A DNA stretch of 64,000 nt from Candidatus Latescibacterota bacterium (GTDB taxonomy: Bacteria; JAAXHH01): the NCBI GenBank assembly GCA_022822725.1, contig JAJEAN010000001.1, positions 310,001 through 374,000 of the forward strand, in the 5' to 3' direction. Positions 1 to 64,000 of this stretch are shown here, piece after piece. A model generated the notes under the pieces. It was not told where the DNA came from, did no database searches, and saw only the letters and a program-made list of their open reading frames with translations. The stretch's first letter is position 1, and every line of letters starts with the position of its first letter. The position numbers and the translations under genes are program-made.

Positions 1-293
1 AACAGGGTCTCGTCGCCCAGGTCCTGCTGCAGGTAGACGCCCTGATCCAGGTCCTCTGCGAAGATCTCGGGCACCGGCAGGCCGTGGCGGCGAAAGTGGC
101 GGGAAAGGGAAAGAAAGGCGACGTTCTCACGGCGGTCGTCGTTTGCCGCGCCGAGGACGGTCTGCTCACCGTCCGCCATGCGGTAGTATCGCCGTTTCGA
201 GCCGTCCGCACCCAGGGCGGCAATGCGCGCCGGCGCACGGCCGAACGTGCGGCGGAAGAGACGTGCCAGCCTGTCCTGGGCATCTTGCGTCAT
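1..293 (-). CDS. Sugar/aminoglycoside-phosphotransferase-like kinase, N-terminal part
   Basis: This minus-strand gene runs off the left edge; about 97 residues are visible. The protein starts MTQDAQDRLARLF and carries ADGSKRRYYRM, then ENVAFLSLSRHFRRHGLPVP and VYLQQDLGDETLF. A GSxRxYYR block followed by a helix and a 'QDLGD' hinge is typical of the APH/AmgK-like kinases that phosphorylate amino sugars; this is a family-level inference, because the catalytic loop lies outside the window. An in-frame ATG at 338 would add 15 residues; the start at 293 was kept because an AAAAGG stretch lies about 12 bases upstream. It is the last visible gene of a minus-strand run that begins with the peptide-binding lipoprotein. 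Confidence 0.6.
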   Translation of the reverse strand, partial: MTQDAQDRLARLFRRTFGRAPARIAALGADGSKRRYYRMADGEQTVLGAANDDRRENVAFLSLSRHFRRHGLPVPEIFAEDLDQGVYLQQDLGDETL

Positions 294-424
294 GGTCAGG
301 CCATCCCTTTTCCAGGCGAAAACGGCCACGCGCTTCATCCGGGGCGCTTCGAGACCCGTCGCGACGGAGTCGGCTCGTACATGACCTGTCGTGACGCGGC
401 CGGAAGGACGTAACCTCCGAAGCT

Positions 425-1354
425 TCACCCGGGCCGCTTCATGATCAGGAGCAAGGGCCGGTAGTCGGTGGGATACATCCTGCGCGCGTCGTTGTTGTTG
501 TCGAGGATGACGTAGACCCGGTCCTGGTCCATGGCGAGTCCTTCCGCCGTTTTCGCGCCGAACTGCTCGTGCTGATAGAGGTATTCCGGGTCGTTCACGA
601 TATGGGCGAAGGACCAGAGCGTCGAGGGGCTGTCCACGTCCAGGTACCGGATAGTCTTCCGGATGGTCGCGTCGCTCCGCTGCAGGATGTATACGTTTTC
701 GGCCTCCCGATGCAGGCCGGTGTAACTGTTCGTCTCTCCATGATTCGCGATCTCCACGATCCTTTGCACCGGGGACATGTCGACCTCGATCAGGCCGCAG
801 GGCTGCCGCTCCGCGGTGACCAGGAACCGGTCGCGGGCCATCAGGGTGATCCCCTCGAGGTAACCACCGCGCGTCTGGAAGAGCCCCGCCGAAGCGCCCA
901 CGTCCCGCAGGCTCGTGGTGACCCAGGATGCCTTCTTCCCGTCCGCGTCGACCTTCAGAATGGCGAAGGCCCCTTCGCTGGCGAGATAGAAACTTCCGTC
1001 GTCATCGCGGGTGATGCCCTCCAGGTCCAGCCTGAACACGCCGAAGGGCCTGGGTGGGTCGAACCGGACGTGGGGTACGAATACCGCCGCATCCTCCCGG
1101 AGCTCGATCCGGAAGATGATGTCGTCGTGCTTGTCGGAAACGGTAAACAGGGTGTCGTTGTGGACGAAGAGTCCAGACGGCTGGTTGGATTCGGGACCTT
1201 CCACGGGAAGGACGCTGATCGCTTCGAGGCGGACCGGGCCTTCCTGGGCCGCAGCCGCCCCGGGCCCGGGCAACCAGAGCAAGACTGAAGCGCACAGAGC
1301 GAGCGGCGTAAGGAGGCGGAAACCCCTACTCCCCCGAGGAGCCCTACTCCCCAT
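425..1354 (-). CDS. Secreted phytase-like / SdiA-regulated-type beta-propeller protein
   Basis: About 309 residues. An N-terminal hydrophobic stretch ending in GPGAAAAQE looks like a signal peptide cut at an Ala-rich site, so the protein is probably periplasmic or secreted. The mature part has repeated propeller-like strands, with LEGITRDDDGSFYLASE and GYLEGITLMARDRFLVTAE resembling the 'EGI..D.DG.lyvasE' signature of esterase-like phytase and SdiA-regulated propellers. The substrate cannot be told. The ATG at 1354 is preferred over a TTG at 1360 because GAGG lies six bases upstream. It overlaps the end of the upstream peptide-binding protein by 11 bases, so the two are probably co-translated. 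Confidence 0.7.
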   Translation of the reverse strand: MGSRAPRGSRGFRLLTPLALCASVLLWLPGPGAAAAQEGPVRLEAISVLPVEGPESNQPSGLFVHNDTLFTVSDKHDDIIFRIELREDAAVFVPHVRFDPPRPFGVFRLDLEGITRDDDGSFYLASEGAFAILKVDADGKKASWVTTSLRDVGASAGLFQTRGGYLEGITLMARDRFLVTAERQPCGLIEVDMSPVQRIVEIANHGETNSYTGLHREAENVYILQRSDATIRKTIRYLDVDSPSTLWSFAHIVNDPEYLYQHEQFGAKTAEGLAMDQDRVYVILDNNNDARRMYPTDYRPLLLIMKRPG

Positions 1355-3020
1355 CTTCAACCTCGGCGATGTAAAGCTTGTGCCAGCGGAAGGAACCCAC
1401 GGTGCCGTCGTCGTTTACGGCATAGCCCTTCAGCCAGGGTTTCCTGAGTTGCAGGCCCATCCTGTGAAAGAGGAAGGCCGCGGGATAGTCCGCCACCTGA
1501 ATGTCCGCGGCTTCCCGGTATAGTCTGTCCCTGACTTCAGGATCCAGTTCGGCCGCGGCCGAGTCCACGAGGCGGTCGAAAGCCGGATTATGCCAGTCCT
1601 GCCGGCCATGGCCCCGGGGCTGGGAGTGCCAGATCATGTCCAGCATGTTGCGCGGATCGAGGAAATCGGCGCCGAAAGCGATCAGACCGAGGTTCATGTT
1701 CCACTCGTACAGGTGATCCATGTAGGTGTGCAGGTCGGCCGTCCGGATATCCACGTCCACACCGAGATGCTCTTTCAGCATGCTTTGAATCGCCACGCCG
1801 ATGAGACGGTCGGAAGGGGTGGGCGCCCGGAGCCACAGCTCCTGCCGGGGGAAACCCTGGCCCTCGGGATACCCCGCTTCGCGCATCAATTGCCGCGCCC
1901 TTTCCGGGTCGAAACCCTGTGCCGCGACATGGCGGTCGCCTTCGAATTCCTTGAAACCGGGCGGAATCATGGAATAGGCCGGTACGGCTCCGCCGCGCAG
2001 GATGACGTTGCACATATTGTCGCGGTCCATCACCCGCGCGAAGGCTTCCCGCACACGGATGTCGTTGAAGGGCGGCAACTGCGTCCTGAAAAAGAGATAC
2101 CAGGTGTTCAGCCCGTGGAACCGCACGAGATCCCGCTTCAACTCAGGGTCCTTCTCGATGCGGTCCAGGTCGTTCACGTCGACGTTTTCCATGTCGACTT
2201 CGTCGCTCTCGTAGGGCAGTATGGTCGCCGCGGCCGCGTTGCGGAAAGGGTGTATGACCTTCTCCAGGAAGGGTTTGTGGGGACCGTTGTAATAGGGGTT
2301 CGGGACGAGGGTCATATGGCTGCCGTTGACCCACTCTGTAACCATGAAACCGGAATTTGTGATGATGTTCTCCGGTTCGGTCCACTTCCGGCCGAATTTG
2401 TCCACCAGCCGCTTCGGCACCGGCATGGCGTCGCCGAAGGATACGATATGGGGCAGGTAAGGCGCGCTTTTTTCGGTTTCGATGACCAGCGTCGTGTCGT
2501 CCACCGCCCGGATCCCCAGCGACTCGATGTCCTTGATCTCTCCCTTGACGATCGCCTCGGCGTTCTTGATGTCGTAATAGAAGAAGGCGTAGATGTTGGT
2601 GGAAGCGGGGTCGAGCATCCGGCGGTAGGAATAGACGAAGTCGTGGGCCGTCAGGGGCGATCCGTCGCTCCAGCGCATCCCCGACCGGAGATGGAAGGTC
2701 CAGACCTTGCCGTCTTCCGAGCCCCAGCTGTGCGCGGCGCCCGGGATCGGGTTCCAGTGCTCGTCCTTGAACAGCAGTGCTTCATAAGGGAGGATCGTCT
2801 GTTCCGTATCGTAGGGCTCGATACTGGGGTCCAGGCTTTTGGGCTCGGGACTCATGGACCGCAGCACCTGGCGGGAGGCGTCCACCGCGTCGTCCGGCAA
2901 TACCACACCGATGGAGTTTACGCGGCCGCTTTCCGTGGCTGCCGGCGGTTCTCCTGCGCGTTCGCCTTCGCCGCAGGAGACCAGCATGAAGATCGATACA
3001 AGAATTGCGGGAGTGCGCAT
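1344..3020 (-). CDS. Oligopeptide ABC transporter substrate-binding lipoprotein (OppA/DppA type)
   Basis: About 558 residues from the chosen ATG. MRTPAILVSIFMLVSCGEGE is a lipoprotein signal with lipobox LVSC, so the protein should be lipid-anchored outside the cytoplasmic membrane. It then shows the SBP_bac_5 pattern: SMSPEPKSLDPS, 'YEALLFKDEHWNPIPGAA', LRSGMRWSDGSPLTAHDFVY near the N terminus, and RVREAFARVMDRD in the middle. The length matches OppA/DppA proteins. The reading frame is open 24 codons further upstream, but only the internal ATG gives a proper signal peptide. No permease or ATPase genes are adjacent, so it must work with a transporter encoded elsewhere. Confidence 0.9.
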   Translation of the reverse strand: MRTPAILVSIFMLVSCGEGERAGEPPAATESGRVNSIGVVLPDDAVDASRQVLRSMSPEPKSLDPSIEPYDTEQTILPYEALLFKDEHWNPIPGAAHSWGSEDGKVWTFHLRSGMRWSDGSPLTAHDFVYSYRRMLDPASTNIYAFFYYDIKNAEAIVKGEIKDIESLGIRAVDDTTLVIETEKSAPYLPHIVSFGDAMPVPKRLVDKFGRKWTEPENIITNSGFMVTEWVNGSHMTLVPNPYYNGPHKPFLEKVIHPFRNAAAATILPYESDEVDMENVDVNDLDRIEKDPELKRDLVRFHGLNTWYLFFRTQLPPFNDIRVREAFARVMDRDNMCNVILRGGAVPAYSMIPPGFKEFEGDRHVAAQGFDPERARQLMREAGYPEGQGFPRQELWLRAPTPSDRLIGVAIQSMLKEHLGVDVDIRTADLHTYMDHLYEWNMNLGLIAFGADFLDPRNMLDMIWHSQPRGHGRQDWHNPAFDRLVDSAAAELDPEVRDRLYREAADIQVADYPAAFLFHRMGLQLRKPWLKGYAVNDDGTVGSFRWHKLYIAEVEDGE

Positions 3021-3105
3021 GGCGTATCGTCGTTTCGTTATGCCGGCAGGCCGGTGGCTTGACGGATGAATCGCAGCCGGATTGCGGCCCAATTGCGGCC
3101 CGCCC

Positions 3106-5043
3106 CTAGATCCGGATCAGTTCCTTGACCAGGAGGTCGTTGATCCGGCCCGCGAACCCCACGGGATCGTCGAGTTTGGATCCTTCGGCCACCACGGCCT
3201 GCTCGTAAAGCAGGCGCCCGATGGACTCGACGCGCGCGTCCTCGCCGTCGCTGTCGTGGAGCTTCTGCAGGCCCTGGACCACGGGATGTCCGGCGTTGAG
3301 CTCGAGAATGCGCTTTGATGAGGCCTGGGACTGGGCTCCGCCCTCTCCCATGCGCTGCATGAGCCGTTCCATGTGGGCGCTCATGGCGCCTTCGTCGGCC
3401 ACCAGGCAGGAGGCGCTGTCCTTGAGGCGCGAGGACAGCCGGATATCCTGCACCTCCGTGATCTTGCCCTTCAGGGTCTCGATGAGGGCCTTGAAGGTCT
3501 TCTCGTCGTCCTCCGCCCTGGCCTTGTCGGATTCGTCCGCCGAGATGTCGCCCTTGTCGGCCGCCTTGTACTTCTTTTCGCGGTACTCGGTCACCGACGT
3601 CATGACGAATTCGTCGATGGGGTCCGTCATGAAGAGGACGTTCCAGCCGCGGTCCCGGAAGACCTCCAGGTACGGCGTCCTCTCGAGCATGCCGCGGTGC
3701 TCGCCGATCAGGTAGTAGATCTCCTCCTGGTCGGGCGGCATCTGGTCGACGTATTCATCCATGGAAATGTACTTCCCGGCCTCGGTGTTCATGGATTCGT
3801 ACACGGCGAGGGAGGTCAGGGTGTCGCGGTTCTCGAAGTCCTGCGCCATCCCCTCCTTGAGGATCAGGCCCAGTTCCCGGTAGAAATCCACGTACTTGTC
3901 GAACTCGTCTTTCTTCATCTCCTCCAGCACGGAGAAGATCCGCTTGACGATGTTCTTCCGGATCCGGTCGAGAATGGGGTTCTGTTGCAGGATCTCGCGG
4001 GAGACGTTGAGGGGCAGGTCCGCGCAGTCCACCACGCCCTTGATGAAGCGCAGATATGGCGGCAGCAGCTCCTCGCAGTTTTCCATGATCTGGACCCGCT
4101 GCACGTACAGCCTGGGCCCGACCTTTGGATCGCCGAACATCATGTCGAAGGGCCGCTTCGCCGGGATGAAGAGCAGCACCTTGAATTCCGTCAACCCCTC
4201 GGCCGTGTAGTGGATCACCCGGGCCGGATCGCCGTAATCGTGGGAGATCTGGCGGTAGAAGGCGTTGTATTCGTCTTCCTCGATCTCGTCCTTCGACCGG
4301 AGCCAGAGCGCCTTCATGGAGTTGAGTGTCTCTTCCCGGACCACCGCCTCCGTCTTGTCGTCCTCCCCCTCGACGGGTTCGTGCCGTTCCACGTCCATGA
4401 CGACCGGGTACTCGATGAAATCGGAGAACTCCTTGACCACCTGCCGGAGCCGCCATTCCTCCAGGAACTCCTTCTCGTCCTCCTTGAGATGGAGCGTGAC
4501 GTCGGTCCCGTGCGTCTCCTTGTCCACCGTCTTCACGGTGAACTCGCCCTCTCCGGCGGAGACCCAGCGGACGCCCTGATCTATCGGGTCGCCTGCCAGG
4601 CGCGAGACCACCGTGACCCGGTCGGCCACCATGAACGACGAATAGAACCCCACGCCGAACTGGCCGATCAAATCGGGACGGCTGGCTTCGTCGGCCTGCT
4701 GCAGCGTCTCGAGGAACGCCCTGGTGCCCGACTTCGCGATGGTACCCAGCTGATCGACGATGGTTTCACGGGACATCCCGGTGCCGTTGTCGGAAATGGT
4801 CAGGGTGTTCTTGCCCTTGTCGGCGATCAGCTTGATTTTCCACTCGGTGTCGCCGTCCAGCAGGTCGCTGTTGTTGATGGAATTGAAACGGATCTTGTTG
4901 ATGGCGTCGCTGGCGTTGCTGATCAACTCGCGGAGGAAGATCTCCTTGTTGGAATAGAGCGAATGGGTGATCAGGTGAAGGATCTGCCTCAACTCGCTTT
5001 TGAATTCCATGGTTTCGGTGGACGCGGCAGGTGCTTCGGACAT
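3106..5043 (-). CDS. htpG: Molecular chaperone HtpG (Hsp90)
   Basis: 645 residues, the normal HtpG length. The N-terminal GHKL ATPase domain shows EFKSELRQILHLITHSLYSN, ELISNASDAINKIRF, ISDNGTGMS and the lid motif GQFGVGFYSSFMVAD. The middle domain has YVQRVQIMENCEELLPPYLR and GVVDCADLPLNVSREILQ. The C-terminal dimerisation region follows. It acts as a cytosolic ATP-dependent chaperone. The start has AAAGG six bases upstream. The gene stands alone behind a consensus sigma-70 promoter; no CIRCE element is seen, so heat control by HrcA is not indicated. Confidence 0.98.
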   Translation of the reverse strand: MSEAPAASTETMEFKSELRQILHLITHSLYSNKEIFLRELISNASDAINKIRFNSINNSDLLDGDTEWKIKLIADKGKNTLTISDNGTGMSRETIVDQLGTIAKSGTRAFLETLQQADEASRPDLIGQFGVGFYSSFMVADRVTVVSRLAGDPIDQGVRWVSAGEGEFTVKTVDKETHGTDVTLHLKEDEKEFLEEWRLRQVVKEFSDFIEYPVVMDVERHEPVEGEDDKTEAVVREETLNSMKALWLRSKDEIEEDEYNAFYRQISHDYGDPARVIHYTAEGLTEFKVLLFIPAKRPFDMMFGDPKVGPRLYVQRVQIMENCEELLPPYLRFIKGVVDCADLPLNVSREILQQNPILDRIRKNIVKRIFSVLEEMKKDEFDKYVDFYRELGLILKEGMAQDFENRDTLTSLAVYESMNTEAGKYISMDEYVDQMPPDQEEIYYLIGEHRGMLERTPYLEVFRDRGWNVLFMTDPIDEFVMTSVTEYREKKYKAADKGDISADESDKARAEDDEKTFKALIETLKGKITEVQDIRLSSRLKDSASCLVADEGAMSAHMERLMQRMGEGGAQSQASSKRILELNAGHPVVQGLQKLHDSDGEDARVESIGRLLYEQAVVAEGSKLDDPVGFAGRINDLLVKELIRI

Positions 5044-5202
5044 CGTTTACCTTTCCTCATTTCAGGGGAGCGGGCTGCTCCCGTTGAGTCATGCTGTCCA
5101 GGTTGGTGATGCTACGCCTGGATATCACTCGATCTGTTTGTTTTCCCCATGAAGATCGTTGCCGACAACCGGCTTGCCGTCCATCGGCGCCAGGCCGGAC
5201 AA
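5044..5202. other. htpG leader region; no gene seen
   Basis: The stretch 5044-5202 is the untranslated leader of htpG. 5239-5351 contains only the approach to the next plus-strand gene, with a strong AGGAG ribosome-binding site at its end. No reading frame, tRNA or terminator-like hairpin was found in 5044-5351. Confidence 0.4.
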
Positions 5203-5209
5203 CAAGCGT

Positions 5210-5238
5210 ATTATAGGGTTTTGCGCCGTTCATGTCAA
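5210..5238 (-). promoter_or_regulatory. Consensus sigma-70 promoter of htpG
   Basis: Reading the minus strand, TTGACA (5238-5233) and TATAAT (5215-5210) are separated by exactly 17 bases: six of six matches in both hexamers. Transcription would start near 5203, giving an untranslated leader of about 160 bases before htpG. Confidence 0.8.
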
Positions 5239-5351
5239 CATGGAGGTTCCTTCAAAAAAGGCTTTGGCGGCGTCGTGCCGCGGGGTAAATTGGTAACCTT
5301 GAATACACACATTCATGAATACCGCTGATGCATCATCAAAGGAGATCTGAA

Positions 5352-6164
5352 ATGTGTCGACGGTCGGTATGGTTCCTGGCCATTCCCATGATCGTATTCC
5401 TCGCGGTGCTCACCGGATGGAACCGGACCGCCGCCGATGATCGGCCCGATCAGTCCGTCGACTTCCGGCTGAACCAGATCATGGTCAAACTCAGCCAGAT
5501 CGAATGGGAACTGTCGCAGGTCAAGAACAGGCTGGGTTCGCGAGACCGGCGTTTGACCGAAATCGACCGGAAGCTGGACCGAATCCTGGAAGAGATCGAA
5601 GATGCGGCATCTTCCGGGTCTGCGTCGTCCTCTGGAGCCGAGGCATCCAGTGCATCTACGTCGTCCAGCACCGCGATCGATCCGGCGCTGGTGGATACCT
5701 GGCGGCTGGCGCGCAATGACTTCGCCGAGAATATACCGAACAATATCCGCAGGTACCTGGCAGAACAGGCGTCCCAGTCGGACGGGATGGTCCGGCGTGC
5801 TCGTATTGATCGTATTGACCAGAACGTAACGGAGATCATCGTCAAGTTTGAGGAAATACTGAATGAGACTGGTTTCCGCCTGATCAGTTTCCGACCCGAT
5901 GGGCATTACACGGATAGCACGAGGGATGAGGGCATGTGGCTGGTTTCCGGCGATCGCCTGATCCTGACGACCTTCGACGGAAGTGCCTATCCGGGTACGT
6001 ACTTCATTGATGGTGATGAATTAACGCTTACCATCACCGGCGATCAAATCGGGACATTGTTCAGGCTGGCACCAGGGAAATCAGCAGGGGTCACCGGAAA
6101 GATGATCGACCAGGCCTTCCTGAACGAGGACCGGGTCCGGTTATTTTACAAAAGAGACATTTGA
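5352..6164 (+). CDS. Exported coiled-coil protein of unknown function
   Basis: About 270 residues, not recognised. AGGAG lies seven bases before the ATG at 5352, which decides the start over an ATG 24 bases upstream. Residues 1-25 (MCRRSVWFLAIPMIVFLAVL) form a signal peptide or membrane anchor. About 35-75 are a heptad-like coiled coil (KLSQIEWELSQVKNRLGSRD, then LTEIDRKLDRILEEIEDA), followed by a Ser/Ala-rich linker. The C-terminal 80 residues have alternating strands, including GMWLVSGDRLILTTFDGSA and YFIDGDELTLTI, which suggest a small lipocalin-like or stress-response beta-barrel. Function unknown; probably periplasmic. Confidence 0.65.
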   Translation: MCRRSVWFLAIPMIVFLAVLTGWNRTAADDRPDQSVDFRLNQIMVKLSQIEWELSQVKNRLGSRDRRLTEIDRKLDRILEEIEDAASSGSASSSGAEASSASTSSSTAIDPALVDTWRLARNDFAENIPNNIRRYLAEQASQSDGMVRRARIDRIDQNVTEIIVKFEEILNETGFRLISFRPDGHYTDSTRDEGMWLVSGDRLILTTFDGSAYPGTYFIDGDELTLTITGDQIGTLFRLAPGKSAGVTGKMIDQAFLNEDRVRLFYKRDI

Positions 6165-6235
6165 CCTTTAGGCATTAAGGTGCCGGTTTCGACAGGGAAG
6201 TACGGCACGTGTCATCTTCCAACTTGAGGAACACC

Positions 6236-7099
6236 ATGCTCACCGACAGTCAAGTAGCCGAATTCAACCGCAACGGGTTTCTCAACGGGGGCCGCGTGCT
6301 CGACGACACCGGGGTCCAGGAACTACGCGACGAGCTGAAGCGTGTCCTCGACACAGGCCCGGAGGGCTTTCCCGAGGACGGACCGAGGCCGGTGCTGTTC
6401 CACAACATGGTCCGCGACCGGGAACCGGAACGTTGCGTCTGGCAGATCGTGAATATCTGGGAAGTGTCCGGCGCCTACCAGCGCCTGATTCACCATCCCT
6501 TCATCGTCGGAGCCATCAGCCAGCTTACGGAGGCCGACGAACTGATGGTCTGGCACGACCAGATCCAGTACAAGCCCGCTGGCTACGGTGGCGTAACCAG
6601 TTGGCACCAGGATGCGCCGCTGTGGCCCATCATTCGGCCCATGACCCCGGTCTCCGCCTGGGTCGCCCTCGATGATGCGACGGTGGAAAACGGGTGCATG
6701 TGGATGACGCCGGGCAGCCACCGGTGGGGCAACCAGATCGAGTTCCTGCGGACGCAGGCGCACCTGAAGCAGACCGAGGACTTCGGGCGGATCGAAGGCT
6801 TCACGCCGCCGGACGGAAACGGCGCGGAGAAGGTAGCACCCCGGCCCTGGCCCGTCATGGCAGGCGAGGTCTCGTTCCACCACTCGCTGACCTGGCACGG
6901 CTCGCCTTTCAATCGGTCTCAGCAACCCAGGCGCGCCATCGCCATGCATTACATGACGGGCGAGTCCCGCTTCGTAGCTTCCGGGCAGCACGTCATGAAA
7001 GCCTTCGTGGACCTGCCGGACGGGGCCCCAATGAACCAGGCGGGCGCACATTTTCCCCGTGTGATGAAGAACGGTAAGCCGGCCGCCCTCGCCGGTTGA
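6236..7099 (+). CDS. Phytanoyl-CoA dioxygenase (PhyH) family protein
   Basis: 287 residues. A GAGGA ribosome-binding site six bases upstream fixes the ATG at 6236, and MLTDSQVAEFNRNGFL is a typical PhyH start. The Fe(II) facial triad is visible as H124 and D126 in SWHQDAPLW and H221 in HHSLTWHGS, with RRAIAMHYM supplying the 2-oxoglutarate-binding Arg. The enzyme should hydroxylate a small molecule using O2 and 2-oxoglutarate; the substrate is not predictable. It is followed after a repeat-filled gap by a Gfo/Idh/MocA oxidoreductase in the same direction, a pairing often seen in sugar or osmolyte catabolism. Confidence 0.92.
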   Translation: MLTDSQVAEFNRNGFLNGGRVLDDTGVQELRDELKRVLDTGPEGFPEDGPRPVLFHNMVRDREPERCVWQIVNIWEVSGAYQRLIHHPFIVGAISQLTEADELMVWHDQIQYKPAGYGGVTSWHQDAPLWPIIRPMTPVSAWVALDDATVENGCMWMTPGSHRWGNQIEFLRTQAHLKQTEDFGRIEGFTPPDGNGAEKVAPRPWPVMAGEVSFHHSLTWHGSPFNRSQQPRRAIAMHYMTGESRFVASGQHVMKAFVDLPDGAPMNQAGAHFPRVMKNGKPAALAG

Positions 7100-7110
7100 G
7101 CGAATCTGAA

Positions 7111-7210
7111 TGGATATGCGAAGCTGGACGGGTACGCGAACCTGGACGAATTGCGAAGCTGGACGGGTGTGCAAACCCGGACGGATATGCGAAGCTGGAC
7201 GGGTACGCGG
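7111..7210 (+). repeat. Imperfect 35/36-bp direct repeats
   Basis: The core tgcgaagctggacgggt occurs three times (about 7117, 7152 and 7188) with a spacing of 35-36 bases, between the PhyH stop and the Gfo oxidoreductase. The stretch has no convincing gene and leads into the GGAAGGAG ribosome-binding site of the next gene. Confidence 0.75.
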
Positions 7211-7263
7211 TCTCCGGGACCGGTGAAGCCTCCGGACACGATAGCCGCAGGAAGGAGTGATCC

Positions 7264-8424
7264 ATGGATGTCGTACGCATCGGCGTGATCGGCCTCGGGA
7301 ACATGGGCGGGTTCCACGTCGACTATCTCACCGGGAACGAAGTGCCGGGCGCGGTGCTGAAGGCCGTCTGCGATGTCGATCCGGATCAACTGGCGCGCGC
7401 GAAATCGCTCGCCGGGGAGGACGTCGCGGCCTACGAGAGCGCGGAAGAACTGCTCCAGTCCGACGCGATCGACGCCGTGATTATCGCGACGCCCCACTAC
7501 GACCATCCGCCGCTGGCAATCAAGGCCTTTGGCCGCGGACTGCACGTGCTCTGCGAAAAACCGGCCGGCGTATACACACGCCAGGTGCGGGAAATGAACG
7601 CGGCGGCCGAAAAGAGTGGCCTCGTCTTCGGACTGATGTTCAACCAGCGGACACTGGGCGAGCACCGGAAGCTCAAGGAACTCGTTTCATCGGGCGAACT
7701 GGGCGAGCTCCGCCGGACGAACTACATCATCACGAACTGGTACCGGGCGCAAAGCTACTACGACTCGGGCGGCTGGCGCGCCACGTGGGCCGGCGAAGGC
7801 GGCGGCGTGCTCGCGAACCAGTGCCCCCACAATCTCGACCTCTGGCAGTGGATCTGCGGCATGCCCGTGCGCATCCGGGCCTTCTGCGGTTTCGGAAAGT
7901 ACCACGACATCGAAGTCGAAGACGACGTGACGGCCTACGCCGAGTACGAGAACGGCGCCACGGGCGTATTTATCACGACCACGGGAGAATCGCCCGGGAC
8001 CAACCGCATGGAGATCACGGGCGACAACGGGAAGGTGGTCATGGAGGAAGGAAGGATCACGTTCTGGCGCAACCGCACGCCCGCGGATGTCTTCAACCGC
8101 GAATGGAAGGGCGGTTTCGGCAGCCCGGAGACCTGGAAATGTGAAATCCCCTTCCAGGCCGGGGGCGAAGAACATCGCGGCATTACCAGAGACTGGGTGC
8201 GCGCTATCCTGGAGGGCACGCCGCTGATCGCACCGGGCGTCGAAGGCATCCGGGGCGTCGAACTGGCCAATGCCATGCTGCTTTCCGCCTGGCAGGACGA
8301 CTGGGTCGATATCCCGGTGGACGAAACGCTCTACTACGAGAAGCTGCAGGAGCGGATACGGTCGTCCACGGCGCGCAAGAAGGAGACCGGCGGCACGACG
8401 CTGAGCGTGGAGGGTACGTTCTAG
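7264..8424 (+). CDS. Gfo/Idh/MocA family NAD(P)-dependent oxidoreductase
   Basis: 386 residues. The N-terminal Rossmann fold has RIGVIGLGNMGGFHVDYL, an acidic residue after strand 2 (AVCDVDPD), and the family signature VLCEKPAGVY with Lys99 in the EKP motif. The C-terminal domain contains GGGVLANQCPHNLDLWQWI, where His and Asp would sit at the sugar-binding site. Such enzymes oxidise or reduce cyclic polyols and sugars. GGAAGGAG precedes the ATG. It follows the PhyH gene and likely shares its transcript. Confidence 0.93.
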   Translation: MDVVRIGVIGLGNMGGFHVDYLTGNEVPGAVLKAVCDVDPDQLARAKSLAGEDVAAYESAEELLQSDAIDAVIIATPHYDHPPLAIKAFGRGLHVLCEKPAGVYTRQVREMNAAAEKSGLVFGLMFNQRTLGEHRKLKELVSSGELGELRRTNYIITNWYRAQSYYDSGGWRATWAGEGGGVLANQCPHNLDLWQWICGMPVRIRAFCGFGKYHDIEVEDDVTAYAEYENGATGVFITTTGESPGTNRMEITGDNGKVVMEEGRITFWRNRTPADVFNREWKGGFGSPETWKCEIPFQAGGEEHRGITRDWVRAILEGTPLIAPGVEGIRGVELANAMLLSAWQDDWVDIPVDETLYYEKLQERIRSSTARKKETGGTTLSVEGTF

Positions 8425-8518
8425 ATTCCGAAGACACGTTTACGATCAGATTGAAATCGGCAGGCAGCCGCCTCTTGCAGGACCTCCGGCTACAACCGCG
8501 CATTTCACAGAAGCGTGG

Positions 8519-9616
8519 CTACAACAGCGCCGCGCAATCCCAGTCGCGGTACGCATCGGTCAGGCATTGCATCTTGGGCCGCCAGTATTCCCGTGTACTC
8601 CCGTTTACCTGGTCCCATACGGGTAAATGGACCCGCCAGATCAGTTGCAGGCGGTAGTCCCTGCAGAGATCGTCCCACGAGTAGTCCTTCACTCCGCGAT
8701 TCTCCAGCGTCTCGTAGTACCGCGTCAGGCAACGGGCTTCGCGGCCTGCCTCCTGCCGCTGTTCGCGCGTCCAGAACGTCGCGATCAGGTATACCAGGTC
8801 TTCCGCGCCCAGGTAGAGGCATGCCTCTTCCATATCCGACAGGTAGGTTCCGTGCATCTCCGGGTCGTCAGGACAGAGGAACTGGGTGAAGTAACAGTCC
8901 GAGTGACACACCGTGAGCTTTGAGACGCGGGCAAATCGGTGTTCTAGGTACCGATCCCACAGCGTGGGCAGCCCATCTATGCGACTGTCGTACAGCTCGA
9001 GCAGTTCGCGTGGCAGTTCGCCGCCCGCAGTTTTCCTGAATCGCGTCCATTCCTCGGCCTGATCCCGCACCTCGGCCATGTAGCGTTCTTCTTCCCTGAA
9101 CGGGAGCGGGATCCTTACGGGACCGTCCTCCAGGTCTGGGTGTTCCCACCAGTAAGCGTGCAGGCCGGCCAGGGCTTCCACGCAACCGGCCAGTTCCCCT
9201 TCTTCCGGCACGCCGTCACCTGCCAGCACGCGCTCGCGGGAGACCGGGGCATGATGCGTTCCGGAAACATCGAGCATCAAGCAATGCGAAGTCCCCGTGT
9301 CCTCGTCGTACGCGCCGTCGATGAAGGGAATCAACATGGACGGCGGCAGCTTCTGCCTCGTTGCCAGCCGGTAGAAGGAAACTTCATCCCGTCCCCAGTG
9401 CTGCTGCTTGATCTTGATGAACAGGCGCTCCGGTACACCTGCCGTCACATCCGGTGAATACACGGGCTCCAGGTGGGCCGCGATGGAATTGAACGCCGGA
9501 TTGGGATGGACCTTCACGTCCAGGATCCGGCCCCGATCCAGCATGCCGTTTCCGCGTAGTATGGTAGTCAGCCATTCGGGCGTGACCGAATCCAGGGAAG
9601 GTACAACGTCACTCAT
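8519..9616 (-). CDS. Aminoglycoside-phosphotransferase/EcKinase-like protein
   Basis: 365 residues from MSDVVPSLDSVTPEWL. The N-lobe has RLFIKIKQQHWGRDEVSFYR, where the Lys and Glu would bind ATP. LAGLHAYWWEHP is the usual mid-protein segment of EcKinase-like proteins, and the catalytic loop is VCHSDCYFTQFL followed by YLSDMEEACLYLGAEDLVYL. The usual HGDxxxxN loop reads HSD-CYFT-Q, so the metal-binding Asn appears replaced by Gln; activity may be altered. The ATG at 9616 overlaps the pyrD stop by eight bases, so translation is probably coupled. The substrate is unknown. Confidence 0.75.
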   Translation of the reverse strand: MSDVVPSLDSVTPEWLTTILRGNGMLDRGRILDVKVHPNPAFNSIAAHLEPVYSPDVTAGVPERLFIKIKQQHWGRDEVSFYRLATRQKLPPSMLIPFIDGAYDEDTGTSHCLMLDVSGTHHAPVSRERVLAGDGVPEEGELAGCVEALAGLHAYWWEHPDLEDGPVRIPLPFREEERYMAEVRDQAEEWTRFRKTAGGELPRELLELYDSRIDGLPTLWDRYLEHRFARVSKLTVCHSDCYFTQFLCPDDPEMHGTYLSDMEEACLYLGAEDLVYLIATFWTREQRQEAGREARCLTRYYETLENRGVKDYSWDDLCRDYRLQLIWRVHLPVWDQVNGSTREYWRPKMQCLTDAYRDWDCAALL

Positions 9617-10835
9617 CGGCGGTTTCAAGCGGAGTCGCATGCGGAGTCGTGTGGGGTTTCGTGAGGGGATTCGGGTGGGGATTGTCCAAGCCCACAGCAT
9701 CGGAGATCCGGTCCAGGCCGTCCCGGGCCATCAGGCGGTACAGGCCGCGGTTGATGCGCTTCACCAGGCCCGGACCGTGATAGATGAGGGCCGTATAGAC
9801 CTGGACCAGCGTCGCGCCCAGCCGGATCTTACGGTAGACGTCCTCGGCGGTGAAAATGCCGCCTGTACCCACGATCACGTGGCGGCCGCGATCCATCCTC
9901 GGATACCAGGCCTGGATGGACGCGTCGATCAACGTCCGGGTTGGCCGGCCACAGAGCGTGCCGGGCATCGCTTCGAGCTGGCGGTAAGGCGTCTTCAGAT
10001 CGGCATAAGGCTTTCCGGTCGGCAGACCGAACACGATGCCCTTAACGAAGGGGAAGGGATCCATGGCGGCGAGCGTCCCCTCGATCGTTGCGGGGTCAGT
10101 GGTCGGCACCACCTTCAGGAAGGTAGGCGGCATGGTGTCGAAAGCGGCGTAACCGGAGAGCAACGTCCCAAGCGTGTCCGGATCGTCGAAGGGGCTTTGG
10201 CCCGATGTCGTATTCGGACAGTTCAGATTGAGCGTCACGTAGTCGGCCAAGCCCAGAAAAGGACGCACCGCCGCGACCAGTTCGTCCACCACGTCCTCCG
10301 CGCCCACCGGTTTTCCGGTATTCGTCTCGACCAGGTTGATGCCCAGGGGCACAGGCGGCCGGGACGGGCGCGACGGCCGGAGCTGCCGGGACGGTCTGGG
10401 CGGCCGGGACGGTCGGGACAGCCGGGCAGACGTAAATCGCCGCGCCACGGCTTCCGCACCGTCGTTGGGCACACCGTAGTTGACCACGATCGCTTCATCC
10501 TCCGGTACACGGAACAGTCTCGGGCGCTCCGGATTGCCGGCCGACGGGTACGCCGAGACCGATCCGACCTCTACGAATCCGAATCCAGCCGAGGCGAGTC
10601 CTTCCATGGCCAAGCCGTTCTTGTCGAAACCGGCGGCCAGACCGACGGGATTGGGAAACGTGAGTCCACCGGCTTCCACCCTGAGCCGTGGATCATCCAC
10701 GGCAAGGAGGCCCCGAAGCATTCCACGCACGGGAGATATGCGTCCCGCCCTGCCGACCGCGGCCAGCGTTGCGCGATGTATCCACTCCGGGTCCAGACGG
10801 AATAACAGGGGACGAATAAGGTGGTAGAGGGACAT
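9609..10835 (-). CDS. pyrD: Quinone-dependent dihydroorotate dehydrogenase
   Basis: 408 residues from MSLYHLIRPLLFRLDPEWIH. It shows the class 2 features: PNPVGLAAGFDKNG, GFGFVEVGSVS, VTLNLNCPNTTSG, FLKVVPTTDPATI and IVGTGGIFTAEDVYRKI. It oxidises dihydroorotate to orotate at the membrane using quinone. The open frame continues 83 codons upstream, but that part is repeat-derived and lacks a PyrD pattern. Between RRFTSARL and VPLGINLVET lies an unusual SRPSRPPRPSRQLRP-type insertion, about 20 residues, at a loop where other PyrD proteins have a few residues. No clear ribosome-binding site is seen. Confidence 0.93.
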   Translation of the reverse strand: MSLYHLIRPLLFRLDPEWIHRATLAAVGRAGRISPVRGMLRGLLAVDDPRLRVEAGGLTFPNPVGLAAGFDKNGLAMEGLASAGFGFVEVGSVSAYPSAGNPERPRLFRVPEDEAIVVNYGVPNDGAEAVARRFTSARLSRPSRPPRPSRQLRPSRPSRPPVPLGINLVETNTGKPVGAEDVVDELVAAVRPFLGLADYVTLNLNCPNTTSGQSPFDDPDTLGTLLSGYAAFDTMPPTFLKVVPTTDPATIEGTLAAMDPFPFVKGIVFGLPTGKPYADLKTPYRQLEAMPGTLCGRPTRTLIDASIQAWYPRMDRGRHVIVGTGGIFTAEDVYRKIRLGATLVQVYTALIYHGPGLVKRINRGLYRLMARDGLDRISDAVGLDNPHPNPLTKPHTTPHATPLETADE

Positions 10836-10853
10836 AGCGCGGGGATCCGGGAT

Positions 10854-10973
10854 GGTGCCGACGAGGTCTGGGAATGTACCGGCGAGGTCCGGGAATGCGC
10901 CGGCGAGGTCTGTCGGACGGCGAGGCCTGTCGGACGGCAAGTCCTGTCGGCCGGCAAGGCCTGTCGGCCGGCG
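10854..10973 (-). repeat. Degenerate ~21-bp repeats in the pyrD leader
   Basis: Units built on cggcgaggtc and ctgtcggacgg/ctgtcggccgg recur at least six times between the candidate pyrD promoter and its ATG. They fill most of the untranslated leader. They resemble the short repeats found at other gene junctions in this window but share no sequence with them. Confidence 0.65.
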
Positions 10974-10995
10974 GTTTACGATGTATCTATGCACG

Positions 10996-11022
10996 ATTAT
11001 ACGCGACAGGCATGCCGCGCAA
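10996..11022 (-). promoter_or_regulatory. Candidate pyrD promoter
   Basis: A perfect TATAAT lies at 11001-10996 on the minus strand. The upstream hexamer TTGCGC (11022-11017) is only a partial -35 match, with a short spacer of 15 bases. Transcription would start near 10989, about 150 bases before pyrD. Confidence 0.4.
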
Positions 11023-11026
11023 GCAC

Positions 11027-11062
11027 AAAAAACCGGGCGCCCCTGAACTACGAGACGCCCGG
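11027..11062 (-). terminator. Rho-independent terminator upstream of pyrD
   Basis: On the minus strand the arms CCGGGCG (11062-11056) and CGCCCGG (11039-11033) form a 7-bp GC stem with a 16-base loop, followed by six T (11032-11027). It lies between a small reading frame with a strong ribosome-binding site and the candidate pyrD promoter. It can therefore end a short transcript or attenuate read-through into pyrD. Confidence 0.7.
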
Positions 11063-11071
11063 CTTGCGTCT

Positions 11072-11135
11072 GGAGGAATGTCAACTGATCAGATCAGTCG
11101 TCACACCTCCGTTGTTCAGATATCATAATTCCTCC
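11072..11135 (-). promoter_or_regulatory. Inverted repeats around a leader ORF (possible attenuator)
   Basis: The ribosome-binding site GGAGGAAT (11135-11128, minus strand) has a perfect 8-base complement ATTCCTCC at 11079-11072, so the site can be sequestered. Inside this pair, 11098-11084 is a second perfect dyad, ACTGATC-T-GATCAGT, which overlaps the stop of the leader ORF. A terminator follows nine bases downstream. The layout of leader peptide, competing hairpins and terminator is what transcription attenuators look like, but no regulatory codon run is seen. Confidence 0.45.
11094..11126 (-). CDS. Ten-residue leader-type ORF
   Basis: ATG at 11126 is preceded by AAAGGAGG four bases upstream and encodes MISEQRRCDD and a stop. 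It is too short to judge by composition. Its strong translation signal and its position just before a hairpin and a terminator suggest a leader peptide rather than a structural gene. Confidence 0.35.
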   Translation of the reverse strand: MISEQRRCDD

Positions 11136-11196
11136 TTTCATTTTTTGCGCCGCCGTGCTGCAGTACGAGGCGCGGTCCATGCCGATGCATCAACAT

Positions 11197-11213
11197 GCCG
11201 GATGTGATCCGGC
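11197..11213. other. Perfect 7-bp inverted repeat
   Basis: gccggat-gtg-atccggc is a perfect dyad with a three-base centre, in the 270-base gap between the dehydratase stop and the leader ORF. It has no T-run on either side, so an operator or RNA hairpin is more likely than a terminator. Confidence 0.4.
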
Positions 11214-11329
11214 GTCAATTCCCCGGTCGAGCCGGAGAATAACCCACAAGTCACCCAGTTTCATCGAGATAGGGAAAACCGAAATGCCTCCTTAGATTCC
11301 ACGGGAGCGGATGCAGGTTACCCCTAAGT

Positions 11330-12379
11330 TCAGGTAAATTCCGGTCTCGGCGTGACGCCGAACCCCGGACGGTCCGTCGGTGCGATGCTGCCTTCCGACA
11401 CCACGGGTTCGTCGAGCAGGACCGCGTCCTGCCCACCGCTCCACCGGTCCGGATGGGTCTCCGCCAGGTCCATGCAATCCGTGGCCGTGATCAGGTGCAG
11501 CCCCCAGATCTCACCGCCGCGGTGGGGGCATACGGGCACGCCGTGTGATCTCGCCAGGTCGACGATGCGCAGGCCGGCCGTCATCCCGCCGCACCAGGTG
11601 ATGTCCGGCTGCCACAGGTCCAGGGCGCCGGCGCCGGCGATGGCGGCAAAAGCGTGGTGTGAGAAGTCATGCTCGCCGCCGGCCAGCAGCACCGGAGCCA
11701 GCCGCGGCCGGAGCTTCGCCAACTCGGTCAGATGGTCGGGTGTGACGAGATCCTCGAACCAGTACGGCGCATACGCGTCCAGTATCTCCCGCATCCGCAA
11801 AGCGGTCGCGGTATCCCAGGACATGTAGCAATCGAACATGAGCAGCGCGTCCCGGCCGAATATCTCCCTGCATCGGGCCGCCTGGACCACGGCCGAATCG
11901 TAGTCGGCATTCGTGCGCCACTTGTGCGAGCGCTTTACCGCGGTATAGCCCATGTCGCGGACGCGGGACAAATCGCCCCCGGTCGCGTAGGCACGGACCT
12001 TCTGCTTCTTCAAGCCCCCGATCAGATCGTACACGGGCCTGCCCTCGGCCCTTCCTAGCAGATCCCACAGGGCCAGGTCGATCCCGCTCAGGGCCATGAT
12101 CACGATGCCGCCGCGGCCGTAAGGCAGGGATCTGAAGTAGAGATGATCCCAGATCCGGCGGATATCCTCCACGCAGCCGATGGACCGGCCGATCAGTGCA
12201 TCGCGCAGATGGCCGTTGACAATCAGTTTGCCGGGCTCGCCGCCGCCGCCATACCCGTACCCGGTCACCCCCGCGTCCGTATCCACCCGGACCACGATCT
12301 GCCAGTAGTATTCCTGCCAGGCGCCCGTCCCTCTCATTTCCCGTGACGGGTAGACGGCCTTGATATCCGTGATCTTCAT
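11330..12379 (-). CDS. Enolase-superfamily sugar-acid dehydratase (L-rhamnonate dehydratase-like)
   Basis: 349 residues from MKITDIKAVYPSREMRGTG. It is a mandelate-racemase-type barrel: YTAVKRSHKW carries the N-side Lys, LLMFDCYMSWD the first metal ligand, YWFEDLVTPD the second, LAGGEHDF the third, and PHRGGEIWGLHL the C-side His. DLWQPDITWCGGMTAGLRIV is close in pattern to rhamnonate dehydratases, which convert an aldonic acid to its 2-keto-3-deoxy form. The substrate assignment is by motif similarity only. The ATG follows a 20-bp tandem repeat tract. It may work with the FAH-type hydrolase and hydroxyacid dehydrogenase seen near 43 kb. Confidence 0.85.
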   Translation of the reverse strand: MKITDIKAVYPSREMRGTGAWQEYYWQIVVRVDTDAGVTGYGYGGGGEPGKLIVNGHLRDALIGRSIGCVEDIRRIWDHLYFRSLPYGRGGIVIMALSGIDLALWDLLGRAEGRPVYDLIGGLKKQKVRAYATGGDLSRVRDMGYTAVKRSHKWRTNADYDSAVVQAARCREIFGRDALLMFDCYMSWDTATALRMREILDAYAPYWFEDLVTPDHLTELAKLRPRLAPVLLAGGEHDFSHHAFAAIAGAGALDLWQPDITWCGGMTAGLRIVDLARSHGVPVCPHRGGEIWGLHLITATDCMDLAETHPDRWSGGQDAVLLDEPVVSEGSIAPTDRPGFGVTPRPEFT

Positions 12380-12394
12380 TCCGTTATTGCGACA

Positions 12395-12468
12395 GGTTGC
12401 GGATAACTGCAACTGGTTGAGGATAACTGCAATTGGTTGCGGATAGCTGCAACTGGTTGAGGATCGGG
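12395..12468 (+). repeat. 20-bp tandem repeat, 3.5 copies
   Basis: Units of 20 bases begin at 12395, 12415, 12435 and 12455. The copies alternate between ggttgcgg and ggttgagg at their fourth-to-eighth bases. They lie just upstream of the dehydratase ATG (minus strand), so they would be part of its leader. Confidence 0.85.
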
Positions 12469-12476
12469 TGGGCATG

Positions 12477-12507
12477 AGAAACCCGGCCGGGAAGCCCCGT
12501 GCCGGGC
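12477..12507 (-). terminator. Terminator of the tRNA-Val/tRNA-Leu transcript
   Basis: On the minus strand, CCCGGC (12506-12501 side) and GCCGGG (12487-12482) can pair and are followed by TTTCTC. It lies 23 bases past tRNA-Val, where a terminator is expected. The T-run is short. Confidence 0.5.
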
Positions 12508-12529
12508 AGTAATACGTTCCAAAATCGAA

Positions 12530-12603
12530 TGGGCGCTAGTGGGATCGAACCACTGACCTCCACGATGTCAACGTGGCACTCTAACCATCTGAGCTAAGCG
12601 CCC
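12530..12603 (-). tRNA. tRNA-Val (GAC)
   Basis: The minus strand folds into a 74-base cloverleaf. The acceptor GGGCGCT pairs with AGCGCCC, the D arm is AGCTCAGATGGTTAGAGT-like, and the anticodon stem CCACG/CGTGG encloses loop TTGACAT with anticodon GAC. The T arm is AGTGG-TTCGATC-CCACT. CCA is not encoded. Confidence 0.96.
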
Positions 12604-12641
12604 TGCAAATCAGCATGCACCAATGTGTTCATGACCCCGAA

Positions 12642-12728
12642 TGCCGAGGGCCGGACTCGAACCGGCACGGACTATTGAGGTCCGGGAGATTTTAAGTCTC
12701 CTGTGTCTACCAATTCCACCACCCCGGC
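12642..12728 (-). tRNA. tRNA-Leu (TAA)
   Basis: An 87-base cloverleaf with a long variable arm, as expected for leucine. The acceptor is GCCGGGG/CCCTCGGC, the anticodon stem GGAGA/TCTCC encloses loop CTTAAAA with anticodon TAA, and the T arm is GCCGG-TTCGAGT-CCGGC. It is upstream of tRNA-Val and probably co-transcribed with it. Confidence 0.95.
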
Positions 12729-12762
12729 AAACCGTCCCCGGATCTCCCAATACAACTGCAAC

Positions 12763-12791
12763 ATGGTAGGGCGCGAGCCCCCGCAAGTCAA
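12763..12791 (-). promoter_or_regulatory. Promoter of the tRNA pair
   Basis: On the minus strand TTGACT (12791-12786) and TACCAT (12768-12763) are 17 bases apart. The predicted start near 12755 is about 27 bases before tRNA-Leu. A GC-rich spacer follows the -35 box. Confidence 0.6.
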
Positions 12792-12857
12792 GGGAAACAG
12801 GTCTTCTAACTGACTATGATATGGATCGTGCCAGTCGGTTGGAAACAGCTCATGCTG

Positions 12858-13181
12858 TTACTTTTTCTTATGTAATTGCACCCAATCTATTTCGCCCGTT
12901 ATGAGGAACTCCTCGGCGCCAATCTTCGATTTTGTCCCATCTTCCCGAATCCAATGAGCATCCTGAAGCGATAAACTCTGTTTTGTTTCTCGGCTACTCA
13001 TCCTTTTAGGCCAACCCACAAGTTTTTCTCCGCTTCCCAGTTTAACCAACACCCAGTGGTTAGACAATCGAAATGCTCCATCCCAGGGCTGCGCGTCATG
13101 CGACTGTCGAGTCAGTCCAATTTTCCTTGGGAGTCTCATCCAGTCCTTGTTTATCGCCAATGACAGAAGAATCGATACCAA
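12858..13181 (-). pseudogene. C-terminal remnant of a DUF6338-like protein
   Basis: 107 residues starting at a TTG. The segment NHWVLVKLGSGEKLVGWPK, then SLQDAHWIREDG and EIDWVQLHKKK, follows the C-terminal pattern I know from DUF6338 membrane proteins ('wvrV.L.dG....GWy...SS...eLyL.dah.i..dG'). The membrane-spanning N-terminal half is missing: an in-frame stop lies about 25 codons upstream in AT-rich sequence. It looks like the tail of a decayed gene. No good ribosome-binding site is present. Confidence 0.4.
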
Positions 13182-13439
13182 TAGGGAGTTCCCGTTAGAA
13201 GCTCGACAAGAGCTACCAGATGGCTATTCACCTGAATCCATTCCCAGTATCAAACTTTCAACTCCAATTTGGGTTTAAGATAAATTTCGAAAATGAAGAA
13301 TCCACTAGAGTCTGGAACTAAACGCCCATTAGTAGAATGTACATCGATTAGCGATTAGGGTAAACTCTTCTTTGCTAACCGTATCCGTTCACAGTGATGC
13401 ATATGATTCTGAACTTAATTTAGCAAGCGTGTCTGATTC
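13182..13439. other. AT-rich stretch without a recognisable gene
   Basis: G+C drops well below the neighbours. The minus-strand frame of the DUF6338 remnant is stopped here, and no other frame, hairpin or repeat stands out. It may be the eroded 5' part of that gene. Confidence 0.35.
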
Positions 13440-14831
13440 TCAGATTCCGTCAGCAGGAGCTTCCCCCAGTGCCCCGGACCAGCACGCGTAGGGCCGTCCC
13501 TTTCGTTCGTCGTCCTTGAAGAAGGCCAGGTAGGTCATGACGTCGTAGGCGACGAAAGCCCGGCCTGAACGGGATGACCGGGCGAGACGGTGCACCCGGC
13601 GCCAGGTACCGGCGTTGAAGTAGACCTGTGCACCCCGGCGCCCGTTCTCCTGCCGGATGTCCAGCGGCACGATTTCGTGATGGTGGGTGTGTCCGTACAC
13701 CACGAAGCGGGCATCGTGGTCCTCAACCGCTATCTCCCTGGCCGCGTGGGCAGAATAGGATTCCGCCGTATCGCTCATCGCGCGGTTCCACCATGCACCC
13801 AGCGCCCCGGACAGGCCGAGCGGGACGTCGCGCGTGAACCGGAGCGCGTACTCCAGCTTGTCCACGCTTTCGAAGGGATTGAGCGCGGAACCCCGGTCCC
13901 GTATGAAATCCAGGCCCAGGAAGTCGTCCACCAGGTCGTTCCACGTATCCTTGACTTTCCCGGCCTGCATCGGGGACACGCCGTGTTCATGCAGCAGCGC
14001 GTTGACCCAGACCGAGGCGGCGGCCAGCGGACGGACGTTGTCCAGTTCGCGCAGGCCTTCGATAAAGGTCCGGGGAAGCAGCGAGCCCATGCGGTTACGG
14101 ACTTCGAAGGGGAATCGATTCAACAGCTCGATCACGATCGCGTCGCCCAGGGAGGGTTCGTCCCGCGCACCGGAGAAGTTGAACGGATCGTAGATATCTC
14201 CATGGCACGCCCGGACGCCGTGCGCCTGCAGGATCCCGGCTATGCGGGCCGACTCGTCAGGCCCGTGGGGGAAGGGCTGGTCCGGTTGGTTCTCCAGTCC
14301 GAGGGCATCGGCGACCTTTCTGCGCAGAAGCCGGCAGGCCCTGCCCGGGATGCAGTAGAACCAGTCGTGGTTACCTACCATGTAGTGGATGCCGACCTCG
14401 ACCGGAAGGCCGGGTTCGGACGGCCGTGGATCTCCATTGGCGCCGCCGGGCGGAGGCAGGACGAGCCCCCCGGGTTCGGCCAGGTTCCTCAGGCACGTGA
14501 GCGACGATTCGTTGTGGGCCAGGATTGCGGTGGTTATGTCGTTCAGTTTCCCGATGTAAGACAGCTCATCGGGATCGCTCCAAGGGCGCGGTCCATAGTC
14601 ATGCTCCAGCCACGCGGTGGACCTGATGACGTCCAGGATGTCTCCAAGAAGGAGGATGTCGATTCGCTCGACGGGCTGGTACCGGCCTCCCTTGCGCCAC
14701 GAGGCCGCATAGGCCATGTCCCGGACACGCCTGGCGAAAATCCGAAAGGCGTTGTCCTTGATCGTCTGTCCGGTCGTGCCGTCGGTAAGGTGAAGATCGC
14801 TGACAATCACAAGCATGACGGTTCTCGTCAT
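13440..14831 (-). CDS. Calcineurin-like metallophosphoesterase
   Basis: 463 residues. The metal-binding blocks are in order: VSDLHLTDG (DxH), LLLGDILDVIR (GDxxD), HYMVGNHDWFY (GNHD), and near the C terminus VVYGHTHHHEI (GHTH). These define a binuclear metal phosphoesterase. The long middle part, about residues 190-340, is mostly helical and not recognised. The start ATG overlaps the upstream gene's stop as ATGA, so the two are translated together. The substrate is unknown; the N terminus shows no signal peptide, so it is cytosolic. Confidence 0.88.
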   Translation of the reverse strand: MTRTVMLVIVSDLHLTDGTTGQTIKDNAFRIFARRVRDMAYAASWRKGGRYQPVERIDILLLGDILDVIRSTAWLEHDYGPRPWSDPDELSYIGKLNDITTAILAHNESSLTCLRNLAEPGGLVLPPPGGANGDPRPSEPGLPVEVGIHYMVGNHDWFYCIPGRACRLLRRKVADALGLENQPDQPFPHGPDESARIAGILQAHGVRACHGDIYDPFNFSGARDEPSLGDAIVIELLNRFPFEVRNRMGSLLPRTFIEGLRELDNVRPLAAASVWVNALLHEHGVSPMQAGKVKDTWNDLVDDFLGLDFIRDRGSALNPFESVDKLEYALRFTRDVPLGLSGALGAWWNRAMSDTAESYSAHAAREIAVEDHDARFVVYGHTHHHEIVPLDIRQENGRRGAQVYFNAGTWRRVHRLARSSRSGRAFVAYDVMTYLAFFKDDERKGRPYACWSGALGEAPADGI

Positions 14832-15508
14832 CCATCCCGCTGGGTCAGGTCGAAACCGATCATGTAGGTCCCGCCGGTACCCGGTCCGTGGACCGTCAGG
14901 CGGGCCCTTTCACCATCGGCCAATTCCCCGAGCGAAGTTGATCCCCTGAACAGGATCGCGTCTCCACCCGCGATCTTCTTCAAGAGGAAGGACTGCAGGT
15001 CGTCCGCGGCGCCGCCCAGGGTTTCGGGCAGGTGCAGCGGCAGGTTTTCCGGGATCGTACCCTTGATCCTGCCGATGACGGCTTCGACGATCCCACCCAG
15101 GAAATCCTTGATCTTGTCCCAGGCGTCCTTGCGGTCCACGTCGAACACCTTGAACTGGATGGAATGGATTCGCTTCCCCCGCACCAGCAGGATGAGCTTG
15201 TCCCAGTCGTCTATCGCCTCCATCTCGAACCGGCCGCACCGGTCGGGCGCACCATCGCCGATCCTGAGATCCTCCACCCCGGGACTACGTACGTAATTCG
15301 GTTTTCCCGACCTCCCGGTATCACATTCCCAGAAGGTGTCGAGACTGGGCATCACGGCATGTTCGGTGGTGAACTGGCTACGGTGGTCGATGAAGCGCAG
15401 ATCGACGACGAAGCGGAAATTGGCCTTGTCGTTCGGAAGATCCGCGGGAAACAGGAAGTCCGTGAGGGTGAATTCATAGAGCGGCAATGAGATCCTCCGC
15501 GCATGCAC
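14828..15508 (-). CDS. Conserved-looking protein of unknown function paired with a metallophosphoesterase
   Basis: 226 residues, not recognised. The sequence alternates strands and has few hydrophobic runs, with no signal peptide. It starts MHARRISLPLYEFTLTDFLF. A central KILLVRGKRIHSIQFKVFDV-like strand pair is followed by a helix (DAWDKIKDFLGGIVEAVIGR) and a C-terminal LTVHGPGTGGTYMIGFDL. Its stop overlaps the start of the metallophosphoesterase by four bases, so a partner or regulatory subunit role is plausible. No function can be assigned from sequence. Confidence 0.65.
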   Translation of the reverse strand: MHARRISLPLYEFTLTDFLFPADLPNDKANFRFVVDLRFIDHRSQFTTEHAVMPSLDTFWECDTGRSGKPNYVRSPGVEDLRIGDGAPDRCGRFEMEAIDDWDKLILLVRGKRIHSIQFKVFDVDRKDAWDKIKDFLGGIVEAVIGRIKGTIPENLPLHLPETLGGAADDLQSFLLKKIAGGDAILFRGSTSLGELADGERARLTVHGPGTGGTYMIGFDLTQRDG

Positions 15509-15654
15509 ACGTGTGCTTTACCGGTCAAAAAAAGTACGACTCGGCATTCCCGGGTCAGGCGGGAAGACGGATGGAGAAACCTCCCGGCGCAAGTACATTC
15601 GACGTTTCGCCGATGTCTTGCAATCCAAGTCCATCCGTGAGTCGATGTTTCGGA

Positions 15655-15691
15655 AGAAGCCGACCCGGTCGATACGGCCGGACCGGCTTCT
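15655..15691 (-). terminator. Hairpin downstream of the HU gene
   Basis: agaagccg (15655-15662) and cggcttct (15684-15691) form a perfect 8-bp stem just past the HU stop on the minus strand. The following T-run is weak, so it may be a partly Rho-independent terminator or an mRNA 3' stabiliser. Confidence 0.45.
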
Positions 15692-15702
15692 GTATCTCGG
15701 AT

Positions 15703-15975
15703 TTAGCCTATGGCGTCTTTTAAAGCTTTGCCTGCCGTAAACTTGGCCACGTTTCTCGCCGCGATCGTAATGGACTCGCCCGTACCGGGATTCCGCCCCT
15801 GGCGAGCAGCGCGATTCGATACGCTGAACGTGCCGAAGCCGATCAACGTCACGGAATCGCCGTCGCTGAGACTGCTCTTGATGGCGTCGAGTGCTGCGGC
15901 GACTGCGGCGTCGGCTTGCGCTTTGGACAACCCAGTAGCATCAGCAACCTTACCGGCCAATTCTGTGCGATTCAT
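15703..15975 (-). CDS. hup: HU-family DNA-binding protein
   Basis: 90 residues, the standard HU length. MNRTELAGKVADATGLSKAQ gives the dimerising helices, then DGDSVTLIGFGTFSVSNRAA and GRNPGTGESITIAARNVAKF show the DNA-binding arm with the R-NP turn. It is a homodimeric, nucleoid-associated DNA-bending protein. GGAGGG lies seven bases before the ATG. A long leader of about 108 bases follows a candidate promoter at 16091-16120. Confidence 0.97.
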   Translation of the reverse strand: MNRTELAGKVADATGLSKAQADAAVAAALDAIKSSLSDGDSVTLIGFGTFSVSNRAARQGRNPGTGESITIAARNVAKFTAGKALKDAIG

Positions 15976-16090
15976 TGATTACCCTCCAGATGAAATATGG
16001 GAGTAATGCACCCGATAGAGTGCGAGAATTCCCGCGACAGACCGTTCGAAGGTCCTGTGCTTGCGGGTGAATTACGAGAAATGTACGTGC

Positions 16091-16120
16091 AATATATTTC
16101 GTACGCAGTTTTGTAAGCAA
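16091..16120 (-). promoter_or_regulatory. Candidate promoter of the HU gene
   Basis: On the minus strand TTGCTT (16120-16115) and TATATT (16096-16091) are 18 bases apart, in the AT-rich gap upstream of HU. The -10 box matches consensus at five of six positions; the -35 box at three. Confidence 0.45.
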
Positions 16121-16212
16121 GTTTTTTTTCGCTATACCTGTGTGTGGTAATGCGACAGGACGGGCGATTTCATTGATTTCGAGCCACGAAGTTTCTATTT
16201 TTCAATCTAATC

Positions 16213-17146
16213 ATGCCGGCTGAAAATCCGTCCAGAAGACTGCTTCTCCTGATACCGACGACGACCTATCGCGCGGATCCGTTTCTGGAAGCGGCGCGCC
16301 GCATGAACCTTGAAGTCGTCCTGGGATCGGACATCTGCAAGTTGCTGGCGGAGGAGTGGGACATTCCGCTGTCGCTCAGGCTTCGGTACGTGTCGCATGC
16401 GTGAATTGCTCCTGGCCGGGGGGGAAAGGTGCCCGTATTTCGCCCGGTTCGACCTGTCGGTCCCCGCCGAGGAAATCGCGCTGGAACAGCCTTACCCTTG
16501 TGTGCTCAAGCCCATCCTGCTATCGGGCAGCCGGGGCGTGATCCGGGCCGACTCGCCGGACGGCTTCATCGAAGCGTTCCGAAGGATAAGCCGCATACTC
16601 GAAAGTGCTTCGGACCGGCCACCGAGTCTTGATCCCGACCCCCGCCGTATCATGGTGGAGTCCTATATGCCCGGCCGCGGGGTGGTCCTGGAGGGGCTGT
16701 TGACCGGCGGCCGCCTGCGGGTGCTCGCCCTGTTCGACAAGCCCGATCCCCTGGAGGGACCTTTTTTCGAAGAGACGATTTACGTTACGCCTTCGCACCT
16801 GCCCGAAGAGACGCAACGGGTCATGTCCGATGCCGTCCAGCGGGCTTCCACGGTCGTGGGACTCACGGAGGGTCCGGTCCATGCCGAACTGAGGGTCCAC
16901 CGGGGCGGGGCCGGGATTATCGAGATCGCGGGCCGGTCCATCGGGGGACTGCGCTCGCGCGTCCTGGAGTACGGGCTGGGGATGTCCCTGGAAGAACTCA
17001 TCCTGCGCCATGCCCTGGGCGAGGATGTGGACGCTACGGGCGACAAGGCGCGGGGCCGCGGAGGGACGGTTCGCGGCGAGGCGCGGGACTGCGGCGGAAC
17101 GGTTCGCGGCGGGACGGTTCGCGGCGGGACGGACCTGTCTACTTAG
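16213..17146 (+). pseudogene. Broken ATP-grasp carboxylate-amine ligase-like gene
   Basis: The N-terminal piece, 16213-16404, reads LLLLIPTTTYRADPFLEAAR then VVLGSDICKLLAEEWDIPLS, the opening of ATP-grasp proteins with a pre-ATP-grasp Rossmann-like domain. It stops at a TGA. The C-terminal piece continues in another frame from the ATG near 16397: MRELLLAGGERCPYFARF, PCVLKPILLSGSRGVIRA, RIMVESYMPGRG and HAELRVHRGGAGIIEIAGRS, the ATP-binding and metal-binding parts. Normally about 70 residues separate the two pieces; here they are fused with a frame change, so both a deletion and a frameshift occurred. The tail ends in repeat-derived GGTVRG units. The C-terminal half might still be translated alone, but lacks the substrate domain. 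Confidence 0.65.
17055..17140 (+). repeat. GC-rich direct repeats in the tail of the ATP-grasp pseudogene
   Basis: The unit gcgggacggttcgcg and variants occur about four times, encoding repeated GGTVRG at the C terminus of the open frame. This looks like secondary expansion at a gene end. Confidence 0.6.
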
Positions 17147-17278
17147 CGCGATCCGTACTGACTGACGTGCAGCGGGATCCATGTCGTCTGACGCGTAAGC
17201 GGGGATCCGTGCCGTCCTCGGAAATCCTTGAGCAAGCAGCACATCGGCAGCGCAGTTCGAACAAGGGAGAATACAACC

Positions 17279-18772
17279 GTGCCTACGCACTACGAACGGG
17301 TTATGGAGATGTACCGCGAAGTGAGCGACCTTTACGCCGCACTGTCCCTGATGGGTTGGGACCAGGAAACCTATATGCCCCCCAAGGGCGCGGCCAGCCG
17401 GGGGCGGCAACTCGCCACCCTCTCCGGGATGGCCCACGAAAGGCTCACATCCGAAGAGATGAGGGCGCAGCTGGAGGCCGCCCGGTCAGAGTCGCTGACG
17501 GCCGACGAGGAGGTCAACATCCGCGAGATCGCCCGTTCCAGCGACCGGGCGGTCAAGATTCCCGTCGACCTGGTCAAATCCATCGCGGAAACGAGTTCGG
17601 CGGCCATCGGGGTGTGGATCAAGGTCCGGAAGGAAGATGACTTTCCGGCTTTCGCGCCGTGGGTCGACAGGCTGGTCGCCCTTCAGCGCCAGGTCGCCGA
17701 GGCGGTAGGATACGAAGACGAACCCTACGACGCGCTGCTCGATGAATACGAACCCTATGCCACCACGAAAGATACCGCGGCGGTCTTCGATTCGATTCGC
17801 GGCCCCCTCGTGGACCTGGTGCAGCGCATCGCGTCCTCCGGGGTCAGGCCCCGCACCGATTTCCTGGAACGGAACTATCCCGTCGACGACCAGCGGCGCA
17901 TGGGCGTCACGGCCGCCGAGCGCATGGGCTTCGACTTTGAGGCCGGCCGCCTGGATATCTCCCCCCATCCCTTCTGTACGCACATGGGTGTGCAGGACGT
18001 CCGCCTGACGACCCGGTACTCCGAGACCCAGCCCATGCAGTCCTTCTACGGCGTCATCCACGAGGCGGGACACGGCCTCTACGAGCAGGGCCACGACCCG
18101 GTCCACGAAGGCACGCCCTGTGGCGCGTCCGTGTCCCTGGGCATCCACGAATCCCAGTCGCGACTGTGGGAGAACATGGTCGGCCGGAGCCGGGCCTTCT
18201 GGCGTTACTTCTACCCCGAATTCGCCGCCGTGTTCCCGGACCAGGCCACGGACGTGAGTGAAGAGGAGGTCTACGCCGCGGTCAACGAGGTGAAACCTTC
18301 GCTCATCCGGGTCGAAGCCGATGAGATCACCTACAACCTGCACATCCTGCTCCGGTTCGAAATAGAACGCGGCCTGTTCACGGACGAATTCAGGGCCGGC
18401 GACCTATCCGCGGTCTGGAACGAAAAAATGAAGGCCTTGCTCGGTATCGAGCCGCCGGACGACAGGGACGGCGTGCTGCAGGACATCCACTGGTCGCACG
18501 GGAGTTTCGGTTATTTCCCCACCTACACCCTGGGCAATCTGTACGCCGCCCAGTTCTACCGCGCCGCCGAGCGCGACCTGCCCGGCCTGTCGGACCGGAT
18601 CGCCCGCGGGGAGCTGCTGCCGCTGCGGGACTGGCTCAGGGATCACATCCATCGGCCCGGCATGACCCACCGCGCGGGCGACCTCGTGCGGCACGTTACC
18701 GGAGCGCCGCTCACCGCGGACTGCTTCCTGGACTACATTGATGGAAAATACCGATCCCTGTACCGCCTATGA
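17279..18772 (+). CDS. M32-family metallocarboxypeptidase
   Basis: 497 residues from a GTG at 17279, which has AGGGAG nine bases upstream. The frame is open further upstream from a TTG without such a site. The M32 signatures are all present: LMGWDQETYMPPKGAASRG near the N terminus, zinc motif VIHEAGHGLYEQ (H261, H265), SLGIHESQSRLWENMVGRS with the third zinc ligand Glu, EVKPSLIRVEADEITYNLHI, and DIHWSHGSFGYFPTYTLGNL. It removes C-terminal amino acids from peptides in the cytosol. Its stop overlaps the next gene as ATGA, linking it to a DUF6785 transporter-like protein. Confidence 0.95.
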   Translation: MPTHYERVMEMYREVSDLYAALSLMGWDQETYMPPKGAASRGRQLATLSGMAHERLTSEEMRAQLEAARSESLTADEEVNIREIARSSDRAVKIPVDLVKSIAETSSAAIGVWIKVRKEDDFPAFAPWVDRLVALQRQVAEAVGYEDEPYDALLDEYEPYATTKDTAAVFDSIRGPLVDLVQRIASSGVRPRTDFLERNYPVDDQRRMGVTAAERMGFDFEAGRLDISPHPFCTHMGVQDVRLTTRYSETQPMQSFYGVIHEAGHGLYEQGHDPVHEGTPCGASVSLGIHESQSRLWENMVGRSRAFWRYFYPEFAAVFPDQATDVSEEEVYAAVNEVKPSLIRVEADEITYNLHILLRFEIERGLFTDEFRAGDLSAVWNEKMKALLGIEPPDDRDGVLQDIHWSHGSFGYFPTYTLGNLYAAQFYRAAERDLPGLSDRIARGELLPLRDWLRDHIHRPGMTHRAGDLVRHVTGAPLTADCFLDYIDGKYRSLYRL

Positions 18773-20724
18773 ACGACACGGGCGCCCTATCCACCAGGCA
18801 CGCCGCCACGCCACGTGCCGTCCTGATCGGCCTGACGCTGGCCGTCTCCGTAAACCTCTTCTCGGTTTCGACCAGCTACCTGATGGGGTACACCCATTTC
18901 ACCTTCGCCCACGTCGACTTCGGCCTCCTGATCCCTTTCTACATGGGTATCCTGGGTCCCAACATGCTCATCCGCGCGGCCCGTCCGGCGTGGGCCCTGA
19001 GCCACCGGGAACTCCTCCTCGTCTTCGTCCTGGGCTGGATCGGGTTCATGGTGCCGACCTACGCCATGTCGAACTACCTGGTGGGCATGATGGCCACGGC
19101 GGAATACTACGCCACGCCGGAGAACCAGTGGCGTGAACTGATTTTCCCCCATCTGCCCGACTGGCTGATCATCACGAACGAGCAGAACGCGAACCAGGAT
19201 TACTACTGGGGACTTCCTCCCAACGCGCCGATTCCCTGGGCGGCGTGGATCATTCCCGCGTTCTGGTGGCTGTCGCTGTTCGCCGGACTGCTGGCCGTCG
19301 GCATCTGCTACGTCATCCTGTTTCGAAAGCAGTGGGCGGAACACGAACGCCTCGCCTATCCCCTCGCACAGTCGGCGGTCGTCATGACGGAGACACCCGA
19401 CGACGAGGACGACGTCCTGCCGTCGATCATGCGCAACCGGCTGTTCATCGCCGGCGCCGCGGTCACCCTCTCCCTGATGCTCTGGAACACCGTATCGTTC
19501 TGGACGCAGTGGACGTCCTTTCCCATCGACGCGAAATTCGTGATAAACCTCGAAATCGGCCGCGCCTTCCCGGTCCACATCATCCGCATGAACGTCCTCT
19601 CCTTCGCTTTCTCCTTCTTCATCAACGTGGACATCCTGTTCAGCGTCTGGCTTTTCCAGATCATCAACACGCTCGAGCAGGGGGTCCTGGCCCGGGTCGG
19701 CGTCATGGCGGCATCGGGCAGCGTGATTCCGGGCGGACTGGTGGCGGTGCAGTTCATCGGCGGGATGATCGCTTTCTCGCTGTGGGGGGTCTGGACCGCG
19801 CGAAGGCACCTGGCAACGGTGTGGCGCCATGCCCTCGGCCGTTCCACCAACCTGCGCGACGAAGACGAGTTCCTTTCCTACCGTTCGGCCCTGATCACCG
19901 GCGCGTGCGGACTCGCCTACGTGGCATGGTGGCTGCATTCGGCGGGGATGTCCTTCCCGGTGATCGCCGTATTCCTCACCGTCCTGTTCCTATTCTACTT
20001 CGCCATGTGCCGCGTGATGGCGGAGGCGGGCCTGGTTTTTCTGGACCTGCCCATCAACGCCCACGTATTCACCATCGGCATGATCGGATCGGCCTCCCTG
20101 TCGCACCGGAACCTGACGGCCCTGGGCCTGGGACACGCCTTCGCGCGCAACTGGAAGACTTTCCCCATGATCATTCCCTCCCAGGTCGCCCGGCTCAAAT
20201 CGGAGCTCGGGGTCCGGGGGCCGACGCTGTTCTTCTGGTGCGCGGTCTCCTTCGGCCTCAGCGCCGTTTCGGCCCTGGGTTTCACCGCCTGGTCCGGGTA
20301 CAGGCTGGGCGGCGCGACGGGCTTCCAGGCGGACATCGCCGGCCACCCCGGCTTTTACGACCAGATCGTAAGCTGGATGAAGAACAGCACCAGCATATCC
20401 GGCGGGGAAGTGTCCTTTCTGATCCTCGGCATGGCGATCGTCACCGCCATGATCGTTGCACGGTACTTCCTCAGCTGGTGGCCCATCTCGCCCATCGGGT
20501 TCGTGGTGGCCGCCGGCGGGCCGGTCCGCCACGCCTTTTTCCCCGTATTTCTGGCCTGGTTGTTCAAAACCATTCTGATCAGGGTCGGCGGCGTACGGCT
20601 GTACCATGCCGCTCAACCGCTGGTCATCGGCATCATCGTCGGTTACGTCCTAGGCGGAACCATTGCGATGCTGGCGGATCTGCTTTATTTTCCCGGAACC
20701 GTACATGAACCCCATTTCTTCTAA
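18769..20724 (+). CDS. DUF6785/OPT-like polytopic membrane protein (paralog 1)
   Basis: 651 residues with about 14 hydrophobic segments. Recognisable family blocks are LLIPFYMGILGPNMLIRAAR, AEYYATPENQWREL, VILFRKQWAEHERLAYPL, ALGLGHAFARNWKTFPMIIP and SWWPISPIGFVVAAGGPVRH. These match the DUF6785/DUF6784 proteins, which I place near oligopeptide-transporter-like permeases; the transported substrate has not been established to my knowledge. Start ATG overlaps the carboxypeptidase stop (ATGA), suggesting import of peptides or related nutrients that the peptidase then trims. A very similar paralog follows directly. Confidence 0.85.
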   Translation: MNDTGALSTRHAATPRAVLIGLTLAVSVNLFSVSTSYLMGYTHFTFAHVDFGLLIPFYMGILGPNMLIRAARPAWALSHRELLLVFVLGWIGFMVPTYAMSNYLVGMMATAEYYATPENQWRELIFPHLPDWLIITNEQNANQDYYWGLPPNAPIPWAAWIIPAFWWLSLFAGLLAVGICYVILFRKQWAEHERLAYPLAQSAVVMTETPDDEDDVLPSIMRNRLFIAGAAVTLSLMLWNTVSFWTQWTSFPIDAKFVINLEIGRAFPVHIIRMNVLSFAFSFFINVDILFSVWLFQIINTLEQGVLARVGVMAASGSVIPGGLVAVQFIGGMIAFSLWGVWTARRHLATVWRHALGRSTNLRDEDEFLSYRSALITGACGLAYVAWWLHSAGMSFPVIAVFLTVLFLFYFAMCRVMAEAGLVFLDLPINAHVFTIGMIGSASLSHRNLTALGLGHAFARNWKTFPMIIPSQVARLKSELGVRGPTLFFWCAVSFGLSAVSALGFTAWSGYRLGGATGFQADIAGHPGFYDQIVSWMKNSTSISGGEVSFLILGMAIVTAMIVARYFLSWWPISPIGFVVAAGGPVRHAFFPVFLAWLFKTILIRVGGVRLYHAAQPLVIGIIVGYVLGGTIAMLADLLYFPGTVHEPHFF

Positions 20725-20814
20725 CGCGAGACCCGCAGCGGGCCACTTGCCCCTCGGTGAACGCGCCTGCAGCGGCATGGACCGGCGCAACGACCCCGGC
20801 GCGCCGAATCGACC

Positions 20815-22770
20815 ATGAGCGAACCTGGCAAGGGAACTGAGTCGAAGGTGGTTACGCCCCGGGCGGTGGCCGTAGGCCTGGCCCTGGCCGTGGTCGTCAA
20901 CGTCGCCTCGGTCGCCAGCAACTATCTCATCGGCTTCGTCCACCTGACCTACGCCCACATCGATCTCGCGCTGCTGATCCCGTTCTTCCTGGGTGTGCTC
21001 GGACCCAACATGCTGATCCGCGCGTACCGGCCGTCGTGGGGACTTCGGTACAAGGAGCTGCTCTTCGTATTCTGCCTGGCGTGGATCGGTTTCATGGTGC
21101 CGACGTGGGGCATGTCGAATTACGTGATGACCATGATGACGTCGGCCGAGTATTACGCTTCGCCGGAGAACCAGTGGCGGGAACTGTTCTTCGCCTACCT
21201 GCCCGAATGGATCGTCGTCACGAACGAGTTCGACGCGAACCGGGGCTACTACGCGGGGATCAGCGACCGTGTGCCTGTTCCTTGGTCGTCCTGGGTCGTG
21301 CCCGTCTTCTGGTGGATGTCCTTTTTCGGCGGCCTCCTCGCCGTCGGCATCTGCCTCGTCGTCATGCTGCGGAAGCAATGGGTCGAACACGAGCGCCTTT
21401 CGTACCCCCTCGTCAACACGCCGGTCGTCCTGATGGAAACACCCGACGAAAACGACGCGGTCATTCCGAAGGTCATGCGGAACCGGCTGTTCATCACGGG
21501 CGCCGTGGTCACCTTCTCCATGATGCTATGGAACGTCTCGGCGTACTGGACCCAGTGGTCGTCCTTCCCCATCGACGCAGCCTTCAACACAAGTATCAAT
21601 ATCGGACGCTCCTTTCCGCCCCATCCCATCCGGATGAACGTCATCACGATCGTGTTTTCCTATTTCATGAACATGGACGTGCTCTTCAGCATCTGGTTCT
21701 TCCAGATCGTCAACACGTTGCAACAGGGCATCCTGGCCCGGATCGGCGTGACTGCGGATTCGGGAACCGCAATACCCGGCGGGCTCGTGGCGGTCCAGTT
21801 CATCGGCGGCATGGTCGCCTACGCGCTTTGGGGATTCTGGGTCGCTCGCGGACACTTCAAGACGGTCTTGCGCCACGTGACCGGCCACCCGACGGACCTG
21901 CGGGACCGGGAGGAGTTCCTGTCCTACCGGACGGCCCTGGTCACCGGAGCGTGCGGCCTGGCCTACGTGGTCTACTGGCTTAACGCCGTGGGGATGTCAT
22001 TCTCCGTGATTGCGGTTTTCCTCGCGCTGCTGTTCCTCTTCTACGCCGCGCTTTGCCGCGCGGTGGTGGAATCCGGCCTGGTCATGGTGGATCTGCCCAT
22101 CAATGCCCACCAGTTCACCGTGGGCATGCTGGGATCCGCCTCGCTTTCACCCCAGAACCTGACGGCCCTGGGTCTGGGAAGCGGATTCGCGCGCAACTGG
22201 AAGACCTTCCCCATGATCATCCCGTCCCACGTCGCCCGGCTTCGCCACGTCCTGGGCATCGACGGGCGCGTGCTGTTCTTCTGGTGCGCGGTGACCTTCG
22301 TCCTCAGTGCCGTCGCCGCCATCGGTTTTTCGATATATTCGGGATACCGGCTGGGCGGCGCGGCGAACTACCATAACAACATCTCCGGCGATCCCGGGTT
22401 CTACAACCTGATCGTCACCTGGATAAACAACAGTACGACGATCTCCGGCGGCGAAGTGACGTTCCTGCTGACGGGCTTCTTCATCGTTACGGGCATGACC
22501 ATCGCACGTTACTACCTGAGCTGGTGGCCGCTGTCGCCCATCGGGTTCGTGGTGGCCGCGGGCGGACCGGTCCGGAATTCCTTCTTCCCCGTCCTGCTTG
22601 TCTGGATTCTGAAATCCATCCTGATCCGCACGGGGGGCGTCCGCCTCTACCAGGCCGTGCAGCCGCTGATGATCGGCATCCTCGTAGGTTACGTCCTCGG
22701 CGCCGCTATTGCCGTCGGGGCGGACTGGCTTTATTTTCCGGGGTCGATCCACGAGATCCAATTCTTCTGA
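20815..22770 (+). CDS. DUF6785/OPT-like polytopic membrane protein (paralog 2)
   Basis: 651 residues, exactly as long as the gene before it and collinear with it; more than half of the residues look identical by eye (for example LGPNMLIRAYRPSWGLRYKE, VVMLRKQWVEHERLSYPL, SGFARNWKTFPMIIPSHVAR). It is a tandem duplicate. Hydrophobic segments are at the same positions. No strong ribosome-binding site precedes the ATG at 20815. A 13-codon frame (20777-20818) ends in an ATGA overlap with it and could couple translation. The two copies may have different substrates or form a heteromer. Confidence 0.85.
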   Translation: MSEPGKGTESKVVTPRAVAVGLALAVVVNVASVASNYLIGFVHLTYAHIDLALLIPFFLGVLGPNMLIRAYRPSWGLRYKELLFVFCLAWIGFMVPTWGMSNYVMTMMTSAEYYASPENQWRELFFAYLPEWIVVTNEFDANRGYYAGISDRVPVPWSSWVVPVFWWMSFFGGLLAVGICLVVMLRKQWVEHERLSYPLVNTPVVLMETPDENDAVIPKVMRNRLFITGAVVTFSMMLWNVSAYWTQWSSFPIDAAFNTSINIGRSFPPHPIRMNVITIVFSYFMNMDVLFSIWFFQIVNTLQQGILARIGVTADSGTAIPGGLVAVQFIGGMVAYALWGFWVARGHFKTVLRHVTGHPTDLRDREEFLSYRTALVTGACGLAYVVYWLNAVGMSFSVIAVFLALLFLFYAALCRAVVESGLVMVDLPINAHQFTVGMLGSASLSPQNLTALGLGSGFARNWKTFPMIIPSHVARLRHVLGIDGRVLFFWCAVTFVLSAVAAIGFSIYSGYRLGGAANYHNNISGDPGFYNLIVTWINNSTTISGGEVTFLLTGFFIVTGMTIARYYLSWWPLSPIGFVVAAGGPVRNSFFPVLLVWILKSILIRTGGVRLYQAVQPLMIGILVGYVLGAAIAVGADWLYFPGSIHEIQFF

Positions 22771-22821
22771 CACAGGGGGCCGTCCCCGTGCGGCACGGCC
22801 TGAAAGCCGGCAGGCAGCGAC

Positions 22822-24690
22822 ATGACTGACCCGATAGCCAGCAAGATCGACGAATGGGTCGGCGGCGGCGTCCTTTCCCGGTCCGCGGGCGAGGCCATCG
22901 TCCGCTGGCTGGACGACCCGGCCTGCGACGCCTTCGCCGGCGGGATACGCGCACTGGTCGATGCCGGGGACACTGGCGAACTGGAAGACGCCTTCGGCAC
23001 GTCCATCGCCTTTGGAACGGGCGGTATGCGCGGCCGCATGGGTCCGGGACCGAACCGGTTCAATACCATTACGGTGGGCAGGGCGGCACAGGGGCTGGCG
23101 CGGTATCTCTCCGGGGCGGCGAACGACGATGAGCAAGGCGGCGGGGACGGTTCGCGATCGGGCGGCGCGCGAGTAGCCGGTTCACGTTTGGGCGGCACAG
23201 GGGTCGTCGTGGCGAGGGACACGCGCCGCAACTCGGCTTTGTTCGCGAAGGAAACGGCCCGGGTGCTCGCTGCCAACGGCGTACCGGTGCTGATCTTCGA
23301 CGGCTATCGCTCGACCCCCGCGCTGTCCTTCGCCGTCCGCGATCAACGGGCCGCGGCCGGGGTCGTGATCAGCGCCAGCCACAATCCGCCCGAAGACAAC
23401 GGGTTCAAAGTGTACGGTCCCGACGGCGGCCAGGTGGTAGCGCCGCACGACGAGGGCATTACCGCGGAGATGCGCCGCGCAGGGGAAATTCGGCGCATTT
23501 CGTTCGACGAGGGGATCGAACAAGGCCTGATCCGGACGATCGATCAGCAGTTCGACGCACGGTATATCTCCGTGCTCGCGGACCTGTCGCTGGACGACGC
23601 CCGGGACGTGCGGGTCGTATACACGCCCCTGCACGGCGTGGGCATGACATCGGTGGGCGCGGCACTGGTGAAGCTTGGTTACCGGGACGTTCACTACGTG
23701 GACGGGCAGGTCGCGCCGGACGGCGCATTCCCCACGCTCGAAGGCGGGATCGCGAACCCCGAAAGACCGACGGCCTTCCGGCTGGGCATTCGAAAGGCCG
23801 CGGAAATCGGCGCCGACCTCGTGCTGGCCAGCGACCCCGATGCCGACCGGATCGGCTGCGCGCTGCCGTTGCCGGACCGGGGATGGGAGGCGGCGGAGGA
23901 AGATCTCGTATTGAACGGCCACCAGATCGGCGTCCTCCTCTGTCACTATATCCTCAGCCGGAAACAGGCGGCGGGAACATTGCCGTCGAGCGGGCTCTTC
24001 TGCAAGACGGCGGTAACCTCCGACCTGGCCGCGCTTATCGCCCGGTCCTATGGCCTGGAGGTCGTGGCCGACCTTCCCGTCGGGTTCAAGCACGTGGGCG
24101 CGGAGATCGACCGCATGCCCGGGGGAACGACTTTCGTGTTCGGCACCGAGGAGAGCCACGGATACCTGGCGGACGCGCGGATCCGGGACAAGGAGGCGGC
24201 CACCGGCATCCTGCTCGCCGAGTATGCCGCCCTGCTGAAGCGAGAAAACCGGACCGTGCGCGACGCACTGGACGAAATCTATCGGACCTACGGGTATTTC
24301 AGGGAAGTTCAGCGGTCCGTCGTTTTGCCCGGCGTGGCAGGCGCACGCAGGATCGCAGACATCATGGCCGCCCTGCGCGCGTCTCCTCCTGAGCGCATCG
24401 GCGGACGGGCCGTATGCCGCGTGATCGACCGTCGAAGCGGCCAGGCGCGCGACCTGCGTACGCGTACGACCGGCCCCGTCGCGGGCGAACGGGTGAATAT
24501 CCTGGTCTTCACCTTCTCGGAAGCCGGCCACACGCGGGTGATCATACGGCCCTCGGGCACCGAGCCCACGATCAAGTACTACGTCTCGGCCTCGACGGTC
24601 GACATGGACGGAGACCGGGATTCCATAGACAGCCTGGCGAAATCCGTCCTGGCCGCCACGATCGAAACATGCGAACAATTACAGGAGTGA
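22822..24690 (+). CDS. Alpha-D-phosphohexomutase (phosphoglucomutase/phosphomannomutase)
   Basis: 622 residues. The catalytic phosphoserine loop is GVVISASHNPPEDNGFKVYG, the metal-binding loop VLASDPDADRIG, the sugar-binding loop VFGTEESHGYL, and the phosphate-binding loop IIRPSGTEPTIKYYV. It interconverts hexose 1- and 6-phosphates. Just before VVVARDTRRNS there is a Gly/Ser/Arg-rich insertion of about 28 residues (GGGDGSRSGGARVAGSRLGG) that looks repeat-derived and lies at a surface position between the first two strands. It follows the DUF6785 pair and may be in their transcript. Confidence 0.95.
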   Translation: MTDPIASKIDEWVGGGVLSRSAGEAIVRWLDDPACDAFAGGIRALVDAGDTGELEDAFGTSIAFGTGGMRGRMGPGPNRFNTITVGRAAQGLARYLSGAANDDEQGGGDGSRSGGARVAGSRLGGTGVVVARDTRRNSALFAKETARVLAANGVPVLIFDGYRSTPALSFAVRDQRAAAGVVISASHNPPEDNGFKVYGPDGGQVVAPHDEGITAEMRRAGEIRRISFDEGIEQGLIRTIDQQFDARYISVLADLSLDDARDVRVVYTPLHGVGMTSVGAALVKLGYRDVHYVDGQVAPDGAFPTLEGGIANPERPTAFRLGIRKAAEIGADLVLASDPDADRIGCALPLPDRGWEAAEEDLVLNGHQIGVLLCHYILSRKQAAGTLPSSGLFCKTAVTSDLAALIARSYGLEVVADLPVGFKHVGAEIDRMPGGTTFVFGTEESHGYLADARIRDKEAATGILLAEYAALLKRENRTVRDALDEIYRTYGYFREVQRSVVLPGVAGARRIADIMAALRASPPERIGGRAVCRVIDRRSGQARDLRTRTTGPVAGERVNILVFTFSEAGHTRVIIRPSGTEPTIKYYVSASTVDMDGDRDSIDSLAKSVLAATIETCEQLQE

Positions 24691-24810
24691 CCGGCCGGTA
24701 ACCGGGCAAAACGGGCAAAACGGGCGATCCGGGCAAACGGCTGGAAACCGGGCGATCCGGGTGAACCGGGTAAAACGGGCGATCCGGGCAAAACGGGCGA
24801 ACCGGGTCCT
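24691..24810 (+). repeat. Short tandem repeats (cgggcgatccgggcaaaa family)
   Basis: Nine-base building blocks gggcaaaac, gggcgatcc and gggtgaacc are strung together from the phosphohexomutase stop to near the sialidase gene. A few frames stay open through them because the unit is a multiple of three, but no start signal exists. Confidence 0.75.
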
Positions 24811-24874
24811 GGCCGAACGGCGCTCAAGATCCCCAACAACAAGGTTCCCGACAAATAATGAAAGGCCAATCTCC

Positions 24875-25981
24875 ATGCGCATCAGCGACTCCGGCGTAAT
24901 CAGCCGCAGCGTGCCCGGCACCGACCGCGCCAACCTCACCTTCCCCGCCGTCCTCTGCAGGTCCGACGGCACGTTGATCGCCGCATGGCACAGCGGCACG
25001 ACGAAGGACTGCGCGGACGAGGTGGTGGAAGTCAGCCGGTCCTCCGACCTCGGGCGGACCTGGACCGCCCCCGAACGGCCCTTCGAATCGCCCATACTGC
25101 ACGGCGTGCGGGGTTCGGTCAAGATCGCCTATCTTTCGGAACTGGCGCCCGGCCGGATCATCGCCGCGTCCATGTGGATCGACCGGGAGACTTATCCCGA
25201 CGCCCCGGGACTTTTCAATCCCGAGACCGAGGGATGCGTACCCATGTACATCCTCCTGGCGGATTCGGAGGACGGCGGTGAATCCTGGTCGGCGTGGCGC
25301 GAAGTGCCCATGCCGGAGGAGATCGGACCGGCGAGCCTGACCAATCCGATCATGCGACTGCCGGACGGCACCCTCGTCATGACCATCGAAACCAACAAGC
25401 ACTACCTCGACGCCTCGAAGTGGTACCAGCGGGTCGTCGCCTTCCACTCCACGGACCAGAGCAGGACCTGGGGTGAACCGGTGAACATCGGGTTCGATCC
25501 GACGGGCATGATCTACAACTGGGACCTGCGGTCGGCCGTGGCCCCGGACGGAAGGATCGGGTCCTTCGCGTGGACCTACAACACCGAAACGGAAACCTAC
25601 CTGAACATCCACCGCCGCGTCAGTTCCGACGGCGGGCGGACCTGGTCGGATCCGGAGGACATCGGCGTCACCGACCAGGCGGCCCATCCCGCGGTGCTGC
25701 CGGACGGGCGCGTGGTCCTGGCCTGGGTGGACCGCTTTCAGACCCAGTCCATCAAGGCCCGCGTCGCGCCGTCCATCGACGGGCCGTTCGATCCGGAATC
25801 CGAGGTGACTCTCTACACCCACGAGGCGCCGAAGGAAGACCCCAAAGGCGCCCTGGGCTTTTCCGTGTGGTCCTTCGGCCTGCCCTACGCGGAAGCCCTG
25901 TCCGACGGCACCGTCATGGTGGTCTACTACGCGGGAACCGAAGCCGCCATGGACGTGCACTGGGCAAGGCTGGCGCCTTAA
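24875..25981 (+). CDS. Sialidase-fold (BNR/Asp-box) glycoside hydrolase-like protein
   Basis: 368 residues from MRISDSGVISRSVPGTDRAN; AAAGG lies nine bases upstream. Four Asp-box motifs mark a six-bladed propeller: SSDLGRTWTAP, SEDGGESWSAW, STDQSRTWGEP and SSDGGRTWSDP. No signal peptide is seen, so the enzyme would be cytosolic or exported in another way. The FRIP motif of true sialidases is not evident, so the bond it cleaves is uncertain. A second family member lies at 39286. Confidence 0.85.
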   Translation: MRISDSGVISRSVPGTDRANLTFPAVLCRSDGTLIAAWHSGTTKDCADEVVEVSRSSDLGRTWTAPERPFESPILHGVRGSVKIAYLSELAPGRIIAASMWIDRETYPDAPGLFNPETEGCVPMYILLADSEDGGESWSAWREVPMPEEIGPASLTNPIMRLPDGTLVMTIETNKHYLDASKWYQRVVAFHSTDQSRTWGEPVNIGFDPTGMIYNWDLRSAVAPDGRIGSFAWTYNTETETYLNIHRRVSSDGGRTWSDPEDIGVTDQAAHPAVLPDGRVVLAWVDRFQTQSIKARVAPSIDGPFDPESEVTLYTHEAPKEDPKGALGFSVWSFGLPYAEALSDGTVMVVYYAGTEAAMDVHWARLAP

Positions 25982-26127
25982 CCGGCCGTCGTCCCGTTCG
26001 CCGCTCATCAGCCTGATACTGCATCCACGCGCCAAAAAGGTGTTCCCACCCCGCACCAGGTACGTATCTTGGCAGATACCGGCACGCTTCCCCTTAAGAC
26101 CATTCTCCACCGCTACGGTACGCGCCA

Positions 26128-28530
26128 ATGCTCGGTCACTACCTCGTTTCCGCGTGGCGTAATGTCCTCGCATCCAGAACCCACACCGCGATCAACGTCA
26201 TCGGCTTCGCCGTCGGCATGGCCTGCTGCCTGGTCATCCTGCTCTACATCCGCGACGAACTCAGCTACGACCGGCACAACACGCGGGGAGATCGCATCTA
26301 CCGCGTGGTGACGGACCGCACGGCGAGGACGCCCGGTATACTGGGCAACTTCATCAGAACGCATCTTCCCGAAGTGGAGGAAGTGCTCCGGATCCGGTCG
26401 ACCGTGGGGACCTGGCTTTTCACGACCGAAGACCGGCAGTTCTATGAGGAACGGGTCTACTGGGCGGATGGCAACCTCTTCGACGTTTTTGATGTCTCCC
26501 TGGTGCGCGGCAACCCTTCCACCGCGCTGACAGCGCCGAATACGATGGTCATCAGCGCGTCCATGGCCCGGAAGTACTTCGGGGAAGCCGACCCGATCGG
26601 CCGGACGATCACCGGAGACAACCAGTTCTCTTTTGCGGTCACCGCCATAATGGAAGACCCGCCGCCTTACGCTCACTACCATCCCGACTTCTATGTTTCC
26701 ATCGCCACGACGATAGAACGGGGCGATCCGGTCGGTCTCCTGGGTTTCTGGGAAAACAGCCAGTACTACACGTATCTGCTTCTTCCGGACCAGGTCTCGC
26801 CCGGACAGATCATGACCTTGCTGCAGGCTCGGCTCGCAGAGCACGTCGACGCTTCGGTCCGGGCATCGGCCTATACCCACACCTATGCCCTGCAACGGCT
26901 TTTCGATATCCATCTGCGGTCTCATCTGGAACTGGAGATGGAGGTAAACGGGGACGTCTTCTTCATCTGGTTGCTGGTCGCGATCGCGGCGTTGATCCTG
27001 CTGATCGCATGCATGAACTTCACCAACCTCGCCACCGTACGCTCCATGAGCAGGGCCAGGGAAATCGGCATGCGAAAGGTCGCCGGCGCAACAAGGGGAC
27101 AGATCGTCCGTCAGTTCCTGGGCGAAACCATGTTGATCAGCATCCTGGCCTTCCTGGTTGCCCTCGGAATCGTCTCCGTCGTCCTTCCCCTGTTTCGAAC
27201 GCTGACCGGCCACCTGCTTTCCGTACCCTCACTTGAGCCCTGGACCATCCTCGGCGGTGCGGGTATAGTAATCGGAGTCGGATTCGTTGCGGGGAGTTTC
27301 CCGGCGCTGGTGCTGTCCCGCATCAGTCCCGCCGCGGTTTTCAGCGCAGCGTCCGACATCCGTGCGGCCATCCTGCGCAAGGTCCTGGTGGTCGTCCAGT
27401 TCTCGATCGCCATCCTGATGTTGATCGGAACCGGGATCGTATATCAGCAGCTCGAATACATGCGGGACAGATATTTGGGTTTCGACAAGGAACACGTCGT
27501 TGTCATACCGAATCTCCATGGCATGAGCTTTGAATTGATCCTGGGACGATTCCCCGAACATTCCGGTGTGGTGAGTACAACCGGGGCAAACTTTGTACCC
27601 GGACGTCCCGCCGGACGGGGCACACTGCCCATCTTGCCGGTTAAAAACGTCGATCGGCCAGCCGAGTCATCTGTGTCCATGCAGATGGTGACTACTACCG
27701 GCGGTTTCGTGCCTACCCTCGGTCTGAATCTGCTCACGGGACGCGACGTTTCTTTCGAACGGGATTTCAGAATAGAGGAACAACAGGACGGCAGTACTAC
27801 ATATGCAACCGTGGGATGTCTGCTCAACGAGGAAGCCGCCGTTCGCCTGGGATGGCCAAACCCGCTGGAAGCGCTGAACCGGTTCGTCCAGGTGGGAGAC
27901 CAGCGGGTGAGCGTCGTAGGCGTGGTCGAAGACTTCCATCTGAGATCGCTGCACGACCGGATCGAACCGTTGTTGATCCTCTACGGCGGGCCCGGTGTGT
28001 TCGCCATACGGTTCGTTCCCGGAGATCCGCGGGAGACCATCGGCGACCTGGAGGCGATGTGGAAGACCTCCACACCGGACATCCCGTTCATCTATTCGTT
28101 CCTCGACCAGGACGTGGAACGGCTTTATCGCTCGGATCAACTGCTGGGCCGGCTCGTTGCCATGTTTGCCGGAGTGGCCGTCCTCACGGCATGCCTGGGC
28201 CTGTTCGGGCTGGCGGAATTCACGGCAGGACAACGCACCAGGGAGGTGGGCATACGGAAAGCCCTGGGTGCGTCGGTACGTCAACTGGTCCTGCTGCTTT
28301 CAAAGGAGTATACCGTCCTGGTACTGATCGCAAACGTCTTCGCCTGGCCGGCGGCATACCTGGTCATTCAATACTGGATGCGGCAGTACGCCTATCACAC
28401 CGAAGTCTCATTGGTTTTATTCCCCGCGGCCGGCCTGCTCGGTCTGTTGATCGCGTGGATCACGGTCGGTTCACTGACGCTTCGCACCGCCGCGGGGAAT
28501 CCGGTCGACTCGCTGCGCCGCAATCAATAG
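26128..28530 (+). CDS. MacB/FtsX-type ABC transporter permease
   Basis: 800 residues with the two-half FtsX architecture. TM1 is at about 20-42 (AINVIGFAVGMACCLVILLY), then a periplasmic MacB-PCD-like domain. Three TM helices follow at about 280-395 (FFIWLLVAIAALILLIACMN), with the coupling segment ATVRSMSRAREIGMRKVAGA. A second half has a TM near 420, another periplasmic domain, and three C-terminal TMs with GQRTREVGIRKALGASVRQL. This is the large Bacteroidetes-style export permease; no ATPase gene is adjacent. Cargo is unknown, probably lipoprotein, peptide or drug export. Confidence 0.9.
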   Translation: MLGHYLVSAWRNVLASRTHTAINVIGFAVGMACCLVILLYIRDELSYDRHNTRGDRIYRVVTDRTARTPGILGNFIRTHLPEVEEVLRIRSTVGTWLFTTEDRQFYEERVYWADGNLFDVFDVSLVRGNPSTALTAPNTMVISASMARKYFGEADPIGRTITGDNQFSFAVTAIMEDPPPYAHYHPDFYVSIATTIERGDPVGLLGFWENSQYYTYLLLPDQVSPGQIMTLLQARLAEHVDASVRASAYTHTYALQRLFDIHLRSHLELEMEVNGDVFFIWLLVAIAALILLIACMNFTNLATVRSMSRAREIGMRKVAGATRGQIVRQFLGETMLISILAFLVALGIVSVVLPLFRTLTGHLLSVPSLEPWTILGGAGIVIGVGFVAGSFPALVLSRISPAAVFSAASDIRAAILRKVLVVVQFSIAILMLIGTGIVYQQLEYMRDRYLGFDKEHVVVIPNLHGMSFELILGRFPEHSGVVSTTGANFVPGRPAGRGTLPILPVKNVDRPAESSVSMQMVTTTGGFVPTLGLNLLTGRDVSFERDFRIEEQQDGSTTYATVGCLLNEEAAVRLGWPNPLEALNRFVQVGDQRVSVVGVVEDFHLRSLHDRIEPLLILYGGPGVFAIRFVPGDPRETIGDLEAMWKTSTPDIPFIYSFLDQDVERLYRSDQLLGRLVAMFAGVAVLTACLGLFGLAEFTAGQRTREVGIRKALGASVRQLVLLLSKEYTVLVLIANVFAWPAAYLVIQYWMRQYAYHTEVSLVLFPAAGLLGLLIAWITVGSLTLRTAAGNPVDSLRRNQ

Positions 28531-28647
28531 GAATGGGATCGGAGGGCCGGTCGTCTTGCTGAACCTCGTGCAGCAGGCACTAGCCGGACAGGTAATCGTC
28601 GAGATCAATGGTCAACGGCCGGACCTGTATGCGCCGCGAGCAACAGA

Positions 28648-29268
28648 CTATTCGAAAAGCAGTTTCACGCCCGCCGCGATGTACTCCGGCGTGTCGCTCG
28701 GATGGAACCGGTAGCGCAGCCGGCCCTCCTGGTCCACCAGGAACAGCGTGGTCGTGTGGGCGACCAGGTAGTGCCCGGCTTCGTTCGGATCCTGCAGCTT
28801 GTACAATACGCTGTACTTTTCGGCGACCTCGTCGATCTCCTCCCGCGAACCCGTCAGGCCGCGGACGTCCACCGTGGAGAAGTAGGCCAGGTATTCCCTG
28901 AGCTGCTCCGGCGTGTCCCGTGCGGGATCGACCGTGATGTAGATCGTACGCACGCGCTGTCCGGGCGCTAAATCGAGCACGTCGTACACGGCTGCCAGCC
29001 TGGAGAGCATGAGCGGGCAGGCGTCGGGGCAGAAGGTGTATCCGAAGAAGATCAGGAAGGCGTCGCCGCGGTGCTGCGACAGGTCGAACGGTTCTCCGTC
29101 CTGGTCCGTCAGCGTGAAATCGCCGCCGAAGCGTTCGCCGTAGTCCAGGAGTTCGGGGACGTCGATCGGGGGCGGCTGCGGGGTTTCGGCGCGACAGCCG
29201 GGTACGGTCAACAGCAGCAGGGCAACGAAAGCCAGGACGCCCCTTGCGTGGATGCTTGATTCAGCCAC
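28648..29268 (-). CDS. Sco1/SenC-family copper chaperone lipoprotein
   Basis: 206 residues. Signal peptide with lipobox VPGC at Cys25. The thioredoxin-like domain has the copper motif FCPDAC (C80 and C84) and the third ligand His171 in LVAHTTTLFLVDQEG. Sco proteins deliver copper to the CuA site of cytochrome c oxidase and keep its thiols reduced, on the outer face of the membrane. It lies 17 bases downstream of a cytochrome c-PCuAC fusion gene that would supply the copper. Confidence 0.95.
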   Translation of the reverse strand: MAESSIHARGVLAFVALLLLTVPGCRAETPQPPPIDVPELLDYGERFGGDFTLTDQDGEPFDLSQHRGDAFLIFFGYTFCPDACPLMLSRLAAVYDVLDLAPGQRVRTIYITVDPARDTPEQLREYLAYFSTVDVRGLTGSREEIDEVAEKYSVLYKLQDPNEAGHYLVAHTTTLFLVDQEGRLRYRFHPSDTPEYIAAGVKLLFE

Positions 29269-29285
29269 CGGTTACACTCCCGGGT

Positions 29286-30164
29286 TCATTCGGTCGGCCG
29301 CCGGTCCTTCGACACCTCGGCCGTAACGGTTTGGGGCTTCGCGTCCGCGAAGCGCAGTGTCAGGATAACCGAATCCGCTTCCGCCAGCTGCCGTTTCACA
29401 CCGAACAACATGATGTGATTTCCGCCGGGTTCCAGGGCCGCCTCTCCACGCGGCGGGACCGTCAGGCGTTCAATCTTCTCCATCTCCATCATGTCGTCGA
29501 TCATGCGCATGGTGTGCAGTTCGGTATACTCCGCGGCCGGCGTCTCCACGGCGATCAACTCCCTTGCCTTGTCCGACCGGTTCCTGATCACCAGGTAGGC
29601 GGCGGTGACGTCCCGGTTCGGCGGCGTGGCCCGGACCCAGGCGCCGTCGATCTCCAGGTCGTCCGACGGCTGAAGCGAGGCCACGTACATGGCGATCTTG
29701 AAACGCTCTTCATCCTTGATATGGGGAAAGGGCACCATGGACGGGCTGTCGGGCATGCCATCCGTGAGCGTGCCGGCGATGGTGACCACGTCGCGGCCGA
29801 TGCGATAGGCCCCCGGGTCCCGAAAGTCGCGGGGCGGGGGTTTCAGCGTGTAGGAAACCGGTCCGTCGCCGTGGCCTTCCAGGCCGTGGCACACCGTGCA
29901 ACCGTACCGGGCATACAACGCCTTTCCTTCCTGCACAAACTTCTCCGGTATTTCATGGAAACCGATGGTTCCCGGTGTAATCGCACCTTCCACCAACTGG
30001 GCCATAAACACCTGGACTACGGCTTCTTTATCGTCCGGGGCCACCTCCGGTTCAGGCGAGCCGCAGCCGGCCAGAAGGATCAGCAGCCCGCAGATGACTG
30101 ACCATCTGCCGCAGAACCGGGAGACCCGGGACGGCGAATACCGTGTTTTTGCCCACCAGAACAT
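29286..30164 (-). CDS. Lipoprotein fusing cytochrome c and PCuAC copper chaperone domains
   Basis: 292 residues. Signal with lipobox LLAGC (Cys34). Residues 75-165 are a mono-heme cytochrome c domain: CTVCH at 89-93 and a distal Met in GMPDSPSMVPFPH (M137 or M143). Residues 172-285 are a PCuAC (DUF461) domain with the exact copper pattern H-X10-M-X21-H-X-M: H217, M228, H250, M252. PCuAC proteins pass Cu(I) to Sco and CuA. Having an electron carrier fused to the chaperone suggests that it reduces the copper or the CuA thiols during assembly; that is an inference. Sco1 is encoded next. Confidence 0.93.
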   Translation of the reverse strand: MFWWAKTRYSPSRVSRFCGRWSVICGLLILLAGCGSPEPEVAPDDKEAVVQVFMAQLVEGAITPGTIGFHEIPEKFVQEGKALYARYGCTVCHGLEGHGDGPVSYTLKPPPRDFRDPGAYRIGRDVVTIAGTLTDGMPDSPSMVPFPHIKDEERFKIAMYVASLQPSDDLEIDGAWVRATPPNRDVTAAYLVIRNRSDKARELIAVETPAAEYTELHTMRMIDDMMEMEKIERLTVPPRGEAALEPGGNHIMLFGVKRQLAEADSVILTLRFADAKPQTVTAEVSKDRRPTE

Positions 30165-30368
30165 GGTTCTATCCTATCCGTATTCCGGCTTCCTGTCAAC
30201 GACTACTACTCGCCGGTTTCTCCAATTATCCATGCTTGAGCCGCGCGTGTGGACGGCCCCCTGCAATTCAATTGACGATGCATGAGGGGGTGCATACATT
30301 CCCGTCGTCTTCGACACCTCATCCCAACCACGGCCGGGTCGGGCACGAACCGCAACCGGGGAGCCACC

Positions 30369-31787
30369 TTGCGAAGCTTCAGGGAATCGCTGTCGATCTA
30401 CTTCGAGCGCCGCATGGCACGTATACTGCTGCTCGGGATCATAAGCGGATTTCCCTGGGTGCTCATCGGCAGCTGCCTCAATCTCTGGTTGAAAGAAGAC
30501 GGGCTTTCCCGCACCGCCATAGGCTGGGCCAGCCTGATCTTCGGCGTCTACGCCTTCAACTTCCTCTGGGCGCCGCTGATCGACCGGATACGGTTGCCGC
30601 TGCTGACCGGATGGCTTGGCCACCGCCGGGCCTGGATCGTTACGTTTCAGGCCGTCATCCTGGCCTGCCTGGTGCTCTGGAGTCTCGCCCAACCGACGTT
30701 GGACCTCAGCGCTGTCGTGGCGATCGGACTCGTCATAGCCATCGCGTCCGCCACCCAGGACATCGCCATCGACGCGCTGCGCATCGAGCAGATCGGCACG
30801 TCGGAATCGGAATCCATGGCCGCCGGCGCGGCCACGGCCGTCGTCGGGTGGTGGACGGGGTTCAAACTCGGCGGTGTGATCGCCCTGGAAACCGCGCAGG
30901 CCCTGCAGAACGCCGGCGTCGAAGACTACTGGCAGACCACCTTTCTCTGGCTCGGGGCGGTGGTCATTCTCTGCAACATCGGCCTTGCCTTCGTTCGGGA
31001 GTCCACCGCCGCCGATCGCATCGCGGCACAGGCCGAGGACGACGAACGAATCTCATCCGGCCTGGCGCTGCCGAGTGGATTCGGGCGTGTCGTCGCATGG
31101 TTCGCGGGTACGGTGGCCAATCCATTGACGAGCTTCTTCCGGCGCAACGGAATCGCCATCGCCGCGGCCGTGCTCGGGTTCGTCTTCCTGTTCAAGATCG
31201 GGGAAGCGTTCCTGGGCCGCATGTCTCTCATCTTCTACCGGGAGATCGGGTTTTCCCTGTCGGACATCGCCCTCTATTCCAAGGGGCTCGGTTGGGTCGT
31301 CACCGTGGCCTTCACCGTGCTGGGCGGTTTCTTCGCCATCCGGGTCGGACTGGTGCCGGCCATGTTCGCGGCGGGGATCGCCATGGCGGGCACCAATCTG
31401 CTGTTCGCCACCCTGGCCTGGACGGGCAAGTCCGAGTTGATGTTCGCGACCGCCGTCGTGGCGGACGACATTACGGGCGCCTTCGCGACAGTCATATTCG
31501 TCGCGTTTATCTCGATGCTCGTCGACCGGACCTATACCGCCACGCAATACGCGCTGCTCGCCTCGATCGGTACGGCGGGGCGAACCCTCTTCGCGGCGTC
31601 CTCGGGCGCGATGGTCGACTGGCTCGATGGCGACTGGGGGACCTTTTTCATCTTCACGGCGCTGATGGTGATCCCTTCCCTGGCGTGTCTCTGGGCCATC
31701 CGGAGCAAACTGAGGGACCTGCTCGCCGGTAAGCGCGTGCGGATTTTCGGCAAGGGTCCGGAGGAGGTGGCCGAAGGGGTGGGCTGA
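30369..31787 (+). CDS. AmpG-like MFS permease
   Basis: About 472 residues from a TTG at 30369, which has GGGGAG five bases upstream; the frame is open to 30282 without a site. It has about 12-14 TM segments and the AmpG/PAT pattern: ESLSIYFERRMARILLLGII, GFPWVLIGSCLNLWLKEDGL, AYAFNFLWAPLIDRIRLP-type loop, and DIAIDALRIEQI. AmpG proteins import anhydro-muropeptides for wall recycling, and relatives carry acetyl-CoA or siderophores. No wall-recycling gene is adjacent, so the substrate stays open. Confidence 0.85.
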   Translation: MRSFRESLSIYFERRMARILLLGIISGFPWVLIGSCLNLWLKEDGLSRTAIGWASLIFGVYAFNFLWAPLIDRIRLPLLTGWLGHRRAWIVTFQAVILACLVLWSLAQPTLDLSAVVAIGLVIAIASATQDIAIDALRIEQIGTSESESMAAGAATAVVGWWTGFKLGGVIALETAQALQNAGVEDYWQTTFLWLGAVVILCNIGLAFVRESTAADRIAAQAEDDERISSGLALPSGFGRVVAWFAGTVANPLTSFFRRNGIAIAAAVLGFVFLFKIGEAFLGRMSLIFYREIGFSLSDIALYSKGLGWVVTVAFTVLGGFFAIRVGLVPAMFAAGIAMAGTNLLFATLAWTGKSELMFATAVVADDITGAFATVIFVAFISMLVDRTYTATQYALLASIGTAGRTLFAASSGAMVDWLDGDWGTFFIFTALMVIPSLACLWAIRSKLRDLLAGKRVRIFGKGPEEVAEGVG

Positions 31788-31919
31788 GCCGGAGGAACGC
31801 GATGAGCCGGAGGAACGCGATGACGCGTCACCATGCCGACGCGTTATCTTGCCGACGCGACAAATCTCATTTCTGACGCGACAAATTTCTTTCTTGGAGC
31901 GACAAATCTCATTTCTGGA
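31788..31919 (+). repeat. Two adjoining tandem-repeat blocks before the mannonate-dehydratase-like gene
   Basis: First block: an 18-base unit (gccggaggaacgcgatga) twice; each copy holds GGAGG and an ATG seven bases later, so it resembles a duplicated translation start. Second block: gcgacaaatctcatttct and variants three times up to 31917. The last copy runs into the GGAGG site of the next gene. Confidence 0.75.
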
Positions 31920-31927
31920 GGACTTAC

Positions 31928-32914
31928 ATGTATATCGGAACGCAGACCCGCTGCCGCAATGATACGGATATCGAAGTACTGGCCCAGTTGGGTGTATTCA
32001 ACGTGGACCAGACGCCGGCGGAACCCTGGGCCGAGTGGACGACCGATCTGCTCAAAGCCCAGCGCGAACGTTTCGACCGGTACGGGATCAACCTCGAAAT
32101 GATCCATATCCCCCTCGGCTCCGCGAGCGCCTTCCACAACGAGGCCGGGGCCATATTCCTGGGGAAAAGCGATGCGCGGGACCGCGCGCTGGACCGCATG
32201 TGCGAGACCGTGCGCATGGCTTCGGAAGCCGGGATTCGGGGGCTGAACTACAACATCACCCTGCTGGGCCACCTGCGTACCGAGCCCACGTACGGCCGAG
32301 GCGGCGCAAAGCTGTCGACCTTCGACTACGACAAGCTCGACCAGGGCAGACCGGAATTCGAGGGCGGTCCTGCCGACGAGGACGAGATGTGGGAGCGCAT
32401 CGACCACTGGCTCAAGGTCATCATACCCGTGGCAGAGGAATACAAGGTCCAGATGGCGTGCCATCCGTCCGATCCGGGCATCGGACACGGCAGGACGTAC
32501 CGCGGCGTGGCCCGCGTGCTGGGCATGTCGGACGGCTTCAAGAAGCTCATCGACCTGTACGACAGCCCCTACAACGGGCTGAACTTCTGCCAGGGCTGCA
32601 TGTCGGAAAGCCTGGAGAATCCCTCGGAAGAGATCTACGACGTGATCCGCTACTTCGGCACCCGGAAGAAGATCTTCAATGTCCACTTCCGGAACATCAA
32701 GGGGCGGCTGAACAACTTCGTGGAGGTCTTCCCCGACGAGGGGGACGTCGACATGCTGAAGGCGATGCGGACTTACAAGGAAGTGGGGTACGAGTACATG
32801 ATCATGCCGGACCACGTACCCGGCATATCAGGTCCCGAAGCGGGGCAGGTGGGATTCGCCTACGCCTACGGGTACATCCACGCGGCGATCCAGGCGGCGA
32901 ACTCGGCGGACTAG
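31928..32914 (+). CDS. Mannonate dehydratase-like (UxuA family) enzyme
   Basis: 328 residues; GGAGG lies six bases before the ATG. The TIM-barrel has UxuA-type metal-site blocks: YKVQMACHPSDPG (His), NGLNFCQGCMSE (Cys/Asn region), IFNVHFRNIKG (His and Arg), and YMIMPDHVPGI (Asp-His). UxuA removes water from D-mannonate to give 2-keto-3-deoxygluconate. It is shorter than the E. coli enzyme (about 394), so a related sugar acid is possible. Neighbours are a PhyH enzyme and an AmpG-like transporter. Confidence 0.85.
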   Translation: MYIGTQTRCRNDTDIEVLAQLGVFNVDQTPAEPWAEWTTDLLKAQRERFDRYGINLEMIHIPLGSASAFHNEAGAIFLGKSDARDRALDRMCETVRMASEAGIRGLNYNITLLGHLRTEPTYGRGGAKLSTFDYDKLDQGRPEFEGGPADEDEMWERIDHWLKVIIPVAEEYKVQMACHPSDPGIGHGRTYRGVARVLGMSDGFKKLIDLYDSPYNGLNFCQGCMSESLENPSEEIYDVIRYFGTRKKIFNVHFRNIKGRLNNFVEVFPDEGDVDMLKAMRTYKEVGYEYMIMPDHVPGISGPEAGQVGFAYAYGYIHAAIQAANSAD

Positions 32915-32935
32915 CTAAGACCAGGTGGATGATGG

Positions 32936-33733
32936 TCAGGTGGCGGAAAGTGCCCGCAGCCCATCATCCTCAATCGGCTCCAGGGGCGTGAAGTCCCGGT
33001 TATTCTGGTACCAGGGCCTGACCTCGCGCGTGCAGGCGTTGCCGACGGCGTTGTAGATCAGGTAAAATATCGCGCGGCGCCAGGGCGAGACGTTGTCGGC
33101 CGAACCGTGGACGATGTTACTGTGGATCAGGGCGACCGAGCCCGCGGGGCCGATCAGGGGTTCGATGCCGTTCTCGTCGGCCAGTTTCTCCAGGGTCGGC
33201 CTGTCGATATTGAACAAATGGTATCCCCGGCCCTTGGCGTCCGCGTGTAATTCCGAATCCAGCAAACCCCAACGGTGGGACCCCGGAATGATCATGAGCG
33301 GAGAGGTGACCGGCGTACAGTCGTCGATGAATACCGACGCCATGATGCAGTTCGGCTCGGGCATGCCGTCGACCTTGTACCACGACGGATAGTCCTGGTG
33401 CCAGGTCCACGACGCCCCGCTGCCGAAGCCCTGCTTGGGGTTCATGCGCGTCTGGTGAAGGTAGACCTCGTCACCCAGCAGCTGGCGGACCGGATCCATC
33501 AGTCGGGGCAGACGCGCCAGCCGTCCGAAGGGCTCGGAGTAGGTATGCGCCCCGAAAGCCAGCCGGGCGGCCGTGGGGTCGTCTTTTTCCCACACCACCT
33601 CCGGTCCCTGACGGCTCAGTACGTCCGGAACCGCCTCCTGCAGCGCCTTCACTTCTGCTTCGTCGAGTAACCCGGAGAAAAACAGGTAGCCCGATTCGTG
33701 GAAGGCGGCGACCTGCTGGTCGTTCAGTATCAT
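32936..33733 (-). CDS. PhyH-family dioxygenase resembling ectoine hydroxylase (EctD-like)
   Basis: 265 residues. The iron ligands are H112 and D114 in WTWHQDYPSW and H209 in HSNIVHGSADN; SPWRRAIFYLIYNAVGN and RDFTPLEPIED are strongly reminiscent of EctD, which hydroxylates the osmolyte ectoine. However, no ectABC genes are in the window, and EctD is usually about 300 residues, so this may act on another solute. The gene starts 21 bases after the glycosylasparaginase stop and is probably in the same transcript, driven from the promoter at 34969-34998. Confidence 0.87.
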   Translation of the reverse strand: MILNDQQVAAFHESGYLFFSGLLDEAEVKALQEAVPDVLSRQGPEVVWEKDDPTAARLAFGAHTYSEPFGRLARLPRLMDPVRQLLGDEVYLHQTRMNPKQGFGSGASWTWHQDYPSWYKVDGMPEPNCIMASVFIDDCTPVTSPLMIIPGSHRWGLLDSELHADAKGRGYHLFNIDRPTLEKLADENGIEPLIGPAGSVALIHSNIVHGSADNVSPWRRAIFYLIYNAVGNACTREVRPWYQNNRDFTPLEPIEDDGLRALSAT

Positions 33734-33754
33734 GAATTTCCTCTGTCAGTACGC

Positions 33755-34912
33755 TTAGTTTTCCATCCCGGCCCGTTCTTTACGGCGCCGCTCCACCCGT
33801 TCCATCAACCGTTCCATCGTCGGCGCGGGGATCTGCGTTTTGTCATAGACGTACCCCAGAGGTACCAACCGGGCGCCGTCGGCGTTGGCCACGGCGTAAC
33901 TGTCCCGTCCGGGGTAGTACTCCAGGTATTCTTCCGGCATCTGGTACATGGTCGCACCGCCGAACCGGCCGTCCTTGGCCACGGCGTAGAAGTTCAGGCT
34001 GAACATCGGCCGTCCGTCTTCCGTCAGCAGCCGGTCCTCCGTCATGGCCACGGCCCGCTTGAGCGTGGCAAGACAGGCTTCCTGGGGCGACATGCCCTGC
34101 CGCATGAATTCCACGGCCAGGTACGCGCCGCAAACCTTGATGTTCGCCTCGCCCCGCCCCGTGGAACCGGCGGCGCCCACTTCGTTGTCGCAGTACTGCC
34201 CCGTACCGATGATGGGACTGTCGCCCACGCGGCCCGGGATCTTCCAGGCCAGGCCGCTCGTGGTCGTCACGCTGCCGATATCGCCGTTGGCGTCCACGCC
34301 GCACATGTTGATCGTGCCGGACGGCCGTTCGATTACGATGTCGTCTTCGTGGTCCAGCCAGTCGTCGTCCGGGCTGAGCTGGGACCGCCACCGCAGCCAG
34401 TCCTGGCGGCTTTCCTCGGACAACAGGCTCTGCTCCTTGAAACCCAGACCCAGGGCGAAGCGCTTCGCACCCTCGCCGACCAGCATGATGTGATCGGTGT
34501 AATCCATGATCGCCTTGGCCACCAGCGACGCCGAGGCGATATCCTCCAGCGCGGCAACGGAACCGGCCCGCCGGGTGGGTCCGTGCATGACGGACGCATC
34601 CAGGGTGACGACGCCGTCCGCGTTCGGAAGCCCGCCCAACCCCACGGACTGGTCTTCAGGGTCCAGCTCCTGGATATTCACGCCGGCGATGACAGCGTCC
34701 AACGGATCGGCCTGGTCGTTCGTCATCATCTCGTAGGCTTTGGCGACGCCGCGAATGCCGTTGCGCGACGCGACGATGGTCGGAGGCGCGGGTGCGCCGT
34801 GGTTGGTGGGTACAGGTGCGGCGTGGGCCTTCGCGGACGCGGCATGACCAGCGGCGAGGCCGGTCAGGGCGAGGGCGGAGGTTTCCAGAAAAGCGCGGCG
34901 GGTAACTGGCAT
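33755..34912 (-). CDS. N4-(beta-N-acetylglucosaminyl)-L-asparaginase-like Ntn hydrolase
   Basis: 385 residues. The N terminus TRRAFLETSALALTGLAAG is a Tat-type signal, so the enzyme should be exported folded. The catalytic Thr created by autocleavage is T200 in PSGTINMCGVDANGDIGS; substrate residues R228 and D231 follow in IPGRVGDSPIIGTGQY, and GAAGSTGRGE is conserved in the family. Family members cut the bond between N-acetylglucosamine and asparagine in glycoproteins, or act on isoaspartyl peptides. With two sialidase-fold genes in the window this fits glycoprotein use. Confidence 0.92.
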   Translation of the reverse strand: MPVTRRAFLETSALALTGLAAGHAASAKAHAAPVPTNHGAPAPPTIVASRNGIRGVAKAYEMMTNDQADPLDAVIAGVNIQELDPEDQSVGLGGLPNADGVVTLDASVMHGPTRRAGSVAALEDIASASLVAKAIMDYTDHIMLVGEGAKRFALGLGFKEQSLLSEESRQDWLRWRSQLSPDDDWLDHEDDIVIERPSGTINMCGVDANGDIGSVTTTSGLAWKIPGRVGDSPIIGTGQYCDNEVGAAGSTGRGEANIKVCGAYLAVEFMRQGMSPQEACLATLKRAVAMTEDRLLTEDGRPMFSLNFYAVAKDGRFGGATMYQMPEEYLEYYPGRDSYAVANADGARLVPLGYVYDKTQIPAPTMERLMERVERRRKERAGMEN

Positions 34913-34968
34913 GGGAGGACCTCTTTGTTGTAGATTGATTGTGCAGGGATAGCCGAAGTCAGGTCGGT

Positions 34969-34998
34969 ATTATACGTCGGCTGAAGCATCCATGACAA
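34969..34998 (-). promoter_or_regulatory. Promoter of the glycosylasparaginase/PhyH operon
   Basis: On the minus strand TTGTCA (34998-34993) and a perfect TATAAT (34974-34969) are 18 bases apart. Transcription would start near 34962, 50 bases before the asparaginase ATG. Confidence 0.65.
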
Positions 34999-35047
34999 GG
35001 AAAAGAAGCGATCATGAATTCACAAATCCGCCGTAATACCGATCGCC

Positions 35048-35257
35048 ATGCAGCCCTGTCGATGGCGAATCCTGTACCGTTTGACGAAGGCGCAAAACGG
35101 TGGATCGGCTAGTTTCGCGAGCACGAAACCAGGATCGGTGCGTTCTGGATGTATGAGGAACCGGTCACGATCTGTGCGTTGGGAAGACGGACGAGCAGAC
35201 GGAACGCTGGCAGGAGGCCGACTGCCTGCAAAAGCCGAGTGGGAGAATGCGGCGTGA
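35048..35257 (+). pseudogene. Degenerate formylglycine-generating-enzyme (FGE-sulfatase) domain remnant
   Basis: In one frame the stretch reads YRLTKAQ, then SVRWEDGRADGTLAGGRLPA and KAEWENAA before a stop. These match the FGE-sulfatase order 'YEVTNAQ ... VsWEDA.aYc.WaGGRLPTEAEWE.AA'. The piece between them fits better in another frame (GAFWMYEEPVT), so at least two frame changes have occurred and the rest of the roughly 250-residue domain is gone. No expression signal is seen. It is a small fossil of a sulfatase-modifying or related C-type-lectin-fold gene. Confidence 0.55.
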
Positions 35258-35312
35258 GGTCCGGAAGGATTAGCCTTACCATCGGGGATTTACGTTTAAC
35301 TGATCATCATCT

Positions 35313-35879
35313 TTAAAGTCGGGCACGGACTCCCACCCAGAGGGTTTGTCCTGATTGTTTGTTATACACTACGTTTAACATCGGGGCTAACCTTATCCCG
35401 CTGGTTCTCGTGCTGGAGATTTTCTCCCATTGGTCTCCTTCGACCACCGCGCCGATCGCGAAGCCAACCGCCCCACTGATTAATCCGAAATAGCCAGTGA
35501 GCATGGCGGTCGTTTCGAGTCTTTCCTCGGTACCACAGAAGAAAGAAATCAACCCGCAGTCTTCTTCGGCCAACAAACCTGCCGTTATCCCGGCTACTGC
35601 TCCTACCCCGCCACCTATCAGAAATCCGCGTTTCTTATAGGTCCGCTTCCCCGTGTAGCGTTCCAGCAACACGATATCTTCTCGCGGTACCGAAAGCAGG
35701 TTACTGTCGGTCAGCCTCAATTGTAAACTGTCGGAAGGACTTTCCAGTACATATCCATCGAAACGCGCATCGGGTGGCGAAGTAGTGACCCTCACGCGTT
35801 CTCCCAAACTCTGAGCTACTGCAACCGAGGATACAACGCTAAAAACCAGGAACATGCAAAGACGAAGTAACCAGTGCAT
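35313..35879 (-). CDS. Exported glycine-zipper protein of unknown function
   Basis: About 188 residues from MHWLLRLCMFLVFSVV; AAGGGG lies eight bases upstream. A signal peptide (cut near VAVAQS) is followed by a strand-rich domain of about 60 residues (VRVTTSPPDARFDGYVLESP, then LLSVPREDIVLLERYTGKRT) that could be an Sm/SH3-like barrel. Two Gly-rich hydrophobic helices follow: GFLIGGGVGAVAGITAGLLA and GYFGLISGAVGFAIGAVVEG. This layout is common in periplasmic or outer-membrane-associated small proteins of environmental bacteria. Function unknown. Base use is more AT-rich than the flanks. Confidence 0.7.
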   Translation of the reverse strand: MHWLLRLCMFLVFSVVSSVAVAQSLGERVRVTTSPPDARFDGYVLESPSDSLQLRLTDSNLLSVPREDIVLLERYTGKRTYKKRGFLIGGGVGAVAGITAGLLAEEDCGLISFFCGTEERLETTAMLTGYFGLISGAVGFAIGAVVEGDQWEKISSTRTSGIRLAPMLNVVYNKQSGQTLWVGVRARL

Positions 35880-36221
35880 CGGGAATCCCCTTGTCACTGA
35901 CGAATGAACGAATACGAACCCACCGAACTACTGACCAATACCTGTAGCCTGGTTCTGCCGCAGCGTTAACGGGAATCATACGACAACCGCGTGCAACGCT
36001 CGTTAATGTATTGGTCTGATTCAGAGTTGTGATCAACTGGTCACGAGGGGTGCCGGTCTGTACGAGACCTTGGATATTTCATATAATGACACAGTTGTTT
36101 AGAAGTCAACATTTTAGTGCGGAGATCGCCATTGACCCGATGCATTCCTGCGGTTCTACTACTGATCCTGAAATGGAATCGGCCAGCGTCCAGGACCCGG
36201 TACTTGACATGCCTGGATCGA
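35880..36221. other. Intergenic stretch without a gene
   Basis: 342 bases between the glycine-zipper gene and the rRNA/tRNA methyltransferase gene. No reading frame with a translation signal was found. The part near 36060-36130 is AT-rich, but I could not pick a promoter with confidence. Confidence 0.35.
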
Positions 36222-37037
36222 TTAGCGCGTGTCCCGCACCCGGCTTAACACCTCGTACAGCAGCACGCCGGCGGCCACGGCCAGGTTCAGGGAGTCGGCC
36301 CGGCCGGCCATGGGAATGCGTACGGCAGTGTCGCAGGCGGCCATCGCTTCTTTGGAGAGACCGTGCTGCTCGCTACCCAGGCACAGGAGGAGGGGTGGGG
36401 CGTAGATTGCGGACCGGAAGTCGACGGTCGCGGCGTCCGAAGTGCCTGTCATTGGGATGCCAACTCGCCGCTTCCACTGGATCAGCGCTTCGAGGGAGGA
36501 ACGAACCATCTGCTGTGAGAAGACGGCGCCCATGCTGCCCCGCACGGACGCGGGGTCGTAGGGGTCCACCGTATCACCCAGCAGGATGACGCCCGACGCG
36601 CCAACCGCCTCACACGTGCGCAGGATGGATCCCAGATTGCCCGGGTTGCCCACGTCTTCGAGCACCACCCAGCCGAGTGTCTTTCCCGGAGTCGCATCTT
36701 CCGCACCGATGTCGTCGAGGGTGGTCCACCTTTGCCGGACGACGGCCCCGAGGCCCTGCGGACCGTCCTTTCTGGACAACGACTGAAACACATCGTCGCT
36801 GACGTACAGTACTTCGACGCCATCGTGCTCCGCCCGCTGCACCGTGTCCCGTCCGAAGTCGCTGCGAAGCAGTTTCGGCGCGACGACGAGGGTCTCGATG
36901 TCCGCCGCAGTCTGCACCGCCTCGCCGACGAGGCGGATGCCTTCGGCGAAGAACAGCGCGGTTTCCCTTCGTTTCTTGCGCTGTGAGAGCGCGCGGATGG
37001 CCTTGATCCGGGGATTATGGGAACTGGTAATGTCCAT
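36222..37037 (-). CDS. TrmH/SpoU-family RNA 2'-O-methyltransferase
   Basis: 271 residues from MDITSSHNPRIKAIRALS. The N-terminal L30e-like substrate domain has RRETALFFAEGIRLVGEAV. The knotted SPOUT catalytic domain shows the three SpoU motifs: GNPGNLGSILRTCEAVGASG, LCLGSEQHGLS and IPMAGRADSLNLAVAAGVLL. It methylates a ribose in rRNA or tRNA using SAM; RlmB/TsnR-like proteins are nearest in pattern. The ATG at 37037 is chosen over a TTG nine bases upstream. The gene stands alone. Confidence 0.93.
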   Translation of the reverse strand: MDITSSHNPRIKAIRALSQRKKRRETALFFAEGIRLVGEAVQTAADIETLVVAPKLLRSDFGRDTVQRAEHDGVEVLYVSDDVFQSLSRKDGPQGLGAVVRQRWTTLDDIGAEDATPGKTLGWVVLEDVGNPGNLGSILRTCEAVGASGVILLGDTVDPYDPASVRGSMGAVFSQQMVRSSLEALIQWKRRVGIPMTGTSDAATVDFRSAIYAPPLLLCLGSEQHGLSKEAMAACDTAVRIPMAGRADSLNLAVAAGVLLYEVLSRVRDTR

Positions 37038-37226
37038 GGTCGACAACCGTATAGAAGTACCTGGGCAGCGTCAAGTGTATCTTCCGGACCTCCAGGTACC
37101 GACTCCCGCGCCACGGACAATCACCTTGACACGGGCTTTCGGCAGGCTATACCCTTCTGCTTCACCGGTCGTTCCCGATGACCGACCGCGAACCGTTCGC
37201 ATTGCGCCGGCCCGAAAGGCTCCTCC

Positions 37227-39182
37227 ATGTCGGTCACCTCACCGGAAACAGCCCGGGAAGCCCATCGCGTATCTACGCCGAGGGAGATGGTCACCCCCCG
37301 CGCCGTGGCCGTCGGCATGGCCTGCTCGCTGATCCTGGGGATCGCAGACCCCTACTCCAACATGATCATCCAGGGATCGTACCTGGGCAGCAATTTCACG
37401 CCCATCGGCGTGGTGTTTCTCTTTGCCGTCCTCGTCGGGATCGTCAACACGCTGCTGCGTACGTGGTCGCCGGGACACGCGCTCACACAGGGCGAACTGG
37501 CCGTCGTCTACATCATGTCGCTCATCGCGTCGGCCATCCCGTCGTACGGATTGACCGAGGTCCTCCTCCCGGCCATGGCATCCATGTACTACGCCACGCC
37601 GGAAAACCGCTGGCTGGAGACCGTAACGCCCCACGTGGAACCGTGGTTGATGCCGCAGGATCCCGAGTCCGTACGTTCGTTCTTCGAAGGCCTGCCCCGC
37701 GGCGGCGCCATCCCCTGGGGCGAGTGGGCCGTGCCGCTCGCCACCTGGCTCAGCTTCGTCCTGGTGCTGTACTTCGTGGTGTTCTGCATCACGGTCATCC
37801 TGCGCAAGCAGTGGGTGGAGCGGGAACGTCTCGTCTTCCCCCTGGTTAAGCTGCCGGCCGAGATGATCGATCCGGGCGAAGACGGCGACCGGTCCCGCCT
37901 GGCGCCGTTCTTCAGGAACCGGATGATGTGGGCGGGTTTTGCCATTCCCTTCCTGATCAACGCCTGGAACGCCGTACACAACTACATCTACTTTTTCCCC
38001 ACCATCTACTTCCAGGAGACGATCAGTCTCTTCGGCAACCAGTTGGTGCTGCCCATAAACCTTTCTTTCCCGCTGGTGGGTTTCGCCTATCTGCTCAGCC
38101 TCGAGATCTCTTTCAGCCTCTGGCTCTTCTTTCTCATCGGACGGCTTCAGAACCTGACGAACGCGAGCTTCGGCATCGACCTGGCGGGCAGTACCACGTT
38201 GCCCGGGGAGTACCAGATGTTCGGCGCCCTGCTGGTCCTCGCCCTCTTCAGTCTCTGGCTGGCCCGGGCGCATATCCGCGAGATCCTGGGCAAGGCGCTG
38301 CGCGGCGGTTCCACCCCGGACGATGCCAACGAACCGCTCTCCTACCGGTTCGCCGTGATCGGCGGCGGACTGGGCGTGCTGTTCCTGCTCGGATGGCTGT
38401 GGATGATCGGCCTGTCCGCCTGGCTGGCCATCATTCTGCTGATCCTCGTGCTGGCGATCTACGTCGGTTTCGCGCGGATCGTGGCCGAAGGGGGCGTTAT
38501 ATTCGCGGAGACCTTCAATCCGCAGGAGTTCATGATCCACGGGTTCACCGGACCCATCCTCGGCGCACGCAACCTGGTCGCCATCGGTCTGACCAAGTTC
38601 TGGTTCACCCACACCCGCACGCTCATCATGCCCTCCATGGCCAACGGCCTGAAGCTGGCCGATACGGCGGGGCTCAGGAACCAGCGATGGCTCACCGCGG
38701 CCATCGGCCTGGCCATTCTCTGCAGCCTGGCCGGTTCGATCTACACGGTCATGTACCTGGCCTACGAATACGGGGGCATCAATCTCAACTGGCAGTTCTT
38801 CGGGGAGCTCCAGCAGAACCGGTTCAACTACTACGCGACCACCATCACCTCCACGTCCGAACCCGCCGGCCGGTGGTTCTTCTTCGGACTGGGCGCCGCC
38901 ATCATGTGGGCCTTGATGTTCCTGCGGCAGAAGTTCATCTGGTGGCCCCTGCATTTCATCGGGTTTCCCGTGGGCGCCTCGGCACCGCTCCTCACCGCCT
39001 GGTTCTCCATATTTCTGGCCTGGATGGTCAAGGGGCTCATCCTCAAGTTCGGCGGGATCGACATCTACCGCAAGATGCTGCCCTTCTTCCTCGGCCTCAT
39101 TCTCGGCGAGTTCGTCAGCGCGGGCCTGTGGGTCATCATTGATGGTTTGACGGGGGTAACGGGGCACATCATATTCAACTGA
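37227..39182 (+). CDS. DUF6785/OPT-like polytopic membrane protein (paralog 3, divergent)
   Basis: 651 residues, again the same length as the pair at 18769 and 20815, but more divergent. Shared blocks are YYATPENRWLETVTPHVEPW, VILRKQWVERERLVFPLVKL, FNPQEFMIHGFTGPILGARN and QKFIWWPLHFIGFPVGASAP. About 14 TM segments. AAAGG lies seven bases before the ATG. It is followed by a sialidase, as paralog 2 is followed (after the phosphohexomutase) by one, suggesting that these transporters and sialidase-fold enzymes form nutrient-use modules. The substrate is unknown. Confidence 0.85.
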   Translation: MSVTSPETAREAHRVSTPREMVTPRAVAVGMACSLILGIADPYSNMIIQGSYLGSNFTPIGVVFLFAVLVGIVNTLLRTWSPGHALTQGELAVVYIMSLIASAIPSYGLTEVLLPAMASMYYATPENRWLETVTPHVEPWLMPQDPESVRSFFEGLPRGGAIPWGEWAVPLATWLSFVLVLYFVVFCITVILRKQWVERERLVFPLVKLPAEMIDPGEDGDRSRLAPFFRNRMMWAGFAIPFLINAWNAVHNYIYFFPTIYFQETISLFGNQLVLPINLSFPLVGFAYLLSLEISFSLWLFFLIGRLQNLTNASFGIDLAGSTTLPGEYQMFGALLVLALFSLWLARAHIREILGKALRGGSTPDDANEPLSYRFAVIGGGLGVLFLLGWLWMIGLSAWLAIILLILVLAIYVGFARIVAEGGVIFAETFNPQEFMIHGFTGPILGARNLVAIGLTKFWFTHTRTLIMPSMANGLKLADTAGLRNQRWLTAAIGLAILCSLAGSIYTVMYLAYEYGGINLNWQFFGELQQNRFNYYATTITSTSEPAGRWFFFGLGAAIMWALMFLRQKFIWWPLHFIGFPVGASAPLLTAWFSIFLAWMVKGLILKFGGIDIYRKMLPFFLGLILGEFVSAGLWVIIDGLTGVTGHIIFN

Positions 39183-39285
39183 TACCCGCCCTGATCCGGC
39201 GGTAAGACCCTTCAGGCCTCGCCCGGTTACCTCGCCCGGCGGGATACGCGTAAACACAAGGCGGGCCCGGAGTCCGGAGTTGCCC

Positions 39286-40371
39286 ATGAACGGCACCTGC
39301 ATACAATCCGTCCTGTGGACCAGCGGCACGGAAGGTTACGATACCTACCGCATTCCGGCGATCATCGTGACGGGCCGGGGAACGGTCCTCGCCTTCTGCG
39401 AAGGCCGAAGGGACAGCCGGAGCGATACGGGCGACATCGACATGCTGGTGAAGCGCAGCGAGGACGGCGGGCGCACCTGGTCGGACCAGGAAGTGGTCTG
39501 GAGCGACGCCGGAAACACCTGCGGCAATCCCTGTGCCGTGGTCGACGGCGAGACCGGGACCGTGTGGCTTCTGATGACCCACAACCTGGGCATCGACCGC
39601 GAATCCAATATCATCTACGGTACGAGCCAGGGCTCGCGGACCGTGTGGGTCACAGCCAGCGAGGACGACGGCCGTACGTGGCGCGAACCGCGGGACATCA
39701 CCGCTACCACCAAGCGACCGGACTGGACGTGGTACGCCACCGGACCGGGCAACGGCATCCAGCTTTCGTCGGGCCGGCTTCTGATTCCCTGCGATCATAT
39801 CGAGGCCGGCACGAAACGCTACTACTCCCATGTCATCTACAGCGACGACCACGGGGAAACTTGGCTGCTGGGCGGCACGACCCCGCTAGACCAGGTCAAC
39901 GAATGCTGCGTGGTCGAGCTGGAGAACGGGGACGTGCTGCTCAACACCCGGAATTACGACCGGACCCGGCGCACCCGGCAGGTCACGGTAAGCAGCGACG
40001 GCGGGATGACCTGGCGGGACCAGCGCCACGACGAGACCCTGATCGAACCGATCTGCCAGGCCGCCCTGGTTCGTTGCCCTGGGCGCGGCGACCGGCTGCT
40101 GTTCTCGAATCCGGCCAGCCGGGAGGAGCGGTGCAATCTCACCGTGCGTCTTTCTGACGGCGCTGAAGGATCCTGGCCTCATGGGAAAGTTCTGCATCCC
40201 GGACCCGCGGCCTATTCGTCCCTGGCCGTGCTGCCGGACGGGACCGCCGCCTGCCTGTACGAGTGCGGGGAAGACCATCCCTACGAGACGATCACCCTGG
40301 CCCGGTTCGATCTGGAGTGGGTTCAGACCAGCCGAAGGTCGCCCACTGTCTCAAGGGCCGGTAAACTTTAG
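39286..40371 (+). CDS. Exo-sialidase-like (GH33-type) enzyme with altered C terminus
   Basis: 361 residues. GGAG lies six bases before the ATG at 39286. It has a YDTYRIPAIIVTG motif (the FRIP Arg of sialidases), EGRRDSRSDTGDIDM, four Asp boxes (SEDGGRTWS, SEDDGRTWR, SDDHGETW, SSDGGMTW), a second Arg in LLNTRNYDRTRRTR and AYSSLAVLPDGTAACLYECG, where the catalytic Tyr/Glu region lies. It should remove terminal sialic acids or similar sugars. No signal peptide is visible. After FDLEWV the C terminus changes to QTSRRSPTVSRAGKL, and the expected ending is found 680 bases further on (40901-41019). Confidence 0.9.
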   Translation: MNGTCIQSVLWTSGTEGYDTYRIPAIIVTGRGTVLAFCEGRRDSRSDTGDIDMLVKRSEDGGRTWSDQEVVWSDAGNTCGNPCAVVDGETGTVWLLMTHNLGIDRESNIIYGTSQGSRTVWVTASEDDGRTWREPRDITATTKRPDWTWYATGPGNGIQLSSGRLLIPCDHIEAGTKRYYSHVIYSDDHGETWLLGGTTPLDQVNECCVVELENGDVLLNTRNYDRTRRTRQVTVSSDGGMTWRDQRHDETLIEPICQAALVRCPGRGDRLLFSNPASREERCNLTVRLSDGAEGSWPHGKVLHPGPAAYSSLAVLPDGTAACLYECGEDHPYETITLARFDLEWVQTSRRSPTVSRAGKL

Positions 40372-40390
40372 CTTTACAGGCCACAGGCGG

Positions 40391-40588
40391 GTGAAAGGCG
40401 GTCTGGTGGACGTGCTCGAACACCCGAACCGGAGAAAATACCCTGGACAGTTGATCTACGCCGTGGAGATTGACGAATACATCCACCTCGTGCCATTCGT
40501 GACGCAGGCCGACGGCACTCGCATTCTGAAGACGATCATTCCGAGCCGTAAGGCGACGAGAGACTACAAGAGGAGGCGGACTTCGTGA
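40391..40588 (+). pseudogene. N-terminally truncated toxin of a type II toxin-antitoxin pair
   Basis: The frame reads LVDVLEHPNRRKYPGQLIYA, then IDEYIHLVPFVTQADG and LKTIIPSRKATRDY. This is the C-terminal two thirds of a small toxin family that is paired with CopG/RHH antitoxins; full members start with about 25 more residues (a 'KN..L...R.vsFE' helix), which here have been replaced by the sialidase end. The GTG at 40391 is the best internal start. Its stop overlaps the antitoxin start as GTGA. Probably inactive. Confidence 0.5.
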
Positions 40589-40860
40589 ACGACGAATTAA
40601 GCGCTGAAGAACGCGATGTGCTCGATCGATTCGAACGGGACGAGTTGCGCACCGCCCCCGATGCCGAACGAGAGATCGAGGCAGCCCGTCAGGCGGCACG
40701 CAATACGTTCAATAAAACCAAGCGGGTGAATCTCCGGGTGACCGAGCGAGACTTCAATCTCGCGCACGCGAGGGCCAGAGAAGAGGGAATACCCTATCAG
40801 ACGCTACTGTCCAGCGTCATCCATAAGTATCTGTCCGGCCGCCTTACGGAGAAGAAGTAG
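40585..40860 (+). CDS. CopG/RHH-type antitoxin
   Basis: 91 residues from a GTG with AGGAGG eight bases upstream. The N-terminal half (SAEERDVLDRFERDELRTA) is acidic and would bind the toxin. The C-terminal half KRVNLRVTERDFNLAHARAR and GIPYQTLLSSVIHKYLSGRL is a ribbon-helix-helix DNA-binding unit, where RVNLRV forms the DNA-contacting strand. It overlaps the toxin frame by four bases. It seems intact while the toxin is truncated. Confidence 0.82.
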   Translation: MNDELSAEERDVLDRFERDELRTAPDAEREIEAARQAARNTFNKTKRVNLRVTERDFNLAHARAREEGIPYQTLLSSVIHKYLSGRLTEKK

Positions 40861-40900
40861 GGTGACTGGCCGCGCCCGCCCCGGCAGGACACCCCGGGGT

Positions 40901-41019
40901 TGTTCCTGGCCGTGCTTTCGGACGGCACCGTCGGCTGCCTGTACGAGCGGGGGGATGATCATCCCTACGAGACGATCACGCTGGCCCGGTTCGATTTGGA
41001 GTGGGTGACGGATGCGTGA
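40901..41019 (+). pseudogene. Duplicated C-terminal end of the sialidase gene
   Basis: The frame gives FLAVLSDGTVGCLYERGDDH, then PYETITLARFDLEWVTDA and a stop. This is nearly the same as residues near the end of the sialidase at 40216-40323 (LAVLPDGTAACLYECGEDHP). The DNA of the two copies is about 85% identical by eye. This copy carries the natural ending that the upstream gene lacks. It is either a relic of a second tandem sialidase or a duplication made when the toxin-antitoxin pair arrived. Confidence 0.75.
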
Positions 41020-41049
41020 GAAGCGGACATCGGAAACCGGAGACCACAG

Positions 41050-41922
41050 ATGAAGGGCATCATACTCGCGGGCGGACACGGGTTGCGTCTGTATCCACAG
41101 ACCGTGGCGATATCGAAGCAGATCATCCCCATCTTCGACAAGCCGATGATCTATTACCCGCTGTCCGTCCTCATGATGGCGAATATACGGGACATCCTGG
41201 TCATTTCCTCACCTGACCACATCGACCTGTACCAGCGGCTGTTCGGAGACGGAAGCGCGCTGGGGATGCGTTTCGACTATGCCGTGCAACCCGCGCCGGA
41301 GGGGGTGGCGCAGGCCTTCCTGATCGGCGAGGCGTTCATCGGGGATGATCCCTGCGCGCTGATTTTCGGCGACAACTTCTTCCATGGAAGCAGCCTGCCG
41401 GATCTGGTCGAGCGGGCCGCGCTGCACAGAGAAGGAGGACTGGTCTTCGCCTGCTACGTCAAGGAGCCCGAACGGTACGGCGTGGTCGAATTCGACGAGC
41501 GTCAACGGGCCGTCAACATCGAGGAAAAGCCACGGCAACCCCGGTCCAACTACGCGGTGACGGGAATGTACTTCTACGACAACGAAGTCGTGTCCATCGC
41601 GAAGACGCTACGCCCATCGGGACGCGGCGAGCTCGAGATCACCGACGTGAACAACATCTATCTGCGCAGGGGCAAGCTGAAGGTGGAGCGTTTCGACGAA
41701 GGGATCGTGTGGATGGATACCGGTACGCCGGAAAGCCTGCTGGAGGCGAGCAATTTCGTCCAGGCCGTCGAGCACCGGCAGGGGCTGAAGATCGGTTGCG
41801 TGGAGGAGATCGCCTACCGGAAGGGCTTCATCGACCGGGACCAGGTGCTCAGGACCAGCAACCTGGTGGAAGACAACCCGTACTGCGAGTACCTGCGCCG
41901 GCTATGCGATCCCGCCGAGTAA
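41050..41922 (+). CDS. rfbA: Glucose-1-phosphate thymidylyltransferase
   Basis: 290 residues. The nucleotide-binding start KGIILAGGHGLRLYPQT and KQIIPIFDKPMIYYPLSVLM are RmlA/RfbA signatures. ALIFGDNFFHG holds the metal-binding Asp, VEFDERQRAVNIEEKPRQPR and NYAVTGMYFYDNEV follow, and GIVWMDTGTPESLLEASNFV is the conserved end. It makes dTDP-glucose from dTTP and glucose 1-phosphate, the first step to dTDP-rhamnose. The other rml genes are not in the window. The nucleotide loop reads GGHGLRL rather than the usual GGxGTRL, a conservative change. GGAG lies seven bases upstream of the ATG. Confidence 0.95.
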   Translation: MKGIILAGGHGLRLYPQTVAISKQIIPIFDKPMIYYPLSVLMMANIRDILVISSPDHIDLYQRLFGDGSALGMRFDYAVQPAPEGVAQAFLIGEAFIGDDPCALIFGDNFFHGSSLPDLVERAALHREGGLVFACYVKEPERYGVVEFDERQRAVNIEEKPRQPRSNYAVTGMYFYDNEVVSIAKTLRPSGRGELEITDVNNIYLRRGKLKVERFDEGIVWMDTGTPESLLEASNFVQAVEHRQGLKIGCVEEIAYRKGFIDRDQVLRTSNLVEDNPYCEYLRRLCDPAE

Positions 41923-41959
41923 TGGGCCGGACTGCCCGGGCGTCCCCCGCCGAGTAATG
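41911..41959 (+). repeat. Duplicated rfbA gene end
   Basis: cccgccgagtaatg occurs at 41911-41924, where it includes the rfbA stop codon, and again at 41946-41959. The copies are 35 bases apart. Confidence 0.65.
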
Positions 41960-41965
41960 TCCCGG

Positions 41966-42550
41966 TTATTCCGCCTGGACCGTCTGCCGCTTCAGCCGGA
42001 CGCCGGTCAGGTCCGCGCCGTCGAGCAGGGCACTGCGCATCTCCGTCTCGTACATGTGGGCATGCGACAGGTCCGCGTTTCTCAGGTCCACGCCCGTAAG
42101 GTCGGTTTCGCCGAATAGACACCAGGTCATTTTCGCGCCCTCGAAGCTGGTCGCCGCGGCGAAGGGATCGTCGGACTGGAACTTCGGCACGCCGATGCGG
42201 GCCGCCCGCAGGTCCGCCGTCCGGAAACTGGCGCCCGACGCGGTCGTGCCGTTGAGAAACGCGCCGACCATGTGGGCGCCGTCGAAGCGGGCTCCCACGA
42301 TGTGGGCGCCGATCAACACCGCCCTCTCGAGCTTCGCGCCCGTTAAATCAGCGCCGTTCATCTTCGCGTCGCGGAACTCCGATTCGGTCAGATCGGCGTT
42401 GGTGAAATCGGTTCCTTCGAGGTTGGCGTCCCGGAAATCGACGCGGGGCAGAATGGCTTCCGACAGATCCAGGCCGCCCAGGTCCACCCCCGTGAGGTCG
42501 CCCGTGTCCGCCGCCCGGGCCAGCGCTTCTTCCCTGTTCAGCTTCTCCAT
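41966..42550 (-). CDS. Pentapeptide-repeat protein
   Basis: 194 residues. From about residue 20 to 185 it is built of A(D/N)LxG-type pentapeptides, such as ANLEGTDFTNADLTESEF, ADLTGAKLERAVLIGA and ADLTGVRLKRQ, which form a right-handed quadrilateral beta-helix. No signal peptide. The cellular role cannot be told; some family members mimic DNA and protect gyrase, others are structural. It ends a minus-strand run of sugar-acid genes; its start is ten bases past the FAH hydrolase stop, so it is probably co-transcribed with it. Confidence 0.88.
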   Translation of the reverse strand: MEKLNREEALARAADTGDLTGVDLGGLDLSEAILPRVDFRDANLEGTDFTNADLTESEFRDAKMNGADLTGAKLERAVLIGAHIVGARFDGAHMVGAFLNGTTASGASFRTADLRAARIGVPKFQSDDPFAAATSFEGAKMTWCLFGETDLTGVDLRNADLSHAHMYETEMRSALLDGADLTGVRLKRQTVQAE

Positions 42551-42560
42551 GGTTTTTCCT

Positions 42561-43406
42561 TTATCGCACGTGGTTTTTCAGCGTGCCGATGCCTTCCACC
42601 CAGGTCTCCATGTAGTCGCCTGCTTTGAGCAGGATCTTCGGATCGCGGAACACACCCACGCCCGCGGGCGTACCGGTAGAAATGACGTCGCCCGGATGCA
42701 GGGTCATGGCGCTCGAAATGCGCGACACCAGGGTGGGCACGTTGAATATGAGGTTGTCCGTGTTGCTGTCCTGCAGCACCGTCCCGTTCAGCGTCAGTTT
42801 CACCGCGAGCGTATTCGGGTCGGGGATCTCGTCCTTCGTCACCAGCCACGGGCCCATGGGACAAAAGGTGTCGTAGCTCTTGCCCTGGTGCCACTGCTGC
42901 TGCCGGAACTGGATGTCGCGGGCGCTGACGTCGTTGGCCACCATGTACCCGGCAATGTAGTCGTAGGCGTCCGCTTCGGAAACGGCGGTGGCGGTCCTGC
43001 CGATGACCACGGCGAGTTCCACCTCGTAGTCGACCTGTTCGCTTTCGTCCGGCAGCACCACGTCGTCGTAGGGACCGACCACGGACGAGGTGGCCTTGGA
43101 GAAGAGCAGCGGATGTTCGGGCAGCGGCGTGTTCTGCTCTGTCGCGTGATCGAGGTAGTTGAGTCCGACACACACGATCTTGGGCGGACGGGGAATGGGA
43201 GACGCCAGCCGCGCGCCTTCCAGCGGCGTCCGTGCGCCGTCGCCGCTTTCCACCGCGCGGGAGACCGCCTCGACAGCATCCGCTTCCAGCGCGCCCAGCA
43301 CGGTTCCGGGCAGCGATTCGTCGGTGGACCTCAGATCGACGATCTCATCGCCGACCACGGCGCCGATCCGTTCCTGTCCGCTTTCTCCATAGGTCACTAG
43401 CTTCAT
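42561..43406 (-). CDS. Fumarylacetoacetate-hydrolase-family enzyme
   Basis: 281 residues. The family order is clear: MKLVTYGESGQERIGAVVGD, PPKIVCVGLNYLDHATEQ, PLLFSKATSSVVGPYDDVVL, DYEVELAVVIGRTA (metal-binding Glu), YMVANDVSARDIQFRQQQWH, KSYDTFCPMGPWLVTKDEIP and VISTGTPAGVGVFRDP. FAH enzymes cut C-C bonds in 2-oxo acids; those near sugar-acid dehydratases often split 2,4-diketo-3-deoxy acids. It is 92 bases downstream of the hydroxyacid dehydrogenase gene, matching such a pathway. Confidence 0.93.
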   Translation of the reverse strand: MKLVTYGESGQERIGAVVGDEIVDLRSTDESLPGTVLGALEADAVEAVSRAVESGDGARTPLEGARLASPIPRPPKIVCVGLNYLDHATEQNTPLPEHPLLFSKATSSVVGPYDDVVLPDESEQVDYEVELAVVIGRTATAVSEADAYDYIAGYMVANDVSARDIQFRQQQWHQGKSYDTFCPMGPWLVTKDEIPDPNTLAVKLTLNGTVLQDSNTDNLIFNVPTLVSRISSAMTLHPGDVISTGTPAGVGVFRDPKILLKAGDYMETWVEGIGTLKNHVR

Positions 43407-43498
43407 TACACGCTCCTGTATCTGGTTGTTTCCGTTGTGTTGGCCGGTCCCGTGCCGGGCTATCCCGGCCGGTTCAGCATCTGCCGATCACGATCCAT

Positions 43499-44479
43499 TC
43501 AGGTGCGATACTGCTTCCATTCCGGGTTCACGCAGTTCGGCGGGTCCTCCCCGCTGACCATGGCGATCAGGTTGGCCGCAGCCATATTGCCCATCCGAAT
43601 GCGCGTGGCGACCGTCCCGCTGCCGATGTGGGGCAGCATGACGACGTTCTCCAGGTCCGAAAGGCCCGGTTGCAGTTCCGGCTCCCGCTCGAACACGTCG
43701 AGCCCCGCGCCGGCGATAGCGCCTTCGCGCAGTGCCTGGACCAGGGCCTTTTCGTCGACCACGGGTCCGCGGGTCGTATTGATAAGGTATGCCGTGGGTT
43801 TCATCAGGTCCAGCTCCCTGGCGCCGATGAGGTGGGTGGTCTCGGGCGTCAGCGGCACGTGCAGCGATACGAAATCCGATTCGCGGAGCAGGTCGTCCAT
43901 CGGCAGATAACGCGCGCCCAGGCGCTCCATAGCCTCGCTGCGGCTCCGGCTGGTATACACGATGGGCATGGAAAACCCGGCGGCCCGCCGGGCCGTGGCC
44001 GTACCGATGCGTCCCGCGCCGATGATGCCCAGGGTCTTGCCGGTGACGTCGCTGCCCAGCATCAGCAGGGGGCCCCATCCCGCAAAGCGTCCCTGTCGCA
44101 CGAACCGGTCGCCTTCCGCGACCCTGCGGGCCGTGGCGAAAATCAGGGCCCAGGCGATGTCGGCGGTCGTGTCGGTCAGCACGTCCGGCGTGTTCGTCAC
44201 CGGAATGCCGCGCCGCGTGCAGGCGTCCACGTCGACGTTGTTGTACCCGACCGCGTACATGGCTATGCCCTTCAGGCCCGGAGAGATGTCCAGGACCTCG
44301 TCGTCGATGTCTTCGGTCAGCAGGCAGAGCAACCCGTCGCGCCCACGTACCGCCTCGAGGAACTCCCCGCGGGTCATCGCCCGGTCATGGGGATTGACGT
44401 CCACCACACCGCAGGCCGCATCCAGCATCCCGATGGATTCGTCGGGAATGCGACGGGTAACGAGTACGTTAGCGCTCAC
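43499..44479 (-). CDS. D-2-hydroxyacid dehydrogenase (glyoxylate/hydroxypyruvate reductase type)
   Basis: 326 residues. NAD-binding loop LGIIGAGRIGTATARRAAGF; catalytic Arg in INTTRGPVVDEKALVQAL; Glu in AGLDVFEREPELQPGLSDLE; His in NVVMLPHIGSGTVATR. These give the standard R-E-H catalytic set. It interconverts 2-keto and D-2-hydroxy acids with NAD(P)H. It overlaps the end of the MobA-like gene by 11 bases and belongs to a run with the FAH hydrolase. Confidence 0.95.
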   Translation of the reverse strand: MSANVLVTRRIPDESIGMLDAACGVVDVNPHDRAMTRGEFLEAVRGRDGLLCLLTEDIDDEVLDISPGLKGIAMYAVGYNNVDVDACTRRGIPVTNTPDVLTDTTADIAWALIFATARRVAEGDRFVRQGRFAGWGPLLMLGSDVTGKTLGIIGAGRIGTATARRAAGFSMPIVYTSRSRSEAMERLGARYLPMDDLLRESDFVSLHVPLTPETTHLIGARELDLMKPTAYLINTTRGPVVDEKALVQALREGAIAGAGLDVFEREPELQPGLSDLENVVMLPHIGSGTVATRIRMGNMAAANLIAMVSGEDPPNCVNPEWKQYRT

Positions 44480-45080
44480 CGGATTCGGATTCCTCTTTCC
44501 ATCTTCGCAGGGCCTCTTCGTAATCGCGGCGGTAGTCCAGGTCGACCAGGACCGCGTCCGTGTCCACGGGCACGAGGCGAACGCTGTCGGCGTGCCTGTC
44601 GCGTAGCGTCTTCAAACCGTCCGGCAGGGACTCGAACAGGATTTCATCACGGTACGCGGGCGACAGGATCATGGGATGTCCCCGCTTCCCGTCGTGCTCC
44701 GGGAGTACCAAGCCCTCGGGACGCCGCTCATATTCGCCGATCAAACGGTTCACGATCCCGGTCGTGATCAGGGGTTGATCGCCGAGAACGATCATGACGG
44801 CCTGATCGGGTTCGATGTACGCCAGGCCGCAGCGGACCGAGGAGACCATGTCGCCTTCCGGGTCGGGGTTGTACGCGAGGCGGACCGGCAATCCCGAGAT
44901 CCGCTTTACGATGTCCATGGCGCGTTCGCCCAGCACGACGACGACGTCCTTCCCCAGGCGCGAACGCGTCAGCGTCCGGACCACCTGTTCGATCAGCGTG
45001 ACGCCGCCGAAGGGCAGCAGCTGCTTCGGCGTCCCCATGCGCTCGGACCGGCCGGCGGCGAGAACGAGGCCCGTAATCAT
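44469..45080 (-). CDS. MobA-like nucleotidyltransferase (MocA/molybdenum cofactor cytidylyltransferase type)
   Basis: 203 residues. The N terminus TGLVLAAGRSERMGTPKQLL is the NTP-binding loop (LAAGxSxRMGxxK), with GDMVSSVRCGLAYI and VMIVLGDQPLITTGIVNRL carrying the metal Asp, and PEHDGKRGHPMILSPAYRDE. This is the pattern of MocA, which adds CMP to molybdopterin, and of related enzymes. No molybdoenzyme is adjacent. The start overlaps a mini-ORF as ATGA. Confidence 0.88.
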   Translation of the reverse strand: MITGLVLAAGRSERMGTPKQLLPFGGVTLIEQVVRTLTRSRLGKDVVVVLGERAMDIVKRISGLPVRLAYNPDPEGDMVSSVRCGLAYIEPDQAVMIVLGDQPLITTGIVNRLIGEYERRPEGLVLPEHDGKRGHPMILSPAYRDEILFESLPDGLKTLRDRHADSVRLVPVDTDAVLVDLDYRRDYEEALRRWKEESESGER

Positions 45081-45148
45081 CGGTTCGGCGGGACCGTCGC
45101 CCGTGACACGCTCATCGGCGGGACCGTCGCCCGCGGCGCGCTCGTCAT
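45077..45148 (-). CDS. Bridging 23-codon mini-ORF made of a duplicated segment
   Basis: ATG at 45148 overlaps the upstream gene's stop (ATGA), and the mini-ORF's own stop overlaps the MobA-like start (ATGA again). Between them, ATVPP appears twice because the 72 bases are two copies of a roughly 30-base unit, and a third ATGA lies at the internal boundary (45115). The encoded peptide is unlikely to be functional by itself; the frame would carry ribosomes from one gene to the next. Confidence 0.35.
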   Translation of the reverse strand: MTSAPRATVPPMSVSRATVPPNR

Positions 45149-45435
45149 TCGTCCGCGTGCGCCGCGTCTATGAAATACACCTTGTCGCGATCGTACCATT
45201 GCTGGTCCTCTTCCCGGAACCAGGTGTAGACGGTCTTTCCGTCGGGGCTGGCCGTGATGAAACGCTGTCCCATATTTGTGATCGTGGAACCCATGACGAT
45301 GTTCTTGGCCATGGCCGGCCTGGGATTCAGCGGCGTGGACACGCTGGAAAGTTCGTCCTTGAATGCATTCGCCAGCAGGCCAACGGCGATCAGTGTCAGC
45401 ACCACTTTCGTATATCGATCGACTTTGATATCCAT
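45145..45435 (-). CDS. Small membrane-anchored protein of unknown function
   Basis: 96 residues from MDIKVDRYTKVVLTLIAVGL. One N-terminal hydrophobic helix (about residues 8-25), then an extended polar part with FITASPDGKTVYTWFREEDQ and WYDRDKVYFIDAAHADE. The SPDGKTVY stretch resembles one blade of a propeller but is too short for that fold. It starts the minus-strand run that includes the MobA-like, dehydrogenase and FAH genes. A GGAGG site lies eleven bases upstream, a little far. Confidence 0.6.
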   Translation of the reverse strand: MDIKVDRYTKVVLTLIAVGLLANAFKDELSSVSTPLNPRPAMAKNIVMGSTITNMGQRFITASPDGKTVYTWFREEDQQWYDRDKVYFIDAAHADE

Positions 45436-45634
45436 GTGGCTTGGATCCTCCACGCAGGTAGGGTGAACTTAAGCCGAACAGGGCCTCGAATCACGGGCGA
45501 TCCGAGCACCTGTTCATACATTCGTTCCGCCGGGAAGATGTCGTACCTCGGGACGGTTTTTCTTCCGCGATTTTCGAATGCAGAATCGGGGTGAATCTAT
45601 CTCTTTCCGCCGGTCCAAGTCAATCAAAAAATGC

Positions 45635-45663
45635 TTGACGCCGACCACGTGGAAGTGTATGCT
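45635..45663 (+). promoter_or_regulatory. Promoter upstream of the acyltransferase/nitrile hydratase genes
   Basis: TTGACG (45635-45640) and TATGCT (45658-45663) are exactly 17 bases apart. The start would be near 45670, about 97 bases before the acyltransferase ATG. Confidence 0.55.
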
Positions 45664-45766
45664 CTACGCACTTTTAACCTCATTGTAAGTCGGTTGCATA
45701 CATAGGGTTTAGCAAGACGTATACCGAACTGTACTGTGCATTGCAAAGCACCCCGGGGAGCCCTTA

Positions 45767-47230
45767 ATGGCCACTGAAATCATCATGCCCGTTCTCGGCA
45801 TGACCATGGAATCCGGAATCATCGTGGAGTGGATGAAACAGGAAGGCGATGCCGTCACGGAGGGCGAGGTGCTCTTCAACGTCGAAACGGACAAGAGCGT
45901 GATGGAAGTGGAGGCCAAGGCTTCCGGCACGCTGCTCAGGATTCTGCACGGCCCGGGCGACGACGTGCCCATTCAGCAGGTCATCGGTTACATCGGCGAA
46001 GCGGGTGAGGTCATTGCCGAAACGGACGACCCCGGCGACGGCGACGGGGCGACGGAAGGCATAGCGGACGTCACAGCGGACAGCACCGCGGCCGTCACAA
46101 CCGACGGCGCAACGGACGGCACCGCGGCCGCCACAACCGGTGGGGCGGCGGAGGGCACCCCAGGTGGCCAGGATGGCGCGACGGTAGCTAGCGCAGCGGA
46201 CGGCACCGCGGGTGGCCTGGATGTCTCGGCGGCAGCTAGCGCAGCGGACGGCACCGCGGGTGGTCAGAATGTCCCGGCGGCAGCGGACGCCGGAACGCCA
46301 GGACAACCAGGCCGCGTGAAGATTTCTCCGAAGGCGCGGCGGCACGCCCGCGACCTGGGCATCGCCGTCGAGCACATCGCGGGTACGGGTCCCGGCGGAC
46401 GGATCGTATACTCCGACGTGGAGGCCTTCGCCGCGCAGACCGCCGCAGCGGCAACCGCGCCGGCTCCCGCGGTGACCCCGGCTCCCGCGGTGACCCCGGC
46501 TGCAGCCGGTCCGGGTTCGAAACGCGTCCAGCGCCGCGCCCCCTTGAGCGGACTGCGCAAGGTCGCCGCCACGAGGCTGGCCGAAAGCGCGTCGACCATT
46601 CCCCACTTCTACCTCACCATGGACGTGGACATGACCCGCCTCACCGGGCTTCGGGAACAGCTGATCGCCTATGGTGAGAAGCGCGGCCTGGCCAGGGTTT
46701 CCGTGAACGACCTGATCATCAAGGCCGCCGGCATCGCCCTGCGGGCCTTCCCGGCCGTGAACGCATCGCTCGAAGGCGGGGAGATCGTGGAATACGCCGA
46801 CGTGAACGTGGGCTTCGCCGTCGCCCTCGACGACGGACTGGTCGTGCCCGTGGTGGCATCCGCCGATCAGAAATCGGTCTTCGACATCGCCGCGGAGACC
46901 CGGTCCCTGGGCGAGAAGGCCCGCGGAAGGGGGCTGGGCCCCGAAGACTACGGTTTCGGCACCTTCACCATCTCCAATCTCGGCATGTTCGGCGTGGACC
47001 AGTTCACCGCCATCATCAACCCGCCGGAAGCGGCCATTCTCGCCGTGGGACGGGTCAAGGACGCCCCCGTCGTGGTGGACGGCAAGGTCGAAATCAAGGA
47101 CATGATGTCGATCACCCTTTCCTCCGACCACCGGCTCATCGACGGCGCGGTCGCCGGCCAATTCCTTGCCCACCTCAGAGAAATCCTCGAGCAGCCGCTC
47201 GAACTGCTGATCGGTCAGGACGGCGCGTAA
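45767..47230 (+). CDS. Dihydrolipoyl acyltransferase (E2 of a 2-oxoacid dehydrogenase complex)
   Basis: 487 residues. Residues 1-80 are a lipoyl domain with Lys43 in [14 protein letters not shown] long Ala/Gly/Thr/Asp-rich linker of about 95 residues follows, with repeated [11 protein letters not shown] units. A subunit-binding domain lies at about 185-225 ([20 protein letters not shown]). The catalytic domain from about 255 contains [20 protein letters not shown] and the active-site [13 protein letters not shown] with His near residue 455. It transfers an acyl group from lipoyl-Lys to CoA. E1 and E3 genes are not adjacent. GGGGAG lies six bases upstream. The nitrile hydratase genes follow 37 bases later. 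Confidence 0.93.
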
Positions 47231-47267
47231 ACCCCTCCCGCGGCGAGCAATAGCACAGAAGTACCAC

Positions 47268-47903
47268 ATGGCCAACGATCATCGGCACGATCAAGACCGT
47301 ACGGACCCGCCCCCGGATATCGAATTGCGCGTGAAAGCGCTCGAATCGCTGCTCGTGGAGAAAGGCCTCGTTGATCCGGAAGCACTGGAAACACTCATCG
47401 ACCTGTACCGGGACAAAATCGGTCCGGCGAACGGGAAGCGCGTCGTGGCGCACGCATGGGCGGATGAAGCGTTCAGGCGCTGGTTGCTCGAAGATCCCAA
47501 TGCCGCAATCGCGTCGATGGGCCACACGGGGGCGCAGGGCGAGCAGATGCGTGTCGTGGAGAACACGGACGACGTGCACAACCTCGTAGTCTGCACCCTC
47601 TGCTCCTGCTACCCGTGGCCGCTCCTCGGCCTGCCGCCCGTCTGGTACAAGTCCGCGCCGTACAGAGCGCAGGCCGTCGTAGATCCGCGCGGCGTTATGA
47701 GACAGTTCGGCACGGAAGTTGCCGAACGGAAAGAGGTGCGCGTGTGGGATTCCACGTCCGAGATGCGCTACCTTGTGTTGCCGCAGCGTCCCGATGGCAC
47801 GGAGGGATGGAGCGAGGAGGAGCTCATGGAACTCGTGACGCGCAACGCCATGATCGGGGTCGAGGAGGCGCGGCATCCGGCGGCGGAGGACCGCGGAGCA
47901 TGA
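47268..47903 (+). CDS. nthA: Nitrile hydratase alpha subunit, cobalt type
   Basis: 211 residues. The metal motif is [10 protein letters not shown] with C109, C112 and C114; Thr after the first Cys marks the cobalt type. The rest is typical: [75 protein letters not shown]. The heterodimer with the beta subunit hydrates nitriles to amides; two of the cysteines are oxidised after metal insertion. The last 17 codons are repeated as a 50-base tandem copy directly after the gene. Beta and accessory genes follow. Confidence 0.97.
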
Positions 47904-47949
47904 TCGGAGTCGAGGAGGCGAGGCATCCGGCAGTGGAGGGTCGTAAAAC
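47850..47949 (+). repeat. 50-bp tandem duplication of the nthA gene end
   Basis: The block beginning atgatcggggtcgaggagg at 47850 is repeated at 47900 with a few changes. ATGA stands at 47850, 47900 and 47950, exactly 50 bases apart. Since 50 is not a multiple of three, the second copy is read in a new frame. Confidence 0.9.
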
Positions 47950-47953
47950 ATGA
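47900..47953 (+). CDS. 17-codon mini-ORF bridging nthA and nthB
   Basis: It encodes [17 protein letters not shown], a copy of the nthA C terminus. It starts on the nthA stop (ATGA) and ends on the nthB start (ATGA), so it keeps the two subunit genes coupled although the duplication would otherwise have separated them by 46 bases. The peptide itself probably has no role. Confidence 0.35.
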
Positions 47954-48621
47954 GCGGTGTACACGATCTGGGCGGGATGCGGGGGTTCGGGCCGGTACGG
48001 CATGAGCCGGAGACCGAGGAACCGGTCTTCCACGAAAAATGGGAGGGCCGGGTGTTCGGAATCGTCGAGCTCATCGGGCTTCTGGGACAGTGGTCCATCG
48101 ACAAGTCGCGCTACAGCAGAGAACAGTTACCTCCCGCCGACTACCTCGCCAACTCCTACTATGAGAAGTGGTATGCGGGGATACGTAATCTACTGGTCGA
48201 GTCCGGCCTCGTTACGGCAGAGGAACTGCAGACGGGCAGGACGTCGACCCTCGTACCGGAACAAATCTTGGAAAAGGTTGCGCATGTCGAACAGGTGCGT
48301 GCGGCACCTTTCAAACCGTCGAACTACGTCCGGCCCGCATCCTCAACGCCCCGGTTCTCGCCGGGCGACCGCGTGCGCGCAATCAACCGCTATCCGGACG
48401 GGCACACCCGGGTCCCGGCCTACGTCCGAGGCCACACGGGGACCGTGCGCGAGCACTACGGATCGCAGGTGTACCCGGACCTGAGCGCCCAAGGCGTGGA
48501 CGAGGGAAGGCACCTCTACAACGTACGCTTCGAGGGGCGTGACCTGTGGGGGAAATCAGCCAACGTGAACAGCGCCGTACACGTCGACCTCTGGGAAACC
48601 TACCTGGAGCCCGCACCGTGA
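47950..48621 (+). CDS. nthB: Nitrile hydratase beta subunit
   Basis: 223 residues. [20 protein letters not shown] is the universal beta start (HDxGGMxGFGxV). FHEKWEGRVFGIVELIGLLG, NSYYEKWYAGIRNLLVESGL, FSPGDRVRAINRYPDGHTRV and PAYVRGHTGTVREHYGSQVY, LYNVRFEGRDLWG complete the family pattern. It packs on the alpha subunit to form the substrate channel. Its last bases and stop are duplicated (23-bp unit), creating an eight-codon bridge to the accessory gene. Confidence 0.97.
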   Translation: MSGVHDLGGMRGFGPVRHEPETEEPVFHEKWEGRVFGIVELIGLLGQWSIDKSRYSREQLPPADYLANSYYEKWYAGIRNLLVESGLVTAEELQTGRTSTLVPEQILEKVAHVEQVRAAPFKPSNYVRPASSTPRFSPGDRVRAINRYPDGHTRVPAYVRGHTGTVREHYGSQVYPDLSAQGVDEGRHLYNVRFEGRDLWGKSANVNSAVHVDLWETYLEPAP

Positions 48622-48647
48622 CTGACCTGGAACCCGCACCGTGACTG
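48602..48647 (+). repeat. 23-bp tandem duplication of the nthB gene end
   Basis: The unit acctggagcccgcaccgtga occurs at 48602 and again, with one change, at 48625. Each copy ends in GTGA, so a mini-ORF of eight codons (48618-48644, MTDLEPAP) links the nthB stop to the GTG start of the accessory gene. Confidence 0.85.
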
Positions 48648-49153
48648 ACCCGCGACAGCACAGTGGAACGAAGGCAGACCCTCAGTTGCCTGTAAGAGCG
48701 AAGGCAGACCTGCAACTGTCCGGCGGAGCGAATGGGCCGGGTGATGTCCCGCCGGGCGACATCCCGCCGGGGGACGATGGCGCGCTGGGGGACACCTCCC
48801 TGGGCGACATCCCGCTGGGGGACGACGGAGCGCCGGTGTTTGCCGCGCCATGGGAGGCGTCGGCGTTCGCGCTCGCGGTGCGTCTATCCGGCGAAGGTCA
48901 CTTCACGTGGAGCGAGTGGGCCGCCACGCTGAGCGAGGAGATACGCGCGGCGCAGCGGGAGGGCGACCCGGACCGTGGCGATACGTATTACCGGCACTGG
49001 CTCCGGGCCCTGGAGCGCCTCTGCAGACAGCGCGGGCTCGTGTCGCGGGAGGAGGCGACCGGCCGCAAGGATGCGTGGCGAAGGGCGTATCTCGACACGC
49101 CGCACGGTAAGCCGGTCGAGTTAGTGCCACATCACAATCATAATACCCCGTAA
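48641..49153 (+). CDS. Nitrile hydratase accessory (activator) protein
   Basis: 170 residues from GTG at 48641, overlapping the bridge ORF stop. Residues 66-165 match nitrile hydratase activators: PVFAAPWEASAFALAVRLSG, FTWSEWAATLSEEIRAAQ, YYRHWLRALERLCRQRGL and REEATGRKDAWRRAYLDTPH. These proteins help load cobalt into the alpha subunit. The N-terminal 65 residues are an unusual extension with Lys/Ala/Asp repeats and PPGD/PLGDD units (VPPGDIPPGDDGALGD), apparently from local duplication. If the extension is not translated, an internal start would be needed, but none with a good site is seen. Confidence 0.88.
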   Translation: MTDPRQHSGTKADPQLPVRAKADLQLSGGANGPGDVPPGDIPPGDDGALGDTSLGDIPLGDDGAPVFAAPWEASAFALAVRLSGEGHFTWSEWAATLSEEIRAAQREGDPDRGDTYYRHWLRALERLCRQRGLVSREEATGRKDAWRRAYLDTPHGKPVELVPHHNHNTP

Positions 49154-49391
49154 GAGCCATTCATGCGCCGCTGAACGCGGATTCTGCCAGAACCAGTGAT
49201 CCATCGCGATCCGGCGACCCCTTACAGGTCCGGTGACCCTTCCCGATCTGACGACTCTCCAGGTCAGGCAATCCATCCGGCGCAGGCAGATCTTCCATGG
49301 CAGGCGAAGTTCAGTTACGAGGTTTGGTGAGACGACGCACACTAATCCATTAAGTGGAATGCTCATTCAACCTCAATGAAAGGACCTGACC

Positions 49392-49649
49392 ATGGAAACC
49401 ATCGGCATTTTCATACAGGGAACCACGGCCGTAGGCGTACTCGTCCTGGCTATCCTGACATTCATGGGTCGTTCGACGAATGTGCTGCGGGAGGACATTG
49501 CCTCCTTGCGAGGCGATGTTAAGGAATTGCGAACTGAGATGAACGTAAAGTTCTCGGAAGTTTGGACCGAGATACACAATATGAATACCCGCCTGGGTCG
49601 GGTCGAAGGACATCTTCGAATTTCCGACGACCATCAGGTCGACCGCTGA
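49392..49649 (+). CDS. Small membrane-anchored coiled-coil protein
   Basis: 85 residues; AAAGGA lies seven bases before the ATG. Residues 5-25 (GIFIQGTTAVGVLVLAILTF) form one TM helix; 30-75 are a coiled coil (LREDIASLRGDVKELRTEMN, VWTEIHNMNTRLGRVEGHL). Small proteins of this build are common near transporters and toxin genes, but no role can be assigned. It is followed by a Gfo oxidoreductase 21 bases on. Confidence 0.6.
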   Translation: METIGIFIQGTTAVGVLVLAILTFMGRSTNVLREDIASLRGDVKELRTEMNVKFSEVWTEIHNMNTRLGRVEGHLRISDDHQVDR

Positions 49650-49670
49650 TCTCGTAATTGGAGAACCCCG

Positions 49671-50753
49671 TTGCCGGATTCCGGAGGCGAAGCCTTTCTA
49701 ACCGTGCGAGACACCGCACCGGAGCAAACCTATCGCGGTGCTGTGGTCGGCTGCGGAAGGATGGGCAGCACCATCGACGACGAGCACGTCGGTCAGCCCC
49801 ATTATCCCTGGCCGTGGGCGCACGCGCCCGCCATGATCGAAGCCCGGGGGATCGATCTCGTCGCCGCCGCGGACGAAGACCCGGCCAAACTGGAGGATTT
49901 CAAGCGACGCTGGGGCGTTTCAGCCCTGTACACCGACTACCGGGAGATGGTTGAAAAGGAAGAGATCGACGTGGTCTGCCTGACCACCCGGCCCGAACCG
50001 CGCGCGGAAATCACGGCGGGATTGGCCGAACTGGGCGTAAAGGCCATTTTCGCCACCAAGCCGATGTGCCGCACGCTGGCCGAAGCAGACGCCATGATCG
50101 ATGCCTGCGCCCGGCACGGCGTCATCCTCGCCATGGCCTGCCATCTCAACTGGTACGGCTATTATACAACAGCGCGCCGACTCATAGCTGAAGGAGCCAT
50201 CGGTCCCCTGAAGACCATGGTCTGTCACAGCCCGTCGACGCTGTCCAACATCCAGAGCCACACCCTGTCCTTATTGCGGCTCTTTGCCGGAGCGCCGGCA
50301 CGGTGGGTAGTCGGTCTGATCGACACGGACGAACAGGCCGCTTCCGATGCCGATATTCCCGGAACCGGGATCGTCGTATACGAAAACGGGATCCGGACCA
50401 TACTCAACTCCCGATCCGAGTCGCATATCTACTCCTGGTCCCTCGAGTTCATCGGCGAAACCGGCCGTATCGTCTCCCGGCATTCCCATGCACAGTTCGA
50501 ACTCTGGACCCCGAATCCCGTAACCGGCGCACCCACCCAGACACACCTGCCCGGGCCGTGGCATCCCCGAAGCTCCATGGTCGATGCGATTGAAGGCGTA
50601 TGCCGTTCTATAGAACTGGGAAGGGAAGAAACCTGCCCGGGCGAGTTCGGCCGCGAAACCCTTGAGATCGCCATCGCCATCCGGGAATCCCACCGCCGGG
50701 GAAACGTGCGGGTCGACCTGCCGCTTGAGGATCGTGGTTTGAGGATGGGGTAG
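49671..50753 (+). CDS. Gfo/Idh/MocA family oxidoreductase (second copy)
   Basis: 360 residues from a TTG with GGAG seven bases upstream. The Rossmann loop is GAVVGCGRMGSTIDDEH, the acidic residue lies in AAADEDPAKLEDF, and the EKP-type motif reads IFATKPMCRTLAEADAM, so the Glu is Thr here while the Lys is kept. CHLNWYGYYTTARRLI covers the active-site region. Function: NAD(P)-dependent sugar or polyol redox enzyme, substrate unknown. It is the last high-GC gene before the defence-type island. Confidence 0.88.
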   Translation: MPDSGGEAFLTVRDTAPEQTYRGAVVGCGRMGSTIDDEHVGQPHYPWPWAHAPAMIEARGIDLVAAADEDPAKLEDFKRRWGVSALYTDYREMVEKEEIDVVCLTTRPEPRAEITAGLAELGVKAIFATKPMCRTLAEADAMIDACARHGVILAMACHLNWYGYYTTARRLIAEGAIGPLKTMVCHSPSTLSNIQSHTLSLLRLFAGAPARWVVGLIDTDEQAASDADIPGTGIVVYENGIRTILNSRSESHIYSWSLEFIGETGRIVSRHSHAQFELWTPNPVTGAPTQTHLPGPWHPRSSMVDAIEGVCRSIELGREETCPGEFGRETLEIAIAIRESHRRGNVRVDLPLEDRGLRMG

Positions 50754-50894
50754 CTGTCTAAGCTTATCATCCTTTGTCGTACCGCTTTTAAACCCTGACG
50801 AAACCGAGTAACAAAAGGTCGCGGCTTCTGTGAACAAGGCAACGCAACTCTTTGGATTAACCCGCGAGGAGATAACGATCAAAGAAGAGTAGAT
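50754..50894. other. Left boundary of the lower-GC island; 20-codon ORF inside
   Basis: Base composition falls here. A frame 50830-50892 (GTG start, MNKATQLFGLTREEITIKEE) ends two bases before the next ATG. It has no clear ribosome-binding site and may be the tail of a lost gene. Confidence 0.3.
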
Positions 50895-52253
50895 ATGTTT
50901 AACGAACCGAAAGAGAAAAAACTGAGAGTTCTGCTTGATTCGGACTCACTCAAATCAGATTGTGCACAAAGGTTATTGCAGTACAGCGATAACGATCTGT
51001 TTGAGTTTGTGTCACTTGGCAACTCTACAAAACATACGGTAGCAGAACTCAACTTCGAGGGCGAAAGTAGCACAACCGGTATTGTTATTGATAAGTCCGA
51101 TAAACATTTTTGTGGGTCCGAATATAGAGTTTGGTTTGGCTACGACATTTCAAACATTAAGGCGGTTGCAAAAAAACTAGACTTTAAGTATAGCGATTTG
51201 GTTTTGGTATATATTTTGAAAGCTCTCATAGGACCCGAAACGGGCCAAAAGACGATCTTGATTACGGAACGAGAGAAGTTGCTCAATCGACTGAATTGGA
51301 GCAAGGCGAGTTTTCCGAGCATTCCGACAAACAGCATATTTAGTCCCGACGAAGCGCTGATTTATATAGACCTTCATTGCAAGCAATGGAAAGAGTATCT
51401 CATCGCGCCTAACTATTACGTTAACAGGGGACTTTGGTATCTCTATTCGTTCAAGACGAAACTAACCGAATATCAGCACGCGTGGTCCGCGGTTGTTTTC
51501 GGTGGCGCGTCTATACCGGATGGAGAAAAACTTACGGACAGCACCGAATCGCTTGCGGACAGATTTACGGATATGCTGATTGCGATAGACGAGATTGGAA
51601 TAAACTACTATACCGGTGTAAATAACGACACCCAAGACGCTATCATTTACCATTTCAACTACTGGATAACGCTTTTCACTGGAGTTTTTGACGCACTCGC
51701 GTGGATTTCAAAGTACCGCTATCAGATTGAGTTTGACCATGTGGGGCGGATTGGACTACGTACAAGCAGTCATAAGAAATTTACACGATTGTTGTTTGAG
51801 AAAGATGCCAAACTCAGGGGTTACTTGAGCAAAAATTCGTCAGTTATCGAATTGATGTATGAACCTAGGAATTTGGTGATTCACAGGGAGCAATTGAAAG
51901 GACTGCGGTTTAACAACAGAAGCGAGAACTTTGACTTCAATATGGTGCGAATACCAGAGAAGTTTTTCGACCAGATAGTGGAGTTATCAAAAGAGAAAGG
52001 TGATACACTAAGAGAATGGGGGCATTATCAATCGCACGGCGAGTTTTTTCTTGAGCCGTATCGATTTGTCCGGAAAGCAACTCCCGCCCTGATCGAGTTT
52101 GCCAACGGGTTTTTGAAACTGCTGGACTTCGGCGAATACGCGAATAGCGACGCGAAACTCGAGAAAGAGATTGAGGGTAGCCACGACTCCAGAAAGCGTG
52201 ATGATTTCGCGGAAAACGCGGAGAGGTTTGCCAAACACCGATTAGGGTACTAA
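50895..52253 (+). CDS. Putative two-domain RNase-like protein (PIN-like N terminus, HEPN-like C terminus)
   Basis: 452 residues, markedly AT-rich against its neighbours, so probably acquired. Residues 8-165 show a PIN-like pattern: RVLLDSDSLKSDC with acidic residues after strand 1, a central helix pair (YSDLVLVYILKALIG), and KTILITEREKLLNRL plus FSPDEALIYIDL, like the 'lvTnD..ll' and 'sPeell' parts of PIN domains. About 215-460 is helical and contains EPRNLVIHREQ, an R-N-x3-H motif (R325, H330) of the HEPN RNase type. I do not recognise the family as such. GAAGAG lies upstream of the ATG. Neighbouring defence genes support a role in abortive infection, but this is inference. Confidence 0.6.
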   Translation: MFNEPKEKKLRVLLDSDSLKSDCAQRLLQYSDNDLFEFVSLGNSTKHTVAELNFEGESSTTGIVIDKSDKHFCGSEYRVWFGYDISNIKAVAKKLDFKYSDLVLVYILKALIGPETGQKTILITEREKLLNRLNWSKASFPSIPTNSIFSPDEALIYIDLHCKQWKEYLIAPNYYVNRGLWYLYSFKTKLTEYQHAWSAVVFGGASIPDGEKLTDSTESLADRFTDMLIAIDEIGINYYTGVNNDTQDAIIYHFNYWITLFTGVFDALAWISKYRYQIEFDHVGRIGLRTSSHKKFTRLLFEKDAKLRGYLSKNSSVIELMYEPRNLVIHREQLKGLRFNNRSENFDFNMVRIPEKFFDQIVELSKEKGDTLREWGHYQSHGEFFLEPYRFVRKATPALIEFANGFLKLLDFGEYANSDAKLEKEIEGSHDSRKRDDFAENAERFAKHRLGY

Positions 52254-52301
52254 TTGGACACCCTCATAACGGGCAGGTTGGGGCAAGCACTCGCAGAGCC
52301 T

Positions 52302-52430
52302 TCATAACGAGCTTCTGAACGAACTCATATATAACTCCTCAACCTCATCAGGCTCCAGCATTCCTTCGTACAAGATCCTGTTACATCCTTCCCTCCTCCA
52401 CGAGGACTCGCAATACTCAGCCCATCCCAT
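52302..52430 (-). CDS. Small ORF of 42 residues
   Basis: The peptide MGWAEYCESSWRREGCNRIL, then LEPDEVEELYMSSFRSSL looks protein-like (amphipathic, charged, with two Cys), and it lies 21 bases downstream of another small gene on the same strand. A GGTGGA stretch is about 12-15 bases upstream. It is not recognised, and could be chance. Confidence 0.3.
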   Translation of the reverse strand: MGWAEYCESSWRREGCNRILYEGMLEPDEVEELYMSSFRSSL

Positions 52431-52451
52431 TCGCCAATTGGATCCACCCAA

Positions 52452-52706
52452 TCAACTTCCACCGAAGAAGATAGATTTTATTGCAATGCTGATCACCGCG
52501 ACAGCGACAGGGTATGCTATCCCGATAAGAAGATAAACATCCGCTTTAGTGACCAGGCGCGCTGTATTTGCCTTTACTGCGGTCATTTCCCTCTCAAGGG
52601 ACCTCATGTCATCCTCGGTGGTTAGATGTCTAAGCTGAGCATAATGTGTTGTGTCACCAATCTGCATATCGGGATACCTTGACAAGTATGTACCAGACTG
52701 GTTCAT
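52452..52706 (-). CDS. Small tail-anchored membrane protein
   Basis: 84 residues from MNQSGTYLSRYPDMQIGD; an ATG or alternative start ten codons upstream is possible. The middle part (EDDMRSLEREMTAVKANTAR) is a short coiled coil. The C-terminal VYLLIGIAYPVAVAVISIAI is a TM helix followed by KSIFFGGS. It is divergent from the restriction-modification gene, with starts about 70 bases apart, so both may share regulatory DNA. Function unknown. Confidence 0.5.
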   Translation of the reverse strand: MNQSGTYLSRYPDMQIGDTTHYAQLRHLTTEDDMRSLEREMTAVKANTARLVTKADVYLLIGIAYPVAVAVISIAIKSIFFGGS

Positions 52707-52777
52707 TTTCTCGAATGTGCGTGGAGCAGCACCCACAGTAGTAAAACCCCATCTACTTCACAAGACAGGGTATCCTG

Positions 52778-55567
52778 ATGCGTCTTTCTTGGAACGAGGT
52801 CCGCACACGTGCCGCCGTTTTCGCAGACAAATGGCACGCTGCGTCCTATGAGAAGGGCGAGACACAGACCTTCTATAACGATTTCTTCCACGTTTTTGGA
52901 GTTCAACGTAGAAGTGTAGCTAGATACGAAGAGCGTGTGAAGAAATTAAACGATAGTCAGGGCTTCATCGACCTATTCTGGCCGGGCGTGTTGATCGTCG
53001 AACAGAAGAGCGCCGGACGCGACCTCGAAAGTGCCTACGAGCAGGCTGGCGACTATTTCGACGCCCTCCCTGAGCATGAAAAACCCCGATACATCCTGGT
53101 TAGCGACTTTCAAAATTTCGAGTTACGCGATCTGGACGAGTCCCAAACCGATTCTTTCGAACTCAAGGACCTACCTGCCCATGTGGAGTCTTTCGGCTTC
53201 ATCATGGGCGTCCAGCGTAAGACCTTCCGGGACCAGGATCCGGTCAACATCGCGGCGGCCGAACTGATTGGAAAGCTGCACGATGCTCTTAATACAGCCG
53301 GTTACAGGGGGCAGAATCTCGAACGATTTCTTGTGAGAACCGTATTTTGTCTCTTCGCCGACGACACCGGCATCTTCGAGACGCGGGATGTATTCAGCGA
53401 CTACGTAGAGACGCGCACGAGCGAGGACGGCTCCAACCTGGGCGCGTTGCTGACCGAACTGTACCAGGTGCTGGATACACCGGAAAGCGAGCGTATTTCC
53501 ACGCGTGACGAAGATCTCAAACGGTTCCCCTACATAAACGGCAGGCTGTTCGAAGGATCGTTGCGCATACCTGCCTTCGACGCGTCCATGCGACGCCTGT
53601 TGCTGGAGGCCTGCAACTTCGACTGGTCGGACATATCTCCGGCGATCTTTGGTGCCTTGTTTCAATCGGTCATGGATCCTATTGAACGCAGAGCCGCTGG
53701 GGCGCACTACACTACCGAGCAGAACATCCGCAAGGTAATCGAACCGCTGTTCATGGACGACTTACGTACAGAATTCGAAAGACTCCGGTCTCGTAAGGAC
53801 AGCAGGCGCGTCGGTGAACTTCGACGGTTTCAGAGAAAGCTGGGGGAACTGCAGTTTCTCGACCCGGCCTGCGGTTGCGGCAACTTTCTCATCATAGCCT
53901 ACCGAGAAATGCGCCTGCTGGAGATAGAAGTGATCCGAGAAATCCGTTCAGCGACCGGTGTCAGCGAACAGACAATGCTGGACGTGGAGTTGATTTCACA
54001 CGTCAACGTTGATCAGTTCTACGGCATCGAGTTGGGTGAGTTCTCTGTACGCATTGCCGAGACGGCATTATGGATGATGGATCACATCATGAACAATCGG
54101 CTGAGCCTTGAGTTCGGCCAGACCTACACCCGCATCCCGCTGAGCACTTCTCCCCGCATTGTTCAGGGTGATGCGCTGGAGACGGACTGGGCGGCATTGT
54201 TACCGCCGGAAGCATGTTCTTATGTGTTAGGCAATCCTCCATTCGTCGGGGCAAAACTCCAGAAACCGGAGCAGCGCGAACAGGTGAGGAGGATTGCTTC
54301 CCTCGGTAAGTCCGGCGGCACACTCGACTATGTGACTGCCTGGTTCATCAAAGCGGGCGAATACGTGCAGGCAAGCAAGGCCCGTATCGGTTTCGTATCG
54401 ACCAACTCGATCACGCAGGGCGAACAGGTGGCGCAGCTCTGGCCAATCCTATATGAACGCTGCAATCTGGAAATCGTATTCGTACACCGCACCTTCGCCT
54501 GGGGATCCGATGTCCGCGGTAAGGCCCAAGTACACGTCGTGGTCATCGGCCTCGATAGGCGAGAATCTGTCCGAGCCGAAAAGAGGCTGTTCAGCTACCC
54601 GGATATCAACGGCGATCCCGTAGAAACCCGGCACACGGTGCTCTCGCCCTACCTTTTCGACGCGGGCGGAATGTCGAACCCTCATCTGACAGTACGGGAG
54701 GAGAACCGGCCGATCAACGGGATACGGCAACTGATCATCGGGTCAAAGCCTAAAGACGGCGGCCACTATATCTTCAACGCGGCGGAGCGCGAAGAGTTCA
54801 TGGTCGCCGAACCAGAATCTCCACCCTTTCTGCGTCCTTATGTCGGTGCGAGAGAGTACTTACAAGGCGGTGACCGGTGGATTCTGGCGCTGCACGACGC
54901 CTCGCCGCAGACGATCGCGAAAATGCCACGTGTTCGGGAGCGGATTGCCGCCGTACGAGCGTATCGAGAGGCCAGCAGGAGCAAACCGACACAACAACTT
55001 GCAATGACGCCAACGCTTTATCACATAAACGTCGTACCTACCGCACCGTTTCTGCTGATTCCAAGGGTAAGTTCGGAACGACGGGAGTATACGCCTATCG
55101 GCTGGCTGACTCCGCCGGTCATCCCTAGTGATGCTGCACTAGTACTTCTTACCGCCACCCTGACAGACTTCGCGATCCTCACGTCGGCCATGCATATGGC
55201 CTGGCTTCGTCATGTAGGTGGTCGGTTGGAAAGTCGTTATCGGTATTCCATCGGACTCGTATACAACACCTTCCCTATGCCCGATGAAGGAACAGACTTA
55301 CAAAATCTGAACCCACTGGCGCAAGCCGTGCTTGACATCCGCGCTGCCCATCCGAAAGCAACCCTTTCAGATCTGTATGATCCAGACCTGATGCCTCCTG
55401 ACCTTCGCAAGGCACACCAGGCTCTCGACCGCGCCGTGGACCGCCTCTATCGACCTAGGAGATTTGCCTCGGAACGAGAACGAGTGGAACATCTTTTTGT
55501 GCTTTACGAGAGGATGCGGATGCTGCTGGAAGTCACCCCAAAACGCAACTCAACACGCCGAAGATAA
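52778..55567 (+). CDS. MmeI-like type IIL restriction-modification enzyme
   Basis: 929 residues. The N-terminal nuclease domain has the PD-(D/E)XK core in GFIDLFWPGVLIVEQKSAGR: D65, E75 and K77. A helical linker follows (NLERFLVRTVFCLFADDTGI), then a gamma-class N6-adenine methyltransferase with motif I LQFLDPACGCGNFLIIAYRE near residue 360 and motif IV VLGNPPFVGAKLQ near 484. The C-terminal 300 residues would be the target-recognition domain. Such single-chain enzymes cut and methylate asymmetric sites, modifying one strand. No separate specificity or nuclease gene is present, in agreement. It is the main classical defence gene of the island. Confidence 0.88.
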   Translation: MRLSWNEVRTRAAVFADKWHAASYEKGETQTFYNDFFHVFGVQRRSVARYEERVKKLNDSQGFIDLFWPGVLIVEQKSAGRDLESAYEQAGDYFDALPEHEKPRYILVSDFQNFELRDLDESQTDSFELKDLPAHVESFGFIMGVQRKTFRDQDPVNIAAAELIGKLHDALNTAGYRGQNLERFLVRTVFCLFADDTGIFETRDVFSDYVETRTSEDGSNLGALLTELYQVLDTPESERISTRDEDLKRFPYINGRLFEGSLRIPAFDASMRRLLLEACNFDWSDISPAIFGALFQSVMDPIERRAAGAHYTTEQNIRKVIEPLFMDDLRTEFERLRSRKDSRRVGELRRFQRKLGELQFLDPACGCGNFLIIAYREMRLLEIEVIREIRSATGVSEQTMLDVELISHVNVDQFYGIELGEFSVRIAETALWMMDHIMNNRLSLEFGQTYTRIPLSTSPRIVQGDALETDWAALLPPEACSYVLGNPPFVGAKLQKPEQREQVRRIASLGKSGGTLDYVTAWFIKAGEYVQASKARIGFVSTNSITQGEQVAQLWPILYERCNLEIVFVHRTFAWGSDVRGKAQVHVVVIGLDRRESVRAEKRLFSYPDINGDPVETRHTVLSPYLFDAGGMSNPHLTVREENRPINGIRQLIIGSKPKDGGHYIFNAAEREEFMVAEPESPPFLRPYVGAREYLQGGDRWILALHDASPQTIAKMPRVRERIAAVRAYREASRSKPTQQLAMTPTLYHINVVPTAPFLLIPRVSSERREYTPIGWLTPPVIPSDAALVLLTATLTDFAILTSAMHMAWLRHVGGRLESRYRYSIGLVYNTFPMPDEGTDLQNLNPLAQAVLDIRAAHPKATLSDLYDPDLMPPDLRKAHQALDRAVDRLYRPRRFASERERVEHLFVLYERMRMLLEVTPKRNSTRRR

Positions 55568-55660
55568 GGCCAATAGGGTTTTCCAGATCTTGGCGGTTGA
55601 TGGGAACCACCTGATATGGTGAAACGGTATAACGGTCCACGGAAACGGGGTAACATCACT

Positions 55661-56170
55661 TCAGATTGGTTGGATAAGTTGCAGATTTACAAGACGGTAG
55701 GTCATCGCCTGAGTACTGACATTAAACGTCTTCGCTAGCTTCTCTAGACTGTCGTCGCCGGTCAACTCAAAGGGTTGCTGTTTAAAAGCATCGCTGACTC
55801 GCTTAGCAGGCATGAGGAGCGCTGCAGCGAAAGCATTGGCCTCCATTTCCTCGGACTTGGTCCCGGAGCCAGACTCTAGGTCCCGAAAGTGAACGCGATA
55901 CCCTTTGTCAATATACGTATCCCCGTCATGTAGAACGAAGTGGCCGATTTCGTGTGCAATGCTAAATCGCTTCCTGTTGGGGTGGTGTTCCTCATTGACC
56001 CCTATGACAGCACGGTCTCCATTGCGGACAAGCACTGCTGAACAATCTTCACCAAGGTCTGCAAATTCGACCTTTATGCCCAGATAGGCAGTAACTTGCC
56101 CTAAGGGCACAGGGATCGTATCCACCCCAGCCCCTACGAGTAACTGCTCAGCTCGCCTCTCCATCGACAT
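55661..56170 (-). CDS. ImmA/IrrE-family metallopeptidase
   Basis: 169 residues. Zinc motif FSIAHEIGHFVLH with the HEXXH core, and downstream MEANAFAAALLMPAKRV with the third ligand Glu. The last third is helical with SLEKLAKTFNVSTQAMTYRL, a helix-turn-helix-like segment. ImmA proteins cleave XRE repressors of mobile elements to release their targets. GGAGG lies nine bases upstream of the ATG. The start overlaps the XRE gene's 3' end by 23 bases. Confidence 0.93.
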   Translation of the reverse strand: MSMERRAEQLLVGAGVDTIPVPLGQVTAYLGIKVEFADLGEDCSAVLVRNGDRAVIGVNEEHHPNRKRFSIAHEIGHFVLHDGDTYIDKGYRVHFRDLESGSGTKSEEMEANAFAAALLMPAKRVSDAFKQQPFELTGDDSLEKLAKTFNVSTQAMTYRLVNLQLIQPI

Positions 56171-56528
56171 TGGAACTGACCTCCTCCCGGCTGATGGAGA
56201 TAAAGGCAGCTACTTGATCTTGGCTCTCTCCTGCCGCCTTCTTCAGCCTGCCTTTGATTTGGAGATTTAATTTTGCTGCCTCGCTCAGTGGGAGTTCTTC
56301 GGGCGAAGGTAAAAGCGAGCGCATGTCCACACTGAGTGCATCGGCGATAGACCAAAGCGTGTGGAGCGTTGGTCGTTGTCTTCCACTCTCAATATTGGCT
56401 ATCGTACCCCGGGCGAAGCCACAACGATGCGCGAGTTGGGTTTGCGAAAGATCCGCCTCATGCCGTTGCTTTGCCACCTTACGCCCGACGAGTTTGTAGA
56501 GCCTCTCTGAGTTGGGTATCCGTCGCAT
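56148..56528 (-). CDS. XRE-family transcriptional repressor
   Basis: 126 residues from MRRIPNSERLYKLVGRKVAK; the frame is open 18 codons upstream but that part is hydrophobic and AT-rich. Helix-turn-helix: LSQTQLAHRCGFARGTIANI then ESGRQRPTLHTLWSIADALS. The C-terminal part (ESQDQVAAFISISREEVSSN) would be the cleavable regulatory tail. It is divergently oriented to the ubiquitin-like operon, 200 bases away. A TGTTCC-N10-GGAACA dyad overlaps the operon's promoter, which makes it the likely target. Confidence 0.9.
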   Translation of the reverse strand: MRRIPNSERLYKLVGRKVAKQRHEADLSQTQLAHRCGFARGTIANIESGRQRPTLHTLWSIADALSVDMRSLLPSPEELPLSEAAKLNLQIKGRLKKAAGESQDQVAAFISISREEVSSNVDGEAS

Positions 56529-56652
56529 ATGCTGTAAGAAATATCGCGATACGAGCACGAAAAGACAAGTAATAAAAAGCAAATGGGGTGGTATTCATGC
56601 ACAAGTGTCTTGTAATTTTTAATACAAAGCATTAATAAATTGATTTTATTAG

Positions 56653-56681
56653 TTGACATATGGCATCTGTATCCATATCTT
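56653..56681 (+). promoter_or_regulatory. Promoter of the ubiquitin-like operon
   Basis: TTGACA (56653-56658, perfect) and TATCTT (56676-56681) are exactly 17 bases apart. The start is near 56688, 40 bases before the first gene, which has AGGAGG five bases before its ATG. Confidence 0.7.
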
Positions 56682-56686
56682 GACGG

Positions 56687-56708
56687 TGTTCCTCAATTCG
56701 GGGGAACA
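56687..56708. promoter_or_regulatory. Operator-like dyad over the transcription start
   Basis: TGTTCC (56687-56692) and GGAACA (56703-56708) are perfect inverted arms separated by ten bases. The site covers the predicted transcription start, so a bound repressor would block initiation. The adjacent XRE protein is the obvious candidate. Confidence 0.5.
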
Positions 56709-56727
56709 TCATCCATAGGAGGAGCAG

Positions 56728-57198
56728 ATGGACAGCGGAACTGACAAACGCGACTGCGTAGACGAGATCGTGAATATCGAGAAATACGCGGCCGAGGACA
56801 GAAAAGTGCCTGATCACTGTAAGGGCTATCTGATCAGTGTGAATGGTCAGGAGATTCTCGTAGAGAATTCCATAGTGACCCACAAGGAGTTGTTACAGTT
56901 CGCTAAGGTTGATCCGACTGTGGAAGTCTGTGTCCGCGTTTACATTCGTGGATCGAAACCCAGAGTACTCCAGCCGGGTGAAGAGGTTAAATTGACCTTG
57001 CCGGGCGTTGAGCGTTTCCGGGTGGACGAGAAGTGCACTGTCGGGGTGAAGGTTAACAACACGTTCTTTCAACTTACTGTTCCTACAACCGGTGAGGGAG
57101 TGAAACGGGCTGCCATTGAGACCGGTGTTAATATCGAGTTGGATTTTGTCCTCTTCTTGGAACTGGACGACGGACCGGCGGAGCAGATTGATAGATAA
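56728..57198 (+). CDS. Double ubiquitin-fold (multiubiquitin-type) protein
   Basis: 156 residues. After an acidic N-terminal segment of 30 residues come two beta-grasp repeats. The first is at 32-98, with KGYLISVNGQEILVENSIVT, HKELLQFAKVDPTVEVCVRV and KPRVLQPGEEVKLTLPGVER; the second, shorter one at 103-148 is CTVGVKVNNTFFQLTVPTTG, IELDFVLFLELDDG. The 'VNG..i.v....it..ellqla' and 'l.pGe.V.L..gve.F' patterns are those of bacterial multi-ubiquitin domain proteins. There is no C-terminal Gly-Gly; it ends DDGPAEQIDR. It is the first gene of the operon with an E2-like protein and a JAB-E1 fusion. Confidence 0.8.
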   Translation: MDSGTDKRDCVDEIVNIEKYAAEDRKVPDHCKGYLISVNGQEILVENSIVTHKELLQFAKVDPTVEVCVRVYIRGSKPRVLQPGEEVKLTLPGVERFRVDEKCTVGVKVNNTFFQLTVPTTGEGVKRAAIETGVNIELDFVLFLELDDGPAEQIDR

Positions 57199-57268
57199 TA
57201 CCGAGGTAGTATTCGTAGACGAAGGTGCCTGCTTCACAGCCGTAGATGGAGACGATAACGCTTAGACG

Positions 57269-57670
57269 ATGGCATTCAAACCCGCAGTAGAAGAAGCAAT
57301 CAAAGACCTACGGAAAGCCTTCCCAAAGGCTACTGTTAGTCCCTCTGAAGATGGTCAGGGCGGAGCCCACATCTTGATCGAACCGGTCTCGCTTGATCCA
57401 CAAGTCTTCGACCAGAACGAGACTTGGGTCGGATTCGACTTGAGCTTCCAACTCCCCTATGCCGATGTTTATCCGATTCACGTTCGGCCTGATTTAGTAC
57501 GGCGAGACGGGCGGGAACTCAGTGATCCAGCCTTACACCACGGTCAAAACTATCAAGGGCGGCCCTCTTTGATGCTTTCTCGTATCTCTAACAACCGTGA
57601 CCCTGAGCTGGATAAGCCTCACCTGAAAATACGCAGGGTGCTCGAATGGCTAAGGAGATGGCCAGAGTGA
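57269..57670 (+). CDS. E2 (UBC-fold)-like protein with Ser in place of the catalytic Cys
   Basis: 133 residues with no cysteine at all. After a first helix (VEEAIKDLRKAFPKAT) come three strands: GAHILIEPVSL, ETWVGFDLSFQLPYADVYPI and HVRPDLVRRDGRE. PYADVYPIHVRP matches the E2 'YPf.PP.v.f' turn. The active-site stretch is LHHGQNYQGRPSLMLSRISN: H91 and N94 correspond to the HPN motif, and S100 takes the place of the Cys in the usual G-x-I-C-L. The end LKIRRVLEWLRRWPE is the last helix. It either uses an oxyester or has become a non-catalytic adaptor. It overlaps the next gene as GTGA. Confidence 0.7.
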   Translation: MAFKPAVEEAIKDLRKAFPKATVSPSEDGQGGAHILIEPVSLDPQVFDQNETWVGFDLSFQLPYADVYPIHVRPDLVRRDGRELSDPALHHGQNYQGRPSLMLSRISNNRDPELDKPHLKIRRVLEWLRRWPE

Positions 57671-59094
57671 CCGATTTCGACCTGATTCTGCCAGAGAAAC
57701 TAAAAAGTAACCTCTTCGCGCATCTTTTCCCAGGAGATGGAGACGAGCACGGAGCGGTCATCTCTGCCGGTGTCGTACATACTGACCGAGGGCTCAGGCT
57801 TCTGGCGAGAAATCTATTTTTAGCCGAAGACGGTACTGATTATGTCCCCGGAAAGCGTGGGTATCGAATGCTCACGCCACGATTTGTGATGGAGAGATCC
57901 CGCTACTGTCGGGACCAGGATCTAGCCTACTTGGCGGTACATAATCATGGCGAAGGGGAGTCAGTAGGTTTTAGCGGAGTGGACCTTGCTTCTCACGAAC
58001 GCGGGTATCCCGCTCTGATAGATATCTTGCAGGGGCAACCGGTCGGTGGCATTGTCTTCGCGAAACATGCGGTTGCCGGCGATCTCTGGCTTCCAAGCGG
58101 TGGACGTGCTGTGCTTCGAGAAGGAAGGGTGATAGGAGGCTCCATTGAGCGTTTATACCCAAAACCTCCGTCGGTTCCTTTGGGCGTGGATTCGACCTAC
58201 GATCGGCAGGCGCGGCTCTTAGGCGACCGAGGCCAATCGCTTCTCAATGGCGCAAAGGTAGGAATCATCGGTGCGGGAGGGGTGGGGGCCCTCCTGGGAT
58301 TATATATGGCCCGTCTCGGCGTAGGACACATCGTCGCCGTGGATCCCGACCGTATTGACATCACCAATCTACCCAGAGTTCCCGGTGCCACTCGTTTCGA
58401 TGCCAGGATTTGGTTCACCGCGGACGGACGTCCCAAATGGCTTCAGAAATTTGGGCGTAGAATTTCTTCCCGAAAGGTGGACATTATGCGGCGGGTTGCT
58501 CGCCGAGCCAAGCGGGATATACGATTTGACGGTATCTTCGGAGATGTCGTTGATGACACCATAGCGATGCAATTTCGGGACTGTGATTTCCTATTTCTGG
58601 CTGCGGATACCCATCAAGCAAGGCTGGTCTTTAATGCACTTGTCCATCAATACCTCATACCGGGTGTTCAGGTGGGTTCCAAAGTCTCTGTCGATAAGGT
58701 CACAGGCAAAATAAACGATGTGTTCTCGGTCGTGCGTCCAGTCCTCCCGGATTCTGGATGCCTTTGGTGCGCGAAACTCGTAGATCAGGCCCGTTTGGCA
58801 GAGGAGTCGTTGCCAAAAGAGAAACGCGAACATCAAAGGTACATTGAGGAGGTTCCAGCACCAAGTGTAGTGACACTAAACGGTGTCGGCGCGAGCCACG
58901 CTGCGAATGAATTCCTTTTCTCGTGGACGGGACTTCGGAGGCCGACCTGTGAGGAGCAGTACCTGCTTTACAAGCCGCGAGAGCGAAAGACTAAAATGAT
59001 AATACCCTTACGTAAAGAGGAATGCATTGAGTGTGGGGGCGGAACAGAAAGTCGACGGGCACGGGGCGACAGCATGAAGCTCCCAACACGATAA
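57667..59094 (+). CDS. JAB/JAMM deubiquitinase-like domain fused to an E1 (ThiF) adenylating domain
   Basis: 475 residues from the GTG at 57667, which overlaps the E2-like stop and has AAGGAG nine bases upstream; ATGs at 57646 or 57658 are alternatives. The JAB part has GDEHGAVISAG (Glu) and VHNHGEGESVGFSGVD, a full HxH-x8-S-x2-D zinc site. The E1 part starts with GAKVGIIGAGGVGALLGLYM, then VDPDRIDITNLPRVPGATR (ATP-binding Asp, Asn, Arg). Zinc cysteines lie in SGCLWCAK and ECIECGG. Between them, where the crossover loop should be, there is no Cys, so the protein may only adenylate. It would activate and possibly trim the ubiquitin-like protein. Confidence 0.88.
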   Translation: MTDFDLILPEKLKSNLFAHLFPGDGDEHGAVISAGVVHTDRGLRLLARNLFLAEDGTDYVPGKRGYRMLTPRFVMERSRYCRDQDLAYLAVHNHGEGESVGFSGVDLASHERGYPALIDILQGQPVGGIVFAKHAVAGDLWLPSGGRAVLREGRVIGGSIERLYPKPPSVPLGVDSTYDRQARLLGDRGQSLLNGAKVGIIGAGGVGALLGLYMARLGVGHIVAVDPDRIDITNLPRVPGATRFDARIWFTADGRPKWLQKFGRRISSRKVDIMRRVARRAKRDIRFDGIFGDVVDDTIAMQFRDCDFLFLAADTHQARLVFNALVHQYLIPGVQVGSKVSVDKVTGKINDVFSVVRPVLPDSGCLWCAKLVDQARLAEESLPKEKREHQRYIEEVPAPSVVTLNGVGASHAANEFLFSWTGLRRPTCEEQYLLYKPRERKTKMIIPLRKEECIECGGGTESRRARGDSMKLPTR

Positions 59095-59442
59095 GCAATG
59101 GAGATTCGAGCCAGTATTTACGGAGGCGGTTATTGTCATCCAGAATCGACTGTCAAAGTCGAGTAGCTTTCCCATTCTGCTCACCCTCACAGACCCGAAT
59201 GTTGTACGATTTCGTCCGCAGGTCGCTTCCGTGCCAGTAGTTTACTAGTACGACTATGCCGCTCGCGGTAAATAGAAAATTCGCTCCCGGTCTCTAATGA
59301 TCGGGGTGACTAATACCACATATTCGGGTATTCACTTGTGTTTCTCTCTCGGACAGTCCGCTCTTTTGAGGTTGTTTTAGGAAGTACGCGTTCTCCTGAA
59401 AGACTTGCCCATCTGTAGTACTACTCCTCAGACGCTTAACAG
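59095..59442. other. Gap between the ubiquitin-like operon and the Fic gene
   Basis: 348 bases. Directly after the JAB-E1 stop an ATG at 59098 opens 22 codons (MEIRASIYGGGYCHPESTVK and two more) ending at 59166; it has no clear ribosome-binding site and may be chance. The rest is AT-rich with no gene and no clear terminator. Confidence 0.35.
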
Positions 59443-59538
59443 CACAACACAATTCACTCGTAATTCCACAACATCATTGACTTGTGATTCCACAACATTA
59501 TATACTTGTACATTCACAACCGATCAAACTTGTAAGCG
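59443..59538 (+). repeat. Four 24-bp tandem repeats, each a CACAA-N10-TTGT dyad
   Basis: Units start at 59443, 59467, 59491 and 59515. Each begins CACAA; in units 2-4 TTGTG or TTGTA follows ten bases later (CTCGTA in unit 1), so each is an inverted repeat. Perfect arms occur in unit 2 (CACAA/TTGTG). The array ends 15 bases before the Fic start codon. Confidence 0.85.
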
Positions 59539-59553
59539 CCCGAGAAGTCCAGC

Positions 59554-61092
59554 ATGGCTAAACCCAACGAAAAACTAGCCGCGGCGCTGGAGCAACTAAA
59601 AAACCTCCAGAAGGGAGGAAGGCGGGTATTTCGATCCAACGAACTTACGCGCATCCACCGCGAACGTCTGCTTAAAAACGGCTTCATTCAGGAGGTCATG
59701 AAGGACTGGCTGATCTCGTCCAGCCCCGATGCTAATCCGGGTGACACGACTTCGTGGTTCGCCTCGCTCTGGGAATTCTGCGTTTCCTATTGCACGGCAC
59801 GGTTCGGTAAAGCGTGGCATCTTTCCCCCGAGCAGTCCTTGTTGCTTCATGCTGAATGCACCGTCATCCCTCGGCAGATCATCATCTATACGCCTAAAGG
59901 CACCAACAACACAGTCGAGTTGCTATTCGGAACGTCGCTATACGATCTCAAACAAAAAGACATCCCGGCCGACGAGGACGTAACCACTCGAGACGGGCTC
60001 AAGCTCTTTGTACCCGAAGCCGCACTTGTCAAGGTCCCAGAAGCGTTCTTTGTCCGTAACCCGGTTGATGCTCAAATCGTACTTTCCGGTGTCAGAGATG
60101 CGGGCGATGTGCTAGGCCGGCTTCTCGACGGCGGCCATTCAGCCATTGCTGGTAGGCTTGCCGGAGCTTTCCGCCGGATCGGCCGGGCAGACATGGCTGA
60201 CGAAATGCTCAAAGTCATGAAAAGCGCCGACTACGATGTGCGCGAGTCTGACCCGTTTGAGCCAGCGCAGGTATTCGGTGCGTTGAAAGGGACCCAAGCG
60301 CCAATTGCCAGGCGGCTGCAATCCCTGTGGGAGACTTTTCGGGAGCCGGTGATTGCAGCGTTCCCGAAGTCTCCGGAACTACCGCAGGACCCGAAAGCTT
60401 ATCTGTCTTTTGTCGACGGCATCTACCTCAACGACGCTTACCACTCGTTGTCGATTGAAGGCTACCGCGTGACGCCGGAACTGATTGAACGGGTGCGCTC
60501 CGGTAACTGGAATCCGGACGGTAATGAAGCCGACCGGCAAAGCCGCGATGCGCTTGCGGCGCGCGGTTACTGGCAGGCTTTTCAGCTGGTCCGTGAAACG
60601 GTTGGCGAAGTGATGGACGACGCCAATCCAGGCGGCCTGGTCCGCAATGCCCACCGGGACTGGTATCGCGAGTTGTTCCAGCCTTGTGTCGCCGCTGGAC
60701 TGTTCTCAGCTTCGGTTCTTGCTGGCTATCGCAATGAACCCGTGTTTATACGTGGATCCCGCCATGTGCCGCCACGCAGTGAGGGGGTCCGCGACGCCAT
60801 GCCAACCTTGTTTGACTTGCTCGAAAAAGAAACTGTGCCTTCAGTGCGCGCCGTGCTTGGACATTGGCTCTTCGGTTACGTCCATCCCTATCCTGACGGT
60901 AACGGGCGTATGGCGCGTTTTTTCATGAACGTCATGTTGGCCTCGGGCGGTTATCCGTGGACAGTCATTCGTGTCCAGGACCGCAACGCCTACCTTGCCG
61001 CGCTCGAAAGCGCCAGTATTGATCAGGACATAGAGCCATTTGCGGGATTTGTAGCAGAGCAGGTTGCGCGTTCACAGGAGCAGATGGGGTAA
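59554..61092 (+). CDS. Fic-domain protein (AMPylator-type) with N-terminal winged-helix-like region
   Basis: 512 residues. The Fic motif HPYPDGNGRMARFFMN is near residue 443, with the catalytic His and the phosphate-binding GNGR. The inhibitory motif is HSLSIEGYRVT near residue 298, a (S/T)xxxE(G/N) glutamate that would block ATP until released, on the N-terminal side as in class II Fic proteins. Residues 1-180 are unlike Fic and resemble AbiEi-type winged-helix antitoxin domains (RVFRSNELTRIHRERLLKNG and EVMKDWLISSSPD). It may transfer AMP to a target and bind its own promoter repeats. GAGAAG lies six bases before the ATG. Confidence 0.9.
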   Translation: MAKPNEKLAAALEQLKNLQKGGRRVFRSNELTRIHRERLLKNGFIQEVMKDWLISSSPDANPGDTTSWFASLWEFCVSYCTARFGKAWHLSPEQSLLLHAECTVIPRQIIIYTPKGTNNTVELLFGTSLYDLKQKDIPADEDVTTRDGLKLFVPEAALVKVPEAFFVRNPVDAQIVLSGVRDAGDVLGRLLDGGHSAIAGRLAGAFRRIGRADMADEMLKVMKSADYDVRESDPFEPAQVFGALKGTQAPIARRLQSLWETFREPVIAAFPKSPELPQDPKAYLSFVDGIYLNDAYHSLSIEGYRVTPELIERVRSGNWNPDGNEADRQSRDALAARGYWQAFQLVRETVGEVMDDANPGGLVRNAHRDWYRELFQPCVAAGLFSASVLAGYRNEPVFIRGSRHVPPRSEGVRDAMPTLFDLLEKETVPSVRAVLGHWLFGYVHPYPDGNGRMARFFMNVMLASGGYPWTVIRVQDRNAYLAALESASIDQDIEPFAGFVAEQVARSQEQMG

Positions 61093-61243
61093 TTGGCAAC
61101 GGTCGGGCGCGAAATCAGCAGCGGCCAAGCGCGAAATACTAATAGGCCGACAATTAGTAACTAACTCTGCGTGGCGTCCAAAAGGCTGGTCTGTCACATA
61201 TTTTCCATTCTTCCCTAGGCGTGTTTTATCTTGCCAGCCAGTT

Positions 61244-62287
61244 CTACGCTCTGAGATTAACAGTGTAGCATTCGTCTCTCCACCGTTCGATTTGATCTGC
61301 TAGTTCATTAATATCCATCCCGATATATCCTAAACAACTGACGCTCTCGAACAGCAGGAAATTCAAGAAGCTATTTACCATTGCAAGGTTTTTCTGCAAT
61401 ACAACTCTACCATGCGTGGGTATAAACTTCAAAAATCCTGATTCACTATCACGAAGGTGCCGTATAGAGTCCTCGGAGAAACTAAGGTGGGAAGCATTCT
61501 TGTTTAGGTGGTTTCTCAAACCCTGAAACTCACTATCAATTTTCTTGCCGATCTCGCCAGCACTAGGTTTCTTGTCGTTTCTTATATCAGCTGCGCGTTC
61601 GGGCTTAACTCGAACGTACTCCAACAAATCACAGGTTTCGATTAATGGGCGTAACAGTGCACCCGATTCTTGTGCAATCCCGTCGATTATTAAATTATAG
61701 ATTCCAAAAATAAGATGATGAGCTTTAACTGTTGTTAACGCGCAAACCTCAATGTATGGATCACTCAAGTTCTTGGGGTCGCTTAATATACGATTATATA
61801 AACTGATACATTGATAAAGAAGATAGAAACCATGGTGGAGAAGATCAGATTCACACTTTAACTCATTTCCAAACCAAGAATGAGATCTCCAACGAGCGCT
61901 CCATAGACCCAGATTGCTATCTACCTGTATTTCTTCGACCTCATCCGGCTGCGGCATCTCTTCAAACCGCACCGCCTTGACCGTCTTCCTTCCCTCGAGC
62001 AGCGCCCGCGCCAGGCGGTGACCGCCGTCCATCAGCCGTCCGTTGTCGTTTATGATCACCGGTTTGCTGAAATCGGCCTCATTGATGCGCTGGCAATGTC
62101 CGGCCACCTCCCTTATCGTTGGTGGCTTACGCTCGCTGAACCAGCAGTCCCGGTCCAATTCCTCGAACTGCTCGACTTCCGCCTCATATTCCGGCAAGCC
62201 TTTCGCCAGTTCCCACAGCCGCTCGGTGTACCAGATGTACCGCTTGCCATCGCGTTCCGTCGAATGTCTCTGCCTGGGTCTCTTCAA
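61244..62287 (-). CDS. Chimeric protein: ParB-like N terminus, helical HEPN/DUF-like C terminus
   Basis: 347 residues from a TTG with GAGGAG about ten bases upstream. Residues 1-120 read RYIWYTERLWELAKGLPEYE, PPTIREVAGHCQRINEADFS and GRLMDGGHRLARALLEGRKT, a ParB/sulfiredoxin-like module that I know as a free-standing protein of about 125 residues. After VEEIQVDSN the composition turns AT-rich and the rest is helical: HHLIFGIYNLIIDGIAQESG, ALLRPLIETCDLLEYVRVKP and KIDSEFQGLRNHLNKNASHL, a pattern resembling DUF5677/Abi-type domains. The join lies near DNA position 61925. It is the right end of the island. Confidence 0.65.
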   Translation of the reverse strand: MKRPRQRHSTERDGKRYIWYTERLWELAKGLPEYEAEVEQFEELDRDCWFSERKPPTIREVAGHCQRINEADFSKPVIINDNGRLMDGGHRLARALLEGRKTVKAVRFEEMPQPDEVEEIQVDSNLGLWSARWRSHSWFGNELKCESDLLHHGFYLLYQCISLYNRILSDPKNLSDPYIEVCALTTVKAHHLIFGIYNLIIDGIAQESGALLRPLIETCDLLEYVRVKPERAADIRNDKKPSAGEIGKKIDSEFQGLRNHLNKNASHLSFSEDSIRHLRDSESGFLKFIPTHGRVVLQKNLAMVNSFLNFLLFESVSCLGYIGMDINELADQIERWRDECYTVNLRA

Positions 62288-62309
62288 TTCGTTTTTACTC
62301 CTCTGGCTC

Positions 62310-62714
62310 CTATTTCTTATTCAGGGATCGCAGCAGCTTCACGACCTCGGAGGCTTCCTTGCCTCCCTTTCTAGCATGGGCCATGAGCGAGATTCCATGT
62401 GGTCCCGGCTTGTCTTTTTCAGCTGGATTATCGTCGAGAATGGCCTGCACTACGCTCAGTTTTCCCAGCATTGCTGCGGCATACAGATCGATGCGCGCCC
62501 CATGTTGCAAAAGGTATTCCGCTATGTCCTTGCGCCCCATATGCGCGGCGGCCCCCAGCCCGGTTTCCCAGTCACCGCCACCCCAGTCCCAGCAGGCGTT
62601 GACCAGTTTGGGCTCCTGGTCCAGCAATGCCTTGACGCTATCGAAATCGCTATGGGCGTCGTATACGAATCGATGTACTATTTCCGGATCCAATGCTGCC
62701 TTCTTGGGAGACAT
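62310..62714 (-). CDS. Ankyrin-repeat protein
   Basis: 134 residues. Two to three ankyrin repeats: FDSVKALLDQEPKLVNACWD, GLGAAAHMGRKDIAEYLLQH with GARIDLYAAAMLGKLSVVQA, and a C-terminal GPHGISLMAHARKGGKEASE. A protein-binding scaffold; partner unknown. No signal peptide. It ends 22 bases before the ParB-like chimera and is probably co-transcribed with it. Confidence 0.85.
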   Translation of the reverse strand: MSPKKAALDPEIVHRFVYDAHSDFDSVKALLDQEPKLVNACWDWGGGDWETGLGAAAHMGRKDIAEYLLQHGARIDLYAAAMLGKLSVVQAILDDNPAEKDKPGPHGISLMAHARKGGKEASEVVKLLRSLNKK

Positions 62715-62765
62715 TTTCTACGTTCCTTTCTCATGTTGTTGGCTATTGCATGTCGATTTGCCCAA

Positions 62766-63557
62766 TCACCCCTTCTTCACGGCCGCGAACCTCAACCGGA
62801 TGTAGTCCGCGGTCCACGCGCCTTCTTCGTCGCACAACTTCGGCCTCATGGCTTCCCGGACCTCGTCGAGAAACGCGGGGCGGTCCGCTTCCGGCACCCG
62901 TGACGTGAAGCTTTCGGCGAAAGTCTCCAGCCAGCCGCCGATGTCGCCGGGCAGCGGGGTGGGCCTGGGAATGAGGGCGATGTATTTCACCTCAAAGGCC
63001 CTCGCCTCCAGCCTTCCACGATACTCCGCATCGGTGGGGAAGTACCACGGATTGATCCCCTCTTCCCAAAGTCCGCGCCGCTTCAGCGCACCGGTAAGCG
63101 CTTTGACGATGGTGTCCACGCACCCGTACCCGCCGCATTCGGCCACGAATCTTCCACCGGGCTTCAACGCGCGCCGCACACCCGCGATCACCTCGCCGGG
63201 ATGGCCCATCCAGTGGAGCGCCGCATTGCTGAAAACCGCGTCGAATTCACCTTCGAAAGTCAATTCGTGCCCGTCCACGACGTGGGCGTCCAGACCCAGC
63301 GCCTTCGCCGCCTCGATCTGCTCCGCGCTGCTGTCCACGCCGACGACACTGCAGCCCATATCGACCAGTTTCGCCGTCAGCGCGCCGTCGCCGCATCCCA
63401 GGTCCAGGATGCGTTCGCCCGGTTGAGGATCCAGCAACTCGACGACCGGCATGCCCAGGTCCGCCACGAAACGGGCGTTGCGTGCATAGCGTTCCGGATC
63501 CCAGGATTGAGATGAGCTCGTTCGTTCCGTCGAATGGGTTTGGTTCGTCTTTCTCAA
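62766..63557 (-). CDS. SAM-dependent methyltransferase (trans-aconitate methyltransferase-like)
   Basis: 263 residues from a TTG at 63557 with AGGAGG seven bases upstream; an ATG nearby is out of frame. Class I fold: SWDPERYARNARFVADLGMP, motif I RILDLGCGDGALTAKLVDMG, VVGVDSSAEQIEAAKALGLD, and FDAVFSNAALHWMGHPGEVI, ALKPGGRFVAECGGYG. Close in pattern to Tam-like small-molecule methyltransferases. The substrate is unknown. G+C is back to the level of the chromosome outside the island. Confidence 0.9.
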   Translation of the reverse strand: MRKTNQTHSTERTSSSQSWDPERYARNARFVADLGMPVVELLDPQPGERILDLGCGDGALTAKLVDMGCSVVGVDSSAEQIEAAKALGLDAHVVDGHELTFEGEFDAVFSNAALHWMGHPGEVIAGVRRALKPGGRFVAECGGYGCVDTIVKALTGALKRRGLWEEGINPWYFPTDAEYRGRLEARAFEVKYIALIPRPTPLPGDIGGWLETFAESFTSRVPEADRPAFLDEVREAMRPKLCDEEGAWTADYIRLRFAAVKKG

Positions 63558-63686
63558 TCATGTACCTCCTGTTGATCCGCTCTCCATACCGATTCAAATT
63601 TGGTCTAATACATTGCGTTCCTTCGCCTTTCAATTTAACTTAACTTTGTTAATGCCCATGCGGGGCATTCTCGATTGGGAGCAATG

Positions 63687-63917
63687 ATGAAAGCATATGA
63701 AAGGATATCCATCAATCCCACGGTGTGTCATGGTCAGGCGTGCGTCAAGGGCACCCGCATCCCAGTGCATCTGATACTTCGCATGCTGGCCAATGGTGAC
63801 CGGGTCGAGAACATCCTTGATGAGTATCCTTCGCTGACATTGACCGACATTCATGCCTGTTTCGAATACGGAGCCTCGCTCGCGGAGGAACGTGTAACGC
63901 CTCTTGAAACGCTATAA
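63687..63917 (+). CDS. DUF433-family antitoxin-like protein
   Basis: 77 residues. The DUF433 pattern is clear: RISINPTVCHGQACVKGTRI, PVHLILRMLANGDRVENILD, EYPSLTLTDIHACFEYGASL. It is a small winged-helix-like DNA-binding protein usually paired with a PIN-like toxin. The second of two adjacent ATGs is chosen because GGGAG lies five bases upstream. A partial frame follows nine bases on and may be the partner. Confidence 0.9.
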   Translation: MKAYERISINPTVCHGQACVKGTRIPVHLILRMLANGDRVENILDEYPSLTLTDIHACFEYGASLAEERVTPLETL

Positions 63918-63926
63918 GGCGATTCA

Positions 63927-64000
63927 TGAAGGAAGTTGATTGGCCGGGGTTATTCGTAGTCATGCGTGACAGAGCGCAGAGTATTTGGAAAAAGGACGCG
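63927..64000 (+). CDS. Partial ORF after the DUF433 gene
   Basis: AAGG lies six bases before an ATG, and the frame (MKEVDWPGLFVVMRDRAQSI, then WKKDA) runs off the right edge after 24 codons. The position fits a toxin partner of DUF433, but the start is not that of the usual PIN-like (DUF5615) protein. Too short to identify. Confidence 0.35.

Follow-up and report, generated by a model that had tools for sequence, protein, structure and literature searches.

Bub pathways (Gong 2025 and Ye 2026, as cited in PMC13373217) are the closest described relatives of the operon reported here, and the Citrobacter proteins BubA, BubB, and BubCD (PDB: 9d59, 9ea4, 9ea8, and 9eav) served as the known reference. 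The corresponding "type 6e" operons of Iyer, Burroughs and Aravind (2006; PMC1779556) encode one to three tandem ubiquitin-like (Ubl) domains, a Cys-less E2/RWD-like protein, a JAB-E1 protein, and a metal-binding protein with a C-x3-C...H-x2-C motif; two or three genes besides E1 were listed, so that the metal-binding gene is a common but not a constant member. CapW or CapH+CapP is present in 219 of 544 Bub operons, and CapP is activated by ssDNA and then cleaves CapH; phage protection by Bub operons has not been demonstrated (PMC13373217).

The operon described here lies in the window, the whole 64,000-nucleotide stretch of DNA that was analyzed, and is a Bub operon ("type 6e") of a variant clade that lacks DUF6527. 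The account that we favor, and hold to be probable, is that a three-gene operon of this clade, under CapH/CapP control, reached a defence slot by horizontal transfer and that a frameshift has inactivated its modifier gene. With Citrobacter Bub it shares the multi-ubiquitin modifier, the Cys-less E2, the JAB-E1 fusion, the gene order, and CapH/CapP-type regulation; with type 6e it shares tandem Ubls, a Cys-less E2/RWD-like protein, a JAB domain N-terminal to E1, and a sporadic spread that includes cyanobacteria and actinobacteria. Unlike Citrobacter Bub, the compact clade has no DUF6527 gene, its E2 is missed by PF14462, and its E1 keeps two CxxC pairs. The compact modifier is separate from the E2 and ends in -DDNS in intact relatives, whereas that of Citrobacter is fused and ends in -NG, and the modifier in the window is in addition frameshifted.

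Two other systems share parts of this layout. In Bil (bacterial ISG15-like) systems, a single operon likewise supplies a Ubl, an E2, an E1, and a JAB deconjugase, and the E2 has a catalytic cysteine; the E2-like protein of the window has none, its E1 is fused to JAB, and every protein is closer to Bub. Type II CBASS (Cap2/Cap3) shares E1, E2, and JAB chemistry and CapH/CapP regulators, but the window operon has a dedicated Ubl and no E1-E2 fusion, and no CD-NTase was found among the neighboring genes scanned with Pfam, PADLOC, and NCBIfam; it is not a type II CBASS.

Operon layout and genomic slot

Three co-directional ORFs (56728-57198, 57269-57670, and ~57667-59094, plus strand) form the operon. 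The features of the locus, in window coordinates, are:

52778-55567 (+), left neighbor, outside the operon: MmeI-type IIG restriction-modification protein (PF20473, E = 1.5e-82; PADLOC IIG, 1155 bits)
55517-59445 (unstranded), exchangeable cassette of 3.9 kb, CapP/CapH plus the compact Bub operon (collinearity with genome G002 on either side)
55661-56170 (-), CapP-like metallopeptidase, IrrE/M78 with HEIGH motif (PF06114, E = 6.7e-24; PADLOC capP, E = 9.9e-37)
56148-56582 (-), CapH-like HTH repressor, likely start ATG near 56528 (HTH_3, E = 3.2e-15; PADLOC capH, E = 3.3e-9)
56651-56681 (+), candidate operon promoter, TTGACA-17-TATCTT (consensus scan and inverted repeat; weak)
56728-57198 (+), modifier ORF, BubA-like Ubl, 156 aa, C-terminally truncated (Pfam Multi_ubiq, PF14452, E = 8.6e-11; model; profile)
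57191-57265 (+), out-of-frame (+1) end of the modifier, IDNTEVVFVDEGACFTAVDGDDNA and a stop at 57263-57265 (profile; relatives end in -DDNS and a stop in frame)
57269-57670 (+), Cys-less E2-like protein, BubB-like (profile, PDB sequence, and fold matches)
57667-59094 (+), JAB-E1 fusion, BubCD-like (BubCD 9ea4, E = 8.7e-20; invariant residues)
58198-59022 (+), ThiF/E1 adenylation domain, residues 185-459 (Pfam ThiF, E = 3.3e-25)
59554-61092 (+), right neighbor, outside the operon: Fic-domain protein (PF02661, E = 1.7e-11)

The sequence-only reading of this DNA had described three co-directional genes, the last two overlapping by four bases, and a minimal ubiquitination-like operon in a defence island. 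Both points held: the overlap (GTGA) follows from a GTG start at 57667, ahead of which lies AAGGAG (57651-57656; the earliest ATG in this frame is at 57646), and the operon class can now be sharpened to the compact clade of Bub.

A second genome of the same genus, G002, is collinear with the window over 47219-55516 and 59446-62669 at 78-84% identity, and between these flanks it carries 7.67 kb of unrelated cassette. The Fic gene, beyond the swapped cassette, is 82% identical. Judged from this collinearity, the site between the MmeI-type restriction gene and the Fic gene is a swappable defence slot. The G002 cassette (G002:C2, L048 8579-15706) is itself a candidate defence system. Its genes all lie on the minus strand, and their products are a TIR-domain protein, a 636-aa protein without a Pfam match, an ATPase containing a pair of GHKL (HATPase) domains, and a DNA methylase. 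In the G002-conserved stretch beyond the cassette, the window also encodes a 347-aa protein (61244-62287, minus strand) for which Pfam gave only DUF5677, at a non-significant E = 0.06.

Upstream of the operon, an HTH repressor gene and an IrrE-type peptidase gene lie divergently, the arrangement of CapH+CapP, and the pair is predicted from sequence to act as a DNA-damage-responsive protease and repressor; the CapP-like gene also gave a weak match to the CapP structure (PDB: 7t5t). HTH/IrrE genes, separate or fused, precede the operon in most compact relatives. The consensus scan found one promoter where 0.6 were expected, and an imperfect palindrome at 56651-56668 covers its -35 box and is a possible CapH operator.

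The best solved relative of the JAB-E1 protein is Citrobacter BubCD, matched over residues 13-425. The JAMM motif and the E1 GAGGVG loop, both noticed earlier from the sequence, are present; the motif reads H99-N-H101-x8-S110-x2-D113 (coded at 57940-57984), and its four named histidine, serine, and aspartate residues, together with E34 and the glycines of the adenylation loop, are invariant in 11 aligned sequences. The E1 domain has two C-x-x-C pairs (C372/C375 and C460/C463) that probably form a zinc site, and in the same 11 sequences no other cysteine of JAB-E1 is conserved across the clade.

The compact clade and its relatives

The sequence-only reading had staked its case on the three genes co-occurring elsewhere and on beta-grasp, UBC, and ThiF/JAB folds; the predicted folds agree, and the same genes recur in the same order in 11 other loci. 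Nine are plasmid loci from other phyla, found by tblastn in Nostoc (2), Mesorhizobium (2), Rhizobium, Mycolicibacterium (2), Rhodococcus, and Deinococcus, and two are genome loci, G010 (same genus, 46% identity) and G213. The same search found a further plasmid remnant in Nostoc. The clade is rare, at 2 of 16 genomes in the phylum of the window and 1 of 195 in that of G213; searches of phage genomes and viral contigs and of two very small phyla added nothing, and genome contigs returned ThiF-loop matches only. An identity of only 46% between the two same-genus copies would fit horizontal acquisition. Across phyla, the three operon genes are all that the compact loci have in common, with no shared flanking effector.

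In the E1 tree, the 12 compact sequences stand together on one side of a 100/100 branch. The DUF6527 profile found its target in 10 of 10 other Bub loci but in none of the 12 compact loci, nor in the window or its whole genome, and for this reason we file the operon as a variant clade. The metal-binding C-x3-C...H-x2-C protein of type 6e, which we take to be DUF6527, is absent from the window operon. The small gene set, described earlier as an "unusually small version", is a trait of the whole clade and not peculiar to this locus. The system class itself is already known as Bub; what may be new is limited to the compact DUF6527-free clade with its serine-ended modifier, as delimited by the loci examined here.

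That the modifier is encoded unfused and mature can explain the missing DUF6527 only partly: in Rhizobium phaseoli (L031) and Neotabrizicola (L037), DUF6527 is retained alongside an unfused modifier with a -TEG end. The DUF6527 proteins have a nearly invariant PS[VI] and an H-F/Y pair, which would fit the family of Ser-His proteases that Ye et al. (2026) reportedly found in Bub operons.

Several of the related loci have features of their own. On the plasmid of Nostoc cf. commune SO-36 (L028 3913-4972), a deletion removes the E2 and JAB and joins modifier residue ~31 to E1 residue ~164; IrrE/HTH genes adjoin it. On that of Deinococcus sp. D7000 (L026 5023-6315), whose E1 is the closest relative of the window's (61% identity), an insertion of ~1.3 kb, with annotated transposase genes, interrupts JAB-E1. 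The Mesorhizobium huakuii plasmid operon (L025 2881-9204) is flanked by a helicase gene and exonuclease/AAA-ATPase genes, with no annotated CapH/CapP, and has the most deviant modifier end of the compact members (HHEDS). The G010 operon (L050 7105-8857) adjoins a C5 cytosine methylase and a Vsr-type endonuclease, at a site that differs from the window's. Nearest to the compact clade in the E1 tree is a further Bub subtype from Bradyrhizobium (L034 3185-7280) and Deinococcus sp. AB2017081 (L030 3247-7141), with modifiers ending in -ATFGHGTY or -ATFGGGV and an extra gene ahead of DUF6527, annotated as a phosphotransferase in L030.

The modifier gene and its frame break

The first beta-grasp domain of the modifier (residues 34-97) is complete and the second is only begun. 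The two-repeat beta-grasp protein of the earlier reading therefore stands for its first repeat, and its second is cut by the frame break, as the profile of 11 relatives reveals. The nine best PDB matches of the truncated model were bacterial multi-ubiquitin proteins and BubA, and the Bil modifier structure (PDB: 8u38) was also among the fold matches; matches to EF-P fell far below the cut-off and were disregarded.

The annotated ORF ends at 57198, after "GPAEQIDR", and its own stop leaves 70 bases to the E2 start. The final ~24 residues (...FTAVDGDDNA) fall in the +1 frame past 57190, which from 57191 reads IDNTEVVFVDEGACFTAVDGDDNA up to a displaced stop 3 bases ahead of the E2 start (-4 to 13 in the relatives). 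A profile of the last 72 residues of the 11 relatives matched the annotated frame over positions 1-49 (E = 2e-12) and the +1 frame over positions 45-71 (E = 9e-6), placing the switch at ~57190. Ten of the 11 relatives, the same-genus G010 included, end in -DDNS, the exception being M. huakuii, and a break at this junction occurs in none of them. A programmed frameshift was considered and set aside, as it is common to no relative. A tandem direct repeat of GATAGATA lies at the junction (57190-57197), consistent with slippage. The displaced tail is undecayed and the key residues of E2 and E1 are kept, so the frameshift is apparently recent. As translated, the truncated modifier has neither the end of its second domain nor the conjugation tail that would be activated. 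With the modifier end lost to the frameshift, the window copy probably cannot attach a tag, and the operon as sequenced is probably non-functional.

The break could instead be an assembly or sequencing error, in which case the organism would have an undamaged modifier gene and a functioning compact Bub operon; we estimate this to be unlikely. The draft genome comprises 9 contigs, and the conserved residues kept in E2, E1, and the displaced tail would suit such an error; however, the junction is a 4-base tandem repeat rather than a homopolymer, and the flanking restriction and Fic genes, ~4.3 kb of coding sequence, show no net frame disruption against G002. These intact frames argue against a noisy assembly, while leaving room for a single error in the modifier gene.

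The E2-like protein and the proposed pathway

The E2-like protein contains no cysteine in its whole sequence and had no match in Pfam (PF14462 included), NCBIfam, or PADLOC. Its profile aligned with the classical Bub E2s (PF14462 members) at an hhalign probability of 97.7 (E = 2e-12); the best PDB sequences for the profile were Citrobacter BubB chains (E = 0.035), and the best PDB matches of an AlphaFold2 model of moderate quality (pLDDT 67, pTM 0.64, from three sequences) were E2 enzymes throughout (best E = 0.095). Each line is modest individually, but taken together they make a UBC fold and kinship to BubB very likely. In our alignment of the window protein with ten relatives, F18, G31, W53, P63, D66, Y68, P69, R78, D80, S104, R105, N108, K120, and V124 are invariant, among others, and the "YPI.VRP" turn picked out in the sequence-only reading aligns with the invariant D-x-Y-P.

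The complete lack of cysteine, and the reading of type 6e E2-like proteins as inactive when they were first described (Iyer 2006; PMC1779556), would both suit a structural, catalytically inactive RWD-like partner, with E1 handing the modifier straight to targets. We consider this improbable: Ser104-Arg105, Asn108, Asp66, and Tyr68-Pro69 are invariant in the 11 aligned sequences, and hhalign places Ser104-Arg105 (Ser104 codon, 57578-57580) on the S-R of the W-S-R-H motif of classical Bub E2s. Conservation of Ser104 is nevertheless a sign of importance and not proof of catalysis.

In intact relatives of the CapH/CapP-controlled operon, phage or other DNA damage would, by analogy, yield ssDNA, CapP would cleave CapH, and the operon would be transcribed (PMC13373217). 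The E1 half would then adenylate the C-terminus of the modifier, whose sequence is encoded already ending in -DDNS. In the absence of a conserved catalytic cysteine from both E1 and E2, the modifier would be carried in oxyester linkage, with Ser104 of E2 as the likeliest site, before its transfer to a target; this step is suggested by the absent Cys, the conserved Ser, and the oxyester intermediates that Ye et al. (2026) are said to have described. The JAB half, with its intact JAMM motif, would remove the modifier. In the window genome, the product would be a truncated protein without the C-terminus that is to be activated. A functional break, with the modifier turned on and off by recoding or by slippage that reverses at the GATAGATA repeat, is very improbable. 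The tandem repeat lies exactly at the junction and the +1-frame tail is undecayed, but the 11 relatives show here neither a break nor a frame that depends on the repeat, a tract of only two units is too short for efficient phase variation, and a known slippery motif is absent.

We put forward only tentatively, and rate as less probable than its opposite, the idea that the compact operons represent a separate branch of Bub. In this view, DUF6527 is dispensable because the modifier is synthesized with its -Asp-Asp-Asn-Ser end already in place, and the three genes would make up a complete, cysteine-free pathway joining a serine rather than a glycine carboxylate.

Judged from its context, a defence slot with a restriction gene as neighbor, the Bub operon may have a role in antiphage defence, and the cassette swap and the CapH/CapP switch are added positional evidence for such a role. 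The frameshift in the window, the transposase-split E1 of Deinococcus, and the Nostoc deletion suggest frequent loss of compact operons, as might be expected of a costly system. Within ubiquitin chemistry, Bub pathways form a mechanistically odd branch that was recognized only recently, and this well-supported clade, with the smallest gene set and an unusual serine-ended modifier, would offer a clean system for defining the essential parts, the role of DUF6527 elsewhere, and how an E2 works without cysteine.
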